Origin: Bacteroidales bacterium
GTDB taxonomy: Bacteria > Bacteroidota > Bacteroidia > Bacteroidales > UBA932
NCBI GenBank assembly: GCA_017454265.1
Contig: JAFTDJ010000026.1
Span: 1 to 39,062 of the forward strand
DNA: 39,062 nt
Direction: 5' to 3'
This document shows, piece after piece, positions 1 through 39,062 of this stretch. The stretch's first letter is position 1; each line of letters starts with the position of its first letter. The translations under genes were made by a program, and so were the position numbers. A model generated the notes under the pieces. It made no database searches. It saw nothing but the letters and a program-made list of their open reading frames with translations, and was not told the DNA's origin.

Positions 1-264
1 AGAGACATCAAGAAGGACATCGATTACGTCCTGAGCGCATTTATCGAGGATTGCTCCCTTGTGGCTGCAGTAAATTCCAAAGTGAGCGACGACAAGGCCG
101 AGGCCCTTATCGACGAGGCGGTTAAACTTTATAACGAGCTCCGCGACAAGGTTGGCAAGGCCGAGGGTTCCACCCGTCAGTACTATACCGCTCTCCGCAA
201 GGAACTTCTGGAAAAAACTGATGCCCTTTACGAAAAGCTTTCAGAGGCTGTGAAAAAGGCTTAA
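1..264 (+). CDS. Small conserved Bacteroidales protein, 5' end outside window
   Basis: The reading frame is open from base 1, so the GTG at 61 is probably not the start and the gene begins upstream of the window. The visible 87 residues begin RDIKKDIDYV and end in a lysine-rich helix (KLSEAVKKA). The protein is charged, probably all-helical, and has no signal peptide or Cys motif. From memory, proteins of this size and style sit directly upstream of the PBP4-type carboxypeptidase gene in Bacteroidales, as here: its TAA (262-264) abuts the next ATG at 265, implying translational coupling. I know of no assigned function. Confidence 0.75.
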   Translation, partial: RDIKKDIDYVLSAFIEDCSLVAAVNSKVSDDKAEALIDEAVKLYNELRDKVGKAEGSTRQYYTALRKELLEKTDALYEKLSEAVKKA

Positions 265-1794
265 ATGCCTGTGGCCTTGAAGTTTTCGGTTAAAATATTT
301 GCGCTCGCCGCACTGTTTGCTTTTACGGCTGCATCCGCGGCTGCACAAGATACCAGGACGCAGAAGCTGGTTTCCGCTTATTCACGGAAAGAGCCTCTGC
401 GTTCCGGCATTCTTGGGGTGTTCGCTATGCGCGGGGCCGATACACTGGCTCAGTACAACCGTAATCTCAAGATGGTTCCGGCATCCAATATGAAGCTGCT
501 GACTACCGGCCTTGCGCTTTCCCGGCTGGGGCCGGATATGCGTTTCACCACCAGGCTGGCATATAGCGGCGCCATCAACGACGGCGTGCTTGACGGAGAC
601 CTGTACATCGTCGGCGGGGGAGATCCTACCCTTGCGGCTGGCTGTGGTTGTGCCGATTCCCTTGAAGTTACTTTTGGCAGATGGAAGGCGGTTCTGGATG
701 CTGCCGGTATAAAAACTGTTAAGGGACGTATCATCGGGGATCCGCGCTTTTTCAAGCGCCCCGGGCACGGAACTTCCTGGCAGTTCGAAGACTTGGGATT
801 CAATTACGGAGCAAGTCCGTCAGGCCTGAATTTCTGGGAGAACTCCCAAAGCTTCAGCGTGAGTTCGTCTGCGCTCGGCACGCCTCCGGTGGTTTCGGTC
901 CTGTATCCGGATACCCCGTGGATGAATTATGTCAATTCCGCCTCCACCGGTCCCGCAGGTTCGGAGAATACGCTCTTCTACGTCAATACCGAGTTCGGCC
1001 CGTTCGGAGAGTTTCAGGGAAGTTTCCCCTCCGGGCGCAAAGATTACACGCTGGAGTGCTCTAATCCTTTCGGTGCATACACCTGCGCCTATTTCTTTCA
1101 TAACTATCTGTTGTGTAACGGTATAACTGTGGAGGGAGGTTTTGCTGACATTGGCCCTTCGGGCTTGGTGCGGAGCGACCTTCTCTTCTCCGATATGGGC
1201 TCCCGTGCGTTGCCCGTGAAGGAACTTACCATACTCGGCGAAGCGCAGTCTCCGGAGCTCTGGAAGATAGCCAAAGACACCAATTATCGGAGCGACAACT
1301 TCTATGCGGAGACGCTGTTCAATATGTTGTCGTACAGTATGTTCGGTTCGGCAGACAGGGACAGTTCCGTTCTGGCGTCGAAGGCCCTGATTACCGCGAT
1401 GGGCTTGCATACAGACAACTCTTGCCGCCAGATAGACGGCAGCGGCCTGTCCCGCAAGAATTATGTGTCACCCGAGTTCTTCGTACGTTTTCTCAAAAAG
1501 ATGTATGCTTCGCCGGTCAGGGACTACTACCTTGAGTCTCTCCCGTCTCCGGGAACAAAGAGCACCTTGAAAAACCGTATGGGTGCGGTTCCCGCGTCCG
1601 TCAAGTCCCGGGTGAAAATGAAGAGCGGTTCCATGAACGGCGTAATGTGCCTGAGCGGCTACATTCTCCCCTCCGACGGCGACCGCTCAAAGACCATTGT
1701 TTTCTCTCTCCTCACCAACAACGTCACGGCTCCTAATTATGCCGTGGCATCAATCCTGGACGAGATTATCTTGAGCCTGGCGATGGAGTACTAG
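265..1794 (+). CDS. dacB: D-alanyl-D-alanine carboxypeptidase/endopeptidase (PBP4 type, peptidase S13)
   Basis: Periplasmic penicillin-binding protein that trims or cleaves peptidoglycan stem-peptide cross-links. A signal peptide (about residues 1-28, ending SAAAQ) precedes the catalytic domain. All three active-site motifs are present: SxxK as SNMK (S74-K77), SxN as SDN (343-345) and KTG as KSG (453-455). The gap between the first two is long, as expected for class C PBPs with inserted domains. The 509-aa length fits the S13 family. It starts immediately after the upstream stop codon, so the two genes are likely co-transcribed. Its last codons and TAG stop (1792-1794) lie inside the terminal arm of a palindromic repeat, so the repeat seems to have inserted at or shaped the 3' end. 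Confidence 0.93.
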   Translation: MPVALKFSVKIFALAALFAFTAASAAAQDTRTQKLVSAYSRKEPLRSGILGVFAMRGADTLAQYNRNLKMVPASNMKLLTTGLALSRLGPDMRFTTRLAYSGAINDGVLDGDLYIVGGGDPTLAAGCGCADSLEVTFGRWKAVLDAAGIKTVKGRIIGDPRFFKRPGHGTSWQFEDLGFNYGASPSGLNFWENSQSFSVSSSALGTPPVVSVLYPDTPWMNYVNSASTGPAGSENTLFYVNTEFGPFGEFQGSFPSGRKDYTLECSNPFGAYTCAYFFHNYLLCNGITVEGGFADIGPSGLVRSDLLFSDMGSRALPVKELTILGEAQSPELWKIAKDTNYRSDNFYAETLFNMLSYSMFGSADRDSSVLASKALITAMGLHTDNSCRQIDGSGLSRKNYVSPEFFVRFLKKMYASPVRDYYLESLPSPGTKSTLKNRMGAVPASVKSRVKMKSGSMNGVMCLSGYILPSDGDRSKTIVFSLLTNNVTAPNYAVASILDEIILSLAMEY

Positions 1795-1907
1795 CAAAGT
1801 ACAAAATCGGCCACTGAGAGCCAAAAGTGTCCTTCACCCCCAGATAGAAAGTGGGGGTAAAGAACGTTTTTTGTCGTAGAAGCCATAAAGTGTACTTTGC
1901 GAATACT
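1787..1907. repeat. Palindromic MITE/REP-like element (left)
   Basis: The arms AGTACTAGCAAAGTAC (1787-1802) and the complement of 1892-1907 match at 14 of 16 positions. The core carries a hairpin with a 7-bp perfect stem (ACCCCCA 1836-1842, TGGGGGT 1852-1858, 9-nt loop). The stop codon of the carboxypeptidase gene lies in the left arm. The size (about 120 bp) and nested symmetry resemble a non-autonomous element mobilised in trans. No clear target-site duplication was found. Confidence 0.7.
1794..1873 (+). repeat. Inverted repeat, left copy (80 bp)
   Basis: The reverse complement of this stretch matches 5693-5772 at 78 of 80 positions by eye (mismatches near the A-run end and in GGCTCTC versus GGCCCTC). 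The two copies enclose the C69 peptidase, serpin and RAYT-like genes. Outside them lie cell-wall and housekeeping genes, so the copies may mark the ends of a mobile segment. Confidence 0.9.
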
Positions 1908-1927
1908 GAGAAATATGCGGTTTTTTG

Positions 1928-1935
1928 TATCTTTC
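1928..1935 (+). promoter_or_regulatory. Weak -7-like box just before the C69 peptidase gene
   Basis: TATCTTTC is one mismatch from the Bacteroidota -7 consensus TAnnTTTG. It ends 4 nt before the ATG at 1940, which would give a nearly leaderless transcript. No TTTG -33 box stands at the expected distance. Confidence 0.35.
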
Positions 1936-1939
1936 GGCT

Positions 1940-3502
1940 ATGAAACGGTTTTTTATAGTTTTCGGCATCGTAATCTGTGCCGTACTCGATGTCCGGGCAT
2001 CGTGTTTTTCGTATTCTCCCGATGATTTCGACGGGGCCTGCTGCACCAGCATAATGGTTGGACGAAAGGCTTCTGCCGACGGCTCCGTGATGACGTCACA
2101 CACCTGTGACGGCCGATACCGCACATGGGTACGGGTGGAGCCGGCGGCAAAGCATCCTAGAGGGGCGAAGCATGCCATTCTTCGCGGAACCATGAAGACC
2201 GTCTCGCCGGACGATACCACCGGAGTGCGCCTGATGGGCGAAATCCCCGAGACCCGGCACACCTTTGCCTACCTCAACACCGCATACCCTTGCATGAACG
2301 AGAAGCAGTTGGCGATTGGCGAAACTACCTTCGGCGGCCCCGACACTCTGGTCAACCCGGCCGGGTGGTTCACTATCGAGGAACTTGAGCGAGTTGCCCT
2401 GCAGCGCTGCAGTTCCGCCCGCGAAGCCATCAGGCTGATGGGCTCGCTTGCAGAAAAATACGGCTACGGTGACGGGGGCGAGTGCCTCACGGTAGCCGAC
2501 AAGAACGAGGTATGGCAGTTCGAAATTGTTGGCGTCGGCAAGAAAAAAGTTGGCGCAGCCTGGGCTGCCCGACGTATTCCCGACGACCACGTTGCCGTGT
2601 CTGCCAACATCCCCCGCATCGGCCGCATAGACCGCAGCGACCCCAATCTTATGGCTTCCGCCAACGTGGAGCAGGTAGCCCTTGACAACGGACTTTGGGA
2701 CGGCAGCGGCGACTTCATCTTCTGGAAATCGTTCAATACAGACTACGCCCGCGGGAAGAATTTCAACGACCGCGAGTACTTCATACTCAACTACTTCGCC
2801 CCGTCTCTCGGACTGAGCTACGATATGGACGAACTACCGTTCAGCGTGAAGCCTGAGAAGCCCGTGAGCCTTGAGGATGTGATGGCGCTCTTCCGCGAGA
2901 CCTATGAAGGTACAGAGTTCGACATGACCCGAAAGGTGATTATGGCGCGTCCTGCCGCCAAGGAGCATCCCGCCGACACGGTCGTGAGCCCCGTTGCCAA
3001 TCCCTGGCTGGGCACCACGATGCGTAACACCCTGAACACGCTCGCTCCCGGAACGGTGGAGTTCAGGCGTACCATAGCGGTGGCCTGGTGCTCCTATTCG
3101 CACGTGACCCAGCTGCGAAACTGGCTTCCCGATGCAGTAGGCGGTGTATGCTGGCTGTCACTTGACAATCCCGGCCAGAGCCCGCGCATCCCTGTATTTT
3201 GCGGAACGGCAAGCCTTCCTGGTGTATATTTGCGCTGCGGCCAGAAGGAGTACATTCCCGACTGTGCGTTATGGCAGTTCCGGCGGGCTAACAAGCTTGC
3301 AACCGTCGCCTGGCAGAGCACCAAGGAAGGATTCTATAAGGAACTGCTTGATTATGAGCGCGCATCCATAAGCGGCCAGCCTGGAGGCAAGGCCTCCGAA
3401 GAGATGCTCACCGATTATACCGCGCAGATGTTCCAGGATGCCGCCGCCCGCTGGCAGAAGCTGGAATACGGTTACTGGCAGCGCTTCGGAACGGGGTTCT
3501 AG
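1940..3502 (+). CDS. C69 family dipeptidase (secreted)
   Basis: Predicted N-terminal-nucleophile cysteine peptidase that cleaves dipeptides, exported to the periplasm. The start is the ATG giving MKRFFIVFGIV, a clear signal peptide; an upstream in-frame ATG (1925) would add only five residues. After the signal and a short propeptide comes CCTSIMVGRKASADGS. By family rule C35 becomes the N-terminal catalytic Cys after autoprocessing, followed by the usual G-K/R-x-A-S-x-D-G-S stretch. At 520 aa it fits the family. It is convergent with the serpin gene: both stops share the palindrome CTAG at 3499-3502. It lies inside the inverted-repeat-bounded block. Confident for family, not for substrate. 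Confidence 0.9.
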   Translation: MKRFFIVFGIVICAVLDVRASCFSYSPDDFDGACCTSIMVGRKASADGSVMTSHTCDGRYRTWVRVEPAAKHPRGAKHAILRGTMKTVSPDDTTGVRLMGEIPETRHTFAYLNTAYPCMNEKQLAIGETTFGGPDTLVNPAGWFTIEELERVALQRCSSAREAIRLMGSLAEKYGYGDGGECLTVADKNEVWQFEIVGVGKKKVGAAWAARRIPDDHVAVSANIPRIGRIDRSDPNLMASANVEQVALDNGLWDGSGDFIFWKSFNTDYARGKNFNDREYFILNYFAPSLGLSYDMDELPFSVKPEKPVSLEDVMALFRETYEGTEFDMTRKVIMARPAAKEHPADTVVSPVANPWLGTTMRNTLNTLAPGTVEFRRTIAVAWCSYSHVTQLRNWLPDAVGGVCWLSLDNPGQSPRIPVFCGTASLPGVYLRCGQKEYIPDCALWQFRRANKLATVAWQSTKEGFYKELLDYERASISGQPGGKASEEMLTDYTAQMFQDAAARWQKLEYGYWQRFGTGF

Positions 3503-4797
3503 CGGCCGGTAAATACGCCCTCGAAGAGTATGGCGCCGGAAGTTTGCTCTGCAATCACGTACACGAATGGGTGGTCTGCATAGAAGTGCACTTCCTCATG
3601 CTGTCCCGGACCTGCGGAACCGTCTTTTTCTATGATAACCACGGTAACGGCGGCTGCTTCGGTCCCCCATTCGGCAACATTGATGCGTGCCTTCTGGATG
3701 ATATTGCTGATATAGAACTGCTCTTCAGGAACGTCGAACATGAGGTCAAACTCGGCCGATTTATCGTCGAAGGCCCGACGCATCCCAAGGGCTTTCATTG
3801 TCCGGGGCAGTTCAAAGCGGCTCTCCGACTCGAATTTGGGGAGGCGGAGGATTACTTCCGTGTCTTTGGTCAGTGACGCGGTGATATCTTCCCACTTCTC
3901 GCCGGGCAGCTTATTCATCAGTTTGGAAAGACCTTCTTTCCCGGACTCGTCCGGCAGTAGGATGTACATAGAATACTTCCCGTTGGAATAAGGTATTGCC
4001 GCAACCCGGTAGCCGTCGCGCTTGGCATAAGGGAAATTGCGCGCAGCAGGCATCATGTCGACCTTTGTCTGCCCGCCACCGTCCAGGTAGAACGGCTGAT
4101 TTTTTATGGTTAACTCTTCGCGGAACATAGGATTGTGGTCACCGCCGCTCCACCGTGCCTTGAAATACAGGGCGTTCATTATGGCGGCAGCAAAGTCGGG
4201 AGTTATGTCATCCTGCTTCAGGAGCGGGTAGATGAATCCGTTGGTGTTCTGCCTTGCCCATTCATTGATGCGGTCTACGATTTCTTTGGGACTGGAAGGG
4301 TTGATGTACTCTACTGGAGCATAGTATGTATCGTTCATCACTTTGCTGAACGCCTTCTGCAGAGGATATTTTTTGTGCACCAGAAGTGCGTCGGTGAGCT
4401 TCAGGGCTACATCCGGATCTACGGCAGGAAGTTCGCGGAGCAGGATGTTGCAATACTCGTTCAGGGCCGTTAAATCCTCGCCGTAGCCCAGAACCTTAGT
4501 GATTTCCCCGGCAGTCTGCCCGGAAGCTCCGTTCACCGTCATTGCAAGGGCGTACTGGAGGCTGAGAGGAGAGAATACCATACTGCCGGGAGCTTCTTTG
4601 TAAAGCTGGGCTAATGTGTTAAAGGCAAATGCGTTGCCGGCACGTACACAAGCCTGCTGCTCTTCGCTCAAAGACACTTTGGTGATAGCCCCCGACGGCT
4701 CGGGGGAGCTGATTGTAATGGGGCCATCCACAATCAGGGACTCGATGCATCCGGACAAAGTGGCAAGGGCCATGCATGCCATGAGGATTCTTTTCAT
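3499..4797 (-). CDS. Serpin family lipoprotein (serine/cysteine protease inhibitor)
   Basis: A 432-aa serpin with a lipoprotein signal (MKRILMACMALATLSGC, lipid-modified C17), so probably anchored in the outer membrane. Serpin hallmarks are visible: the reactive-centre-loop hinge GTEAAAVTVV, the C-terminal HPFVYVIAEQTSGAILFEG strand, and the internal NALYFKARW strand. The small residues of the hinge suggest a true inhibitor able to insert its loop. The scissile region is around IIEKDGSAGPG; alignment to alpha-1-antitrypsin puts P1 near K/D, but the loop seems longer, so target specificity cannot be read. In gut bacteria serpins are thought to block host or competitor proteases. It is tail-to-tail with the C69 peptidase and divergent from the RAYT-like gene. 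Confidence 0.93.
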   Translation of the reverse strand: MKRILMACMALATLSGCIESLIVDGPITISSPEPSGAITKVSLSEEQQACVRAGNAFAFNTLAQLYKEAPGSMVFSPLSLQYALAMTVNGASGQTAGEITKVLGYGEDLTALNEYCNILLRELPAVDPDVALKLTDALLVHKKYPLQKAFSKVMNDTYYAPVEYINPSSPKEIVDRINEWARQNTNGFIYPLLKQDDITPDFAAAIMNALYFKARWSGGDHNPMFREELTIKNQPFYLDGGGQTKVDMMPAARNFPYAKRDGYRVAAIPYSNGKYSMYILLPDESGKEGLSKLMNKLPGEKWEDITASLTKDTEVILRLPKFESESRFELPRTMKALGMRRAFDDKSAEFDLMFDVPEEQFYISNIIQKARINVAEWGTEAAAVTVVIIEKDGSAGPGQHEEVHFYADHPFVYVIAEQTSGAILFEGVFTGR

Positions 4798-4889
4798 ATC
4801 GGTGTTTTTCTGTATAAATGCCAGATGTTGTGATTTCTTGCGGAAAGATACGAATTATTTGTATATTAGCTTCACTAAACTATTGAATT

Positions 4890-5732
4890 ATGGAAAACGA
4901 ACTGGTAAACAACTATTGGCACATCTATTCAGACGGCACTAAGACCGACATCCCCTTCTTTTCCGATGAGGATAAAGTGTATGCAATGAATTCGGTCGCA
5001 ATTGTGGCATTCCATGTCGGTGTGCGGGTACTCTGCGTTAATATAAACGATACGCATCTCCATGCTGTAGTGTACGGGGAAAGTGGTGAAAGGTTCAAGG
5101 AAGAACTGCGTCGGCGGATTATTGTTTTTCTTAAACGGGAAGGTCACGGTGATCAGTTGGGTGAAGGACTGTTTATAAGCTGTGATATGATTGCCACCCG
5201 GAGGGAATTGTTGTCCAAGATTATTTACACCTTCCGAAACTGTCTTGATTTCTATAAAAGAATGCCGTGGGAATACCGTTTCGGGGTCGGGAATGTCTAT
5301 TTTACTGAAAACGTGAATCGTGGCAAACCACTTGGTGAATTATCTTTTAGGCAACAAAAGGCCTTGCTTCATACTGGCGAAAAGATGCCAGAAGGGTGGC
5401 GCTTAGATGAACACGGCATGTTAATCCCAAGATATTTCATTGATATTCAACATGTAGAGAGCCTTTTTGTTACCCCGCGAGCCTTTTTGGCATTTCTTTA
5501 TGTCAGGAAGGAAGATGAGCAGTATATGAAACAGCAACTTTTCGTCCATTACCGTGAAAGCCGCAATATGGAAGAGATACGGAAACGAGGTAATAAACTA
5601 TCTAACAGTTATTTTGGCAGGTCATTGCCAAAAGTGGATTTACGATGCCGTCTTCAAGTGGCTGCCAAAATGCTGAAGGAGGGATTCGGTAGCAAAAGAC
5701 GTTCTTTACCCCCACTTTCTATCTGGGGGTGA
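4890..5732 (+). CDS. Divergent RAYT / IS200-like (Y1, HUH) transposase homologue
   Basis: A 280-aa protein with no signal peptide. Residues 40-63 resemble the HUH strand of Y1 transposases (NINDTHLHAVVYG, H56-L-H58). A helix follows with Y113, N117 and an EYRFGVGNVYF stretch (129-139) that parallels the Y-x3-N and YRWSS features of REP-associated tyrosine transposases. The C-terminal third (about 185-270) is basic and may bind DNA. The last 13 or so residues (KRRSLPPLSIWG) are encoded by the right inverted repeat, and the TGA stop sits at the base of its hairpin. RAYT genes are typically flanked by inverted REP sequences, which fits. The Y1 assignment is by motif only; a Bacteroidota-specific protein of other function is the alternative. 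Confidence 0.55.
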   Translation: MENELVNNYWHIYSDGTKTDIPFFSDEDKVYAMNSVAIVAFHVGVRVLCVNINDTHLHAVVYGESGERFKEELRRRIIVFLKREGHGDQLGEGLFISCDMIATRRELLSKIIYTFRNCLDFYKRMPWEYRFGVGNVYFTENVNRGKPLGELSFRQQKALLHTGEKMPEGWRLDEHGMLIPRYFIDIQHVESLFVTPRAFLAFLYVRKEDEQYMKQQLFVHYRESRNMEEIRKRGNKLSNSYFGRSLPKVDLRCRLQVAAKMLKEGFGSKRRSLPPLSIWG

Positions 5733-5772
5733 AGGACACTTTTGGCCCTCAGTGGCCGATTTTGTACTTTGC
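5693..5772 (-). repeat. Inverted repeat, right copy (80 bp), with hairpin
   Basis: Matches the reverse complement of 1794-1873 at 78 of 80 positions. It carries the same 7-bp stem (5708-5714 with 5724-5730). It overlaps the 3' end of the RAYT-like gene and fills most of the gap to the convergent smpB, where its hairpin could also stop transcription. The boundary GTACTTTGCTGATACTGAG (5764-5782) matches 1892-1910 in direct orientation at 17 of 19 positions. No second outer arm is visible, so this copy seems shorter than the left one. Confidence 0.9.
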
Positions 5773-5794
5773 TGATACTGAGATTGCCCGGAGG

Positions 5795-6259
5795 CTACCC
5801 CCTCTCCAGCTCCCGGCGGATGTCCTTTTCGCGGATGGTGGCGCGCTTGTCGTATTCTTTTTTGCCCCGCGCCAGGGCAATATGGAGCTTGGCGTAGCCG
5901 TTCTCGGCGATATAGGCGCGAACAGCTACGATAGTGAGGCCCTTGGTCTTGGTAGCCTGCTCGAGGTGACGGAGCTCGCGGCGGGTAAGCAGCAGCTTGC
6001 GGTCGCGCGCCGGCTCGTGGCTGCCCCACTTGGACGCCCAGAAGTAGGTAGAGATGTTCATCCCCTTGACATACAGTTCGCCTCCGGAAAAATAACACCA
6101 GGCATCGGCCAGTGAGGCTTTCCCAGCCCGCAACGATTTGATTTCCGTGCCCACCAGCACAATACCTGCATCGTACTGTTCCAGAAATTCGTAGTCGTAC
6201 GAGGCCCGCTTGTTGCTGATTTGCACCCGCGGTGACTTCTTCTTGCCGGCGGCACTCAT
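5795..6259 (-). CDS. smpB: SsrA-binding protein SmpB
   Basis: A 154-aa tmRNA-binding protein required for trans-translation, which rescues stalled ribosomes in the cytoplasm. Diagnostic stretches are [37 protein letters not shown], the [22 protein letters not shown]-type region, and a basic tail [21 protein letters not shown]. The start is the ATG at 6257-6259, giving [18 protein letters not shown]; the longer upstream frame is only antisense and overlap sequence. This ATG overlaps the metK TGA (4-nt ATGA overlap), so the two genes are translationally coupled. It is convergent with the RAYT-like gene, from which it is separated by the right inverted repeat. Confidence 0.97.
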
Positions 6260-7500
6260 AGCCCGAACGCCCTCCTGATATTGTCTACCTCGTCCAGCAG
6301 CTCCCAACCGAAGAACTGCACCTCGCGCTGCTGGCCGCACACCGTCACCGTCCCGCGGTAAGGCTTGCGGCCCACATGACCGTAGGCGGCTGTGGGGCTG
6401 AAAATAGGATTCTTGAGCCCGAAGCGGCGCACTATGGCGGCGGGACGCAGGTCGAAGAGCTCCCGTACGCGGGCGGCTATCTCGCCGTCTCCGCCGGGAA
6501 CGTGCGCGCTGCCGTAAGTCTCTACGAAAACGCTCACCGGCTCGGCCACGCCTATTGCATAAGCCAGCTGCACCAGGGCCTCGTCGCATACGCCCGCGGC
6601 CACCAGGTTCTTGGCGATGTGGCGGGCCGCATAGGCGGCGCTGCGGTCCACCTTGGACGAATCCTTCCCCGAGAATGCACCGCCGCCGTGGGCCCCGCGT
6701 CCGCCGTAGGTGTCTACGATTATCTTGCGCCCGGTGAGTCCGGTGTCTCCCGCCGGGCCGCCGATTACGAACTTGCCGGTGGGGTTAACGTGCAGTATCC
6801 AGTCGCCCTTGAAGAGGGAGGCGGTTCGCCCGGGGAGCGAGGCGATGAGGCGGGGGAGGAGTATCTCACGCACATCCTTCTCGATACGGTCGTGCATGGC
6901 CTGCTCGGTGTCGAATTCATCGTGCTGCGTGCTCAGGACTATCGTATGTACGCGCACCGGATGGTGGTGCGAGCTGAATTCCACGGTGAACTGCGCCTTG
7001 GCGTCGGGCCGCAGGTAGGGCATAAGTTCCGGCTCCTCGTGGCGAATGCGGGAAAGCTCGCGGAGCAGCGCGTGCGAGAGGCTGAGCGCAAGCGGCATAT
7101 ACTCTTCGGTGTCCCGGGAGGCGTAGCCGAACATCATTCCCTGGTCTCCGGCACCCTGCGCGTCTTCGCTGGAACGCACTACGCCACGGTTAATGTCGGC
7201 GCTCTGCTCGTGGATGGTGCTGATGACCCCGCACGAGGAGGCGTCGAACCCGTATTCGGCTTTGGTATATCCTATCCGCGAGATGACCTTGCGCACTGTT
7301 TCCTGGATGTCCACGTAGGCGTGCTCGCTGCGCACCTCTCCGCCCACCACCACAAGGCCGGCGGTGCAGAATGTTTCACATGCTACTTTTGCTTCCGGGT
7401 CCTGGGAGAGGAACTCGTCCAGGATGGCGTCTGAAATCTGGTCGGCAACCTTGTCGGGGTGCCCTTCGGAGACTGACTCCGACGTAAATAAATAGTTCAT
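6256..7500 (-). CDS. metK: S-adenosylmethionine synthetase
   Basis: Cytoplasmic enzyme making S-adenosylmethionine from ATP and methionine. The start is the ATG at 7498-7500, giving [20 protein letters not shown], the conserved N-terminus of the family; a frame extending to 7536 adds no conserved sequence. The ATP-binding GHPDK and the glycine-rich [15 protein letters not shown] loop are intact. The 414-aa length is normal for the longer Bacteroidota form. It is first gene of a metK-smpB operon. A -7-like box (7562-7569, minus strand) implies a leader of about 55 nt that contains a possible small stem. Confidence 0.97.
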
Positions 7501-7561
7501 TTTAGCATTTTTTAGAGCGAGGTTGCAAGCAGGCAAATCTGTCCTCGCAGGTTAAAGTGTG

Positions 7562-7569
7562 CAAAGTTA
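7562..7569 (-). promoter_or_regulatory. Predicted metK promoter -7 box (TAACTTTG)
   Basis: On the minus strand the sequence reads TAACTTTG, an exact match to TAnnTTTG, about 60 bp upstream of the metK ATG. The -33 position reads TTTA-like rather than TTTG. It lies back to back with the promoter of the Oar-like receptor gene. Confidence 0.55.
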
Positions 7570-7602
7570 CTAAAAAATTGTTGATAAATAAAATGTATAA
7601 TA

Positions 7603-7634
7603 TTTGTGGGGAACAAATTCTTGATATACCTTTG
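7603..7634 (+). promoter_or_regulatory. Near-consensus Bacteroidota promoter for the Oar-like receptor operon
   Basis: TTTG (7603-7606), a 20-bp spacer, then TACCTTTG (7627-7634) match the -33/-7 consensus of the Bacteroidota primary sigma factor. Transcription would begin near 7640, about 30 nt before the ATG at 7670. This argues against the in-frame GTG at 7634, which lies in the promoter itself. Confidence 0.8.
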
Positions 7635-7669
7635 TGCCACGAAAAAACTATAACGTTATTATTGTTTTT

Positions 7670-10600
7670 ATGAAAAAATCATTCAAAGCACTGTTGCTGA
7701 CTTTCGCAGCAATGTTTTTCGTCGTGTCCGCCTATGCGCAGGTCACGACTGCGGCTCTCGCCGGTAAGGTTACCGACGCCAACGGTGAGGCCGTTCCCGG
7801 TGCTACGGTCGTTGCCGTGCACACTCCTTCAGGGTCCCAGTATTACGGACTCACAAACTCTGAAGGCCGTTACAACATCAACGGTATGCGTTCCGGCGGT
7901 CCCTACACCGTGGAGGTTTCCTGCCTCGGTTACCGCAAGGTCAACTATACCGACGTGACCCTTCAGCTCGGTGAGACCTACGGACTCAACGCAAGCCTCC
8001 CCGACGACAGCGAACTGCTCAACGAGGCGGTCGTGATTTCCACCGCTTCCTCCCGTTTTGCACAGGAGAAGACAGGTGCCGCCACCAACATCAGCAGCCA
8101 GCAGATTACCAGCCTGCCTACCGTGAGCCGCAACCTTACCGACCTTACCCGCCTCTCTCCTTACGGCGGTAACGGAATGACCTTCATGGGTGCTGACGAC
8201 CGTACCTCCAACTTCACGATCGACGGTGCGAACTTCAACAACAACTTCGGTCTGAGCGGCGACCTCCCCGGCGGCGGCAACCCCGTCTCCATCGACGCCA
8301 TTGAAGAAATGCAGGTGGTCATCAGCCCCTACGACGTGCGCCAGACCAACTTCATCGGCGGCGGCGTGAACGCCATCACCAAGTCCGGTACCAATACCTT
8401 CAAGGGAAGCGCCTATGTATATCACAAGAACGAGATGATGCGCGGCAATACCGTTGCCGGCCTGGAGCTTGGCGACCGTGCCGAAGACCGTACCACCACC
8501 TACGGTATGACACTCGGCGGCCCCATCATAAAGAACAAGCTCTTCTTCTTCGTGAACTTCGAGTTTATCCCTCACCCTGAGGTTACTTCTTACTGGAAGC
8601 CTTCCACCGACGGCGTCGCCAATCCCGCCCTCAACATTTCCCGCGTCACCGAGACCGATATGCAGAGAGTAAGCGATTTCGTGAAGGAGAAATATGGCTA
8701 CGACACCGGTTCATACAAGGACTTCAACAATAACGAGAGCAACATCAAGGCCCTTGCCCGTATCGACTGGAACATAACCGACAAGCACCATCTGGCACTG
8801 CGTTACAATTACACCAACTCCCGCCAGTGGAACTACACCAACGCTTCTTCTTCCGACTGCGGCCAGCGTACCACCCAGGCCCGTCTGTCCCAGTATTCCA
8901 TGTCTTTCGCCAACGCGTTCTACAGCATGGACAATCTGGTGCACAGCTTCTCGGCCGACCTCAACAGCCGCATCTCCGACAATATGGAGAATCAGTTCCT
9001 CGCAACCTTCTCCAAGCTTGACACCAGCCGCGACACCCCGTCGGCATACTTCCCCTTCATAGACATCCTCGACGGTACCGGAACCATCACTCCGTACATG
9101 TCCCTTGGCTATGAACTCTTTACCTGGCAGAACGGTTACCACAACAACGTTCTCAATATCAAGGATGACTTCACGATTTACATGGGTCGCCACAAGCTCA
9201 CCGCCGGTTTGGCATACGAGTACCAGATGGCAGACAACGCTTACCTGCGCAACGGTACCGGCTACTACCGCTACAACTCTTTGGACGACTTTCTCAACGG
9301 AGCCACCCCTGAGACGGTGAACTTTACCTACGGATACGAGAACCTCATGCGTGACAACCCTGCAAGCCGCGTCATGTACCACAAGGCCAGCATCTATGCT
9401 CAGGACGACTGGGATGTGACCGAGCGCTTCAAACTTACTGCAGGCGTGCGTATCGACGACTTCTTCTTCGATAACAGCAACCTTATCCGCAACAACGCCG
9501 TTTATAATCTCGAGTATCCCGACGAGAACGGCAACGTGCGCAGGATAGATACCGGCAAATGGCCCAACGCAGTTCCCCTGATTTCTCCCCGTGTAGGTTT
9601 TACATGGGATGTCCTGGGCAACAAGAGCATGAAGATCCGCGGAGGCGTTGGTATCTTCACCGGCCGTGTGCCTCTGGTGTTCTTCACCAACATGCCGTCC
9701 AACTCTTCCATGAACCAGTACAACGGTATCATCACCACCTATTACAAGAACGGTGAAGTTTCCAGCGCAGATCCCAACCTCGGTGCTTTTGCCGGAGGCC
9801 TTATCACCGACCGTGAGAAGATGCGCGAGAAGTGGTATGAACTCGGATATCCTCAGACAATCTCCGAGGAGGATGGAAAGATTCCTTCCAAGCTGGCGGC
9901 CGTTGATCCCAACTTCAAGATGCCTCAGGTACTGAAGACCTCCCTGGCCCTGGATTATGCCTTCCCGACTTCATTCCCCTTCACCGTCACGCTAGAGGGT
10001 ATGTTCAACAAGAACATCAACGCCTCCACGATGGAAGACTGGAACATGAAACCGGTAAACGGCTTCTCCCGCTTCAACGGTGTTGACAACCGTCCCATCT
10101 ATCCTACGGACTACAAATACACCACATCCCCCGCTTACGTGCTGACCAATACTAACCAGGGTTACACCTGGTCCGGCAACGTAACAGTGAACATCGCTCC
10201 CGTAGAGGGACTCCGTCTCATGGCCGCTTACACTCACGTAGTGGCCAAGGAACTCACCTCCCTCCCCGGTTCCGACCCTGCTTCTATCTTCAACTATGTG
10301 CCTACCGTGGCCGGTCCCAACTACACCACCGTCCACCTTTCACAGAACAATACCCCCGACCGTGTCGTGGCCTCCCTCACTCATGACGACAAGAGCGGCA
10401 ACCACTTCAGCTTCATTTATGAAGGCTGGAGAGGAGGATATAACTATTCCTACCTGCTCACCAATGATATGAACGGAGACAACTACAACTACGATTCCCT
10501 CTTCATCCCTACCGACGAGCAGGTTGCAAACCGCGACTTCCGCTTCGTCTCGGATGACGACCGCGACCGTTTCATGGCATATGTCCACAACGACAGCTAT

Positions 10601-10966
10601 CTGAGCAAGAACCAGGGCAAATATGCAGAGGGCTACGCAGTTTACAACCCTTGGGTCCACCGTGTTGACTTTGCCTACAAGCACGATTTCAAGGTGAAGA
10701 TTGGCAGCACTACCAACACCCTACAGCTCAACTTCGACATCAAGAACGTGCTCAACCTCTTCAACAACAGTTGGGGCGTGAGCAAGTACATGAATCCCGA
10801 GCTCAACTCCGGCCGTATCCTCACTTACGAAGGCGTAGATGCCCAGGGCTATCCCACCTTCTCTACTCCCAAGGCTGTCAGCGGCTCCACCGAGACTTTC
10901 GTGAACAACACGGCAGTCGGCCAGTGCTGGTATGCTTCCATCGGTATTAAGTACATGTTCAACTAA
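7670..10966 (+). CDS. Oar-like TonB-dependent outer-membrane receptor
   Basis: A 1098-aa outer-membrane beta-barrel protein. The start is the ATG giving MKKSFKALLLTFAAMFFVVSAYAQ, a standard signal peptide. A carboxypeptidase-regulatory-like (CarboxypepD_reg) domain follows (about 26-110: AALAGKVTDANGEAVPGATV, GRYNINGMRSGGPYTVEV). The plug contains features typical of the Oar/OmpA-related subfamily: FTIDGANFNNNFGL, DAIEEMQVVISPYDVRQ and GGVNAITKSGTNTFKGSAY. The barrel ends IGIKYMFN. It lacks the SusC signature and has no SusD partner; the next gene is a BACON/OB-fold lipoprotein 17 nt downstream, which probably acts as its surface partner. Substrate unknown; an extracellular polymer such as DNA is an inference from the neighbours. 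Confidence 0.9.
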   Translation: MKKSFKALLLTFAAMFFVVSAYAQVTTAALAGKVTDANGEAVPGATVVAVHTPSGSQYYGLTNSEGRYNINGMRSGGPYTVEVSCLGYRKVNYTDVTLQLGETYGLNASLPDDSELLNEAVVISTASSRFAQEKTGAATNISSQQITSLPTVSRNLTDLTRLSPYGGNGMTFMGADDRTSNFTIDGANFNNNFGLSGDLPGGGNPVSIDAIEEMQVVISPYDVRQTNFIGGGVNAITKSGTNTFKGSAYVYHKNEMMRGNTVAGLELGDRAEDRTTTYGMTLGGPIIKNKLFFFVNFEFIPHPEVTSYWKPSTDGVANPALNISRVTETDMQRVSDFVKEKYGYDTGSYKDFNNNESNIKALARIDWNITDKHHLALRYNYTNSRQWNYTNASSSDCGQRTTQARLSQYSMSFANAFYSMDNLVHSFSADLNSRISDNMENQFLATFSKLDTSRDTPSAYFPFIDILDGTGTITPYMSLGYELFTWQNGYHNNVLNIKDDFTIYMGRHKLTAGLAYEYQMADNAYLRNGTGYYRYNSLDDFLNGATPETVNFTYGYENLMRDNPASRVMYHKASIYAQDDWDVTERFKLTAGVRIDDFFFDNSNLIRNNAVYNLEYPDENGNVRRIDTGKWPNAVPLISPRVGFTWDVLGNKSMKIRGGVGIFTGRVPLVFFTNMPSNSSMNQYNGIITTYYKNGEVSSADPNLGAFAGGLITDREKMREKWYELGYPQTISEEDGKIPSKLAAVDPNFKMPQVLKTSLALDYAFPTSFPFTVTLEGMFNKNINASTMEDWNMKPVNGFSRFNGVDNRPIYPTDYKYTTSPAYVLTNTNQGYTWSGNVTVNIAPVEGLRLMAAYTHVVAKELTSLPGSDPASIFNYVPTVAGPNYTTVHLSQNNTPDRVVASLTHDDKSGNHFSFIYEGWRGGYNYSYLLTNDMNGDNYNYDSLFIPTDEQVANRDFRFVSDDDRDRFMAYVHNDSYLSKNQGKYAEGYAVYNPWVHRVDFAYKHDFKVKIGSTTNTLQLNFDIKNVLNLFNNSWGVSKYMNPELNSGRILTYEGVDAQGYPTFSTPKAVSGSTETFVNNTAVGQCWYASIGIKYMFN

Positions 10967-10983
10967 TTCCGGAAACGCATATT

Positions 10984-12729
10984 ATGAAACTCAGATATAT
11001 TATCGGAACTCTTATCCTTGCCCTTGGCGTATTTACTGCCTGTGAGCAGGAGAAGCTTGAGACTCTTACCAACCTCAAGGTTGACGAGTCCTATGTGTCC
11101 ATCAATGTGAATGGCGGCACTTCCACCTTGAACCTCAAGGCCACCGAGGCTTGGGAAGTAGTTCCCGAGTCCGTTCCTGAATGGCTTACCATCAGCCCTA
11201 TGTCCGGCGGTGCCGGCGATGCGGTGCTCTCCTTCAAGGCCGAGGCTACCAAGGCTACCAACAACGCCGAAGTAAAGATCAAATGCGGCAACCAGACGCA
11301 GTATGTCAACGTAATCCAGTATGCAGCAAAGGCAGATCCCGTTATCATGTCCGTCAAGGAAGCCCTTGCAGTCATCAAGACCGTTGACAAGGGCGACGGC
11401 CAGAGCTACAACGTGGACGGCGAATACTACGTAAAGGGTATCGTGAGCAAAATCGACGAAATCAGTACCAGCTACGGCAACGCAACTTATTACCTTTCCG
11501 ACGACGGCAAGCACGTTGACGGTGAGTGGCTCGAGGTTTACCGCGGTTCATGGCTCGACGGTGCAAAGTTCTCCAAGGGTGATGAGTTTGCCGTAGGCGA
11601 CGAGCTCACCATCGTTGGCCAGCTCATGAGCTACAAGGGCACTCCCGAAACCGTTCAGGGTACCGCCAAAGTAACTGCCATTAAGAAATCCCTCGTGCAG
11701 ATTGCATCAGGTGCCGAGAATGGTTTGGACGCCAATGGCGGCGAGTTTCTCGTAAAGGCCATATGCAAAGGTGACGGTCCAGCCATCACCATCCCCGATG
11801 ACGCAAAGTCCTGGGTAGGTGTAAGCGGCATCAGCATGGTGAAAGACACCACTTTCGTGTCTTTCTTCGTGGCTCCCAATACAGAGGAATCTTCCCGCAA
11901 GGCAGACATCAGCTTCACCTCCAAGTCTGGCAGCGACGTCTCCACGGTTTCCGTTTCCGTGAGCCAGAGCGGCCTGCAGGGCACTGAAACCAACCCGTTC
12001 ACCGTTGCCCAGGCAATCGAGTACTGCAACACTCTCAGCGGCAACAGCTCAAATGCGTTCTTTGTCAAGGGCAAGATTTCCCGCATCATCAGCGGCGGCG
12101 AGTTCGGCGCTCAGTACGGCAATGCCACCTTCTACATCTCCGATGACGGCGAGTACAAGGGCACCGACGACAAGAACTGCGACAAGACCCACGACTTCGA
12201 AGCATATCGCATCCTCAACTTTGGAAATGCCAAGTGGACTGAAGGCCAGGGCCAGATTGCAGTTGGCGACGAGGTGGTCATCACCGGCATCCTTACAATC
12301 TACAACGGCGTTTCCGAGACTGCCTCCGGAAAGGCATGGCTCTACAGCGTCAACGGCGTCAAGTCCGGTGAAAACGGCCTCGGCAATGTAGTGAGCCCGT
12401 TCAACTCCGCCGGCGCCAAAGCTTGCATCGATGCGGAATTTACCGGCAATGTCTATGTTGCAGGTATCATCTCCGAAATCGTGAACAACGGTGCTTTCGG
12501 AGCTCAGTACGGCAACGCCACCTTCTGGATTTCCGACGACGGCAAGACCAAGGATTTCGAGGCTTACAGGGTACTGTACCTCGGAAACCGCAAGTGGGTC
12601 GAGGGTGACACCCAGATTGCAGTTGGCGACAAGGTTGTCCTCCACGGCGCCCTTACCAAGTTTGGCTCTACCTACGAGACCTCTTCCGGAAAAGCTTATA
12701 TCTACTCCCTCAACGGAAAAACGAATTAA
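10984..12729 (+). CDS. Surface lipoprotein with BACON and three OB-fold-like repeats
   Basis: A 581-aa lipoprotein (GVFTAC, C20). Order of parts: BACON-like Ig domain 33-113; OB-fold-like domain 1 at 120-233; a second BACON-like Ig domain 237-329; OB-like 2 at 337-457; OB-like 3 at 467-578. The OB-like units share V(K/A)G.(I/V)S.I, YGNAT(F/Y).(I/L)SDDG, EAYR.L..GN.KW, and VGD.(V/L)...G.L. Domain 1 is more divergent. Such OB-type domains in Bacteroidota occur in secreted lipoproteins near nucleases; nucleic-acid binding is plausible but not shown. It follows the Oar-like receptor at 17 nt and ends the operon at a strong terminator. The next gene encodes a paralogue. Confidence 0.8.
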   Translation: MKLRYIIGTLILALGVFTACEQEKLETLTNLKVDESYVSINVNGGTSTLNLKATEAWEVVPESVPEWLTISPMSGGAGDAVLSFKAEATKATNNAEVKIKCGNQTQYVNVIQYAAKADPVIMSVKEALAVIKTVDKGDGQSYNVDGEYYVKGIVSKIDEISTSYGNATYYLSDDGKHVDGEWLEVYRGSWLDGAKFSKGDEFAVGDELTIVGQLMSYKGTPETVQGTAKVTAIKKSLVQIASGAENGLDANGGEFLVKAICKGDGPAITIPDDAKSWVGVSGISMVKDTTFVSFFVAPNTEESSRKADISFTSKSGSDVSTVSVSVSQSGLQGTETNPFTVAQAIEYCNTLSGNSSNAFFVKGKISRIISGGEFGAQYGNATFYISDDGEYKGTDDKNCDKTHDFEAYRILNFGNAKWTEGQGQIAVGDEVVITGILTIYNGVSETASGKAWLYSVNGVKSGENGLGNVVSPFNSAGAKACIDAEFTGNVYVAGIISEIVNNGAFGAQYGNATFWISDDGKTKDFEAYRVLYLGNRKWVEGDTQIAVGDKVVLHGALTKFGSTYETSSGKAYIYSLNGKTN

Positions 12730-12748
12730 GTTTTTTAAATAATTTATA

Positions 12749-12783
12749 AATAAGGCCCGGGCAGCTCCCGGGCCTTATTTTTT
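12749..12783 (+). terminator. Strong intrinsic terminator
   Basis: A perfect 13-bp stem (AATAAGGCCCGGG 12749-12761 with 12767-12779), a 5-nt loop CAGCT, and a run of Ts to 12783. The A/T-rich stem flanks also make it usable in reverse, though no minus-strand gene ends here. It separates the Oar-like operon from the nuclease operon. Confidence 0.92.
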
Positions 12784-12817
12784 ATCCCGCAGATAATAAA
12801 AAACAGATAAAAATTTT

Positions 12818-12825
12818 TATCTTTG
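12818..12825 (+). promoter_or_regulatory. Predicted -7 box (TATCTTTG) of the OB-repeat/nuclease operon
   Basis: Exact TAnnTTTG match, 41 nt before the ATG at 12867 and just after the terminator. The -33 region is A-rich with no TTTG, so activity may depend on an activator. Confidence 0.6.
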
Positions 12826-12866
12826 AAAATCATATATTCCAGAATTTTATCAAATAACGCGTTATT

Positions 12867-14873
12867 ATGAATTTCAAAAAGTTTTTTATCACATTGATAG
12901 CGGCTTCGGCAGCCCTTCTGGCCTGCACGCAGGAAGAAGATTTCGGACTGCCCCGTATATCCGTGGACCCTACAGAGATATCTCTTGGACAGGGTGAGGA
13001 GTCGGCCAGCGTGCAGCTTACCGCCACACGTGACTGGTTGGTACAGAGCGCTCCCGATTGGATCGGCCTCAGCGTAAATGAAGGCAAAGCCTCTACAAAG
13101 GCCCAGACCGTTTCCCTTACCGCAAACGCCAACAGCGGCTATAACCGCAGCGGCGAAGTGGTGTTTACCATCGGTCTTGCAAAATGTGCCGTTACCGTGA
13201 ACCAGGCGGGCGCCCAGGGCGAGCTCAAGAAAGGTACCGGAACCAAGGACGATCCTTACACCGTGACGGGCGTCATAGAATATGTCCAGGGGCTCGGGGC
13301 AGACGTCACCAGCCCTTCCGAGGTGTATGTGAAGGGTAAGGTGGCTGCAATTACCGAGGCGTTCTCGGCCCAGTACGGCAACGGAACCTTCACCATTTCC
13401 GACGACGGCTCCACCGCCCAGGTGTTTACCTGCTATCGTATCCTGTACCTTGGCAACCGCAAGTGGACTGCAAACGATACCCAGATTGCCCAGGGTGACG
13501 ATGTGATTGTATGCGGCAAGGTGGTGAACTACAAGGGCAACACCCCCGAGACAAGCCAGGGCTCCGCATTCCTCTACAGCCTCAACGGCAAGACCGAGGG
13601 CGGTGATCCCACCCCCGATCCCGGCACTGCCGGAACTCCCAAGGGCAGCGGCACCCAGGCCGATCCTTTCAATGTGGCAGCTGCAATCGCAAAGGCCAAG
13701 GAAACCGGCGAAACTGCAACTTCCGACACTTACTACATCAAGGGCAAGGTGTCCGAGGTCACCGAGCAGTTCGCCGCCCAGTACGGCAACGCCACCTTCA
13801 AGCTGGTAGATGAGGGCTACGCTGCAGCATTCCTGGCATACCGCGTACTGTACTTCAACAATGTGAAGTGGACGGCAGGCGGCAAGAGCGTCAATGTCAA
13901 CGACGAGGTCGTCGTGTGCGCCAAGATAGTCAACTTCAAGGGCAACACCCCGGAAACTTCAGGTGGTTACGTATATTCCATCAACGGAGATACCGGTGGC
14001 GACAATCCCGGCCCAGGCCCCGACCCCACCCCGGGCGATCCCAAGGGCTCCGGCACACTTGCCGATCCTTACAACGCTGCGGGTGCCTACGCCCTGGCAG
14101 CCGGCCTCACTTCTGAACAAAAGAGCGACGACGTTTATGTCGCCGGCAAAATTTCTTCCATAAAGTACACCTTCAGCGCCCAGTACGGCACCGCTACGTT
14201 CAACATTTCCGACGACGGCACTACTTCCGGCAGTCAGTTTACCTGCTACAGCGTGCTTTATCTGAACAACCGCGCATGGGCCGACGGCGACACCCAGGTG
14301 AAAGTCGGCGACAGCGTTGTAATATACGGTAAACTTGTCAATTATCAGGGCAATACTCCGGAGACTTCCAGCAAGGAGGCCTATATCTACAGCCTCAACG
14401 GCGTAACCGACGGCGGCGAACCCACTCCCGGCCCCGATCCCGGCTCCGGCGGCGGCGACTTCTCCAGCAACGTTTCCTGGACCGCCGGCACCAGCTGCTA
14501 CGACGACAATGTCCTCAACGTGAACGGTGAAAGCGGTGTTGCCAACCTCAAGTTCGGAACCAGCAAGAAGTACGGAGATGCAAGCGTCGTGATTCCGGCC
14601 GGCACCAAGACCGTAACCTTCTACTCCATTGCCTGGAAGGGTGCAGATGCATCGCTTAAGGTTACTGCCGGCGGCAAGGAATATACTTTCGACGTAAAGG
14701 CCAACGACGGTGCTTCCGGCAACGCCCCTTATAATGTTACCGTTACCGACAACGACAAATACACGCTTGACCTCGATTCGGCGCTCAGCTCCGACGTTAC
14801 CGTGAAGGTGGAGACATACGAGGGCAACAATAAAGGCTTCCGTGCCTTCATCTTCGGCGTCAAGGCACAATGA
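12867..14873 (+). CDS. Surface lipoprotein with BACON, three OB-fold-like repeats and a C-terminal beta domain
   Basis: A 668-aa lipoprotein (AALLAC, C20). BACON domain about 30-115 (ISVDPTEISLGQGEESASV, ATRDWLVQSAPDWIGLS). OB-like repeats at about 129-242, 266-374 and 399-512 share the AQYG(N/T).TF..(S)DDG and GNTPETS patterns with the protein encoded at 10984-12729. Repeat 2 is degenerate (KLVDEG instead of ISDDG). Pro/Asp/Gly linkers (GGDPTPDPG, GPGPDPTPG, GPDPGSGGG) separate the units. Residues 530-668 form an unrecognised C-terminal domain with beta-rich character. The next gene, a nuclease, starts within its stop codon (ATGA), so binding and cleavage proteins are made together. Nucleic-acid capture is inferred. 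Confidence 0.8.
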   Translation: MNFKKFFITLIAASAALLACTQEEDFGLPRISVDPTEISLGQGEESASVQLTATRDWLVQSAPDWIGLSVNEGKASTKAQTVSLTANANSGYNRSGEVVFTIGLAKCAVTVNQAGAQGELKKGTGTKDDPYTVTGVIEYVQGLGADVTSPSEVYVKGKVAAITEAFSAQYGNGTFTISDDGSTAQVFTCYRILYLGNRKWTANDTQIAQGDDVIVCGKVVNYKGNTPETSQGSAFLYSLNGKTEGGDPTPDPGTAGTPKGSGTQADPFNVAAAIAKAKETGETATSDTYYIKGKVSEVTEQFAAQYGNATFKLVDEGYAAAFLAYRVLYFNNVKWTAGGKSVNVNDEVVVCAKIVNFKGNTPETSGGYVYSINGDTGGDNPGPGPDPTPGDPKGSGTLADPYNAAGAYALAAGLTSEQKSDDVYVAGKISSIKYTFSAQYGTATFNISDDGTTSGSQFTCYSVLYLNNRAWADGDTQVKVGDSVVIYGKLVNYQGNTPETSSKEAYIYSLNGVTDGGEPTPGPDPGSGGGDFSSNVSWTAGTSCYDDNVLNVNGESGVANLKFGTSKKYGDASVVIPAGTKTVTFYSIAWKGADASLKVTAGGKEYTFDVKANDGASGNAPYNVTVTDNDKYTLDLDSALSSDVTVKVETYEGNNKGFRAFIFGVKAQ

Positions 14874-16066
14874 TGTCTGCATTCTTTCGCTTTACGGCGG
14901 TGCTCCTGGCATCGGCTTCCGTTCTCCTCACATCCTGTGGGGGGAACGGGTCGGCCGATTATGACAATACTGCCGCCATAGTGCCTCGCAGCACCGAGCT
15001 TGGCTCTGATGGAGGAAGCGTGTTCGTGGCCGTTACCGCCGCCGCCGGGTGGACCATCAGCCTGGAGTTCCCCGATTCCGAGCCGTGGGCTACTATGGAC
15101 CCGGCATCGGGCAGCGGCTCGCAGGCCAACGTGCGCATGCGCTACGATGCCAATACCTCGGACGCTTCCCGCAAGGTGGTGCTGACTCTCAAGCCCACAA
15201 ACGGCCTTGCCGCTTCCGTCACCGTGATTCAGGCAGGCCTGAGCAACCCTTCACCGGATCCCGGCACAGGCGATTACGGCGAAGACGTGGCATCTCCGAA
15301 GTGGCTCGAGCTTCCGGCTACCAAGGCCGGAGACGGGCGTAACTTCTTTGTCCACGACATGGAGGGGCGCGGGTATGTGAACCAGGCCGTGAGCGGAGTG
15401 CGCAACTGGTCTTTTTACTGGGACTACCGGGAGCACCTGGCTCTCTGGGTGGCATATCCCATGAACAACAGCCTCAAGGGCAACGGCTCCAGAACCAACG
15501 AGTGGGGCTACGACCCCCTGCTCCCCGTATCCATCCAGCCCAGCCTCATAGGGGGCTCGTACGGAGGCGGTTGGACCCGCGGGCACCAGATTCCTTCTGC
15601 GGACCGTCTGAGTTACAAGGCCAACGTGAGCACTTTCTACGGCACCAACATGACGCCGCAGGACTACAACTTCAACTCCTTCATCTGGGCGGACCTGGAG
15701 AACCGGGTGCGGGCGTACGCTGCGTCCTCGGATACCCTGTACGTAGTTACCGGCTGCCTCTTCGACAAATCCGTCACGTACAGCGGCACCAGTTCCGGCT
15801 TTGCCGTAAAGATACCGACCCATTATTTCAAGGCAATGCTGTATCGGGGGCCCTCCAGCTATGCTGCCGGAGGATATATGGCTGCAGGCTTCCTGCTGCC
15901 TCACGATTCTTCCATTGCCCGCGGCAACTGCCTCAGCTACATTATGTCCATAGACAAGCTTGAAGCGGAGACTGGAATAGATTTCTTCCCCAACCTGGCT
16001 ACGGAAATAGGGAAGGCCGCGGCTGATGCAATAGAAGCTGCAGAGCCATCTACATGGTGGAAATAA
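14870..16066 (+). CDS. Secreted DNA/RNA non-specific endonuclease lipoprotein (NUC family)
   Basis: A 398-aa lipoprotein (VLLTSC, C23) with a BACON-like Ig domain (36-123) and an Endonuclease_NS domain (about 185-395). The family motif DRGH appears as TRGHQIPSADR (R237-G-H239, the general-base His). The metal-binding Asn fits NMTPQDYNFN (N260), followed by the W..LE.RVR helix. These enzymes use one divalent metal to cut single- or double-stranded DNA and RNA. The Asp of DRGH is replaced by Thr, a variation found in part of the family. Its ATG overlaps the upstream TGA (ATGA); a second ATG at 14873 is possible. A surface-anchored nuclease beside OB-like lipoproteins suggests nucleic-acid breakdown outside the cell. 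Confidence 0.9.
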   Translation: MMSAFFRFTAVLLASASVLLTSCGGNGSADYDNTAAIVPRSTELGSDGGSVFVAVTAAAGWTISLEFPDSEPWATMDPASGSGSQANVRMRYDANTSDASRKVVLTLKPTNGLAASVTVIQAGLSNPSPDPGTGDYGEDVASPKWLELPATKAGDGRNFFVHDMEGRGYVNQAVSGVRNWSFYWDYREHLALWVAYPMNNSLKGNGSRTNEWGYDPLLPVSIQPSLIGGSYGGGWTRGHQIPSADRLSYKANVSTFYGTNMTPQDYNFNSFIWADLENRVRAYAASSDTLYVVTGCLFDKSVTYSGTSSGFAVKIPTHYFKAMLYRGPSSYAAGGYMAAGFLLPHDSSIARGNCLSYIMSIDKLEAETGIDFFPNLATEIGKAAADAIEAAEPSTWWK

Positions 16067-16086
16067 CAACTGATAACCAATAAGAT

Positions 16087-17184
16087 ATGAAAAGACTCAT
16101 CTGTATATTCAGCGCTTGCGTACTCGTCTTCGTGGCTTGTGGCTCGACAAGCCAGGTGAGCAGTACCCCGAAAGGCGGGCGCACATCGCACATAATAGGT
16201 TTCTACAACCTTGAGAACCTCTTCGACACCGTGCACGACGAGGGCAAAAACGACTACCAGTACCTTCCCGACGGCAGCAACAACTGGACGGAAGAGAAGT
16301 ATGCCAAGAAGCTTTACAACATGGCCCACGTGATTGCTGCAATGAAAGAGGACAACGGCGTCTGGCATGCAGTGCTTGGCGTTTCCGAAATCGAGAACCG
16401 CCACGTTCTGGAAGACCTCGTTGCCGAGCCTGAAATTGCGGCTGCAAATTTCCAGATCGTACACTACGACGGTCCCGACCGCCGCGGAGTTGACGTAGGA
16501 CTTCTCTACCGGCCCGAGGTGTTCAATCTCATAGCTACGGAGAGCATTCCTTTTACCTTCACGCCCTCCCGCATAGACTGGAGTCAGTGGACCCGGGAAG
16601 AGATGGACGCCTTCAAGACACGTGATGTCCTGCTTGCGCGCGGAACTATCGGTGGAGAGATGTTCGGTATCTTCGTCGCCCACCTTCCTTCCCGTCTGGG
16701 CGGCAAGGGTGCAGACCTTCGTCCCCGCGGTGCGGAAATCATCTACCAGAGGGCGATGGAACTGCAGAAGGAGTTCCCCGGTATCAAGATCGTTGTTATG
16801 GGAGATATGAACGACAACCCTCAGGACGTGAGTATGACCGAATTCCTGCGCGGAAAGGAGTTCCGGTCCGAGGTGACGGACGAGGATTTCTTCGACCCCT
16901 TCCTGAGTATGATCAAAGCCGGGTATGCATCCCTGTACTATCAGGGCGGCAACAATATATTCGACATCATCATGGTGAACGAGGCCCTCGCAAACGCAAA
17001 GGAGGGGACTTTCCAGATTCAGCCCATCGTGAAAAAGAAATACTACGGCCGCATCTTCAGCAAACCGTTTATGACCAACCAGAGCGGTCAGTACAAGGGG
17101 ACCCCCTTCCGTACCTATTCCGGCGGCGCTTTCGTCGGCGGTTATTCCGACCACTATCCTACGTATATCGTTGTGGCAAAGTAG
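16087..17184 (+). CDS. Secreted endonuclease/exonuclease/phosphatase (EEP) family lipoprotein
   Basis: A 365-aa lipoprotein (VFVAC, C18) with one EEP domain (DNase I fold) that hydrolyses phosphodiester or phosphomonoester bonds. Catalytic stations are complete: FYNLENLFDT (N41), GVSEIEN (E101), VAHLPS (H199), GDMND (D240, N242), NIFDIIMVN, and YSDHYP (D355, H356). The FYN(L/V)ENLFDT opening is typical of a Bacteroidota group usually annotated as secreted nucleases. It is 20 nt downstream of the NUC-family gene and completes a capture, endonuclease and EEP set. Whether it is an exonuclease, a nucleotidase or acts on another phosphodiester is not decided by sequence. It is followed by a palindromic repeat rather than a canonical terminator. 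Confidence 0.9.
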   Translation: MKRLICIFSACVLVFVACGSTSQVSSTPKGGRTSHIIGFYNLENLFDTVHDEGKNDYQYLPDGSNNWTEEKYAKKLYNMAHVIAAMKEDNGVWHAVLGVSEIENRHVLEDLVAEPEIAAANFQIVHYDGPDRRGVDVGLLYRPEVFNLIATESIPFTFTPSRIDWSQWTREEMDAFKTRDVLLARGTIGGEMFGIFVAHLPSRLGGKGADLRPRGAEIIYQRAMELQKEFPGIKIVVMGDMNDNPQDVSMTEFLRGKEFRSEVTDEDFFDPFLSMIKAGYASLYYQGGNNIFDIIMVNEALANAKEGTFQIQPIVKKKYYGRIFSKPFMTNQSGQYKGTPFRTYSGGAFVGGYSDHYPTYIVVAK

Positions 17185-17253
17185 ATTCCTCGACTCGCTT
17201 CGCTCGCTCGGAATGACATAACCCCTGTCATTTCGACCGAAGTGGAGAAATCT
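17183..17253. repeat. REP-like palindromic intergenic repeat
   Basis: Two diverged inverted halves: AGATTCCTCGACTCGC... and ...CCGAAGTGGAGAAATCT. They meet in a 10-bp hairpin (17209-17218 with 17226-17235, one G-U pair, loop TAACCCC). The unit containing TGTCATTTCGACCGAAG is one I recognise as a widespread intergenic repeat in Bacteroidota genomes. It lies between the EEP gene and the next receptor operon and could terminate transcription or stabilise mRNA ends. Confidence 0.75.
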
Positions 17254-17308
17254 GATAGAAGAGAAATCTACCTAAAAAATTTGTCCGATAATAACAAATT
17301 AAGACAAT

Positions 17309-20203
17309 ATGTATAAAAAATTATTGCTGATTTTTGCAGCGCTGCTAACCACTCTTACCCTAATGTTCGCCCAGGACTACTCCGGCGGCGTAAAGGGCGT
17401 AGTGGTCAACCGCAACGGCAGGCAGCCGGTGGAAAAAGCCCGGCTGGTCCTGTATCAGGGGGCATCGCAAGTTGCCGTGGCGGAGTCTGCCGAAGACGGC
17501 ACCTTTATGATTCCCAACCTGGACAACGGAATGTACACCTTGGTCATCGAGGCCCCGGATTTCCTCGAAAACAAGGTTCAGGTGACCGTGAACGACGGTT
17601 ACGTGAAGAATATGTTCAACCTCTCGCTCACTGCGGTACAGCAGGTTACCGAGCTTGATGACGATTCTTTCGCCGCTTTCGACCTGGATGATTCAGGGTA
17701 CAACGACAATCCCACCATCCTTTTCGGGTCAAACGATGTTTTCAACAACATTGCCGGCTACAACTTCTCCGCGGTACGTTTCCGCGCCCGCGGCTACACC
17801 TCCGAGTCCCAGGACGTGTACCTTGCCGGAGTAAAGCTCAACGACGCCATCACCGGTTACAGTCCGTATTCCCTCTGGAGCGGCCTCAACGAGGCCATGC
17901 GGTCCAAGGAGACGGTGAACGGTGCGGAGGTGTCCGATTATGGTCTGGGCGGCTACAACGGCCTCACCAATATCTTCGGCAACGCCTCCAACGTGCGCAA
18001 GGGGCTCCGCGGGAGCGTTCTTACCAACAGCACCCTGTACCGTTTGCGCGTTATGGCTTCGTACGCCACCGGAATGATGGACAACGGCTGGGCATTGGCA
18101 GCCAACGTGAGCGCGCGGCTTGGCGGCAACGACTGGATAGACGGCGTATATTACCGCTCCTTCGCCTATTATCTTGCCGCAGACAAGGTGTTCGATCGCA
18201 GCAACAAGCTCAGCATGGTGTTCTTCGCAACGCCCGGAGAGAGGGGAGCCCAGAACGCATCCACCCAGGAAGTGTACGACCTCATGAAGGACAATATGTA
18301 CAACTCCAACTGGGGCTACCAGAATGGCGAGGTGCGCAATTCCCGCGTGCGCAAGACTCACGAGCCCGTTGCCATCCTGAAGTACGACTTCACTCCGTCC
18401 GACAGGTTCCAGGCCAGCGCCACGCTGCTTTACCGCTTCGGAAAGAACGGCTATACCGCGCTTGACTGGTACGACGCCCAGGACCCCAGGCCCGACTACT
18501 ACCGTAACCTTCCGAGCTATTTCTACGACAGCAATACCGATCTCAACAGGGCCAACTTCATGAAGTGGGGATGGGCCAACGAGGTGTGGACGCATTCCAA
18601 AGACTATCCAAACCTTACCCATATCAACTGGGACCGCCTGTACAACGTGAACCGCCTGCAGGAAGGCGGACGTTCCAAGTACGTGCAGGAAGAGCGTCAC
18701 GTGGACCAGAACGACGTCAACTTCGCCGGTACTTTCAAGTGGAGGGCCAAGGAGTGGGTTACTCTTACCGGCGGCCTTACCGCCCGCTATAATGCGACGG
18801 AGTATTACAAGACCGTCGCCGACCTTCTGGGCGGCGAGTACTTTGTGGATATAGACAACTTTGCCGAGCGCGAGTACGCTTCCCAGCCCTGGAAAATCCA
18901 GAACGACCTGGATTATTTCATCAACAACGGCAATGCAAGGGTGCTGCGCAAAGGCGACAAGTACGGCTACGACTATCTTGCGCACTACCGTAACGTGGGC
19001 GGATGGATCAACGGCAAGTTCACTGCCGGCAACTTCAGCGCCAACGTCGGCGGCCGCATCGGCTACGAAGGCTTCTGGCGCCAGGGACTTATCCGCAAGG
19101 GCCTGTTCCCGGGTTATCCCGAGGATGACGCCATGGCTGCAAAATGGCAGGCGGCGGGTGTCGAGTACGCTAAGCCCGGTACCCGGACCGAGACTTCCTT
19201 CGGCAATTCCGAGAAGGCTCAGTTCCTGACCTATGCAGCCAAGCTCGGCCTGAACTATGTTATCGGAGGCAACCAGAGAGTGTACGCCAACGTGGGCTAT
19301 TTCAACGACGCTCCCAAATTCAACCAGGTTTTCCTGTCTCCCAGGACCCGCAACACGATGGTGGACAATCTCACCACAGTCAAGACCTTCGCCAGCGACA
19401 TCAACTGGCAGTACAGCGGCAACGGCATCAACGTGCGCGCCACTGCCTACTTTGCCACCATCAGGGACCAGAGCAAGGTGATGAGCGCCTATGACGACCT
19501 GCAGAACGCATTCTCCAACTTCGCCATCAGCGGCATCGACCAACGGAATATGGGCGTGGAACTGGGATTCAAGATTCCTACCTACATTGTTGACGGACTG
19601 AGCGTGCAGGGCGTCCTTGCCTGGGGTAACAATGTCTATACGTCCACGCCGCGTATGACGCAGACCGTGGACAACAGCGCCGAGAAGGTGATGGACAACG
19701 TACTGTTGCCTTACTGGAAGTCCACCATTACTTCCGAGGGTCTGGTGCAAAGGCATCACGTGCCCTCCACCCCGGAGCTGGCCACCAGCCTGGGCCTGTC
19801 CTACAACATCAATTACTGGTTCATCGACGCAGACGTGGAGTATTTCGACAACGCCTGGCTGGATATGAATCCTCTGTACCGTACCGACTATGCAGTTGCC
19901 GGTCCCGACAACGTCATCACCGACACCGAGCTGCTGTATATGACGACTCAGGAGAAATTCGCTCCGGCATGGCTGGTGAATTTCTCGGTGGGCAAGTCCT
20001 GGTTCATCAAGTACAAATATCAGCTTGGTTTCTCACTTAACGCCAAGAATGTTCTCAACAACCGCAACGTCAAGACCGGCGGATATGAGCAGACCCGCAT
20101 AATAGACAATACCGTATCGAAAGAGCGCTACTACCGGTTCGATCCCAAGTATTTCTATATGTCGGGATTTAACTATATGTTGAACATTTATTTCAGGTTC
20201 TAG
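17309..20203 (+). CDS. TonB-dependent outer-membrane receptor with N-terminal regulatory-like domain
   Basis: A 964-aa receptor with a signal peptide (MYKKLLLIFAALLTTLTLMFAQ), a CarboxypepD_reg-like domain (about 26-110: GVKGVVVNRNGRQPVEKARL, GTFMIPNLDNGMYTL), a plug-like region, and a long barrel ending SGFNYMLNIYFRF. It lacks the SusC VVGYG and LKDASS motifs and has no SusD neighbour. It pairs with a DUF5689 lipoprotein 3 nt downstream. In other Bacteroidota such pairs sit next to secreted nucleases, as here. Import of DNA fragments, nucleotides or bound phosphate/metal are options. A TTTG stands at 17280-17283 but no clear -7 box follows. Confidence 0.88.
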   Translation: MYKKLLLIFAALLTTLTLMFAQDYSGGVKGVVVNRNGRQPVEKARLVLYQGASQVAVAESAEDGTFMIPNLDNGMYTLVIEAPDFLENKVQVTVNDGYVKNMFNLSLTAVQQVTELDDDSFAAFDLDDSGYNDNPTILFGSNDVFNNIAGYNFSAVRFRARGYTSESQDVYLAGVKLNDAITGYSPYSLWSGLNEAMRSKETVNGAEVSDYGLGGYNGLTNIFGNASNVRKGLRGSVLTNSTLYRLRVMASYATGMMDNGWALAANVSARLGGNDWIDGVYYRSFAYYLAADKVFDRSNKLSMVFFATPGERGAQNASTQEVYDLMKDNMYNSNWGYQNGEVRNSRVRKTHEPVAILKYDFTPSDRFQASATLLYRFGKNGYTALDWYDAQDPRPDYYRNLPSYFYDSNTDLNRANFMKWGWANEVWTHSKDYPNLTHINWDRLYNVNRLQEGGRSKYVQEERHVDQNDVNFAGTFKWRAKEWVTLTGGLTARYNATEYYKTVADLLGGEYFVDIDNFAEREYASQPWKIQNDLDYFINNGNARVLRKGDKYGYDYLAHYRNVGGWINGKFTAGNFSANVGGRIGYEGFWRQGLIRKGLFPGYPEDDAMAAKWQAAGVEYAKPGTRTETSFGNSEKAQFLTYAAKLGLNYVIGGNQRVYANVGYFNDAPKFNQVFLSPRTRNTMVDNLTTVKTFASDINWQYSGNGINVRATAYFATIRDQSKVMSAYDDLQNAFSNFAISGIDQRNMGVELGFKIPTYIVDGLSVQGVLAWGNNVYTSTPRMTQTVDNSAEKVMDNVLLPYWKSTITSEGLVQRHHVPSTPELATSLGLSYNINYWFIDADVEYFDNAWLDMNPLYRTDYAVAGPDNVITDTELLYMTTQEKFAPAWLVNFSVGKSWFIKYKYQLGFSLNAKNVLNNRNVKTGGYEQTRIIDNTVSKERYYRFDPKYFYMSGFNYMLNIYFRF

Positions 20204-20206
20204 CTT

Positions 20207-21361
20207 ATGAAAAAGTTTATTATTGCAATTACTGTAGCCCTGGTGGCATTTTCTTCCTGCCGGAGCCTGAAGGAGGAATGGGATCCTGTATTCACTTTCG
20301 GCGAAAATCAGCCTCCCGTAGAAAAGCTCAAGAACGAATCAGACCTGGGCGAATACGGGTTTTCCGGTACCTGGACCAGTATTCATGACCTCAAAGCGAT
20401 GTACAAGAACACCCCGCTGGAGATTACTTCCAATATCTGGATCAAGGGGCAGGTGACGTCGAGCGACGTGAGCGGCAACATATACCGCGAGATGTACATC
20501 CAGGACGAAACCGGAGGCATCGACCTCAAAATAGGTAAGTCTTCCCTTTACAGCGAGTACAAGCTCGGGCAGTGGATTTATGTAAAGTGTACGGATCTTA
20601 CGCTCGGCGCGTATAACGGTATGCCGCAGCTGGGTCTGGTCGCAGACGATACTTCTACCAACGAGTACGATACTTCTTATATTGATTCACAGGCCATTAT
20701 AGACGGGCATGTGTTCAAGGGCGCTTATGCGGATCCGGTGGCTCCTGTCGTGGTGGACGAGAATGCTCTCAAGACGGCTCTTTCCAAGGGCTTTACCGGT
20801 GAACTTTGGGGCAAGCTCGTTACTGTCAAGGGTTTGAAGTACGGCGATGAAATATTTGCCCTGGTGTATCCCAACCCTAATATGTCGCATAAGAGTACCA
20901 ACCCGGAGAACCGTGTATTCCTCTCCGATTCTGGTACCTGGAGTATCAATACCTGGGGACTTACCAAACAAGGTTATGTGTCTCTGGTCGAGTCCGGTGC
21001 CCTGGACAAGGCGGAGGTCGGCAGCGGGAACACCCGTTATGGCCCCATTACCGGTCGTCCTATAGACTATCTGACTGACGGTAAGGTGCTTAATAGTTTT
21101 GGAACGGACGCGATGCTTACATATAAGGAAATTATGGTAAAGTACGCCACAGCGAACTATGTGTCCCATTATTTCCGTATCGGCAGTACTGATATCCAGG
21201 TGCGTACGAGCGGCTATGTCAAATTTGCAGACCAGGTTCTCAGTACGGCTATTACAAGTCAGGGCAAGACCTGCGACATTACCGGTATCCTTACGGTTTA
21301 CAGCGGCGCCGCCCAGTTTACTCTGGTCGATGAACCTTCGGTTTCCGTCAAAGTCAATTGA
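20207..21361 (+). CDS. DUF5689 domain lipoprotein (OB-fold-like)
   Basis: A 384-aa lipoprotein (VAFSSC, C18). Residues about 45-190 match the DUF5689 pattern: SIHDLKAMY, IWIKGQVTSSDVSGN, REMYIQDETGGIDLKIG, and LGQWIYVKCTDLTLG with a Gly-rich turn. This is an OB-like beta domain comparable in plan to the repeats of the upstream lipoproteins. A second beta segment (about 290-380: SHYFRIGSTDIQVRTSGYVKF, CDITGILTVYSGAAQFTLV) may be another OB-like unit. It is 3 nt after the TonB receptor and probably its surface partner. No enzymatic motif was seen. Confidence 0.85.
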   Translation: MKKFIIAITVALVAFSSCRSLKEEWDPVFTFGENQPPVEKLKNESDLGEYGFSGTWTSIHDLKAMYKNTPLEITSNIWIKGQVTSSDVSGNIYREMYIQDETGGIDLKIGKSSLYSEYKLGQWIYVKCTDLTLGAYNGMPQLGLVADDTSTNEYDTSYIDSQAIIDGHVFKGAYADPVAPVVVDENALKTALSKGFTGELWGKLVTVKGLKYGDEIFALVYPNPNMSHKSTNPENRVFLSDSGTWSINTWGLTKQGYVSLVESGALDKAEVGSGNTRYGPITGRPIDYLTDGKVLNSFGTDAMLTYKEIMVKYATANYVSHYFRIGSTDIQVRTSGYVKFADQVLSTAITSQGKTCDITGILTVYSGAAQFTLVDEPSVSVKVN

Positions 21362-21468
21362 CCGCAGCTTTAACTTTGTCGGGACAGACAGACTGCCGCC
21401 CGCTCATACTACAAAAACGCTCCGCGTTTTCAAAATCGCTTGCCGGCAGTCCGTCCGTCCGGCTGCGG
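21362..21468. repeat. Nested palindromic element (REP/BIME-like)
   Basis: Three nested inverted pairs: CCGCAGC (21362-21368) with GCTGCGG (21462-21468); GACAGACAGACTGCCG (21383-21398) with 21444-21459 (14 of 16); and AAAACGC with GCGTTTT (7-bp stem, 3-nt loop, 21414-21430). It occupies nearly the whole gap between the DUF5689 and M3 peptidase genes and is unrelated in sequence to the repeat at 17183-17253. It may end the upstream operon. Confidence 0.8.
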
Positions 21469-21493
21469 GGAAATGATTAATGATTGTTGTTTT

Positions 21494-23488
21494 ATGAATA
21501 AAATTGTTTTGATGATTTCTGCTACTATGATGTTGGCAGCGTGTACAGGTGCAAATCCGTTTATCGAAGGTTGGGATACTCCGTTCGGAATTCCGCCGTT
21601 CGACAAAATCCAGACTGCTCATTACATGCCGGCGATAGAGGCCGGTATCAAGCAGCAGAATGCTGAAATCCAGGCAATTATCGACTGCCAGGAGGAGCCT
21701 TCGTTCGAGAATACCGTGGCCGCCTACGACCGCAGCGGGGAGATTCTGGACCGCGTGAGCGCAGTGCTTTTCAATATCAGCGAGAGCGACTACAGCCCTG
21801 AGCTTAATGCTATTGTGGAGAAGGCCACCCCTATGCTTTCCGCCCATAGCGACGAGATTATGATGAATCCGGCGCTGTTTGCGCGCGTTAAGGCTGTTTA
21901 TGAGGCAGATCAGTCGGGCCTTACCCGTGAGCAGCAGATGCTGTTGAAGGGGCTTTACGAAGGCTTTATCCGTAATGGAGTTGGGCTGGACGAGGCGGGA
22001 CAGGCGCGTATGAAAGAAATCAACAGTGAGCTTTCTTCCCTGGCGCTTAAATTCGGCAACAATCTGCTCTCCCAGTCCAATGCGTTCAAGGAGGAACTCG
22101 GATTCTCCGTGGCGTCTTATTACGATAAGATGGCATCCGAGTCCGACCGCGCCTTGCGCGAGAAGATATTCCGCTTGTATTCCAACCGTGGCAACAACGG
22201 CGACGAATTCGACAATAAGGCCGTGGTGCTGCGCGAGATGGAGCTCCGCATAGAGAAGGCCAAGCTTATGGGATATAATACGCCTGCAGAGTTCATTTTG
22301 AGCAATAAAATGGCTGGGGCTCCCGCTGCGGTAGATGCCTTCCTCAAGGACATCATGGAGGCGGCGATGAAGCGGGCACGAGAGGAAGTATATGATATGC
22401 AGAAGCTTATGGACGAGGACGTGGCGGCAGGCCTGCTTCCTGCAGGCTCCCGCATAGAGCCTTGGGACTATATGTACTACGCCGAGCGCGTGCGCAAGGC
22501 ACGCTACGACCTGGACGAGGGTCTCGTGTCTGAGTACTTCAAAATGGAGAATGTGCGTGCCGGAGTATTCGGTACGGCATCAAAGCTTTACGGCATCAGC
22601 TTCGAACCCGTCGAGGGTGTTGCTTTGTACAATCCTGAGGCTGAGGCCTTCAAGGTGACCGACTCCGACGGTTCCCTGATAGGTGTTATCATCACCGACT
22701 ACTATCCACGTGACAGTAAGCGCGGTGGCGCCTGGATGACCAATTTTGTGGAGCAGTACGAGGGAGTGCGTCCCGTTATCGTGAACGTTGGCAACTTCAA
22801 CAAACCTACGGCGGAGCAGCCTTCGCTCCTTACCATAGACCAGGTAGAGACGATGTTCCACGAGTTCGGGCATGCCCTGCACGGCCTGCTGAGCCAGTGC
22901 ACCTACAAGGGCGTGAGCGGCACTTCCGTCAAGCGTGACTTCGTGGAATTCCCCTCCCAGGTGAACGAGAACTGGGCTTTCGAGCCCGAGGTGCTCGCCA
23001 CTTACGCCTTCCATTACAAGACCGGTGAAGTCATTCCCGAGGAGTTGGTGAAGAAGGTTCAGGCCGCCGCCAACTTCAATCAGGGCTTCACCACCGGCGA
23101 GCTTACAGCCGCCAGCATCCTGGATATGAAGTGGCACGAGCTTTCGAGTATCGAAGGTGTTGATGTTGAGGAGTTCGAGGCTAAGGTCTGCAAGGATATG
23201 GGCCTGATAGACGAAATCATTCCCCGTTACCGCAGCACCTACTTCAACCATATTTTCGGCTCCAGCGGCTACAGTGCGGGCTACTACAGCTACCTCTGGG
23301 CAGAGGTGTTGGACAAAGACGCATTCGAGCTCTTCAGGCAGAAGGGCATCTTCGACAAGGAAACTGCCATGAGCCTGCGCCGCAACGTTCTCGAGAAGGG
23401 CGGCGGCGAGGAGCCCATGACCCTTTACCGCGCTTTCCGCGGCGCCGACCCCGACCCGGGAGCGCTCCTGCGCGCACGCGGGCTATAG
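21494..23488 (+). CDS. dcp: M3 family metallopeptidase, peptidyl-dipeptidase (Dcp-like) lipoprotein
   Basis: A 664-aa zinc peptidase that removes dipeptides or cleaves oligopeptides. The start is the ATG giving MNKIVLMISATMMLAAC, a lipoprotein signal (C17); the frame upstream runs through a palindromic repeat and is not coding. The zinc site is HEFGH (H456, E457, H460) with the third ligand E485 in FVEFPSQ. The C-terminal FGSSGYSAGYYSYLWAEVLDKDAF stretch is typical of M3A enzymes. It likely degrades peptides in the periplasm. It is tail-to-tail with the DUF6377 regulator; the two stop codons fall in the palindrome CTATAG (23483-23488). Confidence 0.95.
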   Translation: MNKIVLMISATMMLAACTGANPFIEGWDTPFGIPPFDKIQTAHYMPAIEAGIKQQNAEIQAIIDCQEEPSFENTVAAYDRSGEILDRVSAVLFNISESDYSPELNAIVEKATPMLSAHSDEIMMNPALFARVKAVYEADQSGLTREQQMLLKGLYEGFIRNGVGLDEAGQARMKEINSELSSLALKFGNNLLSQSNAFKEELGFSVASYYDKMASESDRALREKIFRLYSNRGNNGDEFDNKAVVLREMELRIEKAKLMGYNTPAEFILSNKMAGAPAAVDAFLKDIMEAAMKRAREEVYDMQKLMDEDVAAGLLPAGSRIEPWDYMYYAERVRKARYDLDEGLVSEYFKMENVRAGVFGTASKLYGISFEPVEGVALYNPEAEAFKVTDSDGSLIGVIITDYYPRDSKRGGAWMTNFVEQYEGVRPVIVNVGNFNKPTAEQPSLLTIDQVETMFHEFGHALHGLLSQCTYKGVSGTSVKRDFVEFPSQVNENWAFEPEVLATYAFHYKTGEVIPEELVKKVQAAANFNQGFTTGELTAASILDMKWHELSSIEGVDVEEFEAKVCKDMGLIDEIIPRYRSTYFNHIFGSSGYSAGYYSYLWAEVLDKDAFELFRQKGIFDKETAMSLRRNVLEKGGGEEPMTLYRAFRGADPDPGALLRARGL

Positions 23489-24985
23489 CTCCGCTATTAT
23501 TTGGTCGAAGTCACCGTCGGGGTGCAACGAGTGCTTCTGCAGTATGCTGTGATACGAATACACTGTAGTTACAGACATATTAAGCACTCTTGCAATCTTC
23601 TGTCTCTTGCTTATGCCCATCTTTATGAGGGCGAGAATACGTAATTCTGTTGACAGCTCTCCAGGTGAGGGCTGTCTTAGTTCGTATCCATCCTGCATAT
23701 GTTCGTTTACTTTTTCTACGAAGTCGGGGAATATGCCGAGGAAGGTGGAGTCGAACTCTTCCAGCAGTTTTTCGAATTCCGAAGATGCGATAGAAGGCAT
23801 CCGGAGTTTGGCCTTTATTGCTTCCAAACCCTCGGTTTTGATTGTACTTCTAAGTTCCGACCGGTACTCGTCCACCTTGTTCAGATAGTCCACACTGGTT
23901 TCCATATAGTGGGCAAGGAAGCCGTCTTTGATGTCGGAAACTTCTTGCAGCTTGGCTTTTGAGGCAGCCAGCTTGTTCCTTTGGCGATTATTTATGAGGA
24001 GGAACAGTACTGCGGCAGCAAGCAGCATTGCAGTTACCAATATCGCCACAGCAAGGGCTTGCTTTTTCTGCCCTTCCTGTACCAGAAGAGCGTCAAGGAC
24101 AGTTATCTCCGATTGAATTATTTGGTTGTATCGCAGTGTCCAGTGCGACGTCCCGGCGTCTTCCAGAGTGATTCGCTGGTACCTGTTGGCCCGTTGTATA
24201 TTGCCTATCGCGAACAATTTTTTGGATAAGATAAGCAGGGATTCGTAAGTCTTTACAGACAGGTACATGTCGTATTCCGCACTTTTGGCGTAGTAGCGCA
24301 GGGCGTTTTCCGTTTGCCCGTCGTAGTCATACAGTCGCCCCATATAATAATAGTAAACGGCAGAATCCCTTTGACTGTTCATCACGCTGGCTTTCATGTG
24401 TTCCAAGGCCTTGGCGTAGTCTTTGCGCTCCCTCAGGAATGTGTCGTGATTGTATATTGCGCCGGAATTGGTACTGTCTTTCTGCCACCACAAGTCTATG
24501 ACACGCCGGAATTTTTCCCGCTGATGTATTTGCCTGTAAACTTGATAGGCAGAGCGGCAATATGCAATTACTGTGTGGTCGTCGCTGCGGCTGAGTGCGG
24601 CCGAGTCTATTTGATCCAAAAGCCTTGCAGCAGACTCCAGGGAATCCAGCTTGTACAGGTTTTGTGTAAGGCAGGCTATGGTTATTATCCGTTGCCTGTC
24701 CGATCCGTCTTGCAGTCGTTGCATCGATGATATGTAATGCAGGCATGAGTCTATGTTGTGTATGTATAAAACATTTGCAAGTGCGTATGCGGCTTCCCAT
24801 TTCAAGGAGTCGTCCGGTGCCTGGTTGTAGGCGTCGCGTAGGGTTTGCAAGTTCTGTTCGTATCTCTCATCATACAAGGCGCGGTTGTCTATAGCCCTGT
24901 CCAGATCCTTGAAGATGCTCCTCTCTCTCATCGAGCAACTGCCCAGCAAAAGCAGGCAAAAGAGTAAAAAACAAGATTTTTTCAT
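23483..24985 (-). CDS. DUF6377 membrane-anchored transcriptional regulator
   Basis: A 500-aa protein with an N-terminal export signal that also reads as a lipobox (LLLLGSC, C17). A TPR-like helical region (about 20-300) precedes one membrane span (LAVAILVTAMLLAAAVLFLL, about 310-332). A coiled stretch and the DUF6377 region follow, with a C-terminal LuxR-type helix-turn-helix (LSTELRILALIKMGISKRQKIARVLNMSVTTVYSY). The plan implies a periplasmic sensor and a cytoplasmic DNA-binding end. It is divergent from the SusC/SusD locus, the usual position of a dedicated regulator for such loci, so it probably senses a breakdown product and controls that operon. A -7 box lies only 4 nt before its ATG. 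Confidence 0.9.
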   Translation of the reverse strand: MKKSCFLLFCLLLLGSCSMRERSIFKDLDRAIDNRALYDERYEQNLQTLRDAYNQAPDDSLKWEAAYALANVLYIHNIDSCLHYISSMQRLQDGSDRQRIITIACLTQNLYKLDSLESAARLLDQIDSAALSRSDDHTVIAYCRSAYQVYRQIHQREKFRRVIDLWWQKDSTNSGAIYNHDTFLRERKDYAKALEHMKASVMNSQRDSAVYYYYMGRLYDYDGQTENALRYYAKSAEYDMYLSVKTYESLLILSKKLFAIGNIQRANRYQRITLEDAGTSHWTLRYNQIIQSEITVLDALLVQEGQKKQALAVAILVTAMLLAAAVLFLLINNRQRNKLAASKAKLQEVSDIKDGFLAHYMETSVDYLNKVDEYRSELRSTIKTEGLEAIKAKLRMPSIASSEFEKLLEEFDSTFLGIFPDFVEKVNEHMQDGYELRQPSPGELSTELRILALIKMGISKRQKIARVLNMSVTTVYSYHSILQKHSLHPDGDFDQIIAEL

Positions 24986-24989
24986 GTTG

Positions 24990-24997
24990 CAAAGGTA
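24990..24997 (-). promoter_or_regulatory. -7 box (TACCTTTG) of the DUF6377 gene, near-leaderless
   Basis: The minus strand reads TACCTTTG, an exact TAnnTTTG match ending 4 nt before the ATG at 24985. Transcription starting 5-7 nt downstream would begin at the start codon itself. No TTTG -33 box stands at the expected distance. Confidence 0.55.
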
Positions 24998-25130
24998 TTA
25001 AAAATATCTTGTTTTTCATAGTAGCTTCTGACAATATAATTTATTTATAGTCAAGTAGAAAAGTATTATAATAGTATTTGAATAACCTTGTTTTGTTTCC
25101 AGGGCTATAATAAGCGATACCTTTTATTCA

Positions 25131-25138
25131 TATCTTTG
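25131..25138 (+). promoter_or_regulatory. -7 box (TATCTTTG) of the SusC/SusD operon
   Basis: Exact TAnnTTTG match, about 57 nt before the ATG at 25196. There is no TTTG at -33, as often seen for activator-dependent Bacteroidota operons. The DUF6377 protein may bind the A/T-rich interval 24998-25130. Confidence 0.6.
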
Positions 25139-25195
25139 TTACAACACTGTTGTTCTGTGGTGCACTTTGACCCGAAACTAACTATTAACCATTAT

Positions 25196-28100
25196 ATGAT
25201 GAAGTCCTTGTTCTCCCAGAAGTTAATGCTCTTCGCTTTTCTGCTGCTCAACGCTACCTTCGCAATGGCCCAGCAGCCGGAGATTCGCGGCACTGTTACG
25301 GACGCCTCTACCGGCGAACCGGTTCCCGGCGCCGTCCTGTTCGTGCAGGGCGGTAACGGTGGCACTGCAACCGATGCTTCCGGCAAGTATAAGATTCAGG
25401 CAGGCGGCGACGCGGTGCTTGTGTGTTCCTGTATAGGTTACGTGCAGGTGCAAGTGAACGTTGCCGGCAGGAGCGTAATAGATTTTTCCCTCTCTCCCGA
25501 CGTTGAAATGCTGGAGGAGACTGTTGTCGTAGGTTACGGTACACTCAAGAAATCGCAGCTCGTGGGCAGTGTGGAGCAGGTCTCCGGCGATGTGCTGGAA
25601 GACCGCGTGAATGCCAACGTCTCCCGCACCCTTCAGGGACAAGTTCCCGGACTCAGCATTTTCCAGGTTGACGGCAAGCCTACGCACGGCGGCTCAGTCT
25701 ATATCCGCGGCGGCGCAACCAGTTACACCATGAAGAAGAACATGAACAGCAGCACCATCTCCTCCTACTCCATCGGCCAGGGAGGCAGCGCCCTCATCCT
25801 TATAGACGGCGTGGAAGGGGAGCTCGCTACTGTGAACCCCGAAGACATAGAGTCCGTTTCCGTGCTCAAGGATGCTTCTTCTTCTGCAATCTACGGTTCC
25901 AGGGCTGCCTACGGCGTGATTCTGGTAACCACCAAGAACGCTAAGAGCGACAAGGTTACCGTCAGTTACAACGGCTCGTGGACGCTCAACCGCCGTACTG
26001 TGATGTGGGAAGACAACGTGATTACCGACGGCCTGGAGTACACGGAGACCTTCTATGACTTCTGGCTGGGCCGTACCGCCACCCCCGAAGCGGACGGCCA
26101 GATGCCCACCAAGATGAACACCTACAACATCCCGTCCGACTACCTGGAGCGCTTCCGTGCCCGCCGTGCGGAGGGGAATACGGAGGTGTACGACATGAAC
26201 GGCAAGAACTACCTGTATTATGCCAGCGAGAACTGGCTTGCAAAGTTCTACAAGCGCTCCAACACCACCCAGACGCATTCTGTCAGCGTAAGCGGTGCTT
26301 CACAGAAGATATCTTATTCCCTGTCCGGCCGCTACTATACCCAGGATGGCATATACAAGATTGGTAAAGAAGCCTACAACCAGTACAACCTCCGCTCAAA
26401 AGTGGTCTTGCGTGCCAGGGACTGGCTCACCATTGACAACAACACCTATTTCTATCATACGGATTACATCCAGCCAATCTTTTCCAGGAAGTACGACAAC
26501 GTCGGCAACCAGCTGTGGCAAATTGGTATGCTGGGCTTGCCGGTCATGCCCACCAACAACGAGGACGGCACCTTCACTATAGGTGCTGCCGCCTCCGGTT
26601 ATGAAGCTTTCCTGCAGGGCAATTCGGCGCAGAACAGCTGGACTAATTCCGTGGTCACTACTACCGGAGTCACCATAGAGCCGGTAAAAGACGTGTTCAA
26701 GGTCCGCGGCGACTTCACCTACAAATATACCGCCCGCCATACGCAGCGCTACGTTGCCCCCACCTCCCAGAGCATCCAGCCCGGTGTCGTTACATACTAT
26801 GTTACACAGGCCGACTCCTACAAGCGGGAATACAACTACGAGACCGGCCACATCTCCGCCAATGTGGTGGGCACCTTTACTCCCAGGCTCGGCCCCGACC
26901 ACAAACTCAATGTCGTGGCCGGCTGGAATCTGGAAGACCACCGCTACGATACGGAGACCATCCTGCGCCTCGGTATGATGTACCCCGGAATGACCAGCTT
27001 CGAGCTCTTCAACGGCTCGGAAATTACTCTTGCCCAGTACGACAGCAACTGGCGCACCATAGGTGCCTTCGGCAGGGCCAACTACACTTTCCTGGGACGC
27101 TACATCCTGGAAGGCTCGTTGCGCTACGACCTCAATTCCCGTTTCCCTGCCAAACAGCGCGGAGGCTGGTTCCCGTCTGCTTCTGCCGGCTGGCGAGTGA
27201 GTGAGGAACCTTGGATGAAGGGCGTCAAAGGAGTTATAGACAACCTTAAGATTCGCGGTAACTGGGGTTCCCTGGGCAACGGAGGCGTGAGTCCGTACAC
27301 CTTCCTGGAGACCATGGCGGTGGGCAATTCTTCCGTCATCTTCGACGGAAGCTTTGCCAGCACGGCGGGAATGCCTGCGATAGTGCCCGACAGCCTCACC
27401 TGGGAGAAAATCAAGACCTGGGATGTCGGTCTGGATTTCGATATCCTGCGCAGCCGGCTGTCTTTCTCCGGCGACTACTACGTACGCTACACGGACGAGA
27501 TGTACTCCTCCGGCCCTGAAATCCCCGCGATTCTTGGCGCAGAAACGCCCAAGGGCAATTACGGACAGCTTACCACCAAAGGCTGGGAACTTACCCTTTC
27601 CTGGCGGGACGCTTTCAAGCTTGCCGGCAAAGACTTCACTTACTCCGTAAAGGGCAGCCTCTGGGACAACCGCACCTGGGTTACAAAATTCTACGATGAG
27701 AGCCACAACATATTCGGATTCTACGAGGGCAAGGAACTTGGAGAGCTGTGGGGCTTCCGCACCGACGGTCTGTTCATGAGCAACGAAGAAGCGGCTGCAT
27801 GGTTCCCCGACAGGTACCACAATCTGCTTACTTCCACCGTGCCTTATGCCGGCGACATCAAGTTCCTCGACATAGATGACAACAAGGAAATCACCGCCGG
27901 CGCGGGCACCCTGGAAGATCATGGCGACCTGGAGGTGATAGGTAACATCATGCCCCGGTATCAGTACGGAGTGAACTTTGACTTCCGCTGGAACGGCATA
28001 GGCCTGGGCATTTTCCTGCAGGGTATCGGACATCGCGACTGGTACCCTTCCGAGGGCTCCGGTTTCTTCTGGGGCGGCTATGCCCGTGCATACGATTATG

Positions 28101-28534
28101 CTCTCAAGGACCAGAAAGACGTCGTAATCCTGGACAAGAGTACGTCCAACTGGACGGTTACCAACCCCGGTGCCTACTGGCCCCGCAGGCTGTACGGCGC
28201 TGCCAATGCCGGAAGCGGACTGGGTACCATGAACTCCTACAACGACTACTTCCTCCAAAATGCAGCCTATCTCAGGCTCAAGAATGTCACGCTGGACTAC
28301 ACCTTCCCGTCCAAGCTCACAGAAAAAATCGGAATAGACAAATTACGCGTCTATTTCTCCGGTGAGAACCTGCTTACCTTCTCTCCCATCTTCAAGCATA
28401 CCTCAATGTTCGACCCTGAAGTCATCGGCAAAGGCGATACCGACTTCGGAGGCCAGACCTCTACCACAGCGGGCGACGGATACAGTTATCCTATGCTTAT
28501 GTCCTTTACCTTTGGTATCAACCTCACATTCTAA
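25196..28534 (+). CDS. SusC/RagA family TonB-linked outer-membrane protein
   Basis: An 1112-aa importer for large breakdown products, working with SusD as a lidded barrel. The start is the ATG at 25196 (MMKSLFSQKLMLFAFLLLNATFAMAQ, signal peptide); the frame upstream crosses the -7 box. Order of parts: carboxypeptidase-regulatory-like domain (about 28-105, IRGTVTDASTGEPVPGAV), the SusC motif ETVVVGYGTLKKSQLVGSV, a plug with ILIDGVEGEL and VLKDASSSAIYGSRAAYGVI, and a barrel ending MLMSFTFGINLTF. It is followed at 12 nt by the SusD gene. No STN or FecR-type signalling domain is present, so regulation probably runs through DUF6377. Confidence 0.96.
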   Translation: MMKSLFSQKLMLFAFLLLNATFAMAQQPEIRGTVTDASTGEPVPGAVLFVQGGNGGTATDASGKYKIQAGGDAVLVCSCIGYVQVQVNVAGRSVIDFSLSPDVEMLEETVVVGYGTLKKSQLVGSVEQVSGDVLEDRVNANVSRTLQGQVPGLSIFQVDGKPTHGGSVYIRGGATSYTMKKNMNSSTISSYSIGQGGSALILIDGVEGELATVNPEDIESVSVLKDASSSAIYGSRAAYGVILVTTKNAKSDKVTVSYNGSWTLNRRTVMWEDNVITDGLEYTETFYDFWLGRTATPEADGQMPTKMNTYNIPSDYLERFRARRAEGNTEVYDMNGKNYLYYASENWLAKFYKRSNTTQTHSVSVSGASQKISYSLSGRYYTQDGIYKIGKEAYNQYNLRSKVVLRARDWLTIDNNTYFYHTDYIQPIFSRKYDNVGNQLWQIGMLGLPVMPTNNEDGTFTIGAAASGYEAFLQGNSAQNSWTNSVVTTTGVTIEPVKDVFKVRGDFTYKYTARHTQRYVAPTSQSIQPGVVTYYVTQADSYKREYNYETGHISANVVGTFTPRLGPDHKLNVVAGWNLEDHRYDTETILRLGMMYPGMTSFELFNGSEITLAQYDSNWRTIGAFGRANYTFLGRYILEGSLRYDLNSRFPAKQRGGWFPSASAGWRVSEEPWMKGVKGVIDNLKIRGNWGSLGNGGVSPYTFLETMAVGNSSVIFDGSFASTAGMPAIVPDSLTWEKIKTWDVGLDFDILRSRLSFSGDYYVRYTDEMYSSGPEIPAILGAETPKGNYGQLTTKGWELTLSWRDAFKLAGKDFTYSVKGSLWDNRTWVTKFYDESHNIFGFYEGKELGELWGFRTDGLFMSNEEAAAWFPDRYHNLLTSTVPYAGDIKFLDIDDNKEITAGAGTLEDHGDLEVIGNIMPRYQYGVNFDFRWNGIGLGIFLQGIGHRDWYPSEGSGFFWGGYARAYDYALKDQKDVVILDKSTSNWTVTNPGAYWPRRLYGAANAGSGLGTMNSYNDYFLQNAAYLRLKNVTLDYTFPSKLTEKIGIDKLRVYFSGENLLTFSPIFKHTSMFDPEVIGKGDTDFGGQTSTTAGDGYSYPMLMSFTFGINLTF

Positions 28535-28546
28535 TAAGTTCCGGCT

Positions 28547-30370
28547 ATGAAAAGATACGCTATAATGTTGTTCGCAGTGCTGTTTGCCTGCTCATGCGAG
28601 GATTATCTTGAGAGAACTCCCGCCAACAAATTTGCCGCCGAAACATTCTTTGCATCAGAAGCTGACCTGCAGCTGTATGCCAACGGTCTCATAAACGCGG
28701 CCCTTCCGGGAGCTGCCGACATTGCGCTGGCAGAAGACCGCTACACGGATTTCTGCGGCACCCGCCAGTCAAAAGACTTCTACTGGGGCACATATACGGC
28801 GGCCCAGGCGACGAACTGGACATACAGCACCTGGAGCTTCTCCCGCCGTGTTGCATATATGTTGGAGAATATGCCCCGCTGCAAGGACGTGGTCCCCGAG
28901 GCTGTCTACAACCATTACGAGGGAGTGGGGCGCTTCTGGCGTAGCTGGATGGCTCTCAAGCGCATGAAAACCTTCGGCGAAATATACTTTATAGACAAAG
29001 TGGTCCAGCCGTCTGATTCCCTGATTCTTTACAGCCCCCGCCAGGACAGGGAATACGTATTCCACAGGATTACGGAGGACCTCGTTTTCGCCTGCGAGAA
29101 TTGCCTCAGCGCCGGAGAAGGCATTAACTCCGCCGGAAGGGTATATGTAAACAAATATGTGGCGCTGGCTTTTGCCTCGCATGCATTCCTGTACGAGGGC
29201 ACTTACCGTAAGTACCACAGTACAAATCCTGCTACCGGCAACCCCTGGAACGGCGAGTACGAAAGCTCCGACGAGTTGCTGGCCCTTGCGGAAAAGTATG
29301 CCAAGGAACTTGTGGAAACCGGGGCCTTCAGCCTGAATCCCGACTACCGTTCGCTGTTCGTATCTGCATCCCTGCCCACTGACGAGGTGATCTGGGGCCG
29401 CACTTATTCGAGCGAGCTTAGTACCAACCATGGTGTTACATACAAGTACTGCTCGACTACATCCTCCCTCAGCTATTCCCCCACGAAGGAATACGTAAGG
29501 ATGTTTCTCAAGACCGACGGCACCCCTGCAGAGGCCGCGGTCAGCGTGACCAAGGAGTTCGAGGGCCGCGACAATCGCCTTGCCGCAACCGTCTTGTCTC
29601 CCGGACGGCAATGGAAGCGGCTCAATGGTACCATGGAAGAGCTTCCTCCCAACTGGACCTGGACTTGCGCAGGCTACGAGTGGATCAAGTGGGTGCAGTT
29701 GGAAGAAGAGCCAATGAGCGCCGACAACAAGGCCTACAACTCCATTCCCATCATACGCTACGCCGAAGTCCTGCTCAATTATGCCGAAGCCGCAGCCGAG
29801 CTCGGGCATATGAACCAGACCATCTGGGACCAGACTATAGGCGCTCTGCGCAAACGCGCCGGAGTCAGGAGCATCTACCCGGGAGCTGCCGGGTATGTGG
29901 CCGACACCTGGCTGCGCGAGTATTACACCAAGGATGTGCTGCATCCCTCAAGTCTCTCCGACGTGCTGCTGGAAATACGCCGTGAGCGCGCTACGGAGCT
30001 TACCCTGGAGGGTCAGAGCCGATATGATGACCTTATGCGCTGGTGCCTGGGCGATCTTGTGGAACGCCGCTATAATCACCAGGGCTGGAGGGGCATCTAT
30101 ATCACCAGGGAAGAGGCGGCCGCCGGCTTCAAGTGGGGAAATACGGGCAAAACCTATACGGTTTCTTCCTCAAGGGCTACGAGCGAGACCAACTACAAGA
30201 TTTCCGGTACCGCAAACAGCAACTGGAGTCTCTCGGAAGGCACTTATGGCTACCTCATATACAATTACAAACTGGTGTGGGACGATATGATGTACACTCA
30301 TCCCATACCGCTGAATGCACTTAACGTCAATCCCAACCTCGGCCAGAACGAGGGATGGCAATGGATATAG
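28547..30370 (+). CDS. RagB/SusD family nutrient-uptake lipoprotein
   Basis: A 607-aa surface lipoprotein that binds substrate and caps the SusC barrel. The N-terminus MKRYAIMLFAVLFACSCEDYLER has the SusD-type CEDYLE after the signal (lipid on C17, or possibly C15). Family features seen: AAETFFASEADLQLYANGL; the helical TPR-like core (VGRFWRSWMALKRMKTFGEIYFI); YAEVLLNYAEAAAELG; LRKRAGVRSIYPG; RRERATELTLEGQSRYDDLMRW; and a C-terminal HPIPLNALNVNPNLGQNEGW. It is at 12 nt from SusC and 6 nt from the next lipoprotein, so one operon. Confidence 0.96.
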   Translation: MKRYAIMLFAVLFACSCEDYLERTPANKFAAETFFASEADLQLYANGLINAALPGAADIALAEDRYTDFCGTRQSKDFYWGTYTAAQATNWTYSTWSFSRRVAYMLENMPRCKDVVPEAVYNHYEGVGRFWRSWMALKRMKTFGEIYFIDKVVQPSDSLILYSPRQDREYVFHRITEDLVFACENCLSAGEGINSAGRVYVNKYVALAFASHAFLYEGTYRKYHSTNPATGNPWNGEYESSDELLALAEKYAKELVETGAFSLNPDYRSLFVSASLPTDEVIWGRTYSSELSTNHGVTYKYCSTTSSLSYSPTKEYVRMFLKTDGTPAEAAVSVTKEFEGRDNRLAATVLSPGRQWKRLNGTMEELPPNWTWTCAGYEWIKWVQLEEEPMSADNKAYNSIPIIRYAEVLLNYAEAAAELGHMNQTIWDQTIGALRKRAGVRSIYPGAAGYVADTWLREYYTKDVLHPSSLSDVLLEIRRERATELTLEGQSRYDDLMRWCLGDLVERRYNHQGWRGIYITREEAAAGFKWGNTGKTYTVSSSRATSETNYKISGTANSNWSLSEGTYGYLIYNYKLVWDDMMYTHPIPLNALNVNPNLGQNEGWQWI

Positions 30371-30376
30371 ATAATT

Positions 30377-31978
30377 ATGAAAGTCAAAATTTTACAATGC
30401 TTGTGCGCAGCTTGTGTGGCAGTCTTGCTCGTTGCAGGATGCACAAAGCCCGACGATCCTCAGAAGAAGGATGACGCCATAAGTGTCTCCCCGGACAGGC
30501 TCGACGCTTCCTGGGAAGGTCAGATATTCGATATCCAGGTACAGTCCAACTGCTCCTGGACCATCTCCAAGACCGACGAGGAAGGCAATGCCGTGGATTG
30601 GGTAAAGTGCGACCGCGCCACCGGCAAGGACAACCTGGAGTTCAAAGTGCGCGTGTACAAGAACACCATGACCGACGCCCGCAATGCCACCGTTACGCTC
30701 TCGTCCGGGAACGTGAAAGCGTTCATAGATGTTACCCAGGGGGGCAATCCCAACCCCGATCCCGTGCCTGGTCCCGATCCCGGACCAGGTCCTGACCCGG
30801 GTCCAGGCCCTGACCCGGGTCCGGGACCTGAAGGTGACGAGTTTACGCTTACCTTCGACTTCACCGGCTCTCCCTTCGACGGCTGGCCCACAGCCTCCGG
30901 AGACCACATAGAGGGCGGTATCACCTGCATTTATCCTCTGGGCGGCGTGGATTATCCCTTTATCCTGGCCGATTGCGGCGGAGCCGGCGCATCCCAGATG
31001 TTCTGGGCCGTTGACGGCACCCCTCGCCTTGCCTTCGGAGCACAGTACCGCTACCTGGGACTTCCGCCCATAGAGGGCTACAGGATAGGAGTCGTAAGCT
31101 GCGAGAGCGTGCTTCTGAACGAGAAGTCTGCGTCCATGGCGCCCAAGATTGCAGTAACCGACAGGATTGCCCCTTCTGCCGCAGATGCAAAGGCAATAAC
31201 CGATGACTCTCCTGACATAGTGCCCGGCGGGCAGTTCCAGACCTGGCAGGCAGGCGGCGGAGGGACATACACATATAAGCTCAGCCAGACGGCTTCCAAT
31301 ACTGTTTACTATCTGTATGCGCTGGTGAAGGGCGCTGTTTCCAGTATTGCGATTACTTATTACAAAGATGGTTATACCCCCGACCCGGGTCCCGACCCCA
31401 CCCCCGATCCGGGCCCTGACCCCACCCCCGACCCTACCCCGGATCCTCCGGCAGAGGCCGACGTGGTGCTCAGTTTCGACTTTACCGTAACTCCGTTCGA
31501 AGGCTGGCCCACAGCCGGTAAGTACGAGCATACCGAGGGCGGCATTACGTGCATCTACCCCCTGAATGGAGTGGACTACGCCTTCATCCTGGCCGACTGC
31601 GGAGGCGCCACGGCTGCCCAGATGTTCTGGAATCCCGGCCCGGCATACCTTGCTTTTGGTGCGCAGTACCGCTATCTGGGACTGCCGGCTGTGGCCGGAC
31701 ATAAGCTCGTAAAGGTTTATTGTGAGAATGTAGAGTTCTCATCGCAGGTCCCCAAGGTGTATATAACCAGTGCCATAGCGGCGTCGGCGGCGGACGCCAA
31801 GGCGGTGAACAACGACTCCCCCGAGATTGTGAAGGGCGGAGAATACCAGATTTGGTCTGCCACCGGCGGCGGAAGCTATACCTATACGCTTCCCGAAACT
31901 GCGCCGGATACCGTATACTACATTTACGCCCAGGTAAAGGGCGCGATAAGCAAACTGGAATTGAGTTACGCTAAATGA
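30377..31978 (+). CDS. BACON lipoprotein with two copies of an unrecognised C-terminal domain
   Basis: A 533-aa lipoprotein (LLVAGC, C22). BACON domain about 33-120 (ISVSPDRLDASWEGQIFDI, SNCSWTISKTDEEG). Two copies of a domain of about 170 residues follow (about 154-330 and 361-533), each preceded by a Pro-Gly-Asp linker. Shared features: FDFT..PF.GWPTA, EGGITCIYPL.GVDY.FILADCGGA, QMFW, LAFGAQYRYLGLP, SAADAKA..DDSP.IV.GG..Q.W, and YYLYA.VKGA. The same domain ends the lipoproteins at 34712 and 37092. In SusCD loci, a lipoprotein in this third position is usually a surface glycan-binding protein; that role is inferred. The next gene's ATG overlaps its TGA (ATGA). Confidence 0.8.
   Translation: MKVKILQCLCAACVAVLLVAGCTKPDDPQKKDDAISVSPDRLDASWEGQIFDIQVQSNCSWTISKTDEEGNAVDWVKCDRATGKDNLEFKVRVYKNTMTDARNATVTLSSGNVKAFIDVTQGGNPNPDPVPGPDPGPGPDPGPGPDPGPGPEGDEFTLTFDFTGSPFDGWPTASGDHIEGGITCIYPLGGVDYPFILADCGGAGASQMFWAVDGTPRLAFGAQYRYLGLPPIEGYRIGVVSCESVLLNEKSASMAPKIAVTDRIAPSAADAKAITDDSPDIVPGGQFQTWQAGGGGTYTYKLSQTASNTVYYLYALVKGAVSSIAITYYKDGYTPDPGPDPTPDPGPDPTPDPTPDPPAEADVVLSFDFTVTPFEGWPTAGKYEHTEGGITCIYPLNGVDYAFILADCGGATAAQMFWNPGPAYLAFGAQYRYLGLPAVAGHKLVKVYCENVEFSSQVPKVYITSAIAASAADAKAVNNDSPEIVKGGEYQIWSATGGGSYTYTLPETAPDTVYYIYAQVKGAISKLELSYAK
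30743..30835 (+). repeat. Pro-Asp-Pro-Gly linker repeat 1
   Basis: Tandem degenerate CC(C/T)GA(T/C)CC(C/G)GG(T/A/C) units encode a PGPDPGPGPD-type linker between the BACON domain and the first copy of the C-terminal domain. Such linkers give reach to surface lipoproteins. The repeats make length change by recombination likely. Confidence 0.8.
31375..31450 (+). repeat. Pro-Asp-Pro linker repeat 2
   Basis: Tandem CCCGACCC-type units encode PDPGPDPTPDP between the two copies of the C-terminal domain in the same lipoprotein. The composition parallels linker 1. Confidence 0.8.
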
Positions 31979-33180
31979 AACGTGTGGTTATTGTTTGTGT
32001 TGGTTTTGTCCTCGCAGCTGCCTTCCTGGCAGCCTGCGGGGGCAAAGAAAACCCGTCGGGAGAGACCCTCTCCGTTGATCCCCTGAGAATTGACGCTCCA
32101 AAAGACAAAGGCTCCTACAAGCTGGCAGTGACTTCCAATGCCGCATGGACGGCGAATTTCCAGGATGCCGGCGGCACGGCCCTCTCCTGGGGTGTCCTGG
32201 ACCGCTCAAGCGGCACCGGCGATGCCACCCTTACGCTCCGGCTTTACGAGAATAAGTACAACGTCGCGCGCAGCGGCTCGCTGGTGGTCAAGACTACCGG
32301 TGGAGTCGTTGCCACCGTTTCCGTGGTGCAGGAGGGCGACTCCGGCTCCCAGACGGAGCAGGTCACGGTAAAAATGAGAATAGGTTCCTACAACCTGCGC
32401 GGTAGCTGGCTCACGGAGACCAAGCCGGAAAACGACTGGTCGCTCCGACAAACCAGGCTCGGCCAGTCTATACGCGACTGTGCCTTCGACATAGTCGGCA
32501 TGCAGGAAGTTGGGGCTGACGCCCAGAGCTGGCTCAGCTCCAATTTCTCAGACACCTATACATTCAAATTCTTCAGCCCTTACTCGCAAAACGGAACGGG
32601 AGACAGGAGCCAGGCCGTAGGCTGGCGAACAGACACCTTCACTATGAGTGAGTGGAATTATTTCTGGATGGGAGACACTCCCGGTACCATGAGCCGCAAC
32701 GATACGGGAGCCAGCGGAAACTACAACCGAGGCGGATGCTGTTGTGTGCTGACACATAAGGCAACCGGTCTCAAAATTTTCCTTATGAACACTCACGGCT
32801 GTATGAATTCCGGTCCCAACTGGGATTATGCCCCGCAGTTCGAGAGGATGGAGAAGCAGTACAACCAGATGGGGCTGCCTTCCTTCTTCGTGGGAGATAT
32901 GAATTCAACAGAGTCATCCGAGCCCGGCTCCCCATACATGGTGTACACTTCTTACTGGAAAGACTCCTATAAGGAGGTCCCCGGCGCCAAGCGCTCTGGC
33001 TGTATAGGCACCTTCAACGGCTACTCCGCCCCAACCGGCAAGAACCGCATAGATATGGTGTTCTTCCGCGGAGGCAACCCCACGGTGGCCGATACCTACA
33101 CCTGCAAGAACACCCTGTACGGCGGTCTGTACGCCTCTGACCATTTCCCTGTGTTCGTGGATTTTACCGTTACCAATTAG
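31975..33180 (+). CDS. BACON-EEP fusion lipoprotein (secreted phosphodiesterase)
   Basis: A 401-aa lipoprotein (FLAAC, C21) with a BACON domain (about 31-120) fused by a short linker to an EEP domain (134-401). The active site is complete: GSYNLRG (N140), GMQEV (E178), NTHGCMN, GDMNS (D308, N310), NRIDMVF, and ASDHFPV (D389, H390). The stretch FFSPYSQNGTGDRSQAVGWR and NYNRGGCCCVL are shared with the two EEP sequences downstream, so all three are paralogues. It starts within the previous TGA (ATGA). It is clearly exported, unlike its paralogues, which makes it the reference for how the enzyme normally reaches the surface. Substrate unknown: nucleic acid or a phosphodiester-bearing glycan or lipid. 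Confidence 0.9.
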   Translation: MKRVVIVCVGFVLAAAFLAACGGKENPSGETLSVDPLRIDAPKDKGSYKLAVTSNAAWTANFQDAGGTALSWGVLDRSSGTGDATLTLRLYENKYNVARSGSLVVKTTGGVVATVSVVQEGDSGSQTEQVTVKMRIGSYNLRGSWLTETKPENDWSLRQTRLGQSIRDCAFDIVGMQEVGADAQSWLSSNFSDTYTFKFFSPYSQNGTGDRSQAVGWRTDTFTMSEWNYFWMGDTPGTMSRNDTGASGNYNRGGCCCVLTHKATGLKIFLMNTHGCMNSGPNWDYAPQFERMEKQYNQMGLPSFFVGDMNSTESSEPGSPYMVYTSYWKDSYKEVPGAKRSGCIGTFNGYSAPTGKNRIDMVFFRGGNPTVADTYTCKNTLYGGLYASDHFPVFVDFTVTN

Positions 33181-33189
33181 CATAGACCG

Positions 33190-34560
33190 ATGAGAAGAAC
33201 GTTACTCCTGATAACGGCGTTAGCCCTCTGTTGCGGCACGCTGCAGGCCAAAGACCTGGACCTCAAGAAGTGCGGGGCCCGCGCCGACGGCAAGACAAAA
33301 GTAACCAAAGTGCTGCAGAAGGCCATAGACGATATCTCCGCATCCGGCGGCGGAAGGCTTACAGTCAGCGGCGGCACATTCCTGGTAACGCCGTTCGAGC
33401 TCAAGAGCGGCGTTGAACTACATATCGACGCAGACGCCGTGCTGCTTGCCTCGCCCGACCTTGCCGACTACCCCGAGCGCACCGACGTGCGGCATTACGA
33501 TTCTGCCGCCATGCCGCGCTTCCGCAACGTCTCCCTCATCTATGCCGACGAAGCCCGCGACATTGCCATCACGGGGCGCGGCGTCATAGACTGCAACGGC
33601 ACTTGCTTTACCATGCCTAAAGAGGGTGATGACTGGACCGGCTGGCACTTCGTGCGCACTGTGCCACGCAAGCAGTCTCTCCCGAGGGTGGTGTTTTTTG
33701 CCGGCTGCACCGATGTAACGGTGACAGATGTGACCATGCGCAACCAACCCGCAGGCTGGAGCTACTGGATTCACGACTGCGACCGGGTACACTTTGACAA
33801 CTGCAAGATACTGGCCGACGTGCGTTATCCCAACAACGACGGCATTCACCTCAACTGCAGCCGCGATGTCACGGTCTCCGACTGCATCATAGTTACCGGC
33901 GACGATTCCATCGTGATTCGGGCCAACAGCCGCTCTCTCAATGAAAACAAGGCCTGCGAACGGGTGGTGATAACCAACTGCACCCTTCGAAGCTGGTCTG
34001 CGGCAGTGCGCCTTGCCTGGACAAATGACGGGGTAATCCGGAATTGCGTACTCTCCAACCTGGTCATCCACGATTCCTCCAAGGGCGTGAGCATAGACCT
34101 GCCGGAGTACACTGCCCGCAATCCCCAGGACGCCTCCAACGACTACGGCCGCGAGGCCACGCTCATTGAGAACATTTCGTTCTCCAACATCCTTATGGAC
34201 AAAGTGTTCTATCCTGTTTACGCCCGCATCCATACGAATCCCGAGGTGCTGGTGTCGGCAATACGGAACCTGAGCTTCATCGACATGCAGTGCAAAAGCC
34301 TGTATTACCCTTATCTGCAGGGCCGTAAAGACTGTCCCATAGAAGACGTGGTATTCCGGGGGTGCCGTTTTATGCGACTCACTCCGGACCTGATGCCGGA
34401 CGTCAAACGGCACGGTGCCGTGCCCAAGCGCACTACCGAGCAGTTTGTGCACGTACAGCGGCTCTCATTCGAGGGATGCACCTTCTCCTATACCGGCGAC
34501 TTCGACTTCCGCAACGACTACGATTGGAATGTCGCCGACCAGCGACCCAAAGAACAATAA
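33190..34560 (+). CDS. GH28-like (polygalacturonase family) parallel beta-helix protein
   Basis: A 456-aa exported protein (signal MRRTLLLITALALCCGTLQA). It opens with KKCGARADGKTK...LQKAIDDISASGGGRLTVSGGTF, the usual GH28/pectate-lyase-like start. Conserved acids are NNDGIH (D217) and GDDSIVIR (D238, D239). The next motif, normally GHG, reads as SWSAAVRLAW, and the R-x-K station is weak (SKGVSID), so the catalytic His is not evident. That suggests a divergent specificity or a non-pectin substrate. It lies 9 nt after the BACON-EEP gene in the same operon and is the only recognisable glycoside hydrolase in the locus. Confidence 0.82.
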   Translation: MRRTLLLITALALCCGTLQAKDLDLKKCGARADGKTKVTKVLQKAIDDISASGGGRLTVSGGTFLVTPFELKSGVELHIDADAVLLASPDLADYPERTDVRHYDSAAMPRFRNVSLIYADEARDIAITGRGVIDCNGTCFTMPKEGDDWTGWHFVRTVPRKQSLPRVVFFAGCTDVTVTDVTMRNQPAGWSYWIHDCDRVHFDNCKILADVRYPNNDGIHLNCSRDVTVSDCIIVTGDDSIVIRANSRSLNENKACERVVITNCTLRSWSAAVRLAWTNDGVIRNCVLSNLVIHDSSKGVSIDLPEYTARNPQDASNDYGREATLIENISFSNILMDKVFYPVYARIHTNPEVLVSAIRNLSFIDMQCKSLYYPYLQGRKDCPIEDVVFRGCRFMRLTPDLMPDVKRHGAVPKRTTEQFVHVQRLSFEGCTFSYTGDFDFRNDYDWNVADQRPKEQ

Positions 34561-34576
34561 TCAACACCCGATATTT

Positions 34577-34699
34577 ATGAGAAAAACAAAACGTTACCTG
34601 CGGCCCGAGCTGGCCGAACTGGAGGCCCTCGAGGACTCCCTGATCTGTACCTCATATGAAGGGGTAGACACAGAAGAATGGACCGAAGTTGACTTCTAA
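34577..34699 (+). CDS. Small peptide of the Y-x-x-P-E type (cassette A)
   Basis: A 40-aa reading frame starting MRKTKRYLRPELAELEALE and ending DTEEWTEVDF, with no signal peptide. It lies 16 nt after the GH28-like gene and 12 nt before a fimbrillin-like lipoprotein. A peptide of exactly the same length in the same position of the next cassette aligns without gaps over its last 34 residues, keeping Y7, P10, an acidic residue at 11, E14, the (I/L)(I/V)C-x-S core and a C-terminal E-(E/D)-W-x-E. That conservation is the main reason to call it a gene. Similar short 'KPE' peptides occur in many Bacteroidales from memory; function unknown to me. Confidence 0.7.
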   Translation: MRKTKRYLRPELAELEALEDSLICTSYEGVDTEEWTEVDF

Positions 34700-34711
34700 A
34701 AAATCAGAGTG

Positions 34712-36109
34712 ATGAAACAGAACAGATTATTTCTTATCGTTGCTGCCGCACTCTCATTGGCAGCTTGCACAAAGTTGGAAGTCTCTCCGCAGGAGAGCGG
34801 CGGCGAGGCGCGCACTTTCACATTTATCGCCGATTTTGACGGCGGCTCTTCCACCAAAGCCGTGATTGAAAAGAATGCCGGCGGCAAGCCTCAGGTGTTC
34901 TGGGAGAACGGAGATCAGATTACTGTTTACACCCAGGCCAGCGGCGACTCCGGGACCCAGAAAGGCTTTGAGTTTATTACGAGTCTTGGCCAGAATGCCG
35001 CCTCGGCTTCTTTCAGCTACACCGGCGACGATTTTGCCGAGGGCAATTACCTGGCAATTTTCCCGGCGGCAACAGCGGGCAGGGCTGTCAACTTCACAGG
35101 GACAGACGAAGTTTACAAAATGGCCGCAGTTGACGTACCTTCAAGCCAGACGCTTCCTGCATCCGGCGGCTTTGACAAGAATGCATGCGTCATGACGGCA
35201 TATGCCACTTCCGGCAGCAAAGCCCTGCATTTCAAGAACGCAGTGGCGCTGCTGAAATTCCAGGTCTCCGGCTCCGGCATTACCTCAGGAAGCATTGTGG
35301 CCGCAAATGGAGATCTTATCTCCGGCCGCTTCCGTGCCGACCTTAACATAAGCGCACCCTACGAGCCTGTGCTCACGGCTTACAATCAACCGGAGTTTTG
35401 TTACGTAGATTTTGCGGCCGAGGGCGGGGAAGCTCTGTCGGAAGGCTTAGATTATTATGTCGCAGTACGTCCCACTGCCTTGGCGGAGGGCTTTAAGGTT
35501 TATCTTAACGACAACCTGGTGAAGACGGTAAGCGCTGCAGAGCTTGCCAGGGGCACCGTTTACAACCTGGGATCCCTGTCTCTGCCCGCAGGCCCCAAGT
35601 CCAAGGTGCTTACCTTCGACTTTACCGGCGACCCTCTGGAGGGCTGGCCCACAGACCAGAACAAGAATGACTTTCCTCACGTAGAGGGCGGCGTGGAATA
35701 TACTTATCCGCTGGACGGCACCGATTACACATTCGTCCTTGCCGACTGCGGAACTGCCACGAATACTGCTGCCCAACTGTTCTGGCACACAAGTACCCAT
35801 GCTTTGGTATTCAACGCCCAGAAGCGCTATCTCGGGTTCCCTGCAATCGCAGGATACAAGCTCACCAAGGTCGTATGCCTCAACAAATCCGGTACTACCA
35901 CGGCCAAGTTCGAGATGGTGAAGAGCATATCTCCTACCACGGACGACCCCGCTGAGTCCGAGATAGTATCTCCCGCCCAGGTATGGTCTACCAAGGGTAT
36001 CTCCTACACTTATTACCTCTCCGGCACAAAGGCGAATACCAGATACTATCAGTATTGCCTGGTGAAGGGCTCGGTGGGTAAGTTTACCCTCATTTACGAA
36101 CCGGAGTGA
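34712..36109 (+). CDS. Fimbrillin-like lipoprotein with shared C-terminal domain (cassette A)
   Basis: A 465-aa lipoprotein (ALSLAAC, C19); ATG at 34712 is preferred over the adjoining GTG at 34709. Residues about 35-290 look like a fimbrillin-like (Mfa-like) region: FTFIADFDGGSSTKAVIEK, QVFWENGDQITVYTQ, YLAIFPA, HFKNAVALLKFQV, DYYVAVRPT, YNLGSLSL. Residues about 298-465 are the domain found twice in the protein at 30377 (FDFTGDPLEGWPT, EGGVEYTYPLDGTDYTFVLADCG, RYLGFPAIAGYKL, YYQYCLVKGS). It ends FTLIYEPE then TGA, after which the same frame continues into the EEP domain. It is likely surface-displayed. A structural or binding role is inferred. Confidence 0.83.
   Translation: MKQNRLFLIVAAALSLAACTKLEVSPQESGGEARTFTFIADFDGGSSTKAVIEKNAGGKPQVFWENGDQITVYTQASGDSGTQKGFEFITSLGQNAASASFSYTGDDFAEGNYLAIFPAATAGRAVNFTGTDEVYKMAAVDVPSSQTLPASGGFDKNACVMTAYATSGSKALHFKNAVALLKFQVSGSGITSGSIVAANGDLISGRFRADLNISAPYEPVLTAYNQPEFCYVDFAAEGGEALSEGLDYYVAVRPTALAEGFKVYLNDNLVKTVSAAELARGTVYNLGSLSLPAGPKSKVLTFDFTGDPLEGWPTDQNKNDFPHVEGGVEYTYPLDGTDYTFVLADCGTATNTAAQLFWHTSTHALVFNAQKRYLGFPAIAGYKLTKVVCLNKSGTTTAKFEMVKSISPTTDDPAESEIVSPAQVWSTKGISYTYYLSGTKANTRYYQYCLVKGSVGKFTLIYEPE
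36107..36109 (+). other. In-frame TGA between lipoprotein and EEP domain (cassette A)
   Basis: The only stop codon separating the lipoprotein frame from the EEP domain. The frame continues EPE-stop-RDEMAEEQLRVGTFNV. The ATG used for a separate start lies 10 nt past the stop in the same frame. The next base is A (TGAA), not one of the strongest termination contexts known in other bacteria. Confidence 0.85.
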
Positions 36110-36118
36110 AGAGACGAA

Positions 36119-36913
36119 ATGGCTGAAGAACAGCTCCGTGTAGGCACTTTCAACGTCCGTGTCATCACTTCCGACGACACGGGCGAGAATGCCTGGGAGA
36201 AGCGTAAGAGCAGGGTGGTGAACGCCATCAATGAGTGCGACTTCGACGTTTTCGGACTCAACGAGTGCAGCACAGCCACGCAAAGCTACCTCTCCAAGCA
36301 GCTGAAAAACAGCTACAATATACAGTTCTTCAGCCCCTACGCCCAGAACGGAACCGGCAACAAGGCCCAGGGACTTGCTTACCGCAAGGGCTGGACCCTG
36401 AGCGACTGGCACTACTTCTGGCTGTCGGACACTCCGGACGTGATGACAACGAACGACGGCACCATGAACCGCGGCGGATGCTGCGGCATCCTCTCCAAGG
36501 ACGGTACAGACCTCAAGGTCTTTGTAATGGTGACTCACGGAGCGCTTAGTGCAGAAACGCGGTCGCAGTATGCGGAGCTTTACGAGCAGATGGAGAAAAA
36601 GTACAATCCCGGAGCTTATCCTTCTTTTTTCGTGGGCGATATGAACTCCAAGCCTTCCGGGGCTGCCTCGGTGGTGTACCGCAGGTATTGGAGCGATGCT
36701 TATTACGCAGTTGGCGAGGCGGGCCGCAGCGGCCCTGCCGCCACCTACAACGGCTGGGACCTGGAGCTCGACCTGTATTCGAGCGACAGCCGTATAGACT
36801 ACATTTATTACCGTGGCGCTACGCCTCTGAGCTATGTGTGCAGCGATACCCGTTACGGCGGCTGTTACCCGTCGGACCACCTTCCCGTTTATGCGGACTT
36901 TAGAATAGAATAG
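36119..36913 (+). CDS. EEP-family phosphodiesterase without its own signal peptide (cassette A)
   Basis: A 264-aa EEP domain from ATG 36119 (MAEEQLRVGTFNVRV). The active site is intact: N12, E48 (GLNEC), H139 (VTHG), D173 and N175 (GDMNS), D226 (RIDYIYY), D252 and H253 (SDHLPV). It is a paralogue of the BACON-EEP protein at 31975 (FFSPYAQNGTGNKAQGLAYR, MNRGGCCGIL). There is no signal peptide or lipobox, which is odd for an enzyme of a surface locus. It is collinear and in frame with the upstream lipoprotein apart from one TGA. It could be a cytoplasmic enzyme, the product of readthrough as a lipoprotein-EEP fusion, or the remains of a split fusion. Confidence 0.85.
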   Translation: MAEEQLRVGTFNVRVITSDDTGENAWEKRKSRVVNAINECDFDVFGLNECSTATQSYLSKQLKNSYNIQFFSPYAQNGTGNKAQGLAYRKGWTLSDWHYFWLSDTPDVMTTNDGTMNRGGCCGILSKDGTDLKVFVMVTHGALSAETRSQYAELYEQMEKKYNPGAYPSFFVGDMNSKPSGAASVVYRRYWSDAYYAVGEAGRSGPAATYNGWDLELDLYSSDSRIDYIYYRGATPLSYVCSDTRYGGCYPSDHLPVYADFRIE

Positions 36914-36957
36914 AAACTTTAAATAATTGTTAAACTGATGATTACTCAAAAAACCTC

Positions 36958-37080
36958 GTGGGGGGGGGGGTAGAATACGCCTCTCCGGACATTAAAGAAA
37001 TCACCCTGCGCCCCTCGCGCATAGTGTGTGCAAGTACAAGAAGTGCCTCCTTTGAGGACTGGGAAGAAGAGAATCTCTAA
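36958..37080 (+). CDS. Small peptide of the Y-x-x-P-E type with poly-G start (cassette B)
   Basis: From GTG 36958 the frame gives a 40-aa peptide starting MGGGVEYASPDIKEI and ending FEDWEEENL, the same length as the cassette A peptide. It aligns with that peptide without gaps from Y7 to the end. The first codons after GTG are an 11-G run. The nearest ATG (36938) would reach this frame only if the run had 9 or 12 Gs; with 11 it meets TAG at 36971. The stop lies 11 nt before the fimbrillin-like lipoprotein gene, as in cassette A. A GTG start is therefore a choice based on homology and length. Confidence 0.6.
   Translation: MGGGVEYASPDIKEITLRPSRIVCASTRSASFEDWEEENL
36960..36970 (+). repeat. Homopolymer of 11 G
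   Basis: Eleven consecutive Gs at the start of the cassette B peptide gene, by far the longest single-base G run in the window. Runs of this length slip during replication and are the basis of on/off switching in many bacteria. A sequencing or assembly length error is also possible. Confidence 0.9.
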
Positions 37081-37091
37081 TAGTTTGAGCC

Positions 37092-38513
37092 ATGAAGACT
37101 AGTCGTTTGTTTTTTATCGCTCCGGCGGCGTTTGTATTAGCTGCCTGCGCAGAAATTGATGTGAATGTGGATGTGATACCTGCTGAAACAATCAGCACGG
37201 TTACGTTCAGTGCTGTCATGGACAATAACAACCCCGGCTCCAAGGCCGTAATCGGCACCAATCCGGAAACAAGCAAGCCTCTTACCTTTTGGGAAAACGG
37301 GGATGAGATTACCGTTTATTCGCAAGGGACTGGAGATTCGGGAAATCAATCCGGATACACATTCTCTACAACCCTTGGGGCAAACGCTTCATCTGCCGAT
37401 TTTACCTACACCGGAGACGGATGGGTGGCAGGGAGTGCTTATATGGCTATCTATCCTGCCACTGGCAGCCGTTCAGTCAACTTCACTCCGCAGGAAACAG
37501 TTGCTTCTAGTGGCGAGTACTTCTACAGAATGGCCGCCGTAGATGTCCCCCATTTCCAGACACTGGTTGCAAACAGTTTTGACCGCAATGCCATGGTGGC
37601 TACGGCTTACAGTACCGACAATACCTTCGCTTTCAAAAGTGCAGTAGCTCTTCTCAAATTCCGGGTATCGGATGCAGATGTCAAAGGAGGTACGGTGGTT
37701 GTTGCAAACAAGAAGATTTCCGGTCGTTTTCGCGCAGACTTGAGCACCACTTCCCCATACGAACCCATATTGACAGATTATGATCAGACAACTTATGACA
37801 ACGTAGAGTTTTCCATCGACGGCAGCACTTCTCTCTCTACCGGAACGGACTACTATGTTGCAGTAAGGCCTACGGAGTTGGACACTGACCTCAAGGTATA
37901 TCTGAACGGTTATCTTGTGAAGACAGTCGCCAAAGCTCAACTTGGGAGTATAGTCCGGAACAAAATATATAATCTGGGAACGTTGTCCAAAGCTGGAGCT
38001 GCTGAGATTCTTTTAAACTTTGACTTTGCTGGCACACCTCCCACGGTGGATCCTGCTTGGCCGACGGCAGCTAAGGATTACAATAATAATGGTAATGGCA
38101 CTTCCAGTATAGAACGAGTTTATCCGTTATATGGGACAAACTATTCTTTTGTTCTAGCAGATCCAGCCGACGCCCAGAACTCACAAGTGTATTGGCTTTC
38201 AGGCAGTGGCATAGTATTTAATGCCGCTAAGCGCTATTTTGGATTCCCCGCAATATCCGGGTACAAATTGACAAAAGTAGTGTGCTACAAAAAGTCCGGT
38301 AGCACTGACGCCAAATTCAAGATGGTCAGTAATATTGTTAATAGTTCGAGTACTCCGACACTTGTGACAGGTGGTGACGAACAAGCCTTTAATACAAATG
38401 GTGCGTATTATACATTCGACTTGAGTGGAACTGAAGTAAATACGAGGTACTATCTCTATTGTTCCGTTAAGGGAACGGTGGCAACATTTACTCTCACTTA
38501 TGAACCTGACTGA
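37092..38513 (+). CDS. Fimbrillin-like lipoprotein with shared C-terminal domain (cassette B)
   Basis: A 473-aa lipoprotein (FVLAAC, C19), paralogue of the cassette A protein. The fimbrillin-like region (about 30-295) keeps GSKAVIGTN, LTFWENGDEITVYSQGTGDSG, YMAIYPA, FKSAVALLKFRV, DYYVAVRPT and YNLGTLS. The shared C-terminal domain (about 303-473) keeps FDFAGTP, WPTA, VYPLYGTNYSFVLAD, RYFGFPAISGYKLTKVV and YYLYCSVKG, but has lost the Cys of ADCG (ADPA) and carries an Asn-rich insertion. It ends FTLTYEPD then TGA, and the frame continues into an EEP domain. Codon usage is more A/T-rich than its neighbours. Confidence 0.83.
   Translation: MKTSRLFFIAPAAFVLAACAEIDVNVDVIPAETISTVTFSAVMDNNNPGSKAVIGTNPETSKPLTFWENGDEITVYSQGTGDSGNQSGYTFSTTLGANASSADFTYTGDGWVAGSAYMAIYPATGSRSVNFTPQETVASSGEYFYRMAAVDVPHFQTLVANSFDRNAMVATAYSTDNTFAFKSAVALLKFRVSDADVKGGTVVVANKKISGRFRADLSTTSPYEPILTDYDQTTYDNVEFSIDGSTSLSTGTDYYVAVRPTELDTDLKVYLNGYLVKTVAKAQLGSIVRNKIYNLGTLSKAGAAEILLNFDFAGTPPTVDPAWPTAAKDYNNNGNGTSSIERVYPLYGTNYSFVLADPADAQNSQVYWLSGSGIVFNAAKRYFGFPAISGYKLTKVVCYKKSGSTDAKFKMVSNIVNSSSTPTLVTGGDEQAFNTNGAYYTFDLSGTEVNTRYYLYCSVKGTVATFTLTYEPD
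38511..38513 (+). other. In-frame TGA between lipoprotein and EEP domain (cassette B)
   Basis: The frame reads EPD-stop-RSVYDDVVRVGTYNV. Compared with cassette A the stretch between the stop and RVGT(F/Y)NVRV is one whole codon shorter, so the frame has been kept across the indel. No ATG lies in the EEP frame near its start. Confidence 0.85.
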
Positions 38514-38534
38514 AGGAGTGTTTACGATGATGTC

Positions 38535-39062
38535 GTGCGGGTGGGGACGTACAATGTGCGTGTGATAGGGACGGAATCGGACGAACAGAATAATTGGGAA
38601 AACAGAAAGACTCGCGTAGTGCAATCGATACGAGACAACGATTTTGACTTCTTCGCTCTTCAGGAGTGTTCGTCGGACATCCAGACGTACTTGAGTACGG
38701 AATTGGCCGACACCTACAACATCCGCTACTTCAGCCCCTACTCCCAGGATGGGAACGGGAATAAGGCGCAGGGTCTGGCATATAAAAAGGACTTCACTCT
38801 CACGGACTGGAATTACTTCTGGGTCGACGACTTTGATCATACCTATATGCAGACCAATGATACCGGAAGCGAAGGCAGTTACAATCGTGGAGGACTCTGC
38901 GGCGTGCTGACCAAAGGGGATATGCACATCTTTGTCATGGCAACCCACGGCATGATGAATGCCGGGCCAAGGGAAGAAAAGGCAGGGGTATATGAGTATC
39001 TGGAAAAACTCTACAACACCTCCGGATATCCGTCCCTGTTCATCGGTGACATGAACGCCCGC
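38535..39062 (+). CDS. EEP-family phosphodiesterase, 3' end outside window (cassette B)
   Basis: From a possible GTG start at 38535 the frame runs to the window edge (176 codons: VRVGTYNVRVIG...). Recognised EEP stations are YNVRV (N), ALQECS (E), ATHGMM (H) and GDMNA (D, N); the rest lies beyond 39062. It is closely similar to the cassette A enzyme (YFSPYSQDGNGNKAQGLAY, GSYNRGGLCGVL). No ATG is available in frame after the TGA at 38511, and no signal peptide is present. It therefore depends on GTG initiation, on coupling to the lipoprotein gene, or on readthrough of the TGA. Confidence 0.75.
   Translation, partial: MRVGTYNVRVIGTESDEQNNWENRKTRVVQSIRDNDFDFFALQECSSDIQTYLSTELADTYNIRYFSPYSQDGNGNKAQGLAYKKDFTLTDWNYFWVDDFDHTYMQTNDTGSEGSYNRGGLCGVLTKGDMHIFVMATHGMMNAGPREEKAGVYEYLEKLYNTSGYPSLFIGDMNAR

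Follow-up and report, generated by a model that had tools for sequence, protein, structure and literature searches.

Organization of the locus and of its two cassettes

In a polysaccharide-utilization type gene cluster of a Bacteroidales bacterium, identified as such by its SusC/SusD pair, two lipoprotein genes are each followed, after a single TGA, by an EEP domain, and the question is whether these stops simply end the lipoproteins or are occasionally read as sense. The window analyzed here is the entire contig (39,062 nt), and its relevant features are as follows.

25088..30370, plus strand, SusC/SusD pair, upstream in the cluster
30377..31978, plus strand, BACON lipoprotein, in which the C-terminal domain of lipoproteins A and B occurs twice
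31975..33180, plus strand, BACON-EEP lipoprotein in one uninterrupted ORF, same cluster, for comparison
33190..34560, plus strand, GH28-type glycoside hydrolase, cluster member
34712..36109, plus strand, lipoprotein A, with a lipobox signal peptide (LSLAACT) and an unnamed N-terminal part
36107..36109, plus strand, junction stop A, TGA followed by A
36110..36136, plus strand, linker A, 9 codons (RDEMAEEQL), in frame
36137..36913, plus strand, EEP domain A (PF03372), intact, without a signal peptide, ending with TAG
37092..38513, plus strand, lipoprotein B, a paralogue of lipoprotein A (53 percent identical), ending with TGA
38511..38513, plus strand, junction stop B, TGA followed by A
38514..38537, plus strand, linker B, 8 codons (RSVYDDVV), in frame, without ATG, last codon GTG
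38538..39062, plus strand, EEP domain B, truncated at the contig end

The preliminary description of this DNA had placed each lipoprotein and its EEP domain in one frame with a single TGA between them, and both stops, at 36107 and 38511, were confirmed, as were the difference of exactly one codon between the two stop-to-EEP stretches (9 in A, 8 in B) and the lack of an in-frame ATG in cassette B, where the first one lies at EEP residue 104. The claim that the visible EEP residues are intact in both copies held for EEP A, which is whole and matched PF03372 with 39 bits (cut-off 24.5) over positions 1-225 of 225; of EEP B, 175 residues are visible, and the last third, including part of the active site, lies beyond the contig end. 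The agreement of frame in both cassettes is real but is weak evidence alone, because same-frame neighbours are frequent (41 of 88 close same-strand pairs in these loci). The strong evidence for the junction comes from its homologues and not from the frame of two cassettes.

The lipoprotein-EEP fusion noted upstream proved to be the uninterrupted ORF at 31975..33180, whose BACON match lies under Pfam's cut-off and whose EEP domain falls, in the tree, outside the clade of EEPs that follow a TGA. Lipoprotein A matched no Pfam family, and its C-terminal domain is common to the 30377 ORF. A fimbrillin or Mfa-like identity was sought in 18 lipoprotein members, and none of their Pfam matches, taken to E = 1, was to a fimbrillin family. 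The position of the GH28 gene is occupied in G051 and G023 by a glycosidase-like EEP fusion, with DUF6259 in G051.

Conservation of the junction in the genus

Ten such junctions were found in 9 genomes of the genus. The alignment of homologous loci proposed in the preliminary description showed TGA, an A at +4 and the in-frame EEP at 10 of 10, with no sense codon, frame shift or EEP-own signal peptide among them. Frame-shifted or signal-bearing homologues had been named there as the observation that would speak against a leaky stop; the one neighbouring EEP with its own signal peptide, next to a lipoprotein relative in G061, belongs to another clade. A second search of the genus covered largely the same genomes and added no junction.

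The EEP domains behind the TGA form one clade (tree support 100/98) with one origin in the tree, and the ten junctions do not count as ten separate events. G023, G322 and G218 are mutually close, and in all pairs except among these three the fourfold sites are 18-50 percent identical. On the same tree, the final stop of the EEP changed at least 5 times and the junction stop 0 times. Sister lipoproteins without such an EEP behind them end with TAA in 5 of 8 cases and with TGA in 3 of 8, and background TGA use amounted to 93 of 269 genes (261 of 906 in another count). The A at +4, a permissive 3' context present at every EEP junction, followed the stop in 41 of the 93 TGA genes, a count that includes the junctions; an excerpt from work on E. 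coli describes UGA with a following A as particularly liable to misreading by tRNA-Trp (PMC5289835).

The single origin would fit an old split, in which an ordinary stop became fixed ahead of the duplication and the EEP survives as a silent or decaying remnant. Free evolution after such a split is nevertheless disfavoured by the invariant TGA, whose type has stayed the same while neutral sites have come close to saturation. The EEP reading frame is intact in 9 of 9 complete copies, and N6, E43, D168, N170, D247 and H248, which we take to be the catalytic positions, are invariant in 23 aligned rows. Change after the stop is also mostly synonymous, and we regard an old split as very improbable.

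Coding constraint and start codons after the stop

Linker length ranges from 6 to 9 codons across the junctions. In the seven 6-codon junctions, codons 3-6 showed 0 first-, 10 second- and 44 third-position differences, with 38 synonymous versus 10 non-synonymous codon differences; codons 1-2 are unconserved (0 synonymous versus 29 non-synonymous). Judged from this substitution pattern, the linker after the TGA is under coding constraint in codons 3-6 of these seven junctions.

Translation beyond the stop could also follow from reinitiation, with termination at the TGA and a new start at a GTG, TTG or ATG close by, which would yield a separate cytoplasmic EEP. The linkers are short, as in translational coupling, and linker A contains an in-frame ATG at 36119, the sole one among ten linkers; GTG or TTG lies inside the linker at six of the other junctions, and reinitiation would be possible in seven of the ten. 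Start position and type are, however, unconserved: no ATG precedes residue 81 in 9 of 10 EEPs, in G170 neither ATG nor GTG nor TTG occurs ahead of EEP residue 27, and the first of these codons in G051 and G205 is EEP residue 2. Moreover, the constrained codons 3-4 sit upstream of every GTG in the 6-codon linkers, and reinitiation should leave the stop type free, yet the junction TGA never changes. An EEP left in the cytoplasm would also seem out of place here, given that the other EEPs of the cluster carry signal peptides. Reinitiation is accordingly rated as unlikely.

A proposed enzyme-tipped lipoprotein

Among the explanations considered, readthrough of the UGA to give a surface lipoprotein tipped with an enzyme is by far the strongest and, as far as the genes can tell, a very likely one; the leaky stop suggested in the preliminary description gains support from the TGA and frame kept at all homologous junctions. 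Most ribosomes would terminate at the TGA and release the surface lipoprotein, which is probably of a glycan-binding type. A minority would insert an amino acid at the UGA, tryptophan by analogy, and continue in frame via the short linker into the EEP domain. The long form would then be a lipoprotein with a C-terminal phosphatase or phosphodiesterase-type enzyme, and because the joint product has its signal peptide at the N-terminus, the EEP would be exported only as the fusion. The sequences hold an invariant TGA, a kept frame, coding constraint after the stop, few good starts and an intact enzyme, and it is from these that we infer readthrough, a rate for it, an inserted residue and surface display.

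A ribosome hop over the stop, or a double shift back to the original frame, would be compatible with the sequences as well, but no conserved slippage-like codon pattern was seen by eye in the codons flanking the stop, and a review, in the part consulted, records no natural hop over an in-frame stop (PMC5009743). Such an event is considered highly improbable.

The EEP domain gave a profile match to PDB 4c1r, named mannosyl-6-phosphatase (E 3e-25, positions 3-241 of 266), and differs from it in that the EEP here depends on a putative leaky stop. Among 25 genera of the family, one contained EEP matches with E values of 1e-60 or lower. No relative was found in the viral contigs searched, and the first contig search, using the lipoprotein as query, returned no match.

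A second family with a nuclease tail

The genus has a second family, unrelated to the first, in which a large lipoprotein is followed by a TGA, a linker and a DNA/RNA non-specific nuclease. All 52 start-less nuclease tails examined, a set from which L269 was left out as misclassified, stand after an in-frame TGA; for nucleases that possess a start and a signal of their own (n=16), the preceding stops were TAA in 6, TGA in 5 and TAG in 5. Most start-less tails have RNA hairpins 3' of the TGA, with covariation where tested. The pair count for hairpins 1 and 2 includes L305, and that for hairpin 3 covers 41 of 47 tails, five lacking hairpin 3 and one duplicate (L287) being left out. The RNA model built for this family also matched outside junctions (L340, L341 and L343) and at broken junctions (L337 and L338); beyond the genus it matched in 0 of 117 genomes of the order, in a search without a positive control, and 15 nuclease loci had no Rfam match at or near cut-off. 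The nuclease family parallels the EEP junctions and is not a test of them.

At the EEP junctions themselves, the RNAalifold signal was weak, and single-sequence energies were low in 7 of 10 and equally low in windows deeper inside the EEP. The nuclease RNA model did not match there, and the A at -2, a feature of nuclease junctions, is missing in 7 of 10. A specific RNA structure at the EEP junction was dropped, the covariation test being negative and other EEP windows being as structured.

We think it fairly probable that the genus runs a standing UGA-readthrough system, in which enzymes of two or more unrelated classes, among them the EEPs and the DNA/RNA non-specific nucleases, would be displayed as minor, enzyme-tipped forms of major lipoproteins, and in which the multi-hairpin RNA element 3' of the UGA in the nuclease family may set or regulate the ratio.

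Selenocysteine and suppressor tRNAs

The UGA might instead encode selenocysteine or another dedicated amino acid, with the fusion as the main product. The stop used is indeed UGA, and a hairpin lies directly 3' of it, as in selenocysteine insertion (UGA and SECIS), in the nuclease family only. Contrarily, SelA exceeded the cut-off in 0 of 10 genomes, most of them incomplete, with E. coli and M. jannaschii controls positive; short sub-cut-off matches occurred in three genomes. The tRNA-Sec search of the window's genome gave 11 matches, all sub-threshold, and the eight loci scanned were ordinary tRNAs. The residue would, in addition, fall within a variable linker. Selenocysteine was rejected on the SelA and tRNA-Sec searches. 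As for another dedicated amino acid, no tRNA with a UCA anticodon was present among 29 tRNAs in 1.40 Mb of G230 (about three quarters of the genome), and this reading of the UGA, in either version, has hardly any likelihood. The single tRNA-Trp(CCA) of G230 has five anticodon-stem positions drawn as paired; neither a UCA suppressor tRNA nor a tRNA-Trp with a broken anticodon stem is supported in this 1.40 Mb.

Comparison with known systems and significance

Viruses and animals offer well-known cases of functional stop-codon readthrough; in bacteria, we know of very few confirmed ones with ordinary amino acids. In the Qbeta A1 protein, according to an excerpt on this phage, the UGA of the coat gene is read through about 1 in 15 times with Trp inserted (PMC8067240). 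The likeness is that a structural protein ends at UGA and a minority is extended in frame at the C-terminus. Qbeta is a virus, whereas the present case concerns a chromosomal lipoprotein gene with a predicted enzyme tail, conserved across species of a bacterial genus. The CS3 pilus gene of enterotoxigenic E. coli, which encodes a surface structure, is reportedly read past an in-frame stop by amber bypass. That case is a single gene with an amber codon, in contrast to the UGA here, and we know of no genus-wide conservation or enzyme tip for CS3. A published passage on E. coli expects such stops in inter-domain linkers and proposes that they could serve to switch from a short form to a long one.

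The literature search returned no report of a comparable structured readthrough element in cellular bacteria. If true, the element would be, to our knowledge, the first conserved one of its kind there outside selenocysteine and pyrrolysine, and bacteria would set the dose of a surface enzyme by termination efficiency, in two unrelated families and over near-saturated divergence. In these Bacteroidales of ruminants, evolution seems to have retained the stop in its one leaky form, TGA; should the proteins be found, this would be a rare instance in which a cell, and not a virus, uses a stop as a dial. In automatic gene calling, each such protein would come out as a lipoprotein plus an enzyme that lacks a start and looks cytoplasmic, and both location and amount would be misjudged. 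The nuclease element is a short RNA and directly testable in reporters.

Same-frame pairs separated by TAA were also observed in G230, where nine lack an early ATG; seven of these nine have an ATG, GTG or TTG within 5 codons.

Gene cluster and the two tandem units

The window is one entire contig (39,062 nt) of a 1.94 Mb draft genome (70 contigs, 76 percent complete), and its right end is occupied by a polysaccharide-utilisation type cluster in the order SusC, SusD, BACON lipoprotein, BACON-EEP lipoprotein, GH28 hydrolase and two tandem lipoprotein-TGA-EEP units, EEP being the Exo_endo_phos (PF03372) enzyme domain. The two units noticed in the preliminary description were confirmed: each lipoprotein ends at TGA and the EEP follows in the same frame, after linkers of 9 (cassette A) and 8 (cassette B) codons.

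34577-34699: small protein of 40 codons immediately before lipoprotein A, no Pfam match
34712-36109, plus strand: lipoprotein A, ending at TGA 36107-36109
36137-36913, plus strand: EEP of cassette A
37092-38513, plus strand: lipoprotein B, ending at TGA 38511-38513
38538-39062, plus strand: EEP of cassette B, cut by the contig end

A short ORF before cassette B (36938-37081) holds an 11-G run (36960-36970) that makes it end early at TAG; on visual reading, a run of 9 or 12 G would instead give a protein of 40-odd codons like that at 34577-34699, and the run looks like a phase-variable tract. A small ORF resembling the same protein, again by eye, sits between the two lipoproteins of the related genome G230.

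Conservation of the EEP junction

Searches covered 150 relatives with the EEP of cassette A (53 matched at E up to 1e-15), 400 genus genomes with lipoprotein A (54 matched), and 398 genomes of the family plus 399 of the genus with an EEP profile, the genus draws overlapping strongly. Ten lipoprotein-EEP junctions were found in nine genomes (window A and B, G051, G023, G230, G205, G170, G322, G414 and G218). The TGA had been proposed as a possible leaky stop whose readthrough would give an enzyme-tipped lipoprotein, and the comparison of homologues upheld the conservation of stop and frame: all ten junctions have TGA, then A, with the EEP in the same frame. Linkers have 6 codons in seven junctions (KDDEVV, NDDEVV, SSDEVA, NYDEVV, SDDEVV, RDDEVA and KDDEVV), 8 in window B and G230, and 9 in window A, so that length changes preserve the frame. 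Among the matches listed, the junction EEPs form a separate class by profile score (460-521 bits; 292 for the truncated copy B) with frames opening at the TGA, and non-junction EEPs reach 333 bits at most in the family and genus searches. A maximum-likelihood tree of 29 EEPs placed all ten in one group with support of 100/98. The nine named records with an EEP-profile match are all Bacteroidales or Bacteroidia assemblies; isolate names indicate red deer, goat omasum and yak omasum, and RUG-named records are presumably from rumen.

Signs of selection on the junction stop and linker

The EEP's own final stop is TAG, TAA and TGA in three each of the nine complete copies, having changed at least 5 times on the EEP tree, compared with 0 changes of the junction stop. 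Identity at fourfold-degenerate sites is 18-50 percent for every pair except those among G023, G322 and G218, so an unconstrained junction stop would have changed. Of eight same-family lipoproteins that no such EEP follows, five end in TAA and three in TGA; G061 and G264 among them adjoin a different kind of EEP that carries its own signal, and in G362 a contig end is 86 bases away. As background, of the 269 genes in 31 retrieved loci, 93 end in TGA, and 41 of these 93 have A at +4, EEP junctions included in both counts. Multiplied stop frequencies overstate the TGA case because the ten junctions are one clade, an overstatement of which the comparison with the EEP's own stop is free.

Coding constraint begins upstream of any usable start codon. 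Across codons 3-6 of the seven 6-codon linkers, differences number 0, 10 and 44 at first, second and third positions, with 38 synonymous versus 10 non-synonymous codon differences, whereas codons 1-2 lack such constraint (0 synonymous versus 29 non-synonymous). The first ATG lies at residue 81 or later in nine of the ten junction EEPs, and in G170 the first ATG, GTG or TTG comes only at residue 27, past the first conserved stretch. Codon 1 after the TGA encodes R, K, N or S and opens with A throughout, as expected if A at +4 matters; in E. coli, tRNA-Trp is described in PMC5289835 as misreading UGA especially readily when A follows.

A second family: lipoprotein-TGA-nuclease

Same-frame gene pairs were surveyed as background in 1.40 Mb of the G230 genome, where an ATG follows the upstream stop within 20 codons in 138 of 149 coding pairs; two of the 11 pairs without one carry TGA, namely the EEP junction and a nuclease junction. 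The latter (L211:9255-15512) comprises a 1583-codon lipoprotein-like gene, TGA, A and then 502 codons encoding a Ser/Gly linker, Fn3-like repeats (by eye) and Endonuclease_NS. This tail matched in 175 of 400 genus genomes, and a stop inside the match was TGA in 13/13 among the matches listed.

Seventy loci were examined, 30 among the matches listed and 40 picked by open-frame length or a TGA flag. Sixteen nucleases have their own start and signal, with upstream stops of TAA (6), TGA (5) and TAG (5); 53 tails were classed as start-less, and one ran off the locus edge. L269 was a wrong start-less call, being a normal long gene. TGA precedes all 52 remaining start-less tails, or 39/39 when the 13 rows flagged beforehand for TGA are removed. 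These 52 have no ATG, GTG or TTG before codon 10, the +4 base is A in 36, G in 8, C in 7 and T in 1, and position -2 is A in 50/52. A crude lipoprotein-signal pattern was matched in 23 of 26 upstream frames complete in the locus (L303 doubtful) and not in L286, L306 or L307; the frame closes within 85 codons in L286 and L306.

The tails of the 49 usable loci are all related, whereas the C-termini upstream of them sort into 25 groups; in 55 pairs, tails sharing 60 percent identity or more follow C-termini without detectable similarity, which indicates that tail and TGA move together. By eye, L341 carries a gene with a nuclease-junction-like C-terminus, a TAA end, then a terminator-like hairpin and T run, and no tail. 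The nuclease-type junction at L338:1501, where another in-frame TGA comes four codons later and the tail is eroded, is likely a decayed copy.

An RNA element 3' of the nuclease TGA

Across 50 distinct sequences, the 45 bases after the nuclease TGA average -18.3 kcal/mol, versus -8.2 in a window of the same genes 150 bases further. Compared with synonymous shuffles they have a mean z of -1.13 (control +0.04), meaning that the encoded peptide accounts for much of the stability and that single sequences often do not stand out. In 14 tails with a GGGTSG-type linker, two hairpins lie immediately 3' of the stop, with 98.8 percent of pair cells paired and covariation of 0.289 versus 0.078 shuffled (0/500 as high), due entirely to two-sided change in hairpin 2.

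A third hairpin, with a 13-pair stem and in most cases a GNRA loop, lies roughly 60-80 bases downstream of the TGA; its motif was found in 47 of the 52 start-less tails, and five tails of one subtype lack the hairpin (L246, L253, L264, L286 and L288). Its mean z against synonymous shuffles is -4.7, versus -0.54 at 10 later motif repeats and +0.1 in 6 comparison genes, four of which are fair controls, the other two having matched in the signal peptide only. It covaries in 41 of the 47 tails (39 distinct sequences; 0.315 versus 0.138, 0/500), even at the cost of amino-acid changes. An Rfam scan of 15 nuclease loci gave no family at or near cut-off. A covariance model from 41 loci matched in 31 of 121 genus genomes; of the 30 loci listed, 21 were inspected, and visual comparison of motifs identified 16 as lipoprotein-TGA-nuclease-like tails, 13 of which had not contributed to the model; the other five were broken or false. 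The model gave 0 matches in 117 order genomes, a search without a positive control.

Judged from sequence, UGA codons placed between a putative surface lipoprotein and a predicted exported enzyme are under selection in the nuclease family of this genus together with a local RNA signal, a pattern for which an explanation other than recoding would be hard to find. The EEP junction is alike in layout and stop but lacks the hairpins of the nuclease family. At EEP junctions energies seem low in 7/10, yet a shared fold lacks covariation support, other parts of the EEP genes are equally structured, and the nuclease-family model finds no match. The case for putative readthrough there stands on TGA invariance, frame, A at +4, coding constraint and missing starts.

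Precedents and function

The closest mechanism is that of Qbeta A1, for which PMC8067240 gives about 1 in 15 read through with Trp inserted. A single confirmed E. coli case is noted in PMC1914089, which also anticipates that stops in linkers between domains would act as switches. According to PMC13092985, a four-pair anticodon stem in tRNA-Trp increases UGA readthrough in E. coli, whereas the one tRNA-Trp found in G230 has five pairs. The literature on bacterial or Bacteroides cases, as far as its accessible parts go, yielded no report of such lipoprotein-TGA-enzyme junctions.

The EEP is likely a phosphatase or phosphodiesterase acting on cell-surface glycans, given profile matches to PDB EEP proteins such as 4c1r, named mannosyl-6-phosphatase (E 3e-25); the lipoprotein part matched no Pfam family. 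Other EEPs of these clusters are predicted to be exported on their own, as BACON-EEP and as fusions in G051 (984 residues) and G023 (979 residues). At the position of the window's GH28 gene, G051 has one ORF (L041:5476-8430) with a DUF6259 domain and EEP. Elsewhere in the window, a SAM-II riboswitch on the minus strand (7492-7552) scored 53.7 bits, exceeding Rfam's gathering score.
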